From Pogonophryne albipinna (lineage: Eukaryota; Chordata; Actinopteri; Perciformes; Artedidraconidae), in the NCBI GenBank assembly GCA_028583405.1, contig JAPTMU010000091.1, forward strand, positions 309,401 through 373,400: a stretch of 64,000 nt of DNA, read 5' to 3'. The first letter of the stretch is position 1. The number at the start of each line of letters is the position of its first letter. The notes under the pieces are model-generated. The model had not been told where the DNA came from, did not search any database, and saw only the letters and a list, made by a program, of their open reading frames with translations. Position numbers and translations under genes: made by a program. Of this stretch, positions 1-64,000 are shown piece by piece.

Positions 1-475
1 TTGTTGCTTCTGTACTCTGTGCTCTTTCATTCCAGTAAAACTCCTCAGAAACCATTAGAAACCACTATTTGACCAATAAACAAAACATTGAACTATGAAA
101 TATATTAAACTTTGGTGAGCTTCAGCGGGGTAATGCCATATAGGAGCTCCCTCACAAATACCCAGGGGATAAATTGGGCTGGGGCTGTCCGGGGCTAAGC
201 CCGGCACATAGGACGATGCTCTGACGTCATCACCCTCACACATTTGTCACATGTTTACAAAAAACGATATATATGTTAAGACTTTTCTCGTTCTTAATAT
301 AGACTATATTTAGGGTCCATATGTTGACTTCACTTTAAAATAGCAGATCTGTGGGACCGGATATAGTTTGGCTTAGTGAACATGTGTCTCTTCCTTGGAG
401 GAGCAGCATCGCCCGGACTCCGCTGCTCCTCCGTGCCCCCCACAGACTCTCCCCCCCCCCCCCCACACACAGAGC
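1..475 (-). repeat. Dispersed repeat R1, copy 1
   Basis: The reverse complement of this stretch matches 41195-41515 closely, including the CRE-like TGACGTCA site, the cggaggagcagcggagt block and the distal end ggaatgaaagagcacagag. Copy 1 carries about 115 extra bases (roughly 75-205) that copy 2 lacks. A run of C followed by CA repeats lies at 450-475. It looks like the terminal part of a mobile element, but I cannot name the family. Short open frames here are not credible genes. Confidence 0.75.
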
Positions 476-892
476 GGAGCAAGGCAACGAAACTTAAAAT
501 AAGAAGCAGCGCTATGCATGGGGCCACCTTGAGGGGGTTTCGCGACATGTCGTTGAAGTAAATTAAAGGGTGTTTCATGTTGTCGTTGCTGTGGACCTTC
601 TTAATACCTTGGAAAATGCCGTTTAATACTTTTTAATAGCCTTAATTTTCGCTAAATTGATTTATCAACTTAATACTTTTTACGACCCCGCGGACCCCTG
701 AAACCATTTACATCTAAAAGTATTGATTACAATTCATTTTTAGGGGGAAAAGTGCAGATGAGGCATTTTGGGCAAAACACTTCACCCAACCCTGGTATAT
801 ATATATATATATATACATTTCTAACTCTAGATTTACATTTAATCAATGATACAGCACACACTTTTGACACTTACCAAACTTTGCTCTCTCAG
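476..892. other. Non-coding flank with (TA)n tract
   Basis: No gene is recognisable. A (TA)n microsatellite lies at about 795-816. The first supported exon of the next gene follows at 893. A promoter and first exon for that gene may lie here, but I could not identify them. Confidence 0.4.
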
Positions 893-3800
893 GTGTAGCT
901 GTCTCAAAGAACCCTGAAACCCTGACTCTGGGAGACTTCAACAAGGATGGGAGCATGAGCTCAAAGAGACGAGGCAAAAGACAGGTATGTTTTGAGAATC
1001 CATTTAATTTGAATTTAACCTGAATTAAAAATATATTTGTTAAACATTTTATAATTGAACCAACACCGGTTGAGAAAGGTGGTTTAATATTTGTATATTT
1101 TTTAAAACATGCACATAAATGATCTATCTCCATGTTCTTTGAAAGACATCGTGTCTTCTCAAAAGTGTAGTCTGACTGTGAGAACTCTTTATAATGCAGT
1201 GTAATATAGAATGTGAATTATTACAAAACCTTTTTGTAATAATTATGTGGAGTTGGATATTTACCATGTGTGTTACACATATAATTGTGAAAGTGGAAAA
1301 ATTGTCTTGCAAACCAGAATCAGAAATATTTTATTGGGTTACATTACAGTTGCTCCCTTTTACAATAAATACATAAATATATAAACATAGAAAAGTTAAA
1401 AGAAACATAGGAAATAAGAATGAAGTATGTGAGAATGTGGGCATTGTACTACAATATATAGCAACAGATAAGAAATATGTATATTGTAAATATATAATAG
1501 TGTAATAATAATAATGCTGAAAATGGGATCCCTGAGGGATTTAAATGGCCAGACCCGAAAATAAACCCCTTCATTCATTCATAGCTAATTCCCTGTATAA
1601 AATGACATTAAAACAAAGGATGTCTTAAACAAGTCATGTGTTTAGCCATTTCACTTACAATGACAAACTATCACCATTTTGTATTTACATAGGTAAAGAA
1701 TGTGAAGAATGCTCCGACAGATCCACTACAGGGTCGTTTCTTTTTTCTAAAGTCATACGACGGACAGAAGACCAAGTAAGTTTCAGCAAACAGCTCTTTA
1801 TGTTCTACTGATATCATCTATAATCTCACATAATCTTGAATTTAATGTTTAATGTTTGGAAAGTGCAAAGAATAAGTTGGTCTGAATACATTCACTTTGA
1901 ACCCTTCTGGAAACTCATCACCTGGTGAAACCTATAGCCCTTTACTGATGCTCCACACAACTGATGTCATAACATGTTTATTTTAAATATGCATGTGTTA
2001 ATTTTGGAGTGCATTCTTATAGAACTGACTAGTATAATAGAGTTAGAAAATACAGGAAATTAACAAAAGGAACTAATTGCCACTTGATGTCAATATTTCA
2101 ACATTGGCTTTGCTTGGAACAAACAATATAGTTTATCTTATTTGAATAGTACTATGATGTAGACAACAATTTGTCCACTGGGCTTGTGGCCTAGGCAAAA
2201 GTTATTGCATTCACTATGCTTAAAAACGAATGAATGTATTTAAGTCTTGATAAAAATGAAATTGCCTATATGACTGGTAAGTCAACATGTACACTGTTAC
2301 CAAAAGGTTGCCAGTTTTCCTCCAAACAAATTACATATGCTGAAAAAACATATGATGTTAATATGCTTCTGTTTCAGCAGATTGTTCATTTTTACACATT
2401 GTGAATGAATGGTGCTGTTGTCAATATATCGCTTTTTAAAATCAACATGCATACATTTGATGTAAATGTGTGGTAACTTGTGGCAGTTTTAAAAGAACAT
2501 ATCTTGCACTCGGTCAACAATCACCCATACAATGTGTTGTATTGCAGGTACTTCTTCAGTGGCGTCCCTGCAGAGCATGGTAAATATCCAATAATGTTCT
2601 ACCTACATTTGTGGTGAGAGAAAAACATTGTTAAACAATCAGCATTTCTAACCCAAAATGAATGGTGTTGGACTGGTTACCATTATAGATTTGGCTTCCT
2701 TGTATAGGCTTCTCAACAATGTATAGATGAAGCAGATGTCCAATTTTACAATGGAGCACAGTTTACTTAAGAATACAAAAAAAATGCTTCATCCAAAAAA
2801 GCTTTCCAGCGTGCTTCCCTTTACTGGCAGGAGTACTCTGTATTTCCACTGTTGAAATGCATTTGTTAAAACTCTTAACGATGTCGATTTATTCTTTGCA
2901 CCAGTAAAATGTGGTATGACAGCAATTCAAATAGATGTATTTATAGTTATTCCTTCTGAGATATTTGGATGATGCTGTGCTCTTTTTAAAAAGACAGATT
3001 TTCCAAGCCCATTTATTGTGGATGAGCTTGATGTTATTAGGCTGTTAACGCAAAGTAAGAAGATAACATTAGTGTTTTTTTGTATTTGTGTCTTATCCCT
3101 TAAACCAGTGGAACACGATGGAAGAATACATGGGAGCCCATCTCAAGCCTTGAATCAGCAACTGAGGTAAATGAATATCTTGAAGAATAAGCCCTCTAGC
3201 AATAGGGAAAGTCAGTATTCTGTGTTTAGGGAGCCAGCGGATTCGGAGACAGATCATCAAATATATTAAAGAGTCAAAAGTGTCTCCAAAGTTTGTGATG
3301 TCAACGTTTTCAGATCTAATATCTGAACATATAGGTAACATTTTTGGTCAACAAAAATCTGAATGTGTTACCCTGTCTAAATACTATTGAACTACTACTT
3401 TTGCAAATAGGCCTATCAACATTTAGTATGTGGTAAAGAAGGATGAAAAAGAAGGCAAAACAACAAAAATTCCTCTCATGATGAAAGCCAGACTATTCAG
3501 ATGCATAACTTTGTATCCATAAAGTATCCCATACTAATTTAGCTGTTGTTGAAAAAAGTACTTAAAATACCTTTGCAATGTTGACATAATATACATAATA
3601 TCACCTACAGTACCCAGTGATTATATCTCCAAGTATCTGAAACCAAGGCAGACATACAAGTCAGTTGGATTACATTAATCATTCCTCTGACTTCTTGAAT
3701 AGTGATGAAATGCTGACAAATGTTTTTGAATATTTAACACCATATAGAATGCTTAAGTGTCTGTTTTTGTTGTTCCACAGATACATCCATGATGAGCCCT

Positions 3801-3914
3801 TTTGAACACCACCCCTCGTCCAAGACCTTTTCGGTTCTGAATAAAAGCACACTGTTTGATTATGTATTTGTTTTTATCTTCTGTCAGAAGAAGTATTGCT
3901 ATTGTTTTACATAG
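893..3914 (+). CDS. Seven-exon protein gene of unknown function, 5' incomplete
   Basis: Seven exons with GT-AG borders join in one continuous reading frame: 893-984, 1693-1775, 2548-2579, 2998-3054, 3109-3166, 3234-3334 and 3781-3914 (stop TAG 3912-3914). Every junction preserves phase, which argues strongly for a real gene. The product, about 185 residues as seen, starts with a basic segment (SSKRRGKRQ), continues with QGRFFFLKSYDGQKTK and an acidic-hydrophobic stretch (FIVDELDVIRLL), and ends with a basic helix-like region (QRIRRQIIKYIKESK) and MSTFSDLISEHIG. I see no signal peptide or membrane segment. No start codon is visible in the first exon, so upstream exons are missing or lie in the flank. 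An AATAAA at 3840-3845 lies inside the last exon before the stop; ATTAAA at 4085 is an alternative. I do not recognise the family. Confidence 0.6.
1316..1545 (-). repeat. Retroposon 3'-end-like fragment in intron 1
   Basis: The sequence starting ccagaatcagaaatattttattggg resembles the 3' tails of fish LINE/SINE elements seen in reverse orientation. An AT-rich body follows, then atgggatccctgagggattt. It sits in the first visible intron of the unknown gene. The family assignment is tentative. Confidence 0.3.
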
Positions 3915-4615
3915 TATATCCTTTAACAGCCAGAATTATTTCTGGAAAATGGTGAAGGTTTGTTTAAGAGAAGGCTGTTCCTGTAATGAGAGTTCACATT
4001 TATGCTACATTGAAGGGTGGAATTGACTACACATCTTCAGAAACATAATTTGCTTCAGATACAACTCATAGCAATATGTTAACCATTAAAAAAGCCAACT
4101 GCATTAGTTAACAAACACTAGGTAAAGTATTTTCCTTCAGTAATGAAGATGTAATTCCAATGTAGACACACCTGGGGTCGCTGTTCAGACTGTTAGGCTG
4201 AGCCATGCATTGTCTGGACCGTAAAAGGGACGAAGAAGACGAAGTGAAGTGACGTACTTCCGGTTGAAAATGAAAATATTCCCAGTGCAAAATCAAATCG
4301 CTAAATAAACAGATAAAACACTGGCATGTAATTTACGTTAGAATACATTTAATGGTTTTGAATAAGCCACAGTGCCTTAATGTACCAGCGGAAGAGGCTG
4401 TTTGGATGATAACAATTTAAAAGTGTGTAGTTATGACATGAAACGACTACAAAGAATACGGTGGTTATTTACCCATTAACCAGCATATTAACGGATTTGG
4501 TAAACTGAACAGTGAGCCGCCAGCCCGAAAATAAGTTTGCTCCAAAATGATATTAACAAATTACTATTATCATTATTATAAGCAAGACAATAAATGGCAA
4601 ATATATGGAACATAA
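3915..4615. other. Intergenic, no gene seen
   Basis: Possible 3' untranslated region of the preceding gene, with ATTAAA near 4085. The rest holds only short open frames with no recognisable content. Confidence 0.4.
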
Positions 4616-4745
4616 ACGTATTTGAGAAACGTTCATAACAAACGTGATGTGGGAGAAAATAGGTTTCTAGAAGATATGTAGAAAATAAACGTATTTGAGA
4701 TACGTTCATAACGAACGTAACGTGGGAGAAAATACGTTTCTCGCT
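4616..4745. repeat. Two-copy tandem repeat of about 71 bp
   Basis: The block beginning aacgtatttgagaaacgttc at about 4616 recurs at about 4687 with a few changes, through gggagaaaatacgtttct. It lies just upstream of the SAMD3-like gene. It is rich in short inverted ACGT-core words (aacgt/acgtt). Confidence 0.6.
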
Positions 4746-4820
4746 AAACGTAATTGAGAATGCAGTTTAGTTCTGTGGGAACGTAATTTTTAGGAGACAG
4801 GGTTTGCATTTGAAACTGAG

Positions 4821-6944
4821 ATGATTCTCGAAAGAGCCACTGAAGATTTCAAAAAGAACGGAACACCTCTGACCAACGCAAGGGTCAAGTCAGACATTCT
4901 CGAAACGCTGGCTAAAACTATATATACATATACAGCCTATCCATCAAGTGCACAGAAAAGTGATGTTGCTGAGGCCCTTGTTAAGAAGTATCCTTTTCTC
5001 AAGGAACCCGGCTCCTTCTCGGGATACTATGGCTGGCAACAAAGCATCAAATACAAGATGGCAAATTACCGCACCAAACTCCGAGGCTACAGTGTTCCTG
5101 AGGTGATGTGCAATGCACTAAAACGTAAGAGGCCTGCAGATCAGAAGTCTGCAAAAAATTTCAAAAAGCCACAAAAGGCAGAGTTAAACTACCCCCCCCC
5201 CCCTACCCAGCAGGAGAGGACGAGGAAAGTCAAGAACAAGAAAGGATTCAGTTGCTTTCGGAAGTAATGAAAAGGGACAACAACAAACTGATAAAAGACA
5301 AAATGGCAAAAACGTTTGCACACAGAAGAAACGAAATCATCAACCAATCACCCAGTATAGAGGACATCAAAGCCAGATGGCCCGCTCTATTAGAGGCATC
5401 TCATGTGAGTTGCATTATAATGACATGGTTATACACTTTGGATTACTATAGTTTTAAATAATCCTTGGAAGTGCAATTTTGTAAGAACAATATACTTGTA
5501 CACTAATATTTGAAGATTTAATTCTGGTTGTATTTGTCTTTTAGATCCAGGATGAGTTTCAGAGAATTACAATGGTGCAGCTAGATTCAAAGTTCATGTC
5601 CAAGCTGGATGAGCACACTCCCAAGGCTTCTGAAGCGTTTCCACTCCAAGGGAGGCAGCATGGGCTATTCTCCTCATGGTATGCTATAATGAGTATAATG
5701 TTTGCTACCTGGTTTTTGAAATGTTTTGTAAATGTTATTAGATTCAGAATGTATTCAAATTCATTACGTTTAGTTGTTGACATTGTGTATAATCAATAAT
5801 GTGTTTATTTCCCATAAAATACAGAACATTATAGCCATCATAAATGTAGACTTTATGGCAAAACGATTGAATTCCTGTAGATTGGACATGAGCACATATT
5901 TAAAGTGGTGCACATTTTGCTCACTACCAAAAGTTCAGGTTTGAGACTTGCCAAAAAGTGCTTTGATATCGCTGATTCTGTATAACGTTGTTAATGGGAT
6001 ACCAAAACCCGAGACCTGCAATGGTTATGTTTTTAACAGTTGTTTTAAGCACACAAAAAGGTAGGCTGGATTAGAAGTGACGGGAAGCCTTTCATTAAAC
6101 TAGTCAATCACATTAAGCACCCTTAATAGGGATTTAATAGTTATCTAAGGAACCTAGGTAGCTTTGACACATTTTAGTTAAATGGACGAATTTTACACCA
6201 TTGACTTTAATAAAGTTTATTTTGGTCATTTCAGGCTCCAAGCAATCCCAGCATGGACATGAGCAGAGGTCTTGTAATTCGGTGTCTGATGGTGTACCTC
6301 CGGGAGTCCACAGACCAACTCCTAAAAGAGTATGATGGAAGTTGAATTGTTAAAATATAAAAAGTGGAATTGAATCTCTTATTTTTCACACATGTAGTCG
6401 ATTCATGTGTTGACAGGAAAAATGTGCGTGCAGTCTCTGTTCATCTTAATTAACTTAATAACCTAAATAAACTCAACAATTTAATTGAATGAATATAAAT
6501 TGTATGCTATTAATATAAATATATATTTAGTACATTTACTATCATACAACAGTGATAGGTATTAATGGATTATAATAGACAAAGAGGATCAAACAAAACC
6601 ACAGTCTGTGGAAACCTTAACTAAAAAATGTTTTTCTATTTCAGGATCCTGAGGAAGACAACGGGTCACAGGACCTGATTGCAGCAAGGATGACGATTTA
6701 CAGAGCCAAGAACAATGCAACCGAGGACATCGGTATCGTGGTGGAAGGCATCAAAGTCCTGACTGCTCTGGGGACTTTTCCAAGGGCTTGCTCCTTGCTA
6801 ATTGGGTTGGCATACGCATTGAATCTGGCGTATCCCAAGGAGATCCGGCAAACACTGGAAGTGTTCCAGAAACTCTTCCTTGAGCTGGATTGCTCAAAGC
6901 TGTCTCCAAAAGTAAACACCCTAAAAAACAAGCTACTGGCTTAA
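4821..6944 (+). pseudogene. SAMD3-like fish protein gene with lesions
   Basis: This resembles the teleost family usually annotated as sterile alpha motif domain-containing protein 3-like. The segment GYYGWQQSIKYKMANYRTKLR and the C-terminal DIGIVVEGIKVLTALG...AYALNLAYPKEIRQTLEVFQK...LSPKVNTLKNKL are characteristic. Exons: 4821-5404, 5545-5678, 6235-6336 and 6645-6944 (stop TAA). Two features disturb the model. A poly-C tract at about 5191-5203 shifts the frame between the first 120 codons and the following block (LSEVMKRDNNKLIKDKM). The exon-3 donor reads GGAAGT where the related fragment at 27764-27854 has GTAAGT. The downstream frame is otherwise long and clean. The C-run could be an assembly error, so the gene may be intact or only recently broken. 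No SAM domain is visible in this portion. Confidence 0.7.
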
Positions 6945-7833
6945 GGGAAAGGGAAATGTTAAGGCCGTGTTAAAACTGTTACGTGCTGCTTTGTTAGAGG
7001 CTTGCACTGTTGTGTAGAAAGATCTTACTTTAAAGCCTACTGTGTTCCTGTCTTGCTGGGGTCCTAGTTACATAGTGTGCCCTGTTTCACAGGCGGACAG
7101 TTTTACTCTTATGCACAAATCATTGGTATTATTTGTTTTGTGAACTTTTTATTGTTTTCTTGTTGCCCTCACAGAGGGACTTTTAAACACAGATTCTAAT
7201 TATATAGACAATAATACAAAAAGAAAAAACAGAGTTAAAATATAGGGAATCCCTTTCCTAAGACACCATTTATACACATCACATACATTCATACATTCCT
7301 AATCATCTACAAATGCACCAAGGTGTGCATATGTAAAAGCTTAATTTACATTAATGATAAATAATTCGTATTCTGCACAAATAAATATACCTGCTGTAAG
7401 TTATATGCTTGGTGGTTTGTCAACTGAATGTGTATAATGTCTACCAATAAGAAGGTGATTGGATTAGGTATAGAAACAAAGTGACATCTAATATGATTAA
7501 GTACATTTTAATTAATTTCAGAAAAAATAGTGATTGGATTAGACATTGAAAATGTATGGCAACAAAGTGACATTTAATATTATTAAGTAAATGTAAATCA
7601 ATTTCAGCCAGATATTAAGTAAATATAAATTGATTTCACAAAGATATCCAGAACATGTTAATCATTTTTACCCACATTTTTAATTAATTCAAATCAATTT
7701 ATCTTTGATAATTAGTAAATATAAACGAAATTCTACCAGATGTTTAGTAAATCTAACTTAAGTTTGTTCAAATAATTGCTTAATTAAAATGAATACATAA
7801 CACATTTTGACTGTTTCTTCAATTAACATTTAC
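6945..7833. other. 3' flank and AT-rich DNA
   Basis: From about 7440 the sequence is very AT-rich, with repeated motifs such as aacaaagtgacat...attaagta. Their reverse complement (cactttgttgccac) recurs at about 9062-9085, on the other side of the TTAA element. The two sides may be the arms of one older AT-rich palindromic element into which the TTAA element inserted. No gene is visible. Confidence 0.4.
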
Positions 7834-8154
7834 TTAAAGGGGGGGGTAGGTAAGTTTGAGAAACCGGCTCGAGATACACTTTTTGTTATATTCCATGGAA
7901 TGCTCTTAACATCCCGATAGCAATGCATATCTTAAGTGCTTTGACAAAAAATCCATAAAAAAATTTCATCTGTGGAAGCCGTAATACTGTAAAAAGTACG
8001 ACCAATCCGTTTAGCCGGATTGCCGCCCTGTCTGTCAGCCTTCCATCTCGTGCACGCACAAATGTATCTCGTGCCCTCATTGGGCGTGCCGTCATTGGGC
8101 GTGCATTGCAGCAGTACTTAAATGACTCGCCAGCAACAGGCGGCCACTTTCACC

Positions 8155-8786
8155 ATGGCAGAGTTAGGTTCAACATCGTCTACTGGTGGCAAAAGAAATA
8201 ATGTAACGGAGCAAATTAGGAACAAAAACAAAGTGGAAACTAGGAGAATTCAAACCAGAGTCAATATCGGAGTTGCTTTTCAACGATGGCGACAACTGAT
8301 GCAACACACCTATGGGGGTTATTCCCTATCTTTATTCAAGAGCGTGGTATTTAAATTTGAGAGCATACTTTATGTATTTATTTCCCTCAAACCCTGTCCT
8401 CGCACTCAAATAGTGCCTGCTTGCACTTTGCTCTGCTTCTGCTCAAACTGTACGCTTGCACTCAGATATATTGCTGCTTACGGATTTTTTCTGCTCTCAG
8501 ATTTATTCTCTGATCGCTCGAAACTTTTGTGCAACAATCCTGTCAAAATCCCTCAACCAATAGGAGGCCAGGTGTCCTTGCGGGTGCGTTCGCTTTACTT
8601 ATTACAGCGTCCCGTAAGGGCGGTTACTCTTTGGTTTGTCTTTGGTGCGATGACAGGGATTGAGTGAAGGAAATCAATAAAGTATGCTCTCAAATGTAAA
8701 TACCACGCTCTTGAATAAAGATAGGGAATAACCCCCATACACACCGAGCTGAAATCTGACGCCGTGGTCGCTCTTTTTCTCTTGGA
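8155..8786 (+). pseudogene. First-exon-like coding segment inside the TTAA element, split by a nested insertion
   Basis: The frame MAELGSTSSTGGKRNNVTEQ...TRVNIGVAFQRWRQLMQHT reads up to 8310. After removing the nested element at 8311-8739 plus one CACACC copy, it continues as ELKSDAVVALFLLD to a splice donor (GACAG|gtaatt, about 8786/8787). An alternative upstream ATG is at 8122. This N-terminal segment is widespread in predicted fish proteins. I infer that it is an element-encoded exon, not part of a host gene. Function unknown. Confidence 0.5.
8311..8739. mobile_element. Nested 429-bp MITE with ~61-bp inverted termini
   Basis: The termini TATGGGGGTTATTCCCTATC and its inverse pair over about 61 bases with one mismatch. 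The 6-bp direct repeat CACACC flanks the insertion (8305-8310 and 8740-8745). The interior has no coding potential of its own, although a read-through frame spans it. I cannot assign the superfamily from a 6-bp duplication. Confidence 0.8.
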
Positions 8787-9482
8787 CAGGTAATTATCTG
8801 TTTTGTATGGTTTACAATTCCCCTGAACTATATAGCCAACCTAAGTCATGTGCGCGTTCATGTGTGTTGGAGGAGGTGCTCTGTAAGGAAGTCTGAAGGA
8901 AGGGGCGGATTCTTTTCGGCTGTGTACTTTCAAATTTTAGTGCACTCGAGCCGGTTTCTCAAACTTACCTACCCCCCCTTTAATATAATTATATTTTATT
9001 AACTCAAATTTATTTAGAACTTTTTAATCAAATTGTTGTGTTTCGAATTTAATTAATTATATTAAGTGTCACTTTGTTGCCACAATTTTATTAAGTAACA
9101 ACTCATTCAGTCTGTTCTCCACCATCAGCAAACTTCTCAAACCCTGTGACAACGCCACCTCATCCTTCACCACCGAACAGTGCAACTCCTTCCTCTCGTT
9201 TTTCCAAACCAAAATCAGCAACATTTACAGCAATCTGACACCCTCATCAGCACCCCCCACCTCACAGCCCCTGTCCCACTTCTCCCCTGTGACCCCCTGT
9301 CCGACTTCATGACTGGAATTAACTCCACCTGCACACTTGACCCATGCCCTCCAAATGTGTTAAAGAGAGCCTCCCTGCCATCTCCCAACTCATCGCCACC
9401 ATCATTAACTCCTCCCTCAGACCTGGATCAGTTCCCCCCTCTCTCAAACTGGCTGCTGTCACACCCATTCTCAAAAGACCTG

Positions 9483-11439
9483 GGTTGCGTTCCAATAGTC
9501 CATTTAGCTCAGGAACCTTCCTAACCAAGTGAAATGACCCGGAAGTACGTCAGTGGTGCAGATTATTATCATCTGATATTTGGGAAGTGTGTTACATTTG
9601 AAATGGCAGAAAGTCTTGTTGCAACTTCCAGATATTAAAAGAGGCCCCTTGAGTTTCTCTGGAAATTATCAATAGTAGCAGTTAAGTGAATACTGTTTAA
9701 ACAATACTTGTGTTTTGTATTGATTTCTCTGTTTTATCCTTTCATAAATGTGAGGACTAAAACTTGCTCAAACATTCTGGGGTGCTTGGAGTAAACAGGT
9801 TGTATTGCTCTGTGGGGGAGGTGTAGGTTTGCAGGGCAGGAGACTAGGTGGGGGAGGGGATATTCTTCTTAAAGATTTCCAACATGTCAGTGAAGTCTAC
9901 ATACTTTGAATAGTATATGTGTGTGTTTAATTACTTTGTATTCATAATAAGCAGTCTGTGTAACCAGAAGCTGGAAATATGAGAGTATTAATATGTATTA
10001 TCTTTGTGAACAAGAGCATATTCTTTAGACCCAACTCAGGCCTCTGGAATGTGCAGAAAAGTGTGTGTGTGAAACCGGATGTATTTTTGCTTCAAACTGA
10101 GACTGTTTGCGGGTCCTCTGCTGGCGCGCGCTGATACGCTACGAAAGCCCATCGTTTGTATATGGGCCAATAGAGGACCTGTATGGGAGTAGCATCCACA
10201 CAGCTCCTCCCGTTGTTTTTACAATATCTCCTGTGGAGTCCTTGCGTCCGGTCTATTTTGCTCCTGCCGTCAAGATGAGAAGTTCTCCCGGCATTTGGAC
10301 CAGAGCAGGGGGTGGGCCGATACCCCTTTTGAGAAGTGTATTTGTATTCTTACCGTTTATCATTAAAGCAGATTATTGTTTAACCCCTATCCTGGTTGTT
10401 TTGGGTTTTCCTTCTTTTAAAGCAAACTCATATATGATCGGCGCGGAGCAGAGATATTTGCTACAACCGTGGCAGCCATGATAAGTGCCGTTCCAATTCT
10501 CCAAATGAAAGGAAAGGAGGTTTCAAACTTCCTTTATAACCTCCTTTAGCTTAGGAACCACTGGACCTCCCTAACCGAAAGGAGAGGAGAAAATGCTGCC
10601 CCACAATGCCTTGCAGCCGCAGCATTTGCCGTCACACAACAGTCGGCCGTTCACGGAAACAACCAATTATGACGGAGAAATGATATCATGAAAGTTACGG
10701 TGCTTATTAAGCATTTTAAAACGTATGTGGTAAGTTGCCAAAGTGCATCAGTATTATAATCAAAGAGAGAAATATGAACGTTAGTTTTTACTGAAATGAT
10801 CAAATAAAGTCAACATTTCACAGTCTTTACTGAGCTGTGTGGAGTTTGTTCAACTTTTAAAAGATGTTTGAATGGTGATATACACAGTGATAGATGTTAA
10901 GGACTAACGTTTATAATAAATACATCTGAATTGATTTTAAGATCTTTTCATCAATCATACGTATTGGGATCATTTGTATTAATGTGGACCGGAGGGAGAG
11001 GGTGACGAGCAGAAGTTTCACTTTCCTTTGTTATTTCAATTCCAACTTTGGTCATGAAGAATCTGTTTCTCTGTTGTCCACGTTCATAAAGCCTAAAGCA
11101 ACAGCATCAGAGCACGGTGCAGAGTCTCTAGATGAGTTTACAGGAGTCCCTCGTTCTTATTGAACATCCATGTTTGTAGTCCGCTGTATAGAAAACTGTA
11201 GTTTCCATAGTTTCCCCACAGCAGCAGACGCACATTCATGACGTCCGCTGGCGCATCATAAACACGTTGGATAGTGAAAGTGCATTCGATTCTCTAAAGT
11301 ACCGCAGTCTCTTCTCCTAAATCCTTTTGAATTCTCCTATCCACTATCCCTTAACCCCGTGACGTTTCACTCAGAGGTCAAGGAATAGGAGATAGGGTTA
11401 GAATTTAGAAGTTGATTTTTGGATTATCGGAACGCAACC
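9483..11439. mobile_element. 1.96-kb insertion with GGTTGCGTTCC inverted ends, inside the LINE
   Basis: The left end GGTTGCGTTCCAATAGTCCA and the right end TGGATTATCGGAACGCAACC are imperfect inverted repeats. The 3-bp sequence CTG is duplicated on both sides (9480-9482 and 11440-11442). Removing the element restores the LINE frame (RPGL/TPDIMSN). The last 290 bases (about 11150-11430) recur inverted at 37172-37420, so this is a family. No transposase frame is seen. A different LTR-like block lies inside at about 10080-10490. A 3-bp target is compatible with Harbinger-type transposition, but I cannot prove it. Confidence 0.75.
10080..10490 (+). other. LTR-like segment inside the insertion
   Basis: The stretch around 10355-10460 (ATTAAAG polyadenylation-like signal, agattattgtttaacc, then gatcggcgcggagcagagat) parallels 56995-57095 (accattaaaatctgattattg, then gacggcgcggagcagaggt) in order and spacing. 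Together they look like the R-U5 part of retroviral-type long terminal repeats. I see no pol or gag sequence beside this copy, so it would be a solo LTR or fragment. Confidence 0.35.
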
Positions 11440-12349
11440 CTGGACTCACACCTGACATCATGTCCAACTTCCGGCCCATCTCAAATCTCCCCTTTCTGTC
11501 AAAAATACTTGAACGTGTCTTTGCCTCACAACTTAAATCCCACCTCAGCTCCAATGACCTCTTTGAGCCATTTCAATCCGGTTTCCGATCAAAACACAGC
11601 ACCGAAACGGCTCTTCTGAAAATCACAAACGACCTCCTCCTCTCCTCTGACTCCGGCAACCTTAACATCCTCCTCCTCCTCGACCTCACCGCAGCATTCG
11701 ACACCATCAACCACACCATCCTGCTGTCCCTCCTCGAATCATCACCGACACTGCACTCTCCTGGCTGAAATCCTACCTCACCGACAGACATCAGTTTATC
11801 AACATCAACAACTGCACCTCCTCCACTGCTCCTCTGTCCCAAGGCGTCCCCCAGGGTTCGGTGCTTGGCCCCCTCCTCTTCATCCTCTATATGCTCCCCC
11901 TTGGCAAAATCATTCGTCGCCACAACCTTCAATTTCACTGCTACGCCGATGACATCCAACTTTGTATCTCAACAAAAACCATCACCCCTACAACACACTC
12001 CACTCTCACCAACTGTCTCTCAGAAATAAAAGCATGGATGCAAACAAACTATCGCCAACTGAACAGTGCCAAATCAGACATCATCATCATCGGCCCCCCA
12101 TCCCGTATCAAAGACATCCAGAATTTCAACTTCACCATTGACAGCCACACTCTATCCCCCCCCCTCACATCCGCAACCTCGGAGTCATCTTCGACAGTCA
12201 GCTCAAATTCAACCACCACATAAATCACATCACCAGGACCGCCTTTTTCCACCTCAAAAACATTGCCCGTCTCCGCCCATCACTCTCCTCCTGCTGAGAC
12301 CCTGATTCATCACTTCACGACTCGACTACTGCAATAGCATCCTCTACGG

Positions 12350-12906
12350 CAGGGGTGTCAAACTCAAGGCCCGGGGGCCACATTCGGCCCGCGACTTCAT
12401 TTTCTGTGGCCCCACAAGAGCGTGCAAAGAATATAATATGTTTATTATACGGTTACATGCTACTTTACAGAAGCACGTTGCCCATAAACTACATGTCCCA
12501 CAATGCATCTCAAATTAGACTTTTTTTCTCAGAATTTGCCTTTTTTTCTTCAAAATATTCACTTTTCTCAGAATTAGATTTTTTTTTCAAAATGTTACTT
12601 TTTATTTCAAAAATATTTTTTCTCCAGAACTTGGCTTCTCTTTTTAAATCATTTTGTAACATTCTCACTGAAGAGACTTGCAATTATTTGCCCTAGACTT
12701 CTGCTTTCAGGTGAGGTTAATTATGAAGTTATTACCCTATCCCATAATAATCCAATGCAGAGGAAATAATGTAATATAATACATTATTTTATATATATGA
12801 TATATTTATATATGTCTTTTTATATAGTCTTAAAGTTACAACCGGCCCTTTGAGTGCAACCATAATGCTGATGTGGCCCGTGATGAAATTGAGTTTGACA
12901 CCCCTG
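12350..12906. mobile_element. hAT non-autonomous element, 557 bp, perfect 8-bp target duplication
   Basis: The ends CAGGGGTGTCAAACTCA and TGAGTTTGACACCCCTG are perfect inverted repeats of the common vertebrate hAT-Charlie type. The LINE sequence CTCTACGG is duplicated exactly (12342-12349 and 12907-12914). Excision restores the LINE codons (SILYGIPSN). The interior is T-rich and non-coding. Confidence 0.95.
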
Positions 12907-13455
12907 CTCTACGGCATACCATCCAACCTAATCAATAAACTCCAACATATCCAGAACTCTGCTGCCCGCCTCCTCACCCACACCCGCTCCCGAGACCACA
13001 TCACTCCCGTCCTCCAGAACCTCCACTGGCTCCCCGTCCGTCAAAGAATCAACTTCAAAGTCCTCCTGATTACTCACAAAGCCCTCAACAATCAGGCCCC
13101 CCCCCACCTCACAGACCTGCACCACCACACCCCTTCCCGCTGCCTCTGCTCATCAGAAGCCAACCTCCTATCCATCCCCACCCGCACCAATCACCGGACC
13201 TGGGGGGACAGAGCCTTCTCTCTCTCGCTCGGGCCACACACACACACACCCTCCCGGTCCTCCCGATGGCCAGTCGGTGCCTGCCGGTGAGCGTGGAAGT
13301 GTGGTCTGCCACAAGCGGACGGCAGGAGCGGAGCTGTCAGCATCAGCTTGTAGATGGTATTTTAAACTCGATGCGCTCTGAAACTACGGGGCGGCCGAGG
13401 ACAAAAAGTACACATGCGTTAATCGCGTTAAAATAATTAGTGGAGTTATTTTTTT

Positions 13456-14285
13456 TTTGCTCAGGAAGACAGGGGAATTCAGACCCATTCTAGATCTCCG
13501 CGGCCTGAATCGTCATATTTCCTGCAGGAAAGTCTGCATGTTAACTGTGAAACAGTTACTAGGGCTTGTGCAGCCAGGCGATTGGTTCACCACCATCGAC
13601 CTGAAAGACGCGTACTTTCATGTGGAAATTGCTCCAGAGCACAGAAAGTATCTGCGTTTTGCCTTCCAGGGGATAGGCTGCCATTCGGCTATTCCCTATC
13701 CCCACGCACATTCAGCAAATGTGTGGCCACAGCGCTTCAACCGCTGCGCACGCAGGGCATGAGAGTTTTCTTTTACATAGACGACCTCATAGTCATGGCT
13801 GGGTCTCGGGAAACAGGCAATGTTTTGCACAGCACAATTGATCACACACCTGACCAAATTAGGTTTTGAGATCAATTGGAAAAAGAGCAACCCCATACCT
13901 CACCAACAGGCGTTGTATTTGGGTATGGTGCTCGATGCAGACGCGCTGCGTGCCACCCTGTCAGAGAGCAGACGTGCGTCCCTTCTCCGGGCGGTGCACA
14001 GGCTGCGACAGGGAGCGACAGTGACAGCTTTTACTGTCATGCAGACACTGGGTCTCATGGCGGCTGCTCATATGGTGGTCCCGCTGGGGTTACTACATAT
14101 GCGCCGCCTGCAGAGGTGGTTCTCCAGCCTGTGTTTGGACCCCAAGAGGCACAAACGACGGCTGGTGACCATCCCCCCCTCAGTGGAGGGCAACCTCTGG
14201 TTTTGGGGGTCTCCGGACCACCTCCGGAGGGGGTCTCCACTGGGACGGGTGACCTCCTACATCAGTGTTCACGGACGATGACTTT
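13456..14285 (+). pseudogene. DIRS-type retrotransposon reverse transcriptase fragment
   Basis: The frame begins KTGEFRPILDLRGLNRHISC and continues through WFTTIDLKDAYFHVEIAPEH, then, after a frameshift near 13680, LPFGYSLSPRTFSKCVATAL, the active-site box FFYIDDLIV, and after a second shift near 13830-13860, LTKLGFEINWKKSNPIP, QALYLGMVLDADALRATLSE and a connection/RNase H-proximal region. This fits DIRS1-like polymerases of fish. The methyltransferase and tyrosine recombinase are absent, and the fragment ends where it would enter RNase H (about 14285). It is a dead partial copy with two frameshifts. Confidence 0.8.
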
Positions 14286-14508
14286 TCTCAAGACACGTTG
14301 GTGTTTTTCATGTTGTGCATTCTAGATGTTGTTCTGTCTCATAGGCCTCTTGGTTCTCTGTCTGCCATGGAAATGCAGGCAAAGATCAAGAAGCTGGTGG
14401 TCCATAAGCCTGCATTTCCAAGCAAATCCAGCCTAAATGAAATGCACAGTTTAACCCTATTCGTATTTCTCATGTTCACTGTATATTTTCTTCTCACTCA
14501 CGTTGCAA

Positions 14509-15909
14509 TTACAGCCTCCCTCGGATCAGCTCTTCCCTCCAAGCCATCGGAGGAGCCTTCGGATGAGGAGCTGATCAGGGTGGTAGTTGATATGGAGGAG
14601 TGTAAGTAAAAACTCAGGGGAGAGCTCATCGGGGTGGAGTTCCTGTACAGGCACAGTGCTTGAGTACTTCAGCTTGGACCCCGACCGTCTTCCAGCCAGA
14701 TACCCCCTCCACCAGCACAGCAGCCCGGTCGGGTGATCCGGCTGACGCACCCAGGTCTGAGCCATCTGGCCCGGCCGCCCCTCACCAACCTGACCCTCCC
14801 GAGTTCCCTGAGGCAAGTTCACTAACACAATGCTACTACTAATGATAATGCTCATAATGATAATATGTATTCAAGACTCTTTGCTCACAGAAGCACTTCT
14901 CCTCCTCCCTCCTTCCTTTTCTCCTCAGGAGGAGATGCAGGGTCCTGATGGCCAGCCAGGATACCAGCATGTCCTGAAGCTGGCCAAGGCCTTGCTAGAA
15001 GCCAGGAGCCTTCAGGGGCTTTCTGATAAGAGGGTGGACAAACTCATAGCCCTCTGGCAACGCCTGCCGGAGCCGGACAGACGACGACTCGTCTACCCTC
15101 CCAGACACCGGGAGAGGCAGCCGAAGGGGCGGTTCAAGACAGCGAAGGGGAAGACCACATCCTGTCCTGGGAAGGAGAGTCTCCAACGGTAAGACTCGCT
15201 TCAAATATTCCTGTTTCCTATATTTGCTGCGTATTAACCCTCACTGTCCTCTCCGTGACTCAGCTGTCTTCTCGGACTGAACTCGGGTCCTGCAACATGG
15301 CCCAGCGCCAGCCGCCTAGTAGAGGCCATTTGCAGCCAGCTCTGACGTCTCAACCCCGCGGTTCGGAGGGATCATGAGGACTCGGTGGTCCCTCATCCTC
15401 ACGGACTACGTGGCCATTAGAGAGGCAGTGCTGGCCAGCCCGAGGTTGATGGCTCAGACCGACATCCAGCTCTTTGAGCTCAACCAGAGGACCCTGTCCC
15501 AGTGGTGAGTCTAACCAGCAGCTTTGTTGGTGGTTTTGTAATCCGTACTGGGATTTATCTTTCCGTAAAAACATCTGCCTGGGTTTGTCTTACAGGTTCT
15601 CTCGGTGCCAGAAAGACAGGGGGGTGTCTGTGCTGCTGCAGGGAACTGGCGTCTTCCCTGCAGCAGCTGTGGCTGTCCAGCCTCTCCCGCCAGCGAAAGG
15701 GCTGTCCTTCGTACCGGTGGGACAAGGACAGCCCTTCAAGTACAACATCCCGGAGGTGCCGGGACCTTCAGGGGTGGGTCTGCTTCCTCCAGATGAGGAG
15801 CAAAGCCCGCCGGCAGACATGTCAGTACACCTGCTGCAAGAGTGGCCAGGCCAAGAGGATCAACACTGGCCACACTCGCATTGCAGGCAGGGGTTGCGCC
15901 TGTTTGTAG
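14509..15909 (+). pseudogene. 5' half of a large DUF6729-type transposon gene (copy A)
   Basis: Spliced exons read as the N-terminal portion of a fish family I associate with DUF6729-containing transposon proteins. Segments in order: EEPSDEELIRVVVDMEE (14509-14606); an acidic/proline linker to 14815; LPEPDRRRLVYPPRHRERQP and GRFKTAKGKTTSCPGKESLQ (about 14929-15190); RWSLILTDYVAIREAVLASP and DIQLFELNQRTLSQW (exon ending 15506); FSRCQKDRGVSVLLQGTGV (from about 15597); and a Cys/His knuckle, YTCCK(S/C)GQAKR...GHTR...GCAC, near 15820-15900. Frameshifts occur in the 15260-15380 and 15770-15830 regions. In the full-length family this knuckle is followed almost directly by the segment that starts copy C at 32944, also on this strand. 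Confidence 0.6.
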
Positions 15910-16589
15910 CGTTAGCGTATTTCTTCTTCTTCTACATCTACTTCTAATTCAATGTACATGCCCGCAAAATATTGGACAAAAGAAACTCTGCTAGTAGTGT
16001 CAACTAAATCCATAGTATTACAACAAAAGTGCTTTAAACGAGGTAAATTACGAATTTATGTTCTCAATCTCCAAGTGTGGGATTGAATATTAAATTAGAT
16101 TAGCTTTATTGTCCCCAGGGGGAAATTCATTTTCACAGCTCTGTGAAAAAAATAAGACGGACAACTACAGATCGCACCACACATGATGGTTACTTGTTAT
16201 TATTTAGGGCTGCATGGATCAGGTTTTTGCCAAAGCGAGCCCTTTCAGTATATTAATCATAGGTTATGTATTATATCAGGGGTCGGCAACCCTAGGCACG
16301 CGGTACCGTAACCAGTGGCACAAGTGTGCAAAATATACGTTTTTTATTATCGGATCCTGAACGAGAGCGTGTCTCCCTGTTACCTGCAGAAGGATAGCTT
16401 CTAGGCCCCGCTCTCTTTAACTCCAGTCGACTTCCTGCTGCTTTCCTACGTGGTGAAACGATTAGGGGTGTAGTGCTGCCAGAGCGCACCGGAAAGCTGC
16501 GCTGGTGTTAACGTATAACTTGTGGGACTCTATAATTTTAGACAGATGTATCGGGGCGTGTATCTTGAGGACCCATTGTTGACTCATCG
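15910..16589. other. Unannotated stretch with LINE-tail and hAT-end fragments
   Basis: At about 16090-16150 the words agattagctttattgtcccc and gggggaaattcattttcaca match the type of 3' tail found in fish LINEs, in reverse orientation. At about 16277 the sequence CAGGGGTCGGCAACC looks like one end of a hAT element; I did not find its partner. No gene is visible. Confidence 0.4.
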
Positions 16590-16820
16590 GAAACATCTCG
16601 CCGTTAGCATTTTTTCGCTCGTGTCTAATTCATAGGCTCAGCGCTAACTTTGTGGTTAAAAAAAAAGATCAGTTAGCTGAGTTTCTTCCTGTTACATGGA
16701 TATAAAACATTCATAGTTTATTGAATATTAAGATGCCCTCAGACGCTGTTACCTGCAGGTGACGCGTTTTTCCCCCCGGTATCGGGGGGGCGGTCCAGAA
16801 CAGGTTAAATGTGAGCAGAA
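16590..16820 (+). repeat. Dispersed repeat R3, copy 1
   Basis: The segment from about gccgttagcatttttcgct through catagtttattgaatatta matches 37440-37640 in the same orientation with scattered changes (ggctcagcgctaac / ggctcagcgttagt; cagttagctgagtttcttcc / cagttagctgggtttcttcc). It is non-coding and the family is unknown. Confidence 0.65.
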
Positions 16821-16925
16821 AGCAATCCATTTAATTGGCAATCTTGTCTGTATCAAACCTGTGTCTCTACCATGGCTTACACTGTACAAGTACCAACAGG
16901 TTTAACAACTAAATTCTAATGACCA

Positions 16926-18012
16926 GGGGCCTCATTTATAAAGCCTTGCGTAGGATTGGCGTGGGAAGGTTGCTTACATAGGACAAAGCAAATAAATACA
17001 CACAGACACTTTTCGATTCATAAAAGACTGCGTACCGGCACAGGACTTGCATACGGCACATCCTGTGCCGGTATTCTTTATAAATCACAATCAACTCGAA
17101 ATGCGGCGCAGCTTTTGCGGGCTTCACGTAACGCCCATATTTGCCCATAAATATTCATCAAACCGATTTCAGGTACAACGAACATGGCAAAGAGCGAAAA
17201 AAGAGGCAAGAAAAGAAACTTCACAAATGGGGAAGTTGAAATCCTTGTCGGAGAAGTAGAGACAAGGCAAAACATTTTGTTTGGTGGGCACAGTATTGGC
17301 GTAACAAATGCCAAAAAGGCAGCAGTGGCAGATGCTGTCAACTCTGCATCAGCACAGGGTCGCACTGTCGCTGAAATAAGAAAGAAGCGGTCAGACGTAA
17401 AAGTGGAGGGCAAAAAACGCCTTGCCTCACACAGGCAGAGTGTGTGTGCCACGGGAGGGGGAAAGGGGGCACCGGAGCTCAGCCCCATGGATGAAAAGCT
17501 GGCCGGTATAATCGGTGAATCCCTCCTGAGTGGAGTGGTGACGAAGGCAGAGGGGGACACCGATGTTCAGGGTGCACCGGATGAACCAGGTAACCACATT
17601 AATGTACCCGTGTTTGAAATGAGAGTGCATCAAGTTGTGTTATATCTGCTGGTATGTAAAGAAAACAATAAGTCTACTTAGAAAAACAAATCATAACTTT
17701 ATTTAACAAAACCATTTTCATTTAGATGCTGCTTGTTCCAGCGGGGTTGGGGAACAGTGTACCGAGGAACCTGTGTCGAGCCCCGGCGTCTCCACTGCAC
17801 CTCCTGCGCAGCCCTCCAGCAGCGGCCGTGTCCTCACGGAGGCAGTCCTGCAGATGCAGAGTGAAACAATTTCTACTATACACAAGGTTGCAAGAGAGCT
17901 GGGACAACTTCGTAATGTGTTGGCTGACACTTCTTTAAAACAATTGGCTAATAAATTAAATGTTAATGGGTCAAGATATGTTTTTATTCAACACTTTTTT
18001 ATTAAAACTTGA
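16926..18012 (+). mobile_element. Harbinger-type transposon, 5' portion with its MYB-like gene
   Basis: The left end GGGGCCTCATTTATAAAG is a typical fish Harbinger terminus, and a MYB/SANT-like gene follows in the position expected for the accessory protein. No transposase and no matching right terminus (its inverse) were found downstream, so the element is truncated or rearranged. Confidence 0.6.
17184..18012 (+). CDS. MYB/SANT-like DNA-binding protein of a Harbinger element
   Basis: Two exons, 17184-17589 and 17726-18012 (stop TGA), join in phase (G|AT). The N-terminus MAKSEKRGKKRNFTNGEVEI with GEVETRQNILFGG and ADAVNSASAQGRTVAEIRKK is a trihelix MYB-like domain of the kind found in the accessory protein of Harbinger elements and in NAIF1-like proteins. 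The middle is Pro/Ser-rich. The C-terminus LQMQSETISTIHKVARELGQ looks like a coiled-coil dimerisation helix. In this family the protein is thought to bind element ends and help bring the transposase to the nucleus. No stop or frameshift is visible, so this reading frame looks intact even though the transposase is absent. Confidence 0.75.
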
Positions 18013-18042
18013 CACTTTGTTTAATTTGTTGCACTTCCACAG

Positions 18043-18433
18043 ATCATGTATCTGAGGGGAAATAGGTCCCTTTTCTTGGACCCATTTGGGGCCACCAAAG
18101 ACCAGATGAGCTGCTGCAAAGAGCTAACACGGTAAATCAAATATCAGCTGTAATGTCTTTACTAGATAAATTCATGCATTCAGGATTATATTAAGGGAGC
18201 CACATAAATAATGTTCCTAATTACTACTGTTTTACTTGAATAACGTAAGATTGTCCTGTGTGAACATTCAGCTCTTCTTAAAAAAGGATTGTATGTCCAA
18301 AACATAATCTATCTGTTCCCTGTGTAAATCGCTGGTCCGCCAGAAAAACCCAGCTGTTGGGAGATGGGCAAGCGAGAGCCTGGATCATCCCAAACAGCAG
18401 GGCACGACATCATGCGGTGTGTTCATTTGCAAG
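18043..18433 (+). pseudogene. C-terminal fragment of a Ulp1/SENP-like (C48) cysteine protease
   Basis: Exon 18043-18131 reads MYLRGNRSLFLDPFGATKDQ and ends at a GT donor; the Asp in FLDPFG fits the catalytic Asp position. Exon about 18341-18433 reads LDHPKQQGTTSCGVFICK and ends at a GT donor; the Gln and the Cys of SCGVF fit the catalytic Gln-Cys pair. The His-bearing upstream part and the final exon are missing, because repeat R2 begins at about 18458. Proteases of this kind are often encoded by fish transposons. I cannot tell which element carried it. Confidence 0.5.
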
Positions 18434-18457
18434 GTAACACTTATGAATGTGTATAGA

Positions 18458-18650
18458 GTGGCGAAGTCACGCCCATCTACTTCCGCTCCATGGGACCTTA
18501 TTTCGAAAAAATTATGCATTGAAGTCAATGGAGAGAGAAAACGTATCTTTCGATCCCGTTTGAATTGTGCCACGAATTACACATATAATGTTTGTCAATC
18601 TTAAAAAATTATTTCCATGTCAAAAAAGTCAGTTTGTCGTAAAACTGTTG
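18458..18650 (+). repeat. Dispersed repeat R2, copy 1
   Basis: This matches 48073-48287 in inverted orientation, from tatagagtggcgaagtc through gtcgtaaaactg, with shared blocks such as cgatcccgtt and tgtgccacgaattacacat. It lies directly upstream of a THAP-like exon, so it could be the terminus of a THAP-bearing transposon. Confidence 0.7.
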
Positions 18651-18795
18651 AAATATACGCAACTAGAAAGACTACAAATCCTAGAGTCGCGTAAGTGATG
18701 TCACAACTGTTTTCCTCCACTAAGAGATAGCTAAGATCAGCTATAGATAGAATCTATCTATATGGCGCTGGCTAAGATAAGATAACTTTAACAAG

Positions 18796-20263
18796 ATGCC
18801 TGTGTGCTTAGTAGCAGGTTGTTATCATACCAGCAATGGGTCTTGCTCGTTCTTTCGCTTCCCGTCTGATGAAAGGACCAGGAGTGGCTGGATCAAGTTA
18901 GCTACCTACCTACGTATGGGTATGTTTAACAAATATTTAGGTTCAAGTACCGTAAATAATTTTTTTCATTATTCTTTTTTTTAAAAGAGCAAAATATAAT
19001 ATCTGTGTGGATATGTTAGTAATTGATGTTGTTTTTTTTAGGCGTGAAGTACACACCAATTGCAGAGTACTTCCCTTCGAAAGAACTTGACCTGTGGAGC
19101 AGACATGGCAAATGGAAACGTTTTCTCTGTATACTTCTTTGTAGTTGAAATTCCAAGTTCGGTTGTTGAAAAAACATATTGAATGTTATGTGCTATTTGT
19201 AAATGTATTTTTACTTGCTGGTTTTTGCAGGTGCACTTGAGTGACAGTGCGGGAATGCCAATCCTGGTCGGTTCGATCTGGAACGCAGCATACATGCAAC
19301 TTGTTCCAGCCGAGCCGACGCCATCTCCTGTTGTCCACAGAAGATCACCGCCTGCGAGGAGAGTCACTCCAAGGGTGATTGTCAAAGGAGAGGTGCCAAA
19401 TCACCGCAACTGGATCCTTCCAAGTGGACCGTTATCGGCCAGGGCAGGAAGGTAATTGTGTGGTTGACAACTTTCAATAAGAGTGATATTCCCTGAGCAG
19501 TTTGCCTTGATAATGATGGAAGAGTACCCATTTGATTAACACAAGCTATGCTATTTATTTTTACAGAGGAGCCAACACGATGAACCTGAGCAGTCCATTG
19601 ATGCACTTAAACAAGCAGGGACTGTTCGGCAGGAGGTAGGTCAACTTTGTATTATGCTTTGAAAGCATTGGGGTATGTTTATTGCAGTTTATATGTGCAT
19701 TTTTTTTCCTTTTTCTAAAACAGTGTTTCTTCATTTTTATTTCACAGGAATTGGAGGAGAGTTATCTTCCACTGACAGCTGTGTGGTTCAGCAGTGCAAT
19801 GTTGGTTGAGATGGACAAAATTAGTCCATCCCATCTTCCTGGCCCTGATGAGTGCACACCAAAACGGCAAAAGGTAATTTGTTTGTTGCTTTGTATGTTG
19901 GTTGATGCCCTATTATAAAATGTATCCTTCCTGACAAACTTTAAATGTATTACAGTGAGGACAACTTATACTGTCCATAAGGAGTTATTAGTGGAGGATT
20001 AATCATTTTGTTTTCCTTCCGTTAGAAAGCAAAGATGGAGCTGAAGCAGAGGGCTCCTGCCTCCAAGAGGACCCTGGCAAAGCGACAGGTTGTTCTTGTT
20101 TTCTTCTTTTTTAAAACTAAGAAGTTACACAAATATTGGTGGTGTTATTTATTCTCAAGTTGACTTAATTGTTTTGTTTTTTTAGGGGGAGGCAGCTCCC
20201 ATGGTTGTGGAGGTGATTTTACGGCCACCTACCAGTAGAGGGACAGTTGCTGTGGAGCAGCAG
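18796..20263 (+). CDS. THAP-like finger exon and downstream small exons, probably 5' exons of the Helentron gene
   Basis: Exon 18796-18919 starts MPVCLVAGCYHTSNGSCSFF and continues FPSDERTRSGWIKLA, which is a THAP-type N-terminus (Cys pair, then Phe-Phe-Arg-Phe-Pro). It joins in phase to 19042 (GVKYTPIAEYFPSKELDLWS). Further exon-like blocks with consensus splice sites lie at 19231-19451, 19567-19635, 19748-19873, 20026-20088 and 20186-20263; the next begins at 20586. The 19567, 19748, 20026 and 20186 exons read in phase as a basic, Pro/Lys-rich linker. The 19231 exon appears to carry a frameshift, because the frame that joins its end to the next exon differs from the frame open at its start. 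The second half of a canonical THAP domain is not obvious. I infer, without proof, that this is the spliced N-terminus of the polyprotein that continues at 20586. Confidence 0.45.
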
Positions 20264-20585
20264 GTCTGTGCTCTTTGTGTGAAGGATGTGCTTTCAGAGT
20301 GACATTTTAATGAATCATGCTAATTTATTGACATTGTTACTTTTGCTCATTGTTAAAATAGTTTCAGTTGTTAGCCTGCATGCAGTCAACGTTGTTTCAA
20401 GTGTACACAATGAATGACAAGAAACCTCTCTTTTGAGTTCCATTCAATATGTGTGTGAGTAAGTAGAAAAACAAAACTTAATATAATAATAATAATAATT
20501 TTGTATTAATAATTGTATAGCTTTCTATTATTTAGTTAAACGTTTGTGAAACAATTTAAGACCGTGTTTTTAGCAGTTTTTTTAG

Positions 20586-20711
20586 GTGGAGCCATTGCCA
20601 GGAGTGGAGCCATTGCCAGGAGTGGAGCCATTGCCCAGCGTAGAGCCATCAATGAGCGTGGAGCCATCACTGAGCATGGAGCCATCACCAAGCAACGAGC
20701 CATCACCCAGC
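20586..20711 (+). repeat. 18-bp coding minisatellite (VEPLPG / VEPSxS repeats)
   Basis: About seven units of GTGGAGCCATTGCCAGGA and variants encode VEPLPG, VEPLPS, VEPSMS and similar, immediately after a splice acceptor. Units diverge towards the 3' side. The stretch links the Lys-rich exons to the first C76-like domain. Confidence 0.8.
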
Positions 20712-20732
20712 GTCATAGTGGATGTTGATGAT

Positions 20733-22210
20733 GACAACAGATGGAGCAAAGGTAAGGGCTATGCTTGCATGTGTTCAGAAAAAGTGCAGTTGGCTGTTGT
20801 CGCAGGGACTGATGTGAGGTATGCATCAGTTTCTGACGATAGAATATCTGTTGCATGTTCTATAGCGGCTGCGATCAAACATTTGATTGCGCCTGTGTGT
20901 ATGTGGAGCAGTACAGATATCGATGCCATACGTGTTGCAGGGTCAAAGCTTAACTCGTTTGTATTAGGGGAAGCCCATAAAATGAATGTAAAGCCAAATA
21001 ACTTGCAGGTTGGTTGAGCAGACCAGTGTGTTTGGACGTAAGTGGAACTTCAATATGGGCCTGCCAGTGTACGGCGAATATAATTTGTCTGAAGGGGATA
21101 AGGTATTGTCGGAGAAGCTGCTTGAACACTTATCCAGGGATGGCATGTGTCTGTTTAACCTAAACTCCGCAGCCAGTGCAATTATTAAACACAATGACTA
21201 TTGTAGTCGTTGATTGTGGCACACGTGGTGCGTCTGGGTTAGCATCCAGTGTTGGCACATCTGTAGCCGTGTTCAACACATGCCCTAATGACCTGATGCT
21301 TTACATCAGGAGTCTCAAGAAGTCATTGAAAACAGAGGTTTTGCATAACAAGCCTTTCTGTGAAAGCAGCTCAAGTTAATTTGGAGACGGCTAGAGTCAT
21401 TTCAGACAGTGATGGGGACACGTGTGTCAGGGGAATATTCAGTCAGGGTGACCAACGGTTTAAATATGCAGGACTTCAGTGCATGGCTGTAAGTTTGGTA
21501 GGCATAGCAAAACACACAGTTGACAGCGTGTTTACATGGCGGTCCGACCACCTGGATAAAGTTGTTCTTGGTGACAATCTGTACACCTCCCTGCGTGACC
21601 AACAAGGTATCAGTGGCGGATACAAACTACTTTCGGTTCCAGATCTGCCCAAGGAGACCATTATCGACGGACAAAGATTTCTGTTTGAATACAGTGACTT
21701 TGTGTCTGGAGATGTGGTTGAGGGGGATCTCATTGATGAGGGTGTGCACACCACTCTAAAATACGGACTGGAAAGGATGTGTACTAACAATGACACATGC
21801 TTTCTGACAATGAATGGCGGCACATGTGCCATCATTGGTCAAGATGGACACTACGCAGCGGTCGACTCCCATGCACGCAGTGCGTCTGGGATGAGCGATG
21901 GCGAGGGGCGTAGTGTTGTTTTGTATTTCAGAGGCCTTGAAAACGTGTTTGAATACATATGGACATTTGCAGCGTTCCTCAAGAAGTCTCAAAAACAGTT
22001 TGAGATCGCTGGTGTCCGAGTCACTCAAATAGGCCCAATAGAAAACAGTAATCTGTCTTTGGCTCCAAGAGTGACTCCCAAACCGACAGAGACTGATTTG
22101 GGTTGTAGTTCAGCTATTCAGTCCACACTTGGCTGCACCAACATTCAGATGGGTGCAAAGCGTAAGATTCGTAAGGGATCTTCTGCTTGCAAAAAAATAA
22201 AAAAAGAGTG
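20733..22210 (+). pseudogene. Tandem C76-like cysteine protease domains, the first lacking the catalytic residues
   Basis: Domain 1 (20733-21350) reads VAGTDVRYASVSDDRISVAC, then VFGRKWNFNMGLPVYGEYNL and IVVVDCGTRGASG. Domain 2 (21360-22210) reads FKYAGLQCMAVSLVGIAKH, LGDNLYTSLRDQQGISGG, CFLTMNGGTCAI and AAVDSHARSASGM. Domain 2 has the expected Gln-Cys and Asp-Ser-His motifs. Aligning the two on the IAKH/AIKH anchor puts Ser where domain 2 has Cys, and DCGT stands where domain 2 has DSHA, so the nucleophile and His are both replaced. Frameshifts occur near 21005, 21200 and 21350, and an A-run near 22190-22205 separates this frame from the OTU frame. Such domains resemble viral deubiquitinases. 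Confidence 0.65.
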
Positions 22211-22211
22211 A

Positions 22212-22990
22212 TGTTACCGCAGTTAATTCAGACGTTGTTTTTGTCAAAGAAGTAACAAGTGAACGACTGCAGTTTAATCCTCTTAGTAATCAACTTGCAC
22301 AAGCTCTTTGTGACCAGTTACATGTGCAGTCAGAGAAAGTAGATGTTGTGTCTAAACAAATTGGTTTGTTAGGGGCTCCATGTCTCAATGACAAAATAGA
22401 GGGTGACGGGAACTGTTTCTTCAGAGCAGTGAGTCAAGCTGTGTGTGGTACACAAAGGCAGCACACAATAATTAGGCGTGCAGTGGTTCATCAAATGCAG
22501 AGCAATGCTGTGACTTGTGAGCGTATTTTGACCTCCTCCATGTCAGAATACCTCAGCACATCCAAAATGCGTGAGGTTGGCAGTTGGGCAACAGAATTAG
22601 AAATTCAAGCAGCAGATTGGTTTGGAGTTAATATATTCACATATTGTGATCCACGCTGGCTTAAATATAGTTGCGAGAACGGGCAGTTGTCTAATCAGGG
22701 GGTTTATTTAGAAAACTGCAATGGTAACCATTATGAGACTGTTGTTGTTGTGGGTGTTGCAAAGTGGATACTTCGTGTTCAAGACTGTACAATGTCAGAC
22801 GGACAACTAGAGGCAAAAGGAGGGTTACGGAACAAACGCATGGTACATCGTCTGCTGGGGACACAGATTGTGTGGAAAAAAGTGATGCAAGTAAAATCAC
22901 TCTTAAATTTAATCCATTGTGCAATGAAGTGCAAAAAACACGATGTGCAGGGACCTACAGTAACTAGGTGCTCAAATACACTTGTAATTG
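22212..22990 (+). pseudogene. OTU-family deubiquitinase domain of the Helentron
   Basis: From about 22212 the frame reads SDVTAVNSDVVFVKEVTSER and leads into KIEGDGNCFFRAVSQAVCGT, the OTU catalytic Asp-Gly-Asn-Cys motif. GSWATELEIQAADWFGVNIF follows, then the C-terminal catalytic His in NCNGNHYETVVVV. The essential Cys and His are present over about 150 clean residues (22324-22790), so the domain itself is intact. Behind it, frame changes around 22790 lead to a segment with KITLKFNPLCNEVQKTRCAG. OTU domains occur in the Helentron class of Helitrons. Their role is not known; removal of ubiquitin from host or element proteins is the usual inference. Confidence 0.8.
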
Positions 22991-23278
22991 TGCAATGCTT
23001 TCAAAAGAAAAAATATACTTGAAACACTGATAAAAATCATTTTGAGCCAGTGGTTTGTATCATACCTTATGATAAACAAAGGTGCTTTAAATTGTGTAAA
23101 GTGGGTGGTTCGTAAGAGACACGGTGTATGTGTAGCAGTGTTGATATCTGTACTGGGAAGGGTGGGGTTAAAAAGACTGCAGAGTGTTGCAAACAGCTGC
23201 AGTCGACAGATTTAAAAAAGAGATACAGGTCACACATTAAACTGTATTATAAAAGTGACACCATGTAGCAGCAAAGGA

Positions 23279-23641
23279 TCAACAGGTTATCAAGAGAGTC
23301 AGGTTTTCATCAGAGTGGAGGTTTTGCCTGTTCATGTCAACCTTTGTAGGCTTAACTTCATCATCATAATCAATCCACCCGTAGTTGATGGGTGTGTCAT
23401 CCTCACTACGGTTGAAAGTGGAGCTTTGCGCTGGTATAAATGACACAATACAGTTAATCTTGTAATAATCATATGCGACAGCCCCCATGAAGTCACTGAG
23501 TTTGAAGATCCACTGGTAGTTGGTATCTGCTTTGGGCCCCACATCGAAGCCATCCATCTTGCGTAATACCACGTGATGTAGACCGTCTCTGCGCCTGCGC
23601 GGCGCCCTTCTCCGGGCTCTCATTCTCGGGCGGGAGATCAC
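23279..23641 (-). pseudogene. Circovirus capsid gene, N-terminal half
   Basis: The frame starts at ATG 23641 on the minus strand with an arginine-rich stretch (MISRPRMRARRRAPRRRRDG). In circovirus capsids this region binds DNA and directs nuclear import. The shell region follows (WIFKLSDFMGAVAYDYYKIN; SFIPAQSSTFNR). About 120 codons are open, then the frame stops at the boundary with the Helentron. The rest of the capsid is on the far side of rep. Only this half retains the natural start. Confidence 0.8.
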
Positions 23642-23695
23642 TGTCCTGCGTCGTGCTCCTCCTCTTTCTCTGGAACCTATAAGACAAAAAACGTT

Positions 23696-23757
23696 CCGAG
23701 GTTGCCGTTAGTATCTGGAACCATGGCACCAGCACCAATCACCATGTCCAACCTCGG
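23696..23757. promoter_or_regulatory. Candidate relic of the circovirus replication origin
   Basis: Inverted repeat CCGAGGTTG (23696-23704) / CAACCTCGG (23749-23757) lies in the intergenic region between the rep and capsid start codons, where the circovirus origin stem-loop is expected. The enclosed sequence includes TTAGTATCTGG, which matches the first six bases of the TAGTATTAC nonanucleotide (TAGTAT). The loop is longer than in living viruses, so this is only a candidate. Confidence 0.35.
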
Positions 23758-23769
23758 CACCTTGGAACC

Positions 23770-24731
23770 ATGGCTCCAACTCGGTCTAAACCATCATTTT
23801 TGCACAGCAAAAATGATCATCCCTCAACTAAAAGGGATAACCCCTCTAAGCGATGGTGTTTCACTCTGAATAATTACACCGAAGCTGATCTGGAGCCGAT
23901 TAAATCCAAGCTAACCGAAGCTACATGCCTGTATGCTATCGTTGCTAAGGAGACCGGAGCTAACGGTACTCCGCATCTTCAGGGATTCATAAACCTGATA
24001 AAAAAGGTACGACTTTCACAAGTAAAAGCCTTTGTAACTACCCGAGCCCACTTGGAGCAGGCGAAGGGCAGTGATGCCGACAATGAAAAGTACTGTTCTA
24101 AGGACGGAGATATTTACCTAGCCATTGGTAAACCGTCAGCGTCTGGAAAGCGGACCGATCTCGATGCAGCCGTTGAGATTTTGAAAAATAACGGTGGGAA
24201 CATGTTCGAACTAGCCAACCAACTGCGGCTGTCTACATTCGATATGGGCGTGGCTTCAACAACTGGGTGGATACAGCGTGAATCCAGAAGCCACGTGACT
24301 GGAAGACCAACGTCATCGTCTACGTAGGTCCTCCAGGATGTGGAAAATCTCGCACATGCGCAGACGCTTTCCCTGCCGTCGAGAACGTCTACTACTAAAC
24401 CCGCGGGGAGTGGTGGGATGGCTACTCCGGACAGGAAACTGTCATAATGGATGACTTCTACGGCTGAATGAAGTATGTTGAGATGTTACGAATCTGCGAC
24501 CGCTACCCCCACCGTGTCCCTGTGAAAGGTGCCTTCATCCAGTTTATGGCTAAAACCCTGTGTATCATCTCCAACTCCCCCGTGGATCAGTGGTATAAAT
24601 TCGACAAGTTCGACCCCGCTGCCCTCATGCGGCGGGTTAATGTGTACAAAATGTGGAATGGAGCCAACGACACCTTTGAGGAACTGAAAGACACACCAGC
24701 GTACAACCCAACTTTACCGTATCATTTTTAA
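23770..24731 (+). pseudogene. Circovirus replication-associated protein (rep), broken
   Basis: Rep starts rolling-circle replication by nicking the origin and also has a helicase. Visible motifs in order: RC motif I FTLNNY (about 23862), motif II PHLQGF (about 23980), motif III YCSKDGD with the catalytic Tyr (about 24093), Walker A GPPGCGKS (24327-24350), Walker B VIMDDF (about 24442) and motif C ISNSP. Total span of 962 bases fits the family. Breaks: a frameshift near 24240 separates the endonuclease half from the helicase half. The helicase frame then carries in-frame stops at 24279-24281, 24396-24398 and 24465-24467. Both halves are otherwise well preserved, so insertion is not extremely ancient. 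Confidence 0.9.
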
Positions 24732-24843
24732 TAAAAATTGTCAAAGTTAAACATTACATCTCATGTCATTTTTATAACACATTGGTACGTTAAGGGAGCA
24801 AGCCGTTAGGCGAAGGGCATGCTTGCACAGCGGGGAATCGAGA

Positions 24844-25103
24844 TTACTGTAAGGTTAGCAGACTCTTGAATTTCATCCAGGCTGTAATTCGAACCATGTA
24901 CGTTCTGGGCTCTGTTGCTGGTTCATGCCATACCTTGAGCCCGTAATGTAACACACTTTGTCCCTGTTCACTGTCTAACCAGTTACTCTTCCCCGCTTGT
25001 GCCCCACTGACAAGGTAGTACTTCGGCACGTAAGTACGGGTAAACCCCTGTTTACCCTTCCATTCCCTGGATGTTGAATGTCCGTAGTATGGTGGGACAT
25101 TTG
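24844..25103 (-). pseudogene. Circovirus capsid gene, C-terminal half
   Basis: On the minus strand, from about 25103 to the stop TAA (24844-24846), the frame includes PTNVPPYYGHS, KGKQGFTRTYVPKYYLVSGA and HYGLKVWHEPATEPRTYMVR, then ITAWMKFK. The pattern of a GLKVW strand followed by YMVRITAWMKFK near the C-terminus fits the last beta strands of a circovirus capsid. It lies tail-to-tail with rep, as expected. It completes the N-terminal half found at 23279-23641 on the other side of rep. The junction with Helentron sequence is near 25105. Confidence 0.7.
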
Positions 25104-25701
25104 TGGGTGTCTTGAGCTTTTACACGACAGGCAACAGCATTGCATGTTTCAGGACACATGTCTGATGCCTGTTGATGTTGGACAGGAAGTGTTGGATCAG
25201 TATTTTGATAGTACATTACATGTCGCTCCAGCAGAGGGTAATAGTCCTGTGAGGCTGTGAGCAGACATTTCCAACAAAGCAAAATGCTTTCCTGTATTGC
25301 TCCCACTGGGCTTTAACACCTACCAAGATAACATTATCACGCTATTTTAATATGCGTGTTTTAAATGCTGATGTTAGGTTTGCACAAAATATAGAATACA
25401 TTTTTTATGCTCAGTATTTGTCTGAGGTGCAACAGGTATTGTCCAGTGTGTCTATTGCATTGTGAAAAGGCAAAGCAGGCTTTCCATCCAAACCGATGGA
25501 AGATCATTTGTTGAATCAGGAAACCATAAGAAAACTGTTGCAATTTGATGATGGCTTTCGTTGACTCTCACCTATTAGAGTACTGCAGCATTTTGGCAGC
25601 GCGCACAGAATGACCTCCTAGCTTGTGTGCGTACCTGGTTTTGTTCATTCTCTTCGGCTGATCTTCGGTGGGCAAATCTACTCAACACTATTTTAAAACA
25701 G

Positions 25702-27149
25702 TAAGGCAAGGCAAGTTTATTTATATAGCACCTTTCAACAAAAGGCAATTCAAAGTGCTTTACAAAAAAAACGAAAGACATTCAGAAAATGGCATTTAAA
25801 ATCAGTCATTAAAAAGAAAAGATAATAAAATAAACATTAAAAGAAAAAATACATGGATAAAAGTTACAGTGCAGTTTAAGATGTGAATAGTTCAATTAAA
25901 AGCAGCGACAAAAAGAAAAGTCTTCTTGCTGGATTTGAAAGTAGTCAGAGTTGCAGCGGACCTGCAGGTTTCTGGGAGTTTGTTCCAGATATTTGGAGCA
26001 TAATAACTGAACGCTGCTTCTCCATGTTTAGTTCTGACTCTGGGGACAGAAAGCTGACCAGTCCCTGAAGACCTGAGAGATCTGGATGGTTCATCATTTA
26101 GCAGGAGGTCAGAAATGTATTTTGGGCCTAAACCATTCAGTGCTTTATAAACCAGCAGCAGTATTTTGAAATCTATTCTTTGACACACAGGAAGCCAGTG
26201 TAAAGACTTCAGAACAGGAGTGATGTGATCCACTTTCTTAGTGTTAGTGAGGACTCGAGCAGCGGCGTTCTGAATCAGCTGCAGCTTTCTAATAGATTTT
26301 TTAGTGAGACCTGTGAAGACACCATTGCAGTAATCCAGTCTACTGAAGATAAAAGCATGGACAAGTTTTTCCAAATCCTGCTGTGACATTAGTCTTTTAA
26401 CCCTAGATATGTTCTTTAGGTGATAGTAGGCTGATTTAGTAACTGTTTTAATGTGACTGTTGAAACTCAGGTCAGAGTCCATGACTACACCTAGATTTCT
26501 GGCTTTATCTGTTGTTTTGAACATTGCAGACTGAAGCTCAGCGCTAACTTTTATACGTTCTGCCTTGGCTCCAAAAACCATTACCTCAGTTTTATCTTTG
26601 TTTAATTGGAGAAAGTTCTGACACATCCAGTCATTGATTTGTTCAATGCACTTACTCAGTGTTTGAATTGGAGCATAGTCTCCTGGTGAAATTGTTATGT
26701 AAATTTGTGTGTCATCCGCATAGCTATGGTAACTTATTTTGTTGTTCTTCATTATCTGAGCCAGTGGTAGCATGTAGACGTTAAAGAGAAGAGGCCCCAA
26801 GATGGAGCCTTGAGGTACCCCACATGTCATATTTGTCAACTCAGATGTGTATTTACCTATAGAAACAAAGTTGTTTCTGTCCTTTAAGTAGGATTCAAAC
26901 CAATTTAGAACTGTTTCCGAAAGTCCCACCCAGTTTTCCAGTCGGTCTAGTAATATGCTGTGGTCAACAGTGTCAAACGCAGCACTGAGATCTAATAATA
27001 CTAACACTGAAGTTCTGCCACTGTCTGTGTTTAAGTGGATGTCATTGAAGACCTTTACAAGAGCAGTCTCAGTGCTGTGGTTTGGACGAAAGCCTGACTG
27101 GAACACATCGAAACAGTTATTTAAATGCAAGAAATTACTCAACATTACT
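25702..27149 (-). mobile_element. 5'-truncated L2-type LINE inserted in the Helentron
   Basis: On the minus strand this runs from about 27149 to a typical 3' tail (inverse of aaggcaagtttatttatata, about 25706). The 5-bp sequence AACAG borders both sides (ends of about 25701 and 27151) and is a plausible short target duplication. Removing it joins the Helitron N-domain pieces LLNTILKQ and EDLDWADRC. The element is 5'-truncated, as usual for LINEs, and its reading frame has no lesion. Confidence 0.85.
25892..27145 (-). CDS. L2 LINE reverse transcriptase ORF2, C-terminal 417 codons, uninterrupted
   Basis: Reverse transcriptase domain in order: DVFQSGFRPNHSTETALVKV, LVLLDLSAAFDTVDHSILLD, CGVPQGSILGPLLFNVYMLP, active site YADDTQIYI, LQLNKDKTEVMVFG, then the thumb and C-terminal part (FSRLDYCNGVFTGL; IQNAAARVLTNTKKVDHITP; LHWLPVCQRIDFKILLLVYK). 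The polymerase would copy element RNA at a nicked target. The endonuclease and the first fingers motifs are missing through 5' truncation, so the copy cannot move alone. No stop or frameshift occurs in 417 codons, which suggests it is the youngest layer of the stack. Confidence 0.9.
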   Translation of the reverse strand: MLSNFLHLNNCFDVFQSGFRPNHSTETALVKVFNDIHLNTDSGRTSVLVLLDLSAAFDTVDHSILLDRLENWVGLSETVLNWFESYLKDRNNFVSIGKYTSELTNMTCGVPQGSILGPLLFNVYMLPLAQIMKNNKISYHSYADDTQIYITISPGDYAPIQTLSKCIEQINDWMCQNFLQLNKDKTEVMVFGAKAERIKVSAELQSAMFKTTDKARNLGVVMDSDLSFNSHIKTVTKSAYYHLKNISRVKRLMSQQDLEKLVHAFIFSRLDYCNGVFTGLTKKSIRKLQLIQNAAARVLTNTKKVDHITPVLKSLHWLPVCQRIDFKILLLVYKALNGLGPKYISDLLLNDEPSRSLRSSGTGQLSVPRVRTKHGEAAFSYYAPNIWNKLPETCRSAATLTTFKSSKKTFLFVAAFN

Positions 27150-27290
27150 CAACAGGTAGAACACAGACCGCTGAAGATTTAGATTGGGCAGACAGATGTG
27201 AACTCTTGCGTCGTAATCCTGTGACAGCGGCGAGAATGTTTGATTTTTAGATGGAATTGTTTTTTGAGCGAAGAGTTCTGGTAATTATTG

Positions 27291-27763
27291 TAATATGAGC
27301 CTTATTTCTATTTCTGTGTTATTTTGCAGAAACCATTCTCTAATCTACATTCTCATTATCTTCATCCTCAGGGGAAAGCTGTACATTTGCGTGGTCTGTT
27401 ATTCAGCCAATTAAACTGAAAAGTAATTTATCCAAAGGCTGTATCTTTTCAATACTCTTTAAATGGTGTGCTGCGCTTTGGCTAATCTTTACATTAGAAT
27501 TCACATGAATGCTTTTGTGACTCTCAAACACCGTCCCACAGTTCACACATACCAAGCGGTTTATGATATGAACACATGTAACAACATTCTGATATTAAAA
27601 AGTACATTAGAGTTTATACAGCACATATATTTTTGATCAAACATACATATGTCAGCCTCCTTCTTGCATGTTTTTTACGTTAACAATAACTAATATACTT
27701 GTGCAAAGTCTTGGTAAAAATGTAATGTCCTTTTGAAATATTGAATATGGCTTGTTTTTATAG
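27291..27763. other. No gene seen
   Basis: The Helentron reading ends near 27290 and the next supported exon begins at 27764. Translations between them are full of stops. The missing helicase is not here. Confidence 0.4.
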
Positions 27764-28098
27764 AGAGAGGACATTGAGCTCGGAAGGGACTGTCCTGAGA
27801 AGCCTGTGTGCCTACCTGAAGGAGGACAGCAAGAGTCTGATCAAGGAGTATCTGGTAAGTCACTTGACTGTAAATGTTTTGTATTAAATGTACATAATAA
27901 TGTGTTTACCGTATAATGGATTCAACTTAAGTTTGTTGTTTTTATTACCCTATAATTATGGTTTTCTTTCACACTGAACCTTTTTGACTTGCTATGTTTA
28001 CGTTTTCAAAAGAGTCATTGATCTTGTTTTCCACCTTTTTTTAGAATGAAGAGAGCTGCAGACACTTTTCTACGCTGCTGTCCACAGTCTTGCACTAA
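27764..28098 (+). pseudogene. SAMD3-like gene fragment, last two exons
   Basis: Exon 27764-27854 reads ERTLSSEGTVLRSLCAYLKE and DSKSLIKEYL up to a consensus donor (CTG|gtaagt). It is homologous to the third exon of the SAMD3-like gene at 6235-6336 (RCLMVYLRESTDQLLKEY). Exon 28045-28098 adds EESCRHFSTLLSTVLH and a stop. AATAAA follows at 28262-28267. Upstream exons are absent, so this is a partial duplicate or a fragment carried here by an element. Confidence 0.6.
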
Positions 28099-28851
28099 TG
28101 TACATTACCAAAGATATTGATTGTTGTGCTTGTATCTTAATGTGTGCACGTGTATAAATGTGTCTGTTTATTGTGTATACGATATACATATTTTTGTATT
28201 CAGGATTTTAAGAAACGGTATTTCGATCTCTTTGTCTGTACACACAAACTGAAAGATTGATAATAAAGTTGACTTTGACATATGATTTAGTTGACACATC
28301 CCTTAACCTTTTATGTGCAATAACACATTGTGTTTATTTAAATCTTCCCTTTATTAACATTACCTGATTCAATAAATACATAAACTCTATATATAAAAGT
28401 TAATCCGATCTAACAGTTGCTTAATTATTTCACACTAAAACAACGAAATGGAAAAACAAAGCATTGCATGTGAGTATTTACATTGAACAACCAAATACAA
28501 TTGAATAACAAAGTCAACGTTTTTGGCTTAATTATTTGTTTGAGTGCATGTTGGTTTAACGTGAAGGTCAAGCACTCCTAGATCGAAGGGCCTAGGCACA
28601 TCCTGTTTCAGCTGGACTGCCTCAAGTCCCAGAGGAAGGACGTGCTGGACCTTGTGATGCCAACTGTGAGAAGGTCTGCTTGATTGGCCCACAGTGAAGC
28701 CATCCTCCACTGCTGTGCTCTGAGGATCAGAAGGAGATAACTGAGGGGGTGGAGAGAATCCTGGGGAGAGGGGGACCCAGACACTCAGCTGGGGGACTCC
28801 TCTGTCAGGACCAGAAGGACACCTGACAACAATTGTGATGCTTCCAGCCAG
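28099..28851. other. 3' flank and an unrecognised minus-strand reading frame
   Basis: AATAAA at 28262 probably ends the SAMD3-like fragment. On the minus strand, 28528-28830 reads GQSSRPSHSWHHKVQHVLPL and LGVLDLHV with compositional bias of coding sequence and no stop for about 90 codons, but I do not recognise it and found no splice partners. Confidence 0.3.
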
Positions 28852-29184
28852 AGCCGGCCCGACCCATTAAGCGACATAAGCAGCCACTAAGGGGCCCCCT
28901 AGCAAAAAAACTAAACACACTTTGGCCACTGACGTTGCCATAACAACACCTGCATTTAAATGTGCAAACTCTTTTTGTGACAGATTTTTGCAAGAAATTA
29001 TAATTCTTCTGAATGATATTCCTATTGACAGCTAGTTTCTATGTGAACATTATGAGATGGACAGCCAGAGAGAATAAATGAAAAACAGTTATGAAATACT
29101 ATATGACAAAATAAGAATACCGTTTGAGGGGGGCCCCCAAGCCAAAGCTCGCTTAGGGGCCCCACAAGTCTAGGGCCGGCCCCT
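28852..29184. mobile_element. hAT-like non-autonomous element with GGCCGGCCC ends
   Basis: Left end agagccggcccgacccatta and right end (inverse) aggggccggccctagactt, with the internal inverted words taaggggcccc / ggggccccta, mark a short element with degenerate inverted termini. The type is common in fish and usually classed as hAT. No clear target duplication is readable. A short remnant of the same sort of sequence as 31930 (gagaataaatgaaaaacag) lies inside. Confidence 0.5.
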
Positions 29185-29557
29185 ACCTGTATGCAACCTT
29201 AGCGTGCACACACGATACCAACGCGAGTCATTGATTATCTCATTGCACTTATTTGACGAGCGCTTCTACAAGCAAAAGGTGAGGAAACTGTACCATGTAC
29301 CATGCGGCAATTAAAGCAGCTGCTTTAAGTTGCTGTCAATTCATTTTTATTTATTTAATGACCATGTTTTGTATTTAGCTTTAAAATGACCGCAGCCCTT
29401 TCAATGCTAAAGGCTTATACAGGTGAAAGATTGAATCTGACTGTGGCTGTTGTTTAATGAATGCAGGCAGGAAAAATGACAACATGTATTCACTTTGTTT
29501 TTCAATGTGACCCGTTTTGCACTTATCTAATAAACTTGTAATTAACCTATATCTTGC
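29185..29557. other. No gene seen
   Basis: Unique-looking AT-rich sequence between two mobile elements. No supported feature. Confidence 0.4.
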
Positions 29558-29561
29558 TTAA

Positions 29562-30331
29562 AGGTCCCATGTCATGCTTTTCCGGTTAGTACCCGTCCCC
29601 TTGTTGTTATGAAGGTTTTTATGCATGTAAACGGTCTGCAGAGTCAAAACCCTCAAAGTACACCCTGTAGCGAGTAAAACTCTAAAACAGAAAATACCTC
29701 CCCAAAACGCCTCGTTGGAGATACGTCACTGTCCATTTGATTCTTCCGGGTACATCATGATGTCATGTCGTCCCCGGAACGAAATGGACCAATCCGTGGA
29801 GCCGTTACGTTAAGCCCCCGCTGATTGGTCCAAATTGACCAATCCACGGACTTCCTCACACACTCAGTGCAGGCAGCTCTGCTGATTTCTCCTCCCTGGC
29901 TGCAGGCTGATAACAGACAGTTGGGATCAAGGCGAAATTCTCTCTGCAGACCCATTCTCACAGCGTTTATCAACCTTTTTCTTACTCAATATCAAGCCAC
30001 ACTTATTGTTTTTACTTCGGCTGTGACTTTGTGTGCTCAGGATGAGTTTGGCTGTGTTTCGCTGTGTATCGCTAAACAAGGAAATCACACCTCCATGGAG
30101 CTCAGCGCGATTCACAACGTCCCGACAAATCGGAGCACACTGGGCTCACAGGGAGGGGGGGGGGGCAAGAGCTGCAACGAGCCGTTTAGTGGAGAGAGTG
30201 AATACACATACTTTACAGAGATGCTGTTTGAGAAACCAATGTGAGTTTGGAAAATTGCACAGTATAATTCTATTCTAGTAGACCTCAACAATGGAATTAT
30301 GATCAGTGGAAATGGCCATGACATGGGACCT
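29562..30331. mobile_element. TTAA-target MITE, 770 bp
   Basis: The termini AGGTCCCATGTCATG and its inverse CATGACATGGGACCT are inverted repeats of 15 bp. Both ends abut TTAA (29558-29561 and 30332-30335). The interior contains a poly-G run and several short open frames but no transposase. A sentence of its body (ttcttactcaatatcaagcca, 29980) recurs at about 54540, so relatives of it are scattered in the window. Confidence 0.85.
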
Positions 30332-30538
30332 TTAAGTTCATCTCGTTTACCACAATTACATGAATGCATTCAATGGGTTAGGTCAACGTTGTTCCGTCAT
30401 AACGCATGCATTTGTGTCAAGTCATGGACAGTTAAAACATCATTGAGAACGTTTTGTAATAAAAGTTACTGTAACCCTTCCCCCGCTCTCAACTTAATTC
30501 ACCATCCCCCAAATGTTGCCATTTTGATAGCTCTACAG

Positions 30539-30597
<59 letters not shown>
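30539..30597. repeat. (TG)n microsatellite
   Basis: About 29 uninterrupted TG units directly upstream of the next exon. Confidence 0.95.
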
Positions 30598-30598
<1 letters not shown>

Positions 30599-30605
30599 CA
30601 ATCTC

Positions 30606-31355
30606 CAGTGGCCGGCTCAGACAGCTCGGCCCTGGAAGAGACCTTTGACTTGACCCATCAGGTATTTGAGCAGGTGTTCCCGGAGGAGGTGGAGCAGAAT
30701 AGGTCCTTCCTCTCCAGCATCAGGCCGGACCTGCAAGAACAGTTGATCCGGGATATTGATGTGAGGGTGGATCTGGTGGGGAGATCCCTTGATCATAGCT
30801 TCAGGGCCCTCAATGACAGCCTATCTGCGAAGTTTCATGCCTTAAACAGCCTGATCCTCCAAGGACCTCCACGAGCCGCAGCGCCACCTCCACGAGCTCC
30901 ATCACCTGCATCACCTCCATCACTGCGTGCCCAGAGCCCAAGAGCCTGGAAGAGCTGGATAGAGACCTGGCTATGGCACTCCGCCCTCACTATACTGAGG
31001 GGGGTGCCTCAAAAGATAAACTCTCCTCTCTCCAGCGGGCTTTCTTCCTCTGGAAGCTGGAGGTCCTGCAAATCAAAGGTAACTAACAAACACAAATGTG
31101 CACCTGCTTATTGGCAAAGGAATGACATCGGGTACTAATTGTAAATGTTAATTCTCAGACCTGAAGGCGGAGGTCATAGCCATTGATGGCGAGGCGAAGG
31201 GCATCTGGATTCCCGGGTGGAGGCCAAACGGAACAAAATGTCTCCCGTCCTACCTTGGGGAGAGGATAAAGACTGCCCTGCGGAAGAGGCGCCGTTCTGA
31301 CAAACAGAAGAAGGATTTGGACTCAAAGTTCAGGAGATTCTTGAACCAGGAGTAA
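30606..31355 (+). CDS. Two-exon protein fragment of unknown function
   Basis: The first exon (about 30606-31078) reads SALEETFDLTHQVFEQVFPE, RSFLSSIRPDLQEQLIRDID, then SLDHSFRALNDSLSAKFHAL, a Pro/Ala-rich low-complexity linker, and, in a shifted frame, KSLEELDRDLAMALRPHYTE and LSSLQRAFFLWKLEVLQIK. It ends at a GT donor. The second exon (31159-31355, stop TAA) joins in phase: DLKAEVIAIDGEAKGIWIPG, ending with a Lys/Arg-rich tail (RKRRRSDKQKKDLDSKFRRF). The single frame change lies in the repetitive linker. The helical N-terminus and basic tail suggest a nucleic-acid-associated protein, but I do not recognise the family. A transposon accessory gene is possible. Confidence 0.45.
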
Positions 31356-31458
31356 CTGATTCTGGGTTGAATATATTTGTATAGATTTGCTGTGTATTTT
31401 ATTCGTGTGTTTTTTGTGTTTATTATTTGTTTTATTATTGTGTGGTGTTTTATTAAAG

Positions 31459-32277
31459 CAGTGGTTCTCAAAGTGGGGGTCGCAGAGGCATGCCAGGGGG
31501 GGGCGCGAGAGACCAGGAGGAAAAATGGCTATAAAACAAAACAATATAAAAAAAATATAAGAAAATCATACATTTAAAAATTATTGATTCGAAAATAATA
31601 TGATGCAGTACTATTACGTCTGGGTCTCTGTTTCATTAAAGCTCGGCTGTGTGTGTGTGTGTGTGTGTGTGTGGAACGAGCCATTTTGTGCGCACCGGTA
31701 CCGGAGATCGTTGAGGTTAGCTTCTGGTGCTAGCGAGCTACGCTAACGGATAGGAGTTTTTTCAACAACAAAGTGGAGGAGAGCCCTCTCCTGTCAGACT
31801 GAGAGACTCAGTGAGCTAAAGGAGTCTCTCAGTGTTATCTCAGTGGGTCTCAAACGTTTTGGTCACCATTAATGTAAACAATTATTTCCGAGGCACACGT
31901 TTATATGATCATTATAGTTATAAAAAAATAAGAGAATAAATGAAAAACAGGTATGAAAAACTATATGACAGTAAAACAAGAATAAAGTTTAAAAGAGTGA
32001 TTTGTAAAATATCCATAAAGAAAAAGTAAATCTGTTTACAGTTCTGTTTCATCTGGGTGTTGAGAGATGTTTCCATAGATCTCTCATGTTGCTCTCAAAG
32101 TGCACCAGATTGATGCTTTAACTTCAACATTTAAAAATAAATCTTCCCGGGGGAGCATGCCCCCGGACCCCCCTCTGTGAGGTCCACACACCACCTATAA
32201 AAACAGCACTTTACCCCTGCTTACACCTATATGCCGTGAGCTGATTATCGAGCCTTCATTGTAACAGTCGCGGGAAC

Positions 32278-32352
<75 letters not shown>

Positions 32353-32569
32353 ATGGGGATTGTTGCAGTAGAACATTCCTCTGTAGCGACCGGTACATTA
32401 ATGGGAAACTCTAAATGTTTGAGAACCCTCTATGAAACGTCAAGCTACCCCACAGCACCCCCAAAATAAATCTCTGGCGCCGCCACTGAGCCTGACTATT
32501 TGTTTTGGGGGGGCCCGACTTTTTTTTCTCCAAAGGGGGGGCCGGACAGAAAAAGTTTGAGAACCACTG
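31459..32569. mobile_element. hAT-like element, 1.1 kb, CAGTGGTTCTCAAA ends
   Basis: The left end CAGTGGTTCTCAAAGTGGGG and right end AGTTTGAGAACCACTG are inverted repeats of the abundant hAT type. Flanking octamers TATTAAAG and AGTTAGAG agree at five of eight positions, so the target duplication has decayed. The interior holds two TG microsatellites and no transposase. Confidence 0.75.
32280..32351. repeat. (TG)n microsatellite
   Basis: About 36 perfect units, inside the hAT-like element. Open frames here of repeated Cys-Val or Thr-His are artefacts. Confidence 0.95.
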
Positions 32570-32943
32570 AGTTAGAGTTCAACTTTATTTTGTACTTTTC
32601 CTTTATTTATTCATTTTGGTTATAAATGCAACTATTTACAAAAGTGAATCAACAAAGAATATAACATGAAGTCAACTCACCACAGTTGTTTTTTTGTCGC
32701 AGTTTTGCATAAAGTTAAAATCCCTCTTATCTCATATTAAAACATAGTTTAAGGTGATGCTGTTATAGTTTGTGGATGAGTTTCAGTGCTCCTGAGAGTA
32801 GATCACTGCGGTTTTCTTTAGACATGAAGTACAAACTCCAGGTGAAGTGATTAAAAGGACACGTGACTAAGCAGGGTGTAGCATGTGGAATGAGCTTACA
32901 TTTTAAGGTTTGGATAATATTATATTATAATAATAATATATTG
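32570..32943. other. No gene seen
   Basis: AT-rich sequence ending in (TAA)n at about 32925-32941, directly before copy C of the DUF6729-type transposon. Confidence 0.4.
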
Positions 32944-33719
32944 GAGGAGGGCCCCTAATAGGCCACGGCCAAAGCCACCACCCTCGCCCCCCGGCCAAGC
33001 CCCGTACAGGGCAAAGAAGCCAGAGGAGGTGGACGCGGAGGCCTGGGCCCACGTCTCCTCCGAGGGTGGCTCCACCGCCAACGCCATCCTCGTCCTGAGC
33101 CGGTGGAAGGTCCAGTTCGGCCGGTACCAGGGCAAGACCGTCCACTGGCTCCTGGAGAACGACTTGGGCTACGCCATCAATCTGGTCGCCCCCCACCAGA
33201 AGGAGCAAGAGAGGACAGGGTCTCAGTCACCGCTGATGGCCAACAAGGTGGAGTCCTTCAGTCTGATTCACAATACCATTAAAAGAGTGACAACAGTTTT
33301 AACCTCTTTACCTTAAAGAGCCTGTGACACGAGTTTCCCCCTTCATCCAAACCCATCAATTTGAGTAAATATTGTCCCCTTGAAAACCGTTACTGAACTG
33401 ATTTTGGATATTTGTACTTTGATAACCATTAATCTGCCCTTCAATGTTGAACATTTTCTGAATCTTCTCGGGGATTCTTCAAGTCCCGCCAAATTATGGG
33501 TGACGTCATTGCGGGCACAGCGCTCCAGCTGCACCGTTCAGGATCCCAGCATCTGCATGTAAACGCACGATGGCGCACACAGCAGCAAGCTCAGACAGCG
33601 ATGACAGTTTAATTTTGAACGTGTCTGAGAGCTCATATGAGGCTGAAGGATCGGTTTATGTTGTATCTGTTAGAAGTTTAGGAATTAGGTCAATATGGGC
33701 GATCATACGGTCATGTAGC

Positions 33720-34598
33720 CAGTGGTGGACTGGGACTAAAAATCATCCCGGGACTCTCGACCGGCCCACTTCGGTACCGCTAGTAAATTGTCAACGGGGG
33801 GAGTGGGGGATGTCGGGGGCGGCGGGTGCTGTAGGCTGGGGAAGGCTAAGCCTTCCCAAATATTTGTGTCACTGCATCCTGGTAAAATACAAATATAATG
33901 TATAATGTCTGTGTCTTTGACATTAGCGCTGCGAGCCACCTGTGCCCTGTACTACGAAGCCAGTTCAACATACCCTGGATATGTTTGAGTAACAAACAAA
34001 CAACAACAAACTAACAAACGAGATCTCGCTAAGCGGTCCTACGACGCTGGTTATCAACTCGGTAAATCAAGCCAGGGTTTCTCTCACCAGCTGAGAGCGC
34101 AGCGCGTTCACGTCTAAGACACGAGTGGATCTGACTTTAATTACATTTGACTTGAGTGTTTCGTCAACATAATGTGTTGCTTAAAATAATACTTCTGCAT
34201 ACAGTATGTGACACTGTAAGTGTTGCACGGCCAGATACGGCTGGAGAAGCTGACTCGGATAAGGAGATATATGATATATTATGATATTATATGATCGATG
34301 ATATGATCGATGATGTAATATGAATGATAAGACACGTCGGCGTCTTCTCTGCATACGGCAGTTTAAACTGTATTTCCTTTATCCTGTAATATGACTTGAG
34401 AGATTTAAACTCCGCACACTGAGTTGATCTCTTTTCTATACACGCCGGAGGCGGGCAGCGTCAGGAAAAAAAAAGTTATTTAGCCTTCCCAAACCTGAGC
34501 CTCACGCGCCGCCTATGGGGATGTACTAGTGACTTATCTGACCGGCCCACTTCGGTACCGGCCCATCGGGATTCGTCCCGATGGCCAGTCCGCCACTG
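33720..34598. mobile_element. hAT-like element nested in the TTAA element
   Basis: The left end CAGTGGTGGACTGGGACTAA and right end (inverse) CAGTGGCGGACTGGCCATCG are inverted repeats. Flanking octamers differ, so the target duplication is not certain. The body holds gtcaacggggggag and ggcccacttcggtaccg blocks; related words recur at 34618-34650, 42565-42590 and 54318-54340. Confidence 0.6.
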
Positions 34599-34759
34599 CA
34601 CCCAGCCCACGTAAACTGTCAACGGGGGGAGCCTCGCTGCGGGGAAACGGTGGACCTAGTGTCCCGATCGGAGTGGGAATAATAATAATAATAATAATCC
34701 GTGCATTTTATCCATTAATTTCCCCAACATTGTGGTAAAAAACCACACGTTTAATCCAT

Positions 34760-35090
34760 GTTGGTGTACTACAACTACAAAAAGCATCGGTTTGTTTTCT
34801 CATCAGGAAATGCAGACCGGCTCAAACAAACGATTTTTAATCATCCTCACGATCATTTAATGTATCATATGTTCGCCGAATTGACATGAAAGCACTAATA
34901 AATGTAGTTTCATCCACTTGAGTTTACAACTACAAAAATAATCGGTTTGTTTTTATATCACATCCTACGGGAGGAAATTCAGCAGCTCTCACTACCGATT
35001 TGTAATCCTAATTTAATCATCATCTTCACCACGATCATTTATGTTTATGTTCGCCGAATTGACATGAAAGCACTGACAAATATGAATATA
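34760..35090. repeat. Diverged tandem duplication, unit about 165 bp
   Basis: The words acaactacaaaaa...atcggtttgtttt, cacgatcattta and ttcgccgaattgacatgaaa each occur twice, about 165 bases apart. An (AAT)n tract lies just upstream (34679-34699). Confidence 0.7.
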
Positions 35091-35784
35091 CTGTAGTCAA
35101 CTTCATTAAAACGTTATTAACGTGCCTAAACTCAGTAATTCACCATTTCTACGCATGACAACACACTTTGTCCGTGTTTGGCTCTCTCACCGCACAGTGA
35201 AGCGTTCCCGCATTGACGTCACTTCCGGCTTCCCCCAAAACTTCAAAATGACTCGAAGGAATTTCCCCGCGATGTTCGAAATTATTGATATTTATCGGAA
35301 CGGTATCGCATCTTCTTTTTTAAACTGACGGTTCGAGATGACTAGTAGCCCAATATTTCATTGCACAACAGTTGTTGGGATGCTGTCACAGGCTCTTTAA
35401 TTTACAGGACGCCTTCACCCGCTACTCCTCAGCGTACCCTGACTTTGCGGAGGCAGTCAGGTTCCACCGGTCTTTTGAGGAGGCGCGGGCGAAGTCCCTC
35501 CTGGGCTTCGGGGACTTTAAATTTGAGACCCTGGACAGCCTGTGCGACTCTGTGGACCCCAAAAAAAATCTGGTATGTCTTACTATCACATGTGGATTCA
35601 AATTCAGTTGATAAGAATCACGTGACAAATCGTCTGATTCTTGTAGATTTGTCAACTACCTCCGGAGGAAGATGCCCATACCCGGCACGCAGATGGAGAA
35701 CGCCGGCCGCTACACCCAGAGCAGCACTCGGATGCCTGGATGCGGAGAGCGATCCAGTACCTCGGCACCACCGCGGACTGAGGC

Positions 35785-36108
35785 TGGGAAAAGGAGTCTT
35801 TTTTATTATGGTCCTTGGTCTTGGAATGACCTTCAATCACGCCTCAAACTGACGGCACTTGTCTCAATAGCATGTTTTAAATTGAAGTTGTCTGAAGTCC
35901 TTACCACTAGCTGCTCTTGCAGTAATAAGTAGTGCACCTTTCTTACTGTCCTAATGTGCACAATGTAGTGACTGCTTTTTTGTCTTTTGTTTTCTTAGTT
36001 ATGTTCTCTGTATTTTATATGTTTGTGTTATGTGTAACGCTGCTGCCTTCTTGGCCAGGTCAGCATTGCAAATGAGATTCTATCTCAATGCTTTTATCTG
36101 GTTAAATA
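35785..36108 (+). mobile_element. LINE 3' end inserted in copy C
   Basis: The frame YYGPWSWNDLQSRLKLTALV ending SCSCSNK and the tail ttggccaggtcagcattgca ... ctggttaaataaaaaatg are the usual C-terminus and 3' tail of a fish LINE. It is strongly 5'-truncated (about 320 bases). It lies exactly between the family segments TTAD and PSPIWLL of copy C. Confidence 0.7.
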
Positions 36109-37171
36109 AAAAATGCCCACTCTGCCCTCACCCATCTGGCTGCTGACGGTGTACGGCTACGACGTGCTGACGCGGCTGGATGAGTACAAGGCCAGGATCA
36201 CGTCCACCTTCACATCCATCCTAAAGATGGATACCACCAAGAAGGCCAGTATAGTTTGTAACGATTTCATTTTTTTCTTAGAGCCGCCGTGTGTTTATGC
36301 ACTCACATTAACTTTTGAAATCTCTCTCTCTGTCCAGGTGACTTAAAAAGCTCGCTGGTACTGCTTCCGACACGGCCGCCTGGGTTACTAATGTCGGTGA
36401 CGAGTACGGGCAGGTCCTCATCAGCGTCCTCACCTGCTCCGAGGGCTTGTCCAGTATGGCGGCCGGATTGATGAGGCGGTACCGACTCGCCGGGGTACCA
36501 CCCCCCCAGCTGATCTACGTGGATCGAGACTGCTGCAACAGAGACGGCGTGTCAAAGACAGCTGCCTTGTTTCAGGTCTGTCAATACTAGTACTGATAAT
36601 CACAGTAGAATTATAGCAATATTATTTATCTTACACAAAATGACTATCGACCAAAGCCACGCTTTGAGAAAAATTGTACTCCAATAATCAGACAGACTTT
36701 CGTTTCCTTATCCCAGGAGTGGGGACAGCTTGTGGTGAGACTGGACATCTGGCACCTGATGCTACGTTTCACAGCAGGTGTCACAACAGAGAGCCACGAG
36801 CTGTACCCCGCCTTCATGAGGCAGCTGTCTCTGTGCATCTTCGAGGTGGACCCCGGAGATGCCCGCTGTCTCACCGAGGCCAAGCGGTCCAAAATGGAGG
36901 TGAAGCACGCGATGGTCGCCCTGACCGACACCGAGGTGATCCGGAGGATCTCCAGGTAGGAGTGGAGGCTCCACTGCCGTCTGGGCGGAGGAGACGGTGC
37001 TCCTGATCCAGGACCTCCTCAAAACCTTGCGGCAGGATGCGACAACCTGGACATCCCGTTGCTTGACCCTTTCCTCATCCAGGACATGCAGAGGCGCCAC
37101 CTCAGCTGCATTCAGCACCCACCGGGTGTGCAGCTGTGCTGACAAAGGGCGGAGTCATCCTGGAGGTTTAT

Positions 37172-37420
37172 AGTAAAAAAATCAGCTCCTATCGTCTATT
37201 CCTTGACCTCTGTGTGAAACGTCACAGGGTTAAGGAAAAGTGGATAGGAGAATTCAAAAGGATTTAGGAGAAGAGACTGCGGTGCTTTGAGAATCCGACT
37301 GCACTTACACTATCGATGTATTTATGATGCGCCAACGGACGTCATGAATATGTGTCTGCTGTGGGGAAACTGCAGTTTTCTGTACAGCGTACTACATGGA
37401 TGTTTAATAAGAACGGCGGA
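37172..37420 (-). repeat. Inverted partial copy of the 9483-11439 element end
   Basis: The stretch ctattccttgacctctgtgt ... ttaggagaagagactgcggt ... gcgccaacggacgtcatgaa is the reverse complement of about 11160-11400 with scattered changes. The terminal GGTTGCGTTCC is missing. It truncates copy C. Confidence 0.7.
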
Positions 37421-37429
37421 CGCCGGGTG

Positions 37430-37660
37430 TTATACCGTGAGTTCTGTGCTAACGGCGTTAGAATTGTTTCGCTCAGGGCTAATTCAGAGGCTCAGCGTTA
37501 GTCTTTTTTGCTATAAAAAAAAATCATCAGTTAGCTGGGTTTCTTCCCGTTACATGGATATGAAACATTCATAGTTTATTAAATCTTAAGATGCCCTCAA
37601 ACACTGTTGCTTGCAGATGTAGTGGTTTCGGGTCCGTGGGGCTTAACAGGTTAATGTGAT
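37430..37660 (+). repeat. Dispersed repeat R3, copy 2
   Basis: Direct-orientation match to 16590-16820 (tagtttattaaatcttaaga / tagtttattgaatattaaga; gttacatggatatgaaacat / gttacatggatataaaacat). Non-coding. It lies just before the MADF gene. Confidence 0.65.
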
Positions 37661-37784
37661 ACCAAGTCCATCTGAGACCTGTGTACACCTTCAGACAGCC
37701 TCCAAATTAAGCGTGCGTTGTTTACTCAGTTGGAAAGCAATCAACGTTGGGATTCCCTCTGACTGCTGTTGATCAGTTGTAAAG

Positions 37785-39015
37785 ATGGAAGAGAAAATAG
37801 TTGTTGCTGTGAGTGGGTTCCCGGAGATATACGATACAATGTCGTATATCTACCGGGACCGCAACAAGAAAGAGCTCGCATGGAGGAAAATAAGCGTACC
37901 TGGTAAGTTAAAATATACATCCGTTGTTTGCTTGATTACAGATTTAGCATTAACTAAGTTAGCTCAACCGCCGGTTTATCGGCAGATAACGGTTAAAAGT
38001 TACCGTTTGTAAACGTTTTTTTCTTGTCAGAGGAGGTATGCCGAAAGAAATGGAAGAGTATGAGGGACACGTATGTCAAAGAAAGGAAGAGGGAGAAGGA
38101 AGATAAAGGAGTGGGTCAGCAGCAGGGACCAATACAAAGTGGAGATACTCTGCGGTCCTGTCCTTCCTCGACCCATTTGTTACCCCGAGAAAAACCACCA
38201 GCAATATGGGGTCGAGGAAGACAGGACCTCAGAGTACGGAGGTGAAGCGCAGGGAGCAGACGGGAGAGGTTGGTTGACAAGTGGAGACACTCATTCACAC
38301 TGCATAGGAAAGTCATACAGAATATCTACAAAAAAAATGTAAAAATCAAAGTTTAAGAGAATATCAGGGCGATAACTGCTTAATTTATCAACAAGTAATT
38401 ATAATAATTAGTGCAATTGTAAAAAGTTGTATTCTCACAAAATCTAGAATTACATTACCTGTTCCATTTTACTATCTCATTATTATATTTGCCTCAATGG
38501 AATACAAAATACATCTTTCTAATATTTTCAATATTTACAGATGAACATGAGTTTTCAGAGGGCAGTGAGGCAGAGGATCATGATGATGGCCCTGCTGCCC
38601 CTCCTGCTGTCTCCGCTGCTGTCCCCACTGATGCCCCTGCAGGACCTAGTGGTGTAGGCAGAGCACCAGGGGTATGTAAATGACAGTTTTGATTGCATTT
38701 TATTGTATTGATGCATTGCTGTACCTTCACTAAAAGATGCTATTTGTTTTTGATCTTGCAGGAAGAGAAAGGCCCAGGAATGTAAACAATGAAAATGAGG
38801 TGCATGAACGCCTCCTTGAGGCCCTGACACGGGGGTCCGGTGCTCTGCCTGCCGCCCCACTCTCAGAGGATGAGCATTTCCTCCAAAGCCTGCTTCCTTC
38901 CCTTCAAAGACTGCCAACGCAGCAGAAGAACTTTGTAAAGTTTGAAATACATACATTAATTTATGAAGCAAGCATTGGGTTGACAATCTTTGAAGGGAAC
39001 AAACCAGGCTTTTAA
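37785..39015 (+). CDS. MADF-BESS domain protein gene, probably damaged
   Basis: Exon 37785-37902 starts MEEKIVVAVSGFPEIYDTMS and includes RNKKELAWRKISV. Exon 38031-38268 continues EEVCRKKWKSMRDTYVKERK. Together they form a MADF (MYB-like) DNA-binding domain with the conserved Trp, Cys and Lys-Trp residues. A frame change near 38136 is needed to reach KWRYSAVLSFLDPFVTPRKT, the usual end of the domain. Exon 38541-38671 is acidic (DEHEFSEGSEAEDHDDG). The last exon (38762-39015) carries a BESS motif, EDEHFLQSLLPSLQRLPTQQ, but the frame entering it does not match the preceding exon. MADF-BESS proteins are DNA-binding regulators and also occur as transposon accessory proteins. Because two frame changes are needed, I treat it as likely decayed. 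Confidence 0.6.
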
Positions 39016-39537
39016 AAATATTTATAATCATTGTATATATTTATTTAATGTTACCAACGTATGTTCCTCTATTCTTTCTTTTGATCCGTTATCAACCTCC
39101 ATATTCATGTTTTTGTAAATAGTTTCATAAGTTGTGTGTCCAAGTTAAGCAACTGTTCACTGCTAAACAAGTAAGCATATGGAAAACTGTTCAATATCTC
39201 TTAGTCTGCTTTATCGGGGCCTAATCTCATAGATTTGTTAAACATACACATAACCTCACATATTCATTTGTATGCTATGGTTTCTTGATGTGTTTGTCCA
39301 AGTTAAGGACCAGTTCAATGCTAATTTAAAAAACACAAATCTATAAAATGTAAAACTTTTATAAAAAACATATTTCTTTCTTCGATTGCGGTTTTGACAA
39401 AGGCCAAGTAAATGTTACTGTGATATTATATATTTTCTGATATAGGTCGTTTATAACCGTAAAAACATACTTTTGGAACGTATCAGTATTCTTTTGTTCA
39501 TCAAATTCACGTTCCAATTGCATTTTTATCGAACATT
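39016..39537. other. Flank of the MADF gene, AT-rich
   Basis: Contains a twice-used phrase (tgtgtccaagttaagcaactgttc, 39136; tgtccaagttaaggaccagttc, 39295), a weak tandem duplication of about 160 bases. No gene. Confidence 0.4.
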
Positions 39538-41035
39538 TGTCCAACTCCCTCCTTAGACCCCAAGAAAAATGAAATGACGTTGAGTGATAGCTATCATAGT
39601 AGTGTTTTTACTATCACTCACATATAACAATTCTAATACACATCTTCAGTAGTAATCCCAGGAGTCTGATTGTTTCGGCTTATTATAACTAAACAATCTC
39701 CCCCCAGGATCGCCCTGCAAGGTGATCAAATCCAAGCAGTGTGTATTATAGGAACATGTAGCTGTGCGTGTGAGTTTTCAGTATTCAGGAGGATCTGCAG
39801 CTATACGCGTGAGCAAGAGAGATGCATTCGCTGCGCTGCATCAGGACAGAGTGAGCCGGAAAGGGCTTCCACACGCTGTTTATATAGAGGGGTAGGAGGG
39901 GCTTATTTCCCATGTAACTTTCGTGAAGCCTCCGTATGTCACGGTGAGCAGGTGAGTATCCAGTTTTTTATTAATCCTGTTTTTGACCCCAATAAAATGT
40001 TCATTCCAAATTGTTGTCTCTGTATTTATTTACAATTCACGTGTTCTCTAAAGTGGGCCTCCATTTAATTATTTCAGGCGTGAAGAGGAGTAAGCACGTG
40101 GGCGTCCATTTTAGGTTATGGCCTGGAAAAGGGGTCGGTTAGGATTAGCGTTCGATTGAGGGCGAGAGAGTATCAGGCAGCGACCCCTGAGGGGCCATCG
40201 GAGAGAGCCAACCTACCCCAGAAATGAGAACATGGGGCACCGGCTGCGTTAGGGAATAAGAGGCTTGGATCCTAAGATCGAGTGCTCGGGCCATCCTTGT
40301 TCACCACGAGGCAGGCCAACTCTCACCTTAGGCCCCAAGAAAAATGAAATGACGTTGAGTGATAGCTATCATAGTAGTGTTTTTACTATGATTCACATAT
40401 AACAATTCTAATACACATCTTCAGTAGTAATCCCAGGAGTCATTGAATGTTTCAGCTTATTATAACTAAACAATCTCCCCCCAGGATCGCCCTGCAAGGT
40501 GATCAAATCCAAGCAGTGTGTATAATAGGAACATGTAGCTGTGCGTGTGAGTTTTCAGTATTCAGGATTCTACATCACAATTCTTCATCATTGTAACATG
40601 TAGCTGTGCGTTTGTGCTTTCAGCATTCAGGAGGATATCAGAGACGAGTAAGCAGGAGCGATGCCTTCACTGCCATGCATCAGGACTGAGTGAGCCGGAA
40701 AGGGCTTCTGCACTCTTGTATATATATGTGTGGGAGGAGCTTATTTGTCTGTGAGTTTGTGAAGCTACCGTATGTTCCCGTAAGCAGGTAAGTTAACATG
40801 TATTTTCTTAATCCTATGTTGGACCTTTGTAACCCCAATAAAATGTTCATTCCAAATTGTTATGTTGTCTCCTTATTTATTTACAATTCACGTGTTCTCT
40901 TAATTAATTTCAAGAGGGCCGCCATTTTAGTTTTAAGGCACGAGGAGGAGTAAGCACGTGGGCGTCCACTTTAGGTTACGACCTGGAAAGGGTTTGATGG
41001 TTAGGATTCTAATTATAATGAGGGGGAGAGTATCA
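39538..41035 (+). repeat. Satellite block 1: one A unit and one B unit (~0.78 kb each)
   Basis: The hairpin marker TGAGTGATAG lies at 39581 and 40356, a spacing of 775. Unit A has the body ctatacgcgtgagcaagaga and tail cgacccctgaggggccatcgg; unit B has atcagagacgagtaagcagg and the tail ending in agtgggccgccattt. Each unit contains a TATA-like word (tttatatagag or gtatatatat), a GT donor-like junction (agcaggtgagt or agcaggtaagt) and AATAAA. The block starts inside a B tail and ends at about 41035, in unrelated sequence. Confidence 0.8.
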
Positions 41036-41194
41036 CAGACTCTAGAATCGTCACTGTCGATGGGGATCAAAGCTGTCCGGTCCCACATGCCAAGTAATAG
41101 CCAGAAAGCCGCGGCGTTTAAGTCCCGACTCTCCCGATAGCCAATCCGTGCCTCCCCTGACCGCACACCGCTGCAGTGCAGACTCTCTGCACGG

Positions 41195-41515
41195 AGGAGC
41201 AGCGGAGTCCGGGCGATGCTGCTCCTCCAAGGAAGAGACACACGATACACAAACTATATCCGGTCCCAGAGATCTGCTATTTTAAAGTAAAGTCAACACA
41301 CATCGACCCTAAATATAGTCTATATTAACAACGAGAAAAGTCTTAACATATATATCGTTTTTTGTAAACATATGACAAATGTGCGAGGGTGATGACGTCA
41401 GAACATCGTCCTCTGTGCCGGGGCTGTTTATTGGTCACATACTGGTTTCTAATGGTTTCTGAGGAGTTTTACTGGAATGAAAGAGCACAGAGTACAGAAG
41501 CAACAAAGCAGCAGA
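41195..41515 (+). repeat. Dispersed repeat R1, copy 2
   Basis: The reverse complement of 1-475 with an internal deletion of about 115 bases. It starts at gcacggaggagcagcggagt and ends at gagtacagaagcaacaaag. It follows satellite block 1 after about 160 bases. Confidence 0.75.
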
Positions 41516-42639
41516 CTGCATTAAACCTGACCTTGACAGAGAGGTTGAAGTTCATGTGGAAAGGAGGCTTCAGTAGTCTGTCTGTTGTATCTCTTGGGAA
41601 CAATGCCTAAATCAAATACTACTTTCTAATAAACCTTGCATTGGGTTGGTCTCACAATTAATTCTCTTGTGCTTTGTTTTATCTGAATTATGACAAGGAG
41701 TTATCATAAACTGTTTAGTTGTGCTATTTTACAATCAATACTGTATACAGCAGCAACGTGCAGTCAGGGGAGTCAGAGCCTCACCTGACATACTCCAATG
41801 TAACGGAAAAACAACTAAAGAAAAACTAAATAATAATAAAATGTCTCCACTGATCTGTGTTGTAAGTGTGCTTTCTGTTTGATTCCAATCGCTTTTTATA
41901 GTCAAAATCAGCAAATTTGCCGAGCTCCGCTACAACTACTGGGAGCGATGAGAAGTGAGGCAGGGACGAGCTCTGCCTCACGTAACCCCACAGTCAACTG
42001 GCTGGAACGCGGGCACTGATTTTGTGAGCGCGCTCCAGCCAATTACTGTGGGGTAAGGTGAGGCACAGATGAACTCTGTGTAACCGATGTGGTTAAGCGG
42101 TCTCTGCGTTGTGGTGTTAATGGACGAGACCCGAGCCAGCGTAAAGTTGAGACGATCTCTGTTTAATGACTGACAACAGATAAAACGATCAGTTTTATAT
42201 CAATTTCCCCAATGACTCCTCTCACATGGAACATTTTACGAAAAGGCAGAGGAAACGTGAGGGACACAATATATAGGGGGGAAAGTCCTCACAACAAAAA
42301 ACTCTTGAGCACAGCGACCACACTTCAGAGGTTCCGCCCACTGATCTCCAACCTTGCCAGGTATTTAACATTCAATAGAATGAAGAGCACAGAATAAAAT
42401 AATATAAAACACAGAATTTGTGTGATTATACAAAATGAAATTAAATAAACCCCACTGCATATTTACATCCGTTACATCTGCCTCACCTCAGATGCATAGT
42501 AGTGCAAAAGAAAATGAAAAGTGTGACTTCATTCTTTTGGGGGTGGGTTGCGCTAGTGGATTGTCAACGGGGGAGCCTCGCTGCGGGGAAATTCTACAGA
42601 TGGCCAGTCTACCCCTGGAAAATGTATATGCACACGTTA
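41516..42639. other. Repeat-derived sequence, no gene
   Basis: cagcaacgtgcagtcaggggagtc at about 41751 resembles one end of a fish non-autonomous hAT-type element; a partner (tctgcctcacctcag) may lie at about 42478. At 42565-42590 the words tgtcaacggggg and cctcgctgcgggg recur from the 33.7-34.6 kb element. No coding sequence. Confidence 0.35.
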
Positions 42640-42720
42640 TTAATAAAAATGTAATTTAATTTTTATTTTGTAACCCTCGAGTGGGGGTCGCGACCCCCAC
42701 TTTGGGAACCCCTGCCCTAG
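42640..42720. mobile_element. hAT element end fragment
   Basis: GGGGTCGCGACCCCCACTTTGGGAACCCCTG is the inverted form of the common hAT end CAGGGGTTCCCAAAGTGGGG, which also occurs at about 61256. The opposite end was not identified. Confidence 0.5.
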
Positions 42721-42862
42721 ACAATGAATGGGGCTCTGGCTTTCTGCCTTATTTCTATTACAGTCCGATAGAGGTAAAATAAACAATGGCATACTGGTAT
42801 TGTCAGTGTAGAAACACGTCAACAGTGATTTACTGTAATGCTCATGTATTCTTTCCCCCCAG

Positions 42863-44076
42863 GTTACGGAGCCTTTGGAAATGGTTGGGATGGACTTGGT
42901 GGGTAAACTCACAGTAACAGATGGTGGCACCCAGTACATATGTGTAATGGTTGACTATTTCACCAAATGGGCAGAGGCCTACCCACTAAAGAGTAAAACA
43001 GCAGAAGAGGTGACCAATTGTATCCTTGATTTCTTTTACAAATGTGGTGCACCTCAAAGACTGCTAACAGACCAGGGCTCAGAGTTGTGCAACAAGGTAC
43101 AGTGTTGATGCAGTATGAATCCCCAATATGTAACTGTAGTTGCTGTGCTAACCTATTGCTTGTTTGTCCTAATGATAATAGCAAGGTCAACTCTGGCCTG
43201 TGTGAGAGGCTGGACATAAAGAGAAGCCTGTGCTCCGCCTACCATCCACAGACCAATGGCCTTGTGGAGAAACTGAACGGCACTATCCAGAGGTATTGGT
43301 TTTCAGTACCTGATGGAATTCACGCTCTTCATAGAATAACAAACACATTTCCTGTTCCTATGTGAACAGGTAATCAGTAATGATATGTTGCTTTATCATA
43401 CATGAGAACCCATATTCTCTCCTGCTTCCTCATACCTATACTTGAATTCTGCATTTTAAGGTCGTTGAACAAAATGGTGGCTGGTCACCCCAAACGTTGG
43501 GACCAGGTGCTTCAGTCCACCATGTTTGGTCTTCGGACCAAAAAACAGCTGACCACGAAATACAGCCCGTATTATTTGATGTTTGGGAGGGAGGCTAGGT
43601 ATCCTTCAGAGGTGCCAAAGGAGTACGAGGTAAGATGTTCTAATGTTGTCATCCTTTTTAAACGTTTTCATTTGGATCACCTGTCTTCTAAAATTCTAAC
43701 TGATTTGTTGCAGGTCAAAGAAGACAAAGTCTGCAGGCTGGTCGAAAGGGAGGACATCTGCGAAGGATTGAAAAATCAGGGGGCTGTATTTACAGAAGTG
43801 AAAAAATATATAAAAAGAAGCCAGGACAACGTCCGCAAAATAAAAGTAAAAAGGGGCCAGGAGGACAACTTCAAAGTAGGGGATCCGGTGTTACGGAGGA
43901 ACGTAAGACAGGAGCAGAGAAAAGGGGGCAAGCTGGAGGATGACTGGTTGGGACCCTACAGCATCCTGGAACTAGAGGGGAAAAGGCCATTCTTGCTAAG
44001 GGTACCAAAAAGCTGCAGACAAATATTGATCACATGACACATTATTTCCAGCCAGAGGAGCCACATTTAGAGCGAG
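42863..44076 (+). pseudogene. Gypsy/GIN1-like integrase gene, copy 1 (core and C-terminus)
   Basis: Exons 42863-43096, 43186-43292, 43461-43629 and 43714-44076. The integrase core reads EMVGMDLVGKL (first Asp), VDYFTKWAEAYPLKSKTAEE, RLLTDQGSELCNK (second Asp) and CSAYHPQTNGLVEKLNG (Glu), with exactly 35 residues between second Asp and Glu. SLNKMVAGHPKRWDQ and YLMFGREARYPSEVPKEYE follow. The C-terminal exon has DPVLRRNVRQEQRKGGKLED and WLGPYSI. A frameshift near 44005 separates this from IDHMTHYFQPEEPH. All three catalytic residues are kept, but the N-terminal exons with the HHCC domain are missing, replaced upstream by a hAT fragment. Phase-compatible introns inside an integrase point to a Ginger-type DNA transposon or a domesticated gene, not a retrovirus. 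Confidence 0.7.
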
Positions 44077-44245
44077 ACATTTAGAGCGAGAGAGACATTT
44101 AGAGCGAGAGACAGTATAGCGACAGATATAATAGTGAGATTCGACAGAGAAAGATCGGTTGTGCGTGAGTGAGTATATGTGATAAGAGTGTTTGTCCTTG
44201 TGAGTGTGTTGTGTGGTAATTTAGTGAGTAGTTGTTGTTTGCGCG

Positions 44246-44248
<3 letters not shown>

Positions 44249-44292
<44 letters not shown>
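44249..44292. repeat. (TG)n microsatellite in the 5' region of integrase copy 2
   Basis: About 21 TG units. Just upstream (44066-44110) a short direct repeat, acatttagagcgaga, occurs two to three times. Confidence 0.9.
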
Positions 44293-44294
<2 letters not shown>

Positions 44295-44334
44295 CATAAG
44301 TGTAGGGCTAAATAGTAGAGAGGGCCAACAAACC

Positions 44335-46100
44335 ATGGAGGCAGACCTTGTGAAACAACTGATGGATTTTCATATCCGCCATATCTATCCTGAAGGCTTG
44401 GTATCAAGAGAAGAGCTGAGTCCTTCAGGATTAAAGGTAACCATTTCAGACATGTGGTCTTCAGAACATCATCTGCTATGATAACACTGTTAATACATCA
44501 TATCATATCAATACCAGATGGCGACCTGCACTACATATGCAGGAGGGGAAAAAACAGGACTGAGCGCCTTGCAAAAGTGGTCTTATCAACTAAAGAAGCC
44601 AACATGCTCTTCGAAGAGTTCCATTGTAGCCAAATTGGTGGACACCTTGGAATGGAAAAAACTCATCTGGCCATCATTCAACGATTTGATTGGCCTGGCA
44701 TGACGGAGGACATCCGCAAGTGGGTGAGTTCAAAATAATGAGGTCAATTACACATTATGGTACAACAGTGCAACACATCAAAGTTTATAGTGTTTTTGGT
44801 TCAGGTTCTTCAGTGTCCCCAGAGCCAATCAAAGAGGGCCTTTATCAAAGAGAAGGTCGAGTACATTCCTATTGAGATCCAAGGAAACATTTTGCAGACA
44901 GTTTCAGCTTTCAAACATGTCAACAGTAATGTACTGCAATGCTCATGTGTATGTGTTTCTTCTCAGGTAACAGAGCCTCTGGAGCTGGTTGGCATGGAGC
45001 TAGTGGGTAAACTCACAGTAACCGATGGTGGCAATCAAAACGTGTCGTGGTTGATTATTTCACCAAATGGGCAGAGGCATACCCACTTAAAAATAAAACA
45101 GCAGATGAGGTGACCAAGTGTATTCTTGATTTCTTTTACAAATCTGGTGCACGAAAAGACTGCTAACAGATCAAGGCGGGGAATTTTGCAATAAGGTACT
45201 ACTTTGAAGCATTATGACTCCCCATTATGTAACTGTGCTAACTTATTTCCTGTTTGTCCCAATGTTCACTTCAAGGTCAACTATAACCTTTGTGAGAGGC
45301 TTGGCATCAAAAGAAGCCTGTGCTCGCCGTACCATCCACAGACCAATGGGCTGGTGGAAAAATGAAATGGCACAATACAAAGGTATATTTGTTCATATTA
45401 CAACAAACATTACTGTTCCTATATTAACTAATCAGAATTGATACCTAAAACAACAAGAGTAAATAAATCAGCAGCTTCATCATATATTAGAAACCAACTT
45501 CTGTTCGACCTTCTTGTGTTTGTACTTTACCTGAATGTAGGTCCCTGAACAAACTGGTGGAGGGTCAGCCCAAACGGTGGGACCAACTCCTCCAAGGGAC
45601 GATGTTTGCTCTTCGGACTAAGCCTCAGTTGACCACAAAGTTCAGTCCTTAATATCTGATGTTTGGGAGGGAGGCGAGGTACCCGTCAGAGGTGCCCGAG
45701 AAGTACGAAGTAAGATCTGCTAATGTTCTCATCCTTTAGAATGTTTTTTATTTCAAACATCTGTTTTCTCTACATCCTAATGGTTTTCTGTGGCAGAAGA
45801 CAAAGTCCGCAGCATGGTGGAAAGAGAGGAACTCTTCGAGGGACTCAAAAGACAGGAGGCAGTTTTCAACGAGGTGAACACCAACATTAAAAATAGCCAA
45901 GATAAGGTCCGCAAAAGAAAACTAGACCGGGCAAGTAGACCATTTAAAAGTGGGGGATTTAGTTTTAAAAAGAAACAAACGTTTAGAACAAAGAAAAGGC
46001 GGAAAGCTGGAGCCAGACATGTTGGGACCATACCGGATTGTAACAAAGTACACCTCAAAGTATGCATTTCATTAATAACTAACATGTTTTTTTTACAGTA
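44335..46100 (+). pseudogene. Gypsy/GIN1-like integrase gene, copy 2 (all exons, broken)
   Basis: Exons: 44335-44436 (MEADLVKQLMDFHIRHIYPE), 44518-44723 (HHCC-type domain: EEFHCSQIGGHLGMEKTHLA, RFDWPGMTEDIRKW), 44805-44876 (VLQCPQSQSKRAF, supplying the Cys pair), 44967-45195, 45276-45382, 45541-45709 and 45797-46058 or beyond. This copy shows the full gene order. Lesions: the donor after exon 3 reads AT, not GT; the first catalytic Asp is Glu (GMELVG); a 4-base deletion at about 45035; a 1-base deletion at about 45152; stops at about 45363 and 45650; a frameshift in the last exon. The two deletions are shared with copy 3. Confidence 0.75.
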
Positions 46101-46612
46101 ATCCGAGACATATGGGCAGGGAGGAGGAAGGAGACGCTGCGGGCCAAGTATGGTCCATAAAAGGTCTACAGTGAAAATCTTTTGGTCTTGGCCCCGGGAA
46201 AGGAGTTGGAGGGAGAAGTAAGCCTACTTTCTAAGAACAATGTACGTATGCAAACTGATCATTCTCTAGAAAATTGGTTAAAAAGATACTGTTGTATTTA
46301 TAGATTGTGAATGCCTATCTATCGTGGATTGGGGCCAAAGCTGGGGTATACATTTTTGATTCCTATTTGATGACTTCCCTCTGGCAAGGAACCCACAAGG
46401 GAGGGTTAAGAAAGGTGACTAGAGTAGGACTAGAAATAAGTGTTTATTTGAACATATGTACTGATGTATGTACAAATATTTTTGTGAGGGGGGAGGAGAC
46501 AACACAGGGCACCAGGTGCACACAATCAACGGCAACTGACATGGGGAAAGGGGAACACATTTCAAAATAAAATACAATAAACACTACATCTATAAATTGT
46601 ATAAATCCGAGA
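46101..46612. other. 3' flank of integrase copy 2
   Basis: The phrase taaaaagatactgttgtattta (about 46279) recurs at 59080 behind copy 3, so both belong to the duplicated unit. No further gene. Confidence 0.45.
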
Positions 46613-47748
46613 ATGGGAGCTCTCACAGGTGCTCAAGTGACCGCCGCTCAACTCGCGGGGACACGGACCCTGTGCGAACGCTGGGGTGTTCGGAAGACTT
46701 GCCGGGGCCGGAGGGCTCACCAAAAGCATGCTTGGGCTGATTGACATACCACCATTCACCGCTCAAGCAATGACACATCACGAGCTTGATTTCGCTGGTC
46801 TGATGACAGCAAGCGGGATATGCAGTCTGATTGCTAAGAAGGCTGACCAGAGAAGACAGCTACTGATCCTCGAAACAATGGCCCCTTGTCTCCCGGTGGA
46901 CAAACTAATGACTCAGCGCGAGGCACGTGATGCTCTGGAAGTGATACTTGGACCTCAAGGGGATTTGAGGATGAGTGCGTGGTTTCAGAGTTATGCTGCG
47001 ATCATGATCCCTGGAGCTGATGTGTGGGGAGCTGCAACGGGGGAATGGGCGGCTACTGTGACACTCGTACAGAAAGTAGGGCACATTCAGGCAGCGGTTA
47101 TGAGAGATGAGCAGCAATCACGAGACAAAGTGTTGTACTCCATTCTGCTTTGCATGGTCTCATTCGCTATGAGAGGGGACATATCACAAAAGAAGCTGGC
47201 CAAATTTCAGCCAGACTTGTTAACGACCATGCCCTGTGTGGCTAACTTGACAAGGGATGATGTGGCACTGACCTGGCACAATTTCGGACACTACATCGAT
47301 AATCGGTCAATCGGAGCAGTTCTCGCTCACTGGACTGCATGTCTCCCTGGTGGGTGTGTGAGGCGATTAGAGACCATCATCTGTTTCCATGGCCATTGGT
47401 CCAAAGGTTGTATCATACGGAATGGACCGCAGAATCTGAATGCCCTGCAGGTTGTGGCCGCTAACCCACACTATGGTTACAAGGGTGACACCACAGCCGT
47501 AAAGTCTGCTAATTATCGGAACATCTCATGGATCTGCGGTCGACTCTTGATCAGCCTGGGCAACGACTCATTGAAGGATTACCGCGGTTTCAGACCCTCG
47601 TACCAAAGTAGCTGTCGAGAAAATGATCTCTGACTACATCACCCACGGGATGGGAGATGATGCTGATATGGAGACTGACTACACTGATGATGAGATTGTG
47701 GGAACTCAGAGAGCAATTCCTCTGTGTCGTGATCACCTGCGTCGATGA
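46613..47748 (+). pseudogene. Endogenous nucleoprotein-like gene of a negative-strand RNA virus (chuvirus-like, tentative)
   Basis: An intronless frame of about 378 codons with two frameshifts (near 46690 and 47591). It starts MGALTGAQVTAAQLAGTRTL. The central 46686-47590 frame is open for about 300 codons, with features such as SAWFQSYAAIMIPGADVWGA, GDISQKKLAKFQPDLLTTMP, DDVALTWHNFGHYIDNRSIG, AVLAHWTACLPGG, NPHYGYKGDTTAVKSANYRN and SWICGRLLISLG. The end (VAVEKMISDYITHGMGDDAD ... TDDEIVGTQ) is acidic. All-helical composition, length and the YGYK...YRNISW pattern resemble nucleoproteins of chuviruses, whose endogenous copies are frequent in fish. This is recognition by eye, and other viral or host origins remain possible. 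It lies between integrase copy 2 and repeat R2. Confidence 0.5.
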
Positions 47749-47993
47749 ATTATCTATACCTCCTACTCGGGGAAATGACCACTCGTGTGTCATTCCCATG
47801 GTTCATGATACGGCGAGAGTTAAAGGACCAATTCAGTGCCATTATGCTAGAACCTGCCAAAAACTGTCCAGAAATATCTACATTCCTATCCGAGATACAC
47901 ACTGCCTGCTTTCCAGAGGAACAGAGACTGTACATTGCTAATAAAAGGTACACAAAAAAACAATTTTTTTTACTTTCTGGAGGGCGGGGCTAA
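47746..47993 (+). other. Second small reading frame overlapping the nucleoprotein-like stop
   Basis: The stop TGA of the preceding frame overlaps an ATG (ATGA). The new frame reads MNYLYLLLGEMTTRVSFPWF and LSEIHTACFPEEQRLYIANK for about 70 meaningful codons before an AATAAA-like word and A/T runs (47938-47972). It could be the true C-terminus of the nucleoprotein-like protein after another frameshift, a second viral gene fragment, or unrelated sequence. Confidence 0.3.
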
Positions 47994-48072
47994 TAAAAGC
48001 AAATTTGAAATATGTCCGCAATCATAAGAGCAATGTGTATACCGCGTTTTGTGAATATTGGAAAAACTATCA

Positions 48073-48287
48073 CAAACATTTTTGTTACTTCAGTTTTACG
48101 ACACATTTTTTTTTTTTGACTGACAAGATTATCTTTTAAATTGACAAACATCATGTGTAATTCGTGGCACAATTAAAACGGGATCGAAAGATAATCTTTC
48201 TCTCTCCATTGACTTCAATACATAATGTTAAGGTCCCATGCAGGTCCACCGGAAGGGGAGGGACTTCGCCACTCTATAGGTTCCTCG
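48073..48287 (-). repeat. Dispersed repeat R2, copy 2
   Basis: The reverse complement of 18458-18650, ending with gacttcgccactctatagg. After it (48288-48345) comes a GC-rich, palindrome-rich stretch (gcacttcgtgctagg, cctagcgctccgtgctcggg). Confidence 0.7.
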
Positions 48288-48600
48288 CACTTCGTGCTAG
48301 GACGCCGTTGGGTCCTAGCGCTCCGTGCTCGGGCCCTAATGACTCTACACTCTATTTATATTGTATTTAAGTGCCTATGTTATGTTCTAAAAATAAATGT
48401 TCCTTTCACCCTATATGTATTTCTCATATTTCCTATAAAAAACATTTTTTTTTTACCACAAACGGGCATATGATCATTTCATTGACCTTGATTTTTTATA
48501 TGAAAATGAAATATTTTTGGAACATTTCTCAAAAGTAAAACAGTATTGTTATGTCCTCCAATAACACTCTAGGGTTGAAATTTAGAATTTCAAAGTATTT
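48288..48600. other. No gene seen
   Basis: Palindrome-rich short block, then AT-rich sequence leading into satellite block 2. Confidence 0.4.
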
Positions 48601-51600
48601 CAATGAGTGCCCTATAAAGGGTTAATCCTATCTTTGACCTTTGTAACCCCAATAAAATGTTCATTCCAAATTGTTATGTTGTCCTTATTTACTTACAATT
48701 CACGCGTTCTCTTAATTAATTTCAAGTGGGCCGCCATTTTAGTTTTAAGGCATGAGGAGGAGTAAGCACGTGCGTCCATTTTAGGTTACGAGCTGGAAAG
48801 GGTTTGACGGTTAGGATTAGAATTATAATGAGGGGGAGAGAGTATCAGGCAGTGAATTATAAGGGGCCACCAGAGAGAGCGAACCTGCCACAGAAATGAG
48901 AACATGGGGCACTCGCTGAGTCAGGGAACAAAGGGTTTGAATCCTGCTGCCAAGACGGCTACAGGACTGAATGCACTGGCCATCCTTGCTCTCCACCGAG
49001 GCAGATCCAACTCCCTCCTTAGACCCCAAGAGAAATGAAATGACGTTGAGTGATAGCTATCATAGTAGTATTTTTACTATCACTCACATATAACAATTCT
49101 AATACACATCTTCAGTAGTAATCCCAGGAGTCTGATTGTTTCGGCTTATTATAACTAAACAATCTCACCCCAGGATCGCCCTGCAAGGTGATCAAATCCA
49201 AGCAGTGTGTATTATAGGAACATGTAGCTGTGCGTGTGAGTTTTCAGCATTCAGGAGGATCTGCAGCTATACGTGTGAGCAAGAGAGATGCATTCGCTGC
49301 ACTGCATCAGGACAGAGTGAGCCGGAAAGGGCTTCCACACGCTGTTTATATAGAGGTGTAGGAGGGGCTTATTCCCCATGTAACTTTCGTGAAGCCTCCG
49401 TATGTCACGGTGAGCAGGTGAGTATCCATCGTTTTTTCTTAATCCTGTTTTTGACCTTTGTGACCCCAATAAAATGTTCATTCCAAATTGTTATGTTGTC
49501 TCTGTATTTATTTACAATTCACGTGTTCTCTAAAGTGGGCCTCCATTTAATTATTTCAGGCGTGAAGAGGAGTAAGCACGTGGGCGTCCATTTGAGGTTA
49601 TGGCCTGGAAAAGGGGGCGGTTAGGATTAGCGTTCGATTGAGGGCGAGAGAGTATCAGGCAGCGACCCCTGAGGGGCCATCGGAGAGAGCCAACCTACCC
49701 CAGAAATGAGAACATGGGGCACCGGCTGCGTTAGGGAATAAGAGGCTTGGATCCTAAGATCGCGTGCTCGGGCCATCCTTGTTCACCACGAGGCAGGCCA
49801 ACTCTCATCTTAGGCCCCAAGAAAAATGAAATGACGTTGAGTGATAGCTATCATAGTAGTGCTTTTACTATCACTCACATATAACAATTATAATACACAT
49901 CTTCAGTAGTAATCCCAGGAGTCATTGAATGTTTCGGCTTATTATAACTAAACAATCTCCCTCCAGGATCGCCCTGCAAGGTGATCAAATCCAAGCAGTG
50001 TGTATAATAGGAACATGTAGCTGTGCGTGTGAGTTTTCAGTATTCAGGATTCTTCATCATAATTCTTCATCATTGTAACATGTAGCTGTGCGTTTGTGCT
50101 TTCAGCATTCAGGAGGATATCAGAGACGAGTAAGCAGGAGCGATGCCTTCACTGCCATGCATCAGGACTGAGTGAGCCGAAAAGGGCGTCTGCACTCTTG
50201 TATATATATGTGTGGGAGGAGCTTATTTGTCTGTGAGTTTGTGAAGCTACCGTATGTTCCCGTAAGCAGGTAAGTTAACATGTATTTTCTTAATCCTATG
50301 TTGGACCTTTGTAACCCCAATAAAATGTTCATTCCAAATCGTTATGTTGTCCTTATTTATTTACAATTCACGTGTTCTCTTAATTAATTTCAAGTGGGCC
50401 GCCATTTTAGTTTTAAGGCGAGACACGGCAGGCAAAAACATCGTTTTTCAAGTACTGGTCAATTTTGAGATTTTGTGCTATTTTGATTCTATAACATGTT
50501 TTCTTTCAGGCTTTTGGAAGGAAAACGTACAAAATACACATTTAAGTGTTTATTTTACTATAGTTTGTCTATTTGCGTCTGTAGATTTCTCCTAAATTCA
50601 CCAAAAGTTAGCATTCTAACGTAACATAAAGTACCGCGACCGCTGTGTGCACCATGTCAACAGAGGTATCGCTGGAAAGCTGTGTCTCTCCTGCACAATC
50701 TCATTGGATCCAAATATGGTCATTTCCTTTGTATCAGCAGCCAATCGTGAAAGCACAAAGGGGTCTTCTGACCAAGAAACGAAATCTCATTGGCTGGTGT
50801 CAATTTCTGACAACGTGATGCGTCACGTGGTGAGCTAAAACACTTCCTGGTTAGCTTTCCGCTAGAAATTGAAATCTCAAAATGACAAAAGAACGGCGAA
50901 AAAAACGTTCACAGAGAAGACGACAACAATTGTCACTTGCACGAAGCAAGGTTATACAAAAAACAAATGAACATGAAATACCTTCACGGAGTGTGTCGAT
51001 GTGCAAGCTGTCATCCAAAGAACAGGAGGGTTTAGCTAGCGCCTCACTGCAATCTTTAAAGGTCGTTTTCTCAAAATGAGTTTTTTCTCCTACTCCGAGT
51101 TCGAAATTTCAACTTCAGTAGCACGTAGATACACCAAACCTTCCAGTTATATTCCTATCAATATTATTAAGGCTTTTACAGAAGGGTTTCTTCATATATC
51201 ATTCATAGCCTGAATTATACAACATTTTATACCTAAAAACATGGCGAAAATTGATATTTTAGGGCTGTTGACAGTATTTTCTGATTTATGGAGTGATAAA
51301 GAGAGATATCCAAAATCCCTTCTGTAAAAGCCTTCGATACTAATATGACTACAAAATGAAACAAGAATTTTGAACCTGGCTTTATCCAAAATTCAGATTT
51401 CGATTCCTGAAATGTGTTAAAATATGTGCATATTTAATGAGATAATGGATAATTTGCATATTTAAACATGCTATTTCAGAAAACTTGTAATACAAAAAAC
51501 AATTGCCTTAGTGTAAGTAATTAACTGGAGAAATGTCTAGATGATACCTTTAAGTTAAAAAAATTACCCTATTCACCTGGGGTGTCTCGCCTTAAGGCAT

Positions 51601-53335
51601 GATGAGGAGTGAGCACGTGGGCGTCCACTTTAGGTTACGAGCTGGAAAGGGTTTGACGGTTAGGATTCTAATTATAATGAGGGGGAGAGAGTATCAGGCA
51701 GTGATTTATAAGGGGCCACCAGAGAGAGCGAACCTGCCACAGAAATGAGAACATGGGGCACTCGCTGAGTCAGGGAACAAAGGGTTTGAATCCTGCTGCC
51801 AAGACGGCTACAGGACTGAATGCACTGGCCATCCTTGCTCTCCACCGAGGCAGATCCAACTCCCACCTTAGACCCCAAGAGAAATGAAATGACGTTGAGT
51901 GATAGCTATCATAGTAGTGTTTTTACTATCACTCACATATAACAATTCTAATACACATCTTCAGTAGTAATCCCAGGAGTCTGATTGTTTCAGTTTATTA
52001 TAACTAAACAATCTCCCCCCAGGATCGCCCTGCAAGGTGATCAAATCCAAGCAGTGTGTATTATAGGAACATGTAGCTGTGCGTGTGAGTTTTAAGCATT
52101 CAGGAGGATATGCAGCTATACGCGTGAGCAAGAGAGATGCATTCGCTGCGCTGCATCAGGACAGAGTGAGCCGGAAAGGGCGTCCACACGCTGTTTATAT
52201 AGAGGTGTAGGAGGGGCTTATTTCCCATGTAACTTTTGTGAAGCCTCCGTATGTCACGGTGAGCAGGTGATCCATCGTTTTTTCTTAATCCTGTTTTTGA
52301 CTTTTGTGACCCCAATAAAATGTTCATTCCAAATTGTTATGTTGTCTCTGTATTTATTTACAATTCACGTGTTCTCTAAAGTGGGCCTCCATTGAATTAT
52401 TTCAGGCGTGAAGAGGAGTAAGCACGTGGGCGTCCATTTTAGGTTATGGCCTGGAAAAGGGGGCGGTTAGGATTAGCGTTCGATTGAGGGCGAGAGAGTA
52501 TCAGGCAGCGACCCCTGAGGGGCCATCGGAGAGAGCCAACCTACCCCAGAAATGAGAACATGGAGCACCGGCTGCGTTAGGGAATAAGAGGCTTGGATCC
52601 TAAGATCGAGTGCTCGGGCCATCCTTGTTCACCACGAGGCAGGCCAACTCTCACCATAGGCCCCAAGAAAAATGAAATGACGTTGAGTGATAGCTATCAT
52701 AGTAGTGGTTGTTACTATCACTCACATATAACAATTCTAATACACATATTCAGTAGTAAACCCAGGAGTCATTGAATGTTTCAACTTATTATAACTAAAC
52801 AATCTCCCCCCAGGATCGCCCTGCAAGGTGATCAAATCCAAGCAGTGTGTATAATAGGAACATGTAGCTGTGCGTTTGAGTTTTCAGCATTCAGGAGGAT
52901 ATCAGAGACGAGTAAGCAGGAGAAATGCCTTCGCTGCCATGCATCAGGACTGAGTGAGCCGAAAAGGGTTTCTGCACTCTTGTATATATAGGTGTGGGAG
53001 GAGCTTATTTGTCTGAGTTTGTGAAGCTACCGTATGTTCCCGTAAGCAGGTAAGTTGCCATGTATTTTCTTAATCCTATGTTGGACCTTTGTAACCCCAA
53101 TAAAATGTTGATTCCAAATTGTTATGTTGTCTCCTTATTTATTTACAATTCACGTGTTCTCTTAATTAATTTCAAGTGGGCTGCCATTTTAGTTTTAAGG
53201 CATGAGGAGGAGTAAGCACGTGCGTCCATTTTAGGTTACGAGCTGGAAAGGGTTTGACGGTTAGGATTATAATTATAATGAGGGGGAGAGAGTATCAGGC
53301 AGTGAATTATAAGGGGCCATCAGAGAGAGCGAACT
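48601..53335 (+). repeat. Satellite blocks 2 and 3: B tail-A-B-[element]-A-B
   Basis: Hairpin markers TGAGTGATAG lie at 49047 (A), 49838 (B), 51896 (A) and 52684 (B). Spacings are 791 and 788 within pairs and 2058 between pairs; subtracting the inserted TTAA element (1175 plus one TTAA) leaves 879. A and B alternate strictly, so the array is a dimer repeat of about 1.6 kb. Each marker is one arm of a 10-bp inverted repeat (TGAGTGATAG / CTATCACTCA, for example 49047-49056 and 49077-49086). The array is interrupted at 53335. Reading frames of 130-160 codons inside A units are repeated only because the DNA is repeated. Confidence 0.85.
50417..51591 (+). mobile_element. TTAA-target element, 1.18 kb, inserted in a satellite B tail
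   Basis: The ends GGCGAGACAC and GTGTCTCGCC are inverted repeats abutting TTAA (50413-50416 and 51592-51595). Removing it restores the satellite phrase ttttagttttaaggcatgagg. A short basic frame at 50882-51079 (MTKERRKKRSQRRRQQLSLA, KLSSKEQEGLASASLQSLK) may be the remnant N-terminus of an element protein. No catalytic domain is visible. Confidence 0.85.
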
Positions 53336-54010
53336 AGAGATGGCAAATCCAGATCCTTTTACGGACTCTGAGTCTTCTGAATCAGCCATTGAAGAGATCC
53401 GGATCATACGAGTCAGATGAGTCAGCACCACCAAGAGCGTAGAAATCCTACAGGTGAAACCGAAAAGTTGTTGCATATTAAACTAACGTTACATTAACCT
53501 CCGCTACACAGTGTCTTTTGCTTTAAAAAAAAATGTTGATCACAAAAAAAGGGTTATTTTGCGATTTGGCGAATCTGAGTCTGCTGTTAACTCGTGCATG
53601 ACGACGAGTCTGCTGGATCTCTGGATCTGCTGCTATACGGTTACGGCTCTGAGTCCGCACGAGTCTGCTATGTTTTGCACAGTGAGTCTGCTGTTGACTC
53701 GTGCATAATAGCCGCGGGAAGTAGAGGTGCTGGAGGCGGGGCTGTGAATGGTGTACATTTGAAAAACGTCATGTTACTTTTGTTGAAATCTCTCCCCACT
53801 TTTGTCCGCACCCCCCAAGTAAAATGACTTCCCAGTTCCCGCGGCTATGCTCGTGCATGACGAGTCTGGATCTCTGGATCTGCTACGGGTACGGCTCTGA
53901 GTCCCCAGGATGCTGCAGGAAGTGAAGGAAGTTCCCTTGATTCAGTGAGTCAGGATTTGCGAATCTGAGTCTGATTCATGCATGATGAGTCTGCCTGGAT
54001 CTCTGGATCC
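53336..54010. repeat. Degenerate GAGTCTG-rich repeat, probable hAT-type element body
   Basis: Begins with agagatggcaaatccagatcc and is filled with variants of gaatctgagtctgctg, actcgtgcatgacgagtctg and ggatctctggatctgct. It breaks off satellite block 3 and contains the small MITE at 53709-53847. No coding content is supported. Confidence 0.5.
53709..53847. mobile_element. 139-bp MITE with TAGCCGCGGGAA inverted ends
   Basis: TAGCCGCGGGAA and TTCCCGCGGCTA are perfect 12-bp inverted repeats around a short interior. The two TA dinucleotides at the borders would fit a TA target duplication (mariner-like). The flanking repeat word (actcgtgcat) continues on both sides. Confidence 0.75.
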
Positions 54011-55479
54011 AACCCAGTCTCACGGAATTTCGTGTTATAGTCACGACATTTAACCTAATGATTTGTTTTCACCAACAAGATTTCCCCCTTTTTTTCGTGT
54101 CACACAGAACGATTTTAAAAGCAATGCATTTTCTATTGGTAGCAGAGGTTGCACGCTCGGGGACTGTTAGCGCCGTGTTATGCATGCCCACTGCACCTCG
54201 CGGGAGCGTGCACAGCGTAAAGCAAATACTCAGACATTTCAATGATCTGTTCGACAAAGTTAGGTTTGGAAACGGTATAATTTCCTTTTGGGCGGGCATA
54301 ACACGGCATAACACCGGCGCCTCGCTGCGGGGAAACTGTGGCGCTGTTCTGAGTTTGTTCTAATCCGTCAAAAAAGGCTTTCAGATTTTTCCGTCATTGT
54401 TAAAAAAAATCCGTCATAGACGGAAAATATTCGGTTAACGCGACCTCTGATTGGTAGTGTGTTTCGTGCCTGCAACACCTCTTTTTGTACGGTCGGGTCC
54501 TGGAAGACCGGAAGCTGTGTGGTTCATAAAAACATGTTCTTACTCAATATCAAGCCACGATTATTGCTTTTATTTTAAATCGTATAATTTCTGACTTTTT
54601 TTGCCGCCTGTGAGGAAAATAAATGGGGCTCAGAGCCTCAGGATACTGAAATCTGTATTTTTTTAATATTTTTTTCCTTCTAATTTGTTATTCTTTTCTA
54701 AATAACACACTGTTATTTACTCAACAATAACACAGATTTATCCTTGTTTTTATTTATTGGTTTAATTCCATAATCTGGGGCTTTTTTGACGTTCGTCAGG
54801 AACTGAATTTCAAAATAAAGTCCTAAATAATACCGGAAACAGATTTAGGACTTTTTGAAAATCCTCAGCGTTGATTGGACGTTTTAGTCACAATGCACGT
54901 TGGGATATGGTGTTTATACACACATTTATTTTGTGTCAGAAAGCACGATTTTCAAAGTAATGCATTTCAATTGGAAAAATTGTTCGTGTCTCGGGAAGCC
55001 GGAAGCTGTATTATTTTCTAATGTTATTTTATTTAACCATAACGGGTACTTTACATAACATTGAGTCAAACGTATCCTTGTTTTGTTTATGCTAAATTGT
55101 TATTGTCGATCAATTGTCCATTTTATTTATTAAGGTTTAAGATATCATTAGTCTTTTTTTATTATTATCATGATAGTTTAAACTTTTCTGCATTTTATAA
55201 GGCAATTTAGACTTTTTTGTCTGTAGGCTACTTAGGTTATTAAAGAGTTATCGTGTCAAAATATAGGAAATATATCAATATTTTTTTGTATAATCGGTAC
55301 AGGAAATGACATAATTCAGAGCACCACCTATTGGCCAAAGACCGCTACCACCGTCATTGCGATCCATCCTCTGACAAGGTAAGTTGTATCACTAAAGTCT
55401 GATGCATGTTTTGCTTAGATTTAATAATTGGGGCTTTTTTTTAGCCTTTACTTGCATGGCTCATACATAAGAGCAACTG
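54011..55479. other. Repeat-derived, AT-rich, no gene
   Basis: Starts with acccagtctcacggaatttcgtg, a phrase like the end of a fish MITE. Contains gcctcgctgcggggaaactg (54318, cf. 34630 and 42575) and ttcttactcaatatcaagcca (54540, cf. 29980). The rest is AT-rich with no supported coding sequence. Confidence 0.4.
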
Positions 55480-55757
55480 TTCTAAGTCTGAGAAATGGCC
55501 GGTAGACAGAGAGCTTTGCCTTCTGGCTCAGCTCCCTTTTCGTCACAACGGTGGAGAAGCATCACTCCCGCTGCTCCGATTCTCCGGCCCATCTCACGCT
55601 CCATTGTTCCCACTCGAGAACAAGACCCCGAGATACTTGAACTCCTTCACTTGGGGTAAGGATTCATTCCCTACTTGGAGTGGACAGTCCATCGGTTTCC
55701 TGCTGAGAACCATGGCCTCAGATTTGGAGGTGCTGATCCTCATCCCAGCCGTCATTA
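55480..55757 (-). pseudogene. Non-LTR reverse transcriptase fragment
   Basis: On the minus strand, from 55757, the frame reads AGMRISTSKSEAMVLSRKPM, CPLQVGNESLPQVKEFKYLG and VLFSS, a segment of the reverse transcriptase C-terminal side very common in fish genomes. It then becomes frame-shifted. Both ends are lost. The LINE clade is not certain from so short a piece. Confidence 0.7.
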
Positions 55758-56101
55758 TGGGGATATACATTTAATTTAAATTCATGATAGAAAGACATTT
55801 GACGACAGTATGTTGGAATTCTGTATTCATTTTTCAGCTTGATAATAGACAGGTAGAAGCCGTATTGCCAGGTGCAATCGATGGGATTTCTGCACACGAT
55901 CCAAGCAGAGAATGACGTACCTTACACGACGCGTCTATCGTTTTTCCAACCCAGTCTAGATTTAACCACGCCCACTTCCGCATTACGCAGGCATCGACGT
56001 AGCTCTACCCGACAGCGGCATAGACGTCATCTTCGGCAGTTATAGCGGTCGCGGTAAAGCAGGAGTCCTGAGATTGTATTACTGGTGTTTTATCATCTAT
56101 A
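55758..56101. other. No gene seen
   Basis: Unassigned sequence with ccaacccagtctagattta (55947) and a GC-richer end (gacagcggcatagacgtcatc). It may be part of the LTR-like unit that follows. Confidence 0.35.
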
Positions 56102-56290
56102 AATAGCCTGTGTGTATCCTCAGATGTCGTTTTCAGGACAAACAAAAGACGTTTTAAATATCTTATCAGAATAGCCTGTGTGTATCCTCAGATGTCGTTT
56201 TCAGGACAAACAAAAGACGTTTTAAATATCTTATCAGAATAGCCTGTGTGTATCCTCAAATGTCGTTTTCAGGACAAACAAAAGACGATA
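56102..56290. repeat. 68-bp tandem repeat, 2.7 copies
   Basis: Units start at 56102, 56170 and 56238 (aatagcctgtgtgtatcctc ... acaaaagacgttttaaatat). The first two are identical or nearly so, and the third has one change and is incomplete. Directly repeated enhancer-like blocks of this size are typical of retroviral U3 regions, and an LTR-like R-U5 follows 0.7 kb downstream. Confidence 0.85.
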
Positions 56291-56779
56291 CACACATGTA
56301 TTCATTTATAAACATATATATATAAACACACATGTATTTATTCATTTATACACACAGATGTATTCATTCATGTATACTAAAGCAAACAGATATTGTTCTA
56401 AACTGTATTAAAGTAAACAGGTATTATCTTGAACTGTATTGAAGTGAACATGTATTATTTAGGACTGTTTTAAAGTAATCCTATATATATAAACGTTCTT
56501 ACCTACACTCACTGACCCAGATATCAGCACACACACACATACACTTCCCCCCCCACCAGCACACACACACATGCACATGTTCTTATTCAAGGTTCTTCCT
56601 GGGGCCAGTATAATCTCAAGCACCAATATATCTGTGTACAATGTTTGATACTAATATATCTGTGTACAATGTTTGATTGTTTGGGAAAGAATAGTTTGTG
56701 TGAAATCTTCCCTGGGAAAGTAAAGGAGTGAAGTTAGGTGGAAGATAAAAAGTGATTCTGACCTTGACTAGTTCCGAGG

Positions 56780-57120
56780 CTCTCACGCTTCACTTAGGAG
56801 TAAAATGGGATGGAAGAGCCGACCCACATCTCCGCCCCAAACATGTCCATATATACTGATGTTTATTCATGCAAAAGGCCCCCTGTTTCTGACTAGCTGG
56901 TCCCGATACCTGTATCGCACGGCAGTAGAGCGGGGAGCCCGGAGTGCTCTGTTACAGGGCACTCTGTATTTCATATTGTGTTTTTTACCATTAAAATCTG
57001 ATTATTGTTATAACTTTTATGCCGGTGTTTTGAACTTCTTCTCTTATTAATCTGACCAGGCTCATCTAACGGACGGCGCGGAGCAGAGGTGGGCTTTAAG
57101 CCACCACTACTGTGTTTGTT
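56780..57120 (+). other. LTR-like R/U5 segment
   Basis: Contains accattaaaatctgattattg (ATTAAA signal at about 56990) and gacggcgcggagcagaggt (about 57073), in the same order and spacing as 10355-10460. It borders truncated exon 1 of integrase copy 3. No primer-binding site or gag/pol was recognised. Confidence 0.35.
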
Positions 57121-57127
57121 CCAACAC

Positions 57128-58990
57128 TCCATAGCATTTATCCTGAAGGCTTATCAAGCCATTAGGTTTGAGATTAAGAGAAGAGCTGAGACGTTCAGGA
57201 TTAAAGGTAAGTGTGTATTGACTTCAGAACATCTGCTATGATAACACAATGAATATATAATTATGACATTTCAATACCAGATAGGGAGCTGCATTACATA
57301 TGCAGGAGAAAAAGGGACATGGCTGAGCACCTCGCCAAAGTGGTGTGATCAACAGAAGAAGCCCGCAAGCTCTTTGACGAGTTTCACTGCAGCCAATTGG
57401 GAGGACACTATGCATTAGAAAAAACACATGGTGCCATCATTCAAAGATTTGATTGGCCTGGCATGGTGGAAGATATCCGCAAGTGGGTGAGTTATGAAAT
57501 AATGAGGTAAACTACACATTATGCTACAAAAGTGGAGCACAAAAAGTGTATGGTGTGTTTTTTTTCTTTTCCAGATTGCTCAGTGTCCCCAGAGCCAACC
57601 CAAGAGGGCAAGCATCAAAGAAAAGAGAGAGTACACTCCTATTGAGGTACAAGGAAACAATTCCAGCCGGTTTCAGCTTTCGAACATGTGAACTGTGGTT
57701 TACTGAAATGCACATTTGTTGTTTTTCTTCTCAGGTAACAGAGCCTCTGGAGCTGGTTGGCATGGACCTAGTGGGTAAACTCACAGTAACCGATGGTTTC
57801 AATCAAAACGTGTCGTGGTTGATTATTTCACCAAATGGGCAGAGGCATACCCACTTAAAAATAAAACAGCAGATGAGGTGACCAAGTGTATTCTTGATTT
57901 CTTTTACAAATTTGGTGCACGAAAAGACTGCTAACAGATCAAGGCGGGGAATTCTGTAATAAGGTACTACTTTGAAGCATTATGACTCCCCATTATGTAA
58001 CTGTGCTAACTTTTTAGTGTGAATGCAAAATTCTTACATCATTTTCTGCAGGAAATGCATTTGATGGTTTCATGTTTGTCTCAATGTTTCCTTCAAGGTC
58101 AACTATAGCCTTTGTGAGAGGCTGGGCATAGAAAGAAGCCTGTGTTCCCCGTATCATCCACAGACGAATGGGCTTGTGGAAAAATTGAACGGAACAATAC
58201 GGAGGTATGTTAATTAATAGAAATAACATTATTGTTCCTACATTAAGAGTAATCAGAAATGATACCTACATAAAACAACTAGAGTACAGAAATGGGTTGC
58301 TTTATCATTTATTAGAAACCATTTTGTCTTCTACCTTCTTGTGTCTGTACTTTACCTGAATGTAGGTCCCTGAACAAACTGGTGGCGGGTGAGCCCAAAC
58401 GTTGGGACCAATTCCTTCAGTCCACCATGTTTAGTCTGAGAACAAAGACTCAGCTGACAACAAAGTTCAGTCCATACTTCTTGATGTTCGGGAGGGAGGC
58501 GAGGTACCCATCAGAGGTGCCCAAGGAGTACAAAGTAAGATCGGGTTATTCTCTCATCCTGTAGCATTTTTTTTATTTCAAACATCTATGTTCTCCACAT
58601 TCTAACTGTTTTCTGTGGCAGATAACAGAAGACAAAGTCCAAAGGATGGTGGAAAAGGAGGGTATCTGGGGGAACTTAAAAAACAGGAGGCCGTTTTCAA
58701 GATAAGAAAAAAAAAGGCTGAATCAGAGGCGGACATGCTGGGACCGGACAGGGTTGTGAACATTGAGGGGAGAATTGCTGGAATTCTTTCAGAAAAGGGA
58801 AAGAAGAGCATGAAATTCAACATTGACCATCTCGCACACTATGTCGAGCCAGAGGAGAGGATCCTTGCTACATTGAACAAGTTGTTTGATGCTTCTCCTC
58901 TGGCTGATCCTCTGACATCCCAAACCCTGGCTCAATCAAGTCAGTGCAAGGCAGAAGGAGCATCTTCTGATGTGGAGACTTGTACGTAAA
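57128..58990 (+). pseudogene. Gypsy/GIN1-like integrase gene, copy 3 (exon 1 truncated)
   Basis: Exon 1 survives only as its 3' part (57128-57207), cut by the LTR-like segment. Exons 57281-57486 (FDEFHCSQLGGHYALEKTHG), 57575-57646, 57735-57963, 58098-58204, 58366-58534 and 58622-58990 follow the order of copy 2. The first catalytic Asp is present (GMDLVGKL) and so is YHPQTNGLVEKLNG. Lesions: a stop in exon 2 at about 57347 (TGA), the 4-base deletion at about 57805 and the 1-base deletion at about 57919 shared with copy 2, and a frameshift in the last exon near 58665. The donor after exon 3 is a proper GT here. The tail reads KFNIDHLAHYVEPEER, matching the end of copy 1. Confidence 0.75.
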
Positions 58991-59379
58991 CTATCACCAA
59001 GTATGCATTTCATTAATAACTAACATGCCTTATCTTTTTTATTTTTTACAGTAATCCGAGTACAAAAAGTACATCGGGATAAAAAGATACTGTTGTATTT
59101 ATTTTAAGTTATTCATTTGACGCTTCCTCCCTTCTCAGCTCTTCTCGAGCATGGTCTGCGTTTTATTTCGGAGGCATCGGATTGTACCTGGCACGCTCAA
59201 TCAGTTGGTGAATTTGAGTGGATTTTCTTGTCTAAATCCAGATTATATCTTCTTAGACGTCCACGCACACTTTGCAGGCCTGTAGAAGCATGCGGCAGCA
59301 GTGGCGACGAATGGCTTGCCTTTCCTAGGGAAATGCCATGCCTGGTTTTTGTTGAATGTGAGATATGAGTGTGTGAGCG
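58991..59379. other. 3' flank of integrase copy 3
   Basis: The phrase taaaaagatactgttgtattta at about 59080 is shared with copy 2. A frame at 59117-59368 (GLRFISEASDCTWHAQSVGE) is open but unrecognised and probably part of the following LINE or chance. Confidence 0.35.
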
Positions 59380-60537
59380 CAAGACAAGTGTGGAAGCAAC
59401 CAATCTTCCTAAATCCAAGGATTGTGAAGGAGCAAAAGTCTATCTTCAATTTGCCTATGTAGAGGGCGGGGTTCAGAGTTGTGAGGGATTTAGTGTATGA
59501 GTATGTTCCAGGTGTTACGAGGACACAGGTGATAGAGGAAGGGATTGATTAATGGGGTTAGGGACAGCAGAGAATATATTAGACAGTATAAAGGAGGGAA
59601 ATGATTAAGAGTGAGAATGTGGGAAGTGATGTTGAGTTATATGTGGGTGATGATCAAACAATGATCAAACTGGGGGATATAAATACCAAAAGGATAAATA
59701 AAATCTTGAGAAAACAGAATGTGAGAAGACCGGCAGCAGAAAGAGTATGGGGAAAAGTGGTGAATGGGATAGATGTGAAAAAGATATGGATGCATTTGAG
59801 AGTGAAAGGCAATAGTGTGGAGTGTGAGCAATTTGATTTCCTGTTAAAGCACAACAGGATCTTTAATAATTTAGTGATAAGTATGTTTGATAGTGAGGTG
59901 AAGAAAGAATGTGATGTAGGGTGGGAGTGTTGAATGCAGTCAATTAAGGGTCTTTTTTGTCAGAATAAAATAAATGATAGGAAGATGTTGGAATGAAAGG
60001 TTGATAAAGTCAATGGACTGGAATGAGTTATGGCTGTTTGGTATGAGTGAGTGCAAGGTTAGTCTCCTGAATTTCAGTTTGAGTCATGCGGTTAAATTAA
60101 GGAGAAACATTGCACACTATGAGGGGAGGTTGGAAGATGTATGGGACAACATATTCAGAAATGTATGTTTATTTCCTCCACACAAATTCAATGCATTATC
60201 CTTTCCATAAATAATATTATTAACATTATGAATGAAAAGGACGATAAAAAGAGACATTGGACTGTTATCCCTGTACATGGAAAAGGAGGTTTTTGTGGAA
60301 GGGTGCTCATTAATTGAAATGAATGATGGAAGCTAAGGTTTCATTTTGAAATATGATGATTGTGTGATGTTTTGTATTGTTTTTCCCTATACTTTTAGGA
60401 GGTAGGATTACTATGATGTCCATTTGTTTGGGCTCGATTGAAAGGCCATGGAGTTCCTTTCTTTGAGGGCTCTTTTATGTTAATATGGTATACAAATGTA
60501 AATTGTGTATTTTTATAATAAAATATTTTTAAAAAAG
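59380..60537 (+). mobile_element. L1/Tx1-type LINE, 3' end with AT-rich tail
   Basis: Frames read QVWKQPIFLNPRIVKEQKSI, RDLVYEYVPGVTRTQVIEEG, then TKRINKILRKQNVRRPAAER and FDFLLKHNRIFNN, and, shifted, SMDWNELWLFGMSE. This is the C-terminal region of an L1/Tx1-like ORF2. The 3' end is ataataaaatatttttaaaa at about 60515-60537. It is 5'-truncated, and there are several stops. Confidence 0.55.
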
Positions 60538-60540
60538 GGA

Positions 60541-60785
60541 GTGCGGACGTCTTTCAACCAGAAGGTTGTGGGTTCGATCCCAGCCCGTGCAGCCAACATG
60601 TCGATGTATCCTTGGGCAAGATACTGAACCCTGAGTTGCTCCCGATGGCCAACGGTGTGTGAATGTTAGGTCCTAGAGTAAGGTGCACTGCTCTGTGTGA
60701 ATGGGTGAATGACATGTAGTATGTAAAGCGCCTTTAGGGGTCGTAAAGACTGGATAAAGCGCTATATAAGTACAGTCCATTTATT
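60541..60785 (+). mobile_element. tRNA-derived SINE
   Basis: An RNA polymerase III B-box-like word lies at 60569-60580 (gtgggttcgatccc). A body follows with ggccaacggtgtgtgaatg and a LINE-type 3' tail, aaagcgctatataagtaca gtccattta. The A box region is degraded or truncated. SINEs with this tail borrow the retrotransposition machinery of a LINE partner. Confidence 0.75.
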
Positions 60786-60816
60786 AGTATTATTGTGTGT
60801 TTTTTTAAATATGCAG

Positions 60817-61202
60817 TCTTCCACAACACATCTGCCTTTGGAGGATGGTGTGATTTCCACCAATGCTGTCTGTCTGGTAAGTTTCATATGGTCTAATAAG
60901 TATACTATCAATGATGTTGATTTGGATGATTTTAATTGTTGTCTTAGAACCACAATAGAGGTATTTCAAATCATGTCCTGATAATATGACACGGTGTGTT
61001 ACTTATTTTATGTTCTTAGGATATTCAACAAGCTATTAGAGATCGGTGCAACAAGACCACAGCAGCCAAGGACACCAACGACCTGATGCATGGTCTGAAC
61101 ACCATACGGGTTAAGGCTGCTCACAGCGTGACTGGGCTTGGGTCATCAAGCAGGGGGGAGACACGACCATCCCTTCCTTCTGCTGAACTCACAAAGAGTG
61201 TT
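60817..61202 (+). CDS. Two exons of an unrecognised protein
   Basis: Exon 60817-60876 reads SSTTHLPLEDGVISTNAVCL to a GT donor. Exon 61020-61202 reads DIQQA IRDRCNKTTAAKDT, DLMHGLNTIRVKAAHSVTGL and ends at a GT donor. The two join in phase 0 with no stop. No upstream start was found, and part of the second exon is duplicated at 61427-61493. It may be the dimerisation part of a MYB/SANT-type accessory gene like that at 61566, but this is a guess. Confidence 0.35.
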
Positions 61203-61493
61203 TGTAAGTAATTATTGTATTTTATTATTGTCAGTTTTGTGCAGTCTGTTAAAGCAGGGGTTCCCAAAGTGGGGGAGATGATTTCAGAATCCTCTTCATG
61301 TGACCCCTGAGTTTTGTTTTAAAAAAAAGATATTTATCAATTATTATTATTAATAATAACGCGTGCATCGAAATGTTTTATTATGTAAGTCTGTTTAATA
61401 GGTAAGCGGGACAAATAAAGGATGGCTTGGGTCATCTAGCAGGGGGGAGACACGACCATCACTTCCTTCTGCTGAACTTAAAAAGATTGTTTG
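61137..61493 (+). repeat. 70-bp direct repeat (61137-61206 and 61427-61493) around a hAT fragment
   Basis: cttgggtcatcaagcaggggggagacacgaccatc ... gtttgt occurs twice with few changes, 290 bases apart. Between the copies lies CAGGGGTTCCCAAAGTGGGG at about 61256, a hAT end, followed by AT-rich sequence. A 70-bp duplication is far longer than a transposon target duplication. Confidence 0.75.
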
Positions 61494-61499
61494 TCGGTG

Positions 61500-61860
61500 C
61501 TTCTGGCGATTTACTCGGAGGACGGGACCCAGCAGCTTCTACTGAAGGCAGTTTCCAACTGCTAAATGTACGAGCGTTGTTCGGTAAAGTTAGCCGACAT
61601 GGGAATCTTCCACAGCGCAAACTCATGCCGGGACAAAATAAAGAAACTGAAGCAGGACTACAAAAAAATAAAAGACCATAACAACAAGAGTGGTAACGGC
61701 CGGAAGACCAGTAAATGGTATGATCGATTGGATGCTCTGCTCGGCCACAGACCCTCATTCTCCGGCACAGCATCGACCATCGATTCGGGCGCGCTGGTGT
61801 GGGAGGCCGCTGAAACGGCGGATTCAGTGGCCTGTGAATTGTACGACGACGACGAAGGTA
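61500..61860 (+). pseudogene. MYB/SANT-like DNA-binding exon
   Basis: The frame from 61566 reads MYERCSVKLADMGIFHSANS, CRDKIKKLKQDYKKIKDHNN, RKTSKWYDRLDALLGHRPS. These are helices 2 and 3 of a Myb_DNA-bind_4-type trihelix domain, followed by an acidic segment (ELYDDDE) and a GT donor at about 61858. Upstream, 61500-61563 (EDGTQQLLLKAVSN) may be the first helix but is separated by a stop. Proteins of this kind are transposon accessory factors in fish. Confidence 0.6.
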
Positions 61861-61978
61861 AAATAAAATACATGCACTGCACTGTTTTAATCTGCACAAT
61901 ACTGGTCTCAGATGTACTTTTATTTGCTCAGTAGATCGAGCTAGCCATGCTAGGCTGAACTGGCTAACAGTGTTAGCT

Positions 61979-64000
61979 AGTGATGTTACGTATTGCGCCG
62001 AGGCTTCGGAGCGTGTGTCGAGTAATCCCCGAAGCTTTTTGTGACGCCTGTTTCGAGGCTTGTATCGTTTTGGGCCAGTGACGTCATCGATGACAAACGA
62101 AGCCTCGCTGCCTGTCGATACCACGTGACTGCTTCAGGAAGCGCTTCAGATCTTGGCGCGAGCTTCTGACAGATACAAACCCATGGGATTCGATTCAAGA
62201 TGTGTGAACCTTGTGATAGAGGAGAACACTTGTCGTTTGCCAGTTTTGGTTGTACGATATTTTTGCAACTCGTTAGAATGGAGCCAGCAAAGAAGAGAAG
62301 GACTTCCCCTGTGTGGGAACACTTTGATCTGATTTCTCCCAATAAGGTAGGTTGCATACATAGTATATTACAACAGATGTATTATGTTAGATTTTGTATG
62401 GTTCATTTTTTTAATTTAATTTTTCTATTTCATTCAAAGGTGAAGTGTTTATTGTGCTCCAGGGAACTGGGTTACAATAGCAATACTTCATCCATGCTAA
62501 GGCATTATCGTGCCATACATGAGATCAAGGAGGGACATGGAGGTGGACCTGCTCAAGGTTTGTCATTTAATATTTAGGAATAATATATTTTATAATGTAA
62601 CCATGTTAACTTCACTTTATCATGCAAATAAAAGAAAGTTACAAGATAATCATTCTTAACACAGCTTCCCTTCCCCCCCCCCAGCTAGGCCTACCAGAAA
62701 ACAGGATCTGGATGAGGCCTTGGTCAACCTGATTGTGAAGGATACACAGCCCTTCAGTGTTGTGGAGGATGTGGGATTTAGGGCATTTGTGGCCTTATTG
62801 GATCCAAACTATGTCATCCCCACACGGCAGGTGTGTAAGACTTCATGTATAGAGCAAAACTGTTTCTTTTTTCATGGCATTTGACAATTAACCAGTGATT
62901 TCCCCTCTTTTAGGCTGTTAAGGCTATGGTGGATGTCAAGTATGTTCTAGAAAGGAACAAGGCCATAGCTGACATGCAGAAGATTGCTGCAGTGAGTTTG
63001 ACCTCTGACATGTGGACGTCCATCAATATGGATGCCTATCTGGCTGTAACCTGCCACTTTGTTGACGATAGCACATGTCTTAATTGTGTGTTGTTAGGAG
63101 TGCAACAATTTCCCCAAACACACACTGCTGAAAACCTGGCCAGAGTGAAAGCGTCCCTCATGGAGGAATGGGGAATCACAGACAAGGTCACTTGCCTTGT
63201 GACGGATGGTGCAGCCAATATGATTTCCTGTGGCAGAGAATTAAAGCTACGTCATGCAATATGCATTGCACATACACTAAATTTGATTGTCAAAAAATCT
63301 CTCGACATGACCCCTGTGCTGTGTGACATTCGGGCCAAGTCAAGAAAACTGGTGGGATATTTCAGGAGCAGCACCCTTGCTAAGGTATGTGCTTTGACCT
63401 TTCTTACATTGGTTAATAATGAATAATCATAATGCTATGTTTATGTTACTGCTACTTTGACAATTAAATACATTTTTAATTTTGTGTTAAAGGAGAATCT
63501 TGTATCAGTGCAAAGGCAATTGGGAAGGCCCACACTGAAGCTCCTGCAAGAGGTGGAGACCCGCTGGAACAGCACTTATCACATGCTGCAACATCTGGTG
63601 GACCTCAGAGAACCAGTTGGTGCGGCATTAGCCAGTTTGAACACGGAAATCACCACACTGACCTCTGCTGAGTTCAACACCATAAGTGGGTGCCTCTCTC
63701 TGCTGTCTGGATTCAATGATGCCACCATTGAGCTTTCTGAGGAGAAAAAATTATCTGGTTCCAAGGTTGTGCCCCTCCTCAAAATGCTGGAGCAAATGCT
63801 TCAAGAGGAGATGGCAAAAACCGCAGTAGCAGTGGCCAAAGAAATGGGAGAACATCTATTAAGGCAGCTAAGAGAGAGGCTCCACACACCATTCAATGAA
63901 CATAATGTCATTGGCAACACTACTGGACCCCAGGTTCAAACTGATCGGATTTTTTAGCCCTTTAAAAGCTGCAGAAGCCACAAAAAGGCTTGTGACTGAA
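61979..64000 (+). CDS. BED-finger hAT transposase gene, runs off the window
   Basis: Exons in phase: 62278-62346 (MEPAKKRRTSPVWEHFDLIS), 62440-62557, 62685-62830, 62914-63384 and 63493 to the window end. The BED zinc finger spans exons 1-2 (VWEHF ... VKCLLCSRELGY ... MLRHYRAIHE; Cys2His2). The RNase H-like core has SLTSDMWTSINMDAYLAVTC (first Asp) and KVTCLVTDGAANMISCGREL (second Asp), then the RLRHAICIAHTLNLIVKKS-type region and EVETRWNSTYHMLQHLVDL. Residues read ZBED-like, as in hAT-Ac transposases. One frameshift near 63905 precedes a clean continuation (LATLLDPRFK), so this copy is slightly damaged. The region 61979-62170 (tagtgatgttacgtattgcg, gcttcggagc, cgaagcttt) is probably the element's 5' end with subterminal repeats. 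The Glu of the catalytic triad lies beyond the window. Confidence 0.8.

What the first reader, a model, noticed from the sequence alone, without database searches (positions are those of the whole stretch)
23260..25105. Near-complete, permuted circovirus genome in the germline
Seen: rep on the plus strand with all replication motifs and Walker boxes, flanked by the N-terminal half of the capsid gene on the left and the C-terminal half on the right, both minus. The total length of about 1.85 kb equals a whole circovirus genome. Most reported endogenous circoviruses are rep fragments; a full circle, opened inside the capsid gene, is rarer and records how the circle was linearised. Rep has one frameshift and three in-frame stops; the capsid halves have none that I can see.
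Basis: partly seen in the sequence, partly recalled or inferred. Interest (0 to 1): 0.92.

Follow-up and report, generated by a model that had tools for sequence, protein, structure and literature searches.

The report
Fossil circovirus inside fish transposon
An almost complete but broken genome of an old circovirus, probably of a fish, sits in the chromosome, cut open in the middle of its coat-protein gene and embedded in the wreck of a rolling-circle transposon; it is a well-preserved new example of a known kind of viral fossil.

Summary
A broken rep lies on the plus strand (PF02407 4e-23; HUH motifs, Walker A/B). A capsid N-terminal half lies to its left and a C-terminal half to its right, both minus. 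The halves match complementary parts of one capsid profile (positions 2-100 and 124-222 of 224). A degenerate origin hairpin lies between the 5' ends of rep and cap. Rep has one frame change and three in-frame stops; the capsid halves have no internal stop. The nearest listed protein by identity is from the icefish Chaenocephalus aceratus (82%; tree support 100/98).

New here: both flanks belong to one degraded Helentron-like transposon gene. The right junction lies within 25,108-25,114, the left only within 23,211-23,399. About 440-480 codons of the transposon gene are absent at the insertion. No junction repeat exceeds chance. Both ends lie inside cap, away from the origin, so joining of a broken circle is likelier than Rep-directed integration.

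Full-length endogenous circoviruses are known (tandem copies in cyprinids, PMC6372831), so this is a new member of a known kind. The host genome could not be searched, so copy number, orthologues and exact closure of the circle stay untested.

The parts
20586..23211 (+). Left flank: degraded Helentron-like (rolling-circle transposon) gene with an OTU domain; the stretch 22,966-23,211 is only weakly matched
   Evidence: PF02338 1.3e-9 in 22,201-22,932; tblastn: icefish P0187 88% over 295 aa, P0121 60% over 177 aa; 22,969-23,211 against P0122 30%, E 4e-4
23211..23399 (.). Left junction zone; the host/virus boundary is somewhere inside, with an imperfect 17-nt tandem repeat at 23,283-23,325
   Evidence: last weak host match 23,211; last capsid residue aligned to Pfam about 23,399; tandem repeat
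23279..23653 (-). N-terminal half of cap (Arg-rich start, first Met at 23,623), no internal stop; the part below about 23,399 is unaligned and may reach into host sequence
   Evidence: PF02443 9.1e-9, profile 2-100/224; 0 of 7 controls; weak without the Arg-rich end
23672..23769 (+). Degenerate replication origin: hairpin arms 23,693-23,707 and 23,755-23,768, TAGTAT at 23,709, three GGAACC hexamers (23,672, 23,717, 23,764)
   Evidence: DNA fold of 23,676-23,800 z -2.88, 0 of 200 shuffles as stable; positions
23770..24228 (+). rep, N-terminal HUH endonuclease part, open
   Evidence: PF02407 4e-23; PDB Rep chain 3.4e-27; 82% to P0002 over 96 aa
24229..24731 (+). rep, helicase part, broken: frame change near 24,228, stops at 24,279, 24,396, 24,465; natural stop at the end, AATAAA at 24,730
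   Evidence: pieces apart against P0002: 15 of 16, 31 of 37, 56 of 87; PF00910 2.9e-5; positions
24844..25110 (-). C-terminal half of cap, no internal stop
   Evidence: PF02443 3.4e-10, profile 124-222/224; 1.1e-9 with the query trimmed to 25,104
25108..25114 (.). Right junction, bracketed to about 6 nt
   Evidence: capsid profile match starts at 25,108-25,110; transposon match starts at 25,114 in 7 of the 8 homologues (of 10 aligned) whose match reaches this end; the eighth, P0128, starts at 25,132
25114..25710 (+). Right flank: the transposon gene resumes, with frame changes and stops
   Evidence: 77% to Doryrhamphus P0123 over 73 aa from residue 957 on; frames and stops
25711..27154 (-). 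Interruption of the transposon that holds a reverse transcriptase (418 aa open frame 25,892-27,148), read as a LINE to the right of the virus
   Evidence: PF00078 5.9e-29; transposon matches stop at 25,710 and resume at 27,155
27155..27280 (+). Transposon gene resumes beyond the LINE
   Evidence: P0123 76% over 37 aa, P0136 74% over 42 aa

Best explanation
This is an endogenous circoviral element. A circovirus, probably of a fish, entered a germ-line nucleus; its double-stranded replicative circle (or a copy of it) was broken inside cap and the linear piece was joined into a chromosomal break in a Helentron-like transposon copy, where about 440-480 codons of the transposon gene are now absent. 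It is a non-functional fossil that has since gathered stops and a frame change in rep. Shown: gene content, orientation, collinearity of the capsid halves, origin remnant, transposon gene on both sides, right junction to about 6 nt. Inferred: break inside cap as the opening event, end-joining, germ-line status, age.
For: Complementary capsid profile ranges on the two sides of rep. One transposon gene on both outer sides, resuming at 25,114. The origin is internal, with both junctions in cap, about 0.3-0.5 kb away on one side and 1.4 kb on the other. Rep groups with the icefish Rep at 100/98. No direct repeat between the junction zones beyond chance: longest 6 nt, 463 of 500 shuffles at least as long. 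CpG observed/expected 0.83 in the element against 0.55 and 0.43 in the flanks and 0.60 in the window, which would fit a virus younger than the transposon copy.
Against: The left junction is not fixed (23,211-23,399), so a small loss or overlap at the opening point cannot be excluded. The absent transposon codons could have been lost before the virus came in. An assembly chimera was not excluded; there were no reads. Lesion density does not show that the transposon copy is older: the right flank has at least 5 lesions in 597 nt against 4 in 1,524 counted nt of the element (P 0.08), but the left flank has only 2 frame changes and no stop in 1,232 nt against P0187, and with both flanks P is 0.39. 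A higher CpG value may simply be a property of the virus.
Confidence: 0.88

Rival explanations
1. The virus was opened and inserted by its own Rep (HUH nick at the origin and strand transfer), and the cap ends arose by later rearrangement or from a greater-than-unit concatemer cut back at both sides.
For: [quoted passage not shown] cyprinid endogenous circoviruses are tandem full-length genomes (PMC6372831), so concatemers do enter genomes.
Against: Neither end is at the origin; no repeat between the junction zones beyond chance; one copy only in the window.
Confidence: 0.07
2. The Helentron-like transposon captured the virus and carried it as cargo, so that the element exists as several copies.
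For: The element lies within the transposon gene; Helentrons capture gene fragments (PMC4067079, passages).
Against: It interrupts the transposon's own gene; this copy is broken; one copy in the window. The icefish Rep (P0002) and the icefish transposon protein (P0187) are listed on contigs of different length (120,373 and 118,969 bases), so no link is seen there.
Confidence: 0.04
3. An exapted or still selected viral gene (capsid halves kept open).
For: No stop inside either capsid half; all four lesions fall in rep.
Against: The chance that all four fall in rep is 0.16; cap is split in two and its start Met is uncertain; rep is broken four times.
Confidence: 0.01

Closest known systems
CVe-Cypriniformes (common carp, golden-line barbel), PMC6372831
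   Same: Endogenous circovirus of fish with both rep and cap, full length
   Different: Those are tandem complete genomes; this is a single, cap-opened unit in what looks like a spiny-rayed fish
CVe-Perciformes (for example black bass, tomato clownfish), PMC6372831 and PMC6069186
   Same: Endogenous circovirus of perciform fish
   Different: Those were reported as divergent rep fragments; this has rep, origin and both capsid halves
Chaenocephalus aceratus KUCAC02_032140 (P0002)
   Same: Closest listed Rep by identity: 82% (N piece), 84% (P-loop piece), 64% (C piece)
   Different: Open for 271 aa but lacks motif I; what lies beside it was not examined; the divergence is uneven between pieces (N against C, Fisher P 0.007), which fits separate related viruses more than one decayed insertion
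CVe-Viperidae (snakes), as listed in PMC6372831
   Same: Rep and Cap both present in a vertebrate genome
   Different: Other hosts; structure not examined here
P0001, Rep on a 2,118-base JGI contig
   Same: Circovirus-type Rep, 58% over 75% of the query, first in the list by E-value (2.9e-44 against 3.0e-44 for P0002), on a contig of about circovirus size

Membership tests
Circoviridae, genus Circovirus (as an endogenous element) | Rep with HUH motifs I-III and superfamily 3 helicase motifs | tested here: met
   PF02407 4e-23, PF00910 2.9e-5; motif positions
Circoviridae, genus Circovirus (as an endogenous element) | Circovirus capsid gene | tested here: met
   PF02443 in both halves, complementary ranges, 36.4 (barely) and 41.0 bits against the cut-off of 36.2
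Circoviridae, genus Circovirus (as an endogenous element) | Ambisense layout, origin between the 5' ends of rep and cap | tested here: met
   rep + from 23,770, cap - from about 23,653, hairpin 23,693-23,768
Circoviridae, genus Circovirus (as an endogenous element) | Nonanucleotide TAGTATTAC-like in the hairpin loop, on the rep strand (motif and strand rule recalled) | tested here: inconclusive
   TAGTAT at 23,709 on the rep strand, then diverging; no match to TAGTATTAC with up to one mismatch in the hairpin, the only one in the element being at 23,563 inside cap; the loop is long
Circoviridae, genus Circovirus (as an endogenous element) | Unit length about 1.8-2.1 kb (PMC6069186) | tested here: met
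   1.71-1.90 kb, depending on the left junction; met only if the junction lies in the outer part of the bracket
Circoviridae, genus Circovirus (as an endogenous element) | Genome-wide identity to named species (ICTV demarcation, recalled) | not testable with these tools
   four scans of viral contigs gave no relative confirmed by tblastn; whole-genome joining not done
Endogenous viral element | Host sequence on both sides | tested here: met
   transposon gene on both sides; not checked with reads
Endogenous viral element | Orthologue or population fixation | not testable with these tools
   The genome search unreachable in all 12 tries
[quoted passage not shown]
   this part was not seen in the window; the homologue P0136 lists PF03372 (an endonuclease family, name recalled) beside PF14214
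Helentron-borne cargo | Virus carried within transposon termini in several genomic copies | not testable with these tools
   only the window was searched: one copy

The most novel reading that the evidence does not exclude
A rolling-circle transposon (Helentron) took up a whole rolling-circle virus and spread it as cargo in a fish genome, so that the two HUH-type replicons met in one element and the cap-opened form is the captured form, to be found at many loci.
Probability: 0.04. Interest if true: 0.75.

Novelty: new member of a known kind. Interest (0 to 1): 0.42.

Why it matters
Most endogenous circoviruses catalogued in PMC6372831 are rep pieces, and cap fossils were few there, in fish only in cyprinids. 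One that keeps rep, the origin and both capsid halves, with one junction fixed to a few bases inside a recognisable transposon gene, suggests that a circovirus circle can enter a fish chromosome by a break away from its replication origin. It also gives a locus that synteny could date, for circoviruses of what looks like a spiny-rayed fish.

Tried and rejected
Tried without result: relatives of the rep N piece, the right capsid half, the icefish Rep and a 7-Rep alignment in viral contigs (1, 2, 1 and 121 stretches matched a pattern, none confirmed by tblastn). Protein search with the left capsid half (none of 495 candidates). PHROGs (nothing significant). PDB search with the left half (chance-level, unrelated). 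tRNA and Rfam scans (nothing). Target-site duplication or terminal overlap (chance level). Inverted repeats near the left junction are of a quality common elsewhere in the same list and were not used. Selection on cap considered and rejected (P 0.16). Lesion density as a sign that the transposon copy is older: it looked suggestive on the right flank alone (P 0.06 with a rounded length; 0.08 on the counted length) and vanished when the left flank was counted too (P 0.39), so it was dropped. The host species could not be named: the only leads are icefish-like transposon and Rep proteins.

Literature: ten searches (two found no paper). From titles and abstract starts, none of the listings showed a circovirus fossil inside a Helitron or Helentron, or one in an Antarctic or notothenioid fish; most subscription papers are not in that library. 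PMC6372831: passages and its fish section read; PMC6069186, PMC11089739, PMC11521997, PMC11784310, PMC3198968, PMC9741609, PMC4067079, PMC13268160: passages only. Supplements were not read, so this locus may already be in the catalogue of PMC11089739, which lists 1198 circovirus-derived sequences in vertebrates and mentions novel ones in ray-finned fish.

Full report
WHAT IS THERE. Between about 23.26 and 25.11 kb the window holds a rep gene on the plus strand and two capsid halves on the minus strand. The rep N piece (23,770-24,285) matches PF02407 at 4e-23 and the piece with Walker B matches PF00910 at 2.9e-5; Rep chains in the PDB match the N piece down to 3.4e-27. The left half of cap matches PF02443 positions 2-100 and the right half positions 124-222 of 224, both above the family's cut-off, the left one barely. 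Two pieces of one profile, in the same orientation and in the order expected of a circle cut inside cap, are very unlikely by chance. Reversed and shuffled controls of the left half gave 0 of 7 capsid hits.

RESULTS AGAINST. The left half owes much of its score to its Arg-rich start: without it E is 0.12, though still collinear. None of its 495 candidates in the large protein database was significant, and PDB capsids match the right half only at E 0.31. The right half's open frame is not remarkable by length (102 of 1000 shuffles). The capsid match starts 10 residues before the first Met, so the start codon is doubtful. The last rep piece (24,468-24,728) has no Pfam hit and is placed by its 64% identity to the icefish protein.

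STATE OF THE GENES. Rep changes frame near 24,228: the N piece matches the icefish Rep up to 24,225, and a piece in another frame matches it from 24,231 to 24,278 (15 of 16 residues). Stops stand at 24,279, 24,396 and 24,465. The capsid halves have no internal stop. That all four lesions fall in rep has a chance of 0.16, so it is no sign of selection on cap. Three stops correspond to about 4.6% substitutions per site since the gene was last intact (Poisson range 0.9 to 13%), if it was intact on entry; a date would need a rate for the host, which is not known here.

ORIGIN. Between the 5' ends of rep and cap lies a hairpin (arms 23,693-23,707 and 23,755-23,768; the stretch 23,676-23,800 folds with z -2.88, 0 of 200 shuffles as stable) with TAGTAT just behind the first arm and three GGAACC hexamers at 23,672, 23,717 and 23,764, the only ones on either strand of 23,200-25,200. 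The loop is long and TAGTATTAC (recalled as the circovirus motif) is absent from it even with one mismatch, so this is a degenerate or altered origin; the hexamers are only candidate Rep-binding repeats.

SURROUNDINGS. The flanks were searched as a transposon protein, with the viral part left out: 68 proteins matched among 3,923 candidates. Of the 35 that bear an organism name, 31 are fish, 3 a hemichordate (Ptychodera) and 1 a scallop; most of the 68 carry one or more of PF02338 (OTU), PF04843, PF20209 and PF14214. OTU and herpes-tegument-like protease domains in Helentrons, zebrafish ones included, are described in PMC9741609 and OTU-like proteases in PMC4067079 (passages). I call the element Helentron-like on that ground; its endonuclease part was not seen in the window. 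Ten homologues were mapped on the flanks. The left flank matches up to 22,752 well and to 23,211 weakly; the right flank resumes at 25,114 in 7 of the 8 whose match reaches this end. Relative to P0123 (residues 513 to 957) or P0122 (219 to 700), about 440-480 codons are absent where the virus sits. A reverse transcriptase gene, read as a LINE, interrupts the same transposon further right (frame 25,892-27,148), behind which the transposon resumes at 27,155. Capsid similarity starts at 25,108-25,110 and transposon similarity at 25,114, so the right junction is known to about 6 nt. The left one is only bracketed (23,211-23,399); an imperfect 17-nt tandem repeat lies there (23,283-23,325). No direct repeat joins the two junction zones beyond chance (longest 6 nt; 463 of 500 shuffles at least as long).

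HOW IT MOST LIKELY AROSE. Both ends lie in cap and the origin is internal. A Rep-made opening would be expected to put an end at the origin (inference). The simplest reading is a break of the circle inside cap and joining of the linear piece into a break in a transposon copy, with loss of transposon sequence before or at the event. CpG content (0.83 against 0.55 and 0.43 in the flanks) would fit a virus younger than the transposon copy. Lesion counts do not add to this: at least 5 in 597 nt of right flank (3 stops and 2 frame changes; a further stop at the LINE edge left out) against 4 in 1,524 nt of the element gives P 0.08, but the left flank has 2 frame changes and no stop in 1,232 nt, and together P is 0.39.

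RELATIVES. The rep N piece found 749 proteins among 814 candidates, the best 120 listed. The nearest by identity is P0002 from the icefish Chaenocephalus aceratus, on a 120-kb contig: 79 of 96, 15 of 16, 31 of 37 and 56 of 87 residues. In a tree of 64 rows (the window piece and 63 of the 120) they pair at 100/98; their sisters are a Rep on a 2.1-kb JGI contig (P0001), P0022 and a Rep on a 909-kb contig (P0008), with only moderate support (91/73). P0002 lacks motif I. The uneven divergence of its pieces (N against C, Fisher P 0.007) fits two related viruses rather than one insertion decaying in two hosts. The transposon flank is also close to an icefish protein (P0187, 88% over 295 residues), so the window is probably from a perciform or related fish; the species is not established.

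WHAT IS KNOWN. Endogenous circoviruses are widespread in vertebrates (PMC11089739, passages). Complete genomes in tandem are reported from carp and golden-line barbel, older than 39 million years, while those of Perciformes were rep fragments (PMC6372831, fish section read). Another screen found no new cap fossil (PMC6069186, passages); capsid-like and Rep-like elements are reported from the echidna (PMC11521997, passages). This element is therefore a new, unusually complete member of a known kind, unless it is already in a supplement that I could not read.

NOT DONE. The circle was not closed in silico and the capsid halves were not joined, since that would assemble a near-whole animal virus genome. 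The host genome tool did not answer in 12 tries, so copy number and synteny are open.

Noticed in passing
20586-27280: A fish Helentron-like gene with an OTU domain, broken in turn by the circovirus and by a reverse transcriptase gene (418-aa open frame): nested insertions.
   Followed up: partly
22966-23100: A second, weaker OTU C-terminal-like stretch behind the first one (P0121 residues 673-713, 38%, E 0.002), as if two transposon pieces were joined left of the virus.
   Followed up: partly
23283-23325: Imperfect 17-nt tandem repeat at the left junction zone; might be filler from end-joining.
   Followed up: no
39540-53334: A family of 1.0-1.4 kb units repeated at up to 97% identity within 14 kb.
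   Followed up: no
13441-13866: Reverse transcriptase remnant (PF00078 2.8e-8) in a G+C-rich stretch (13-16 kb, 54-56% GC).
   Followed up: no
P0002: The icefish Rep protein is open for 271 aa yet lacks HUH motif I; its locus deserves a look as a separate endogenous circovirus.
   Followed up: no
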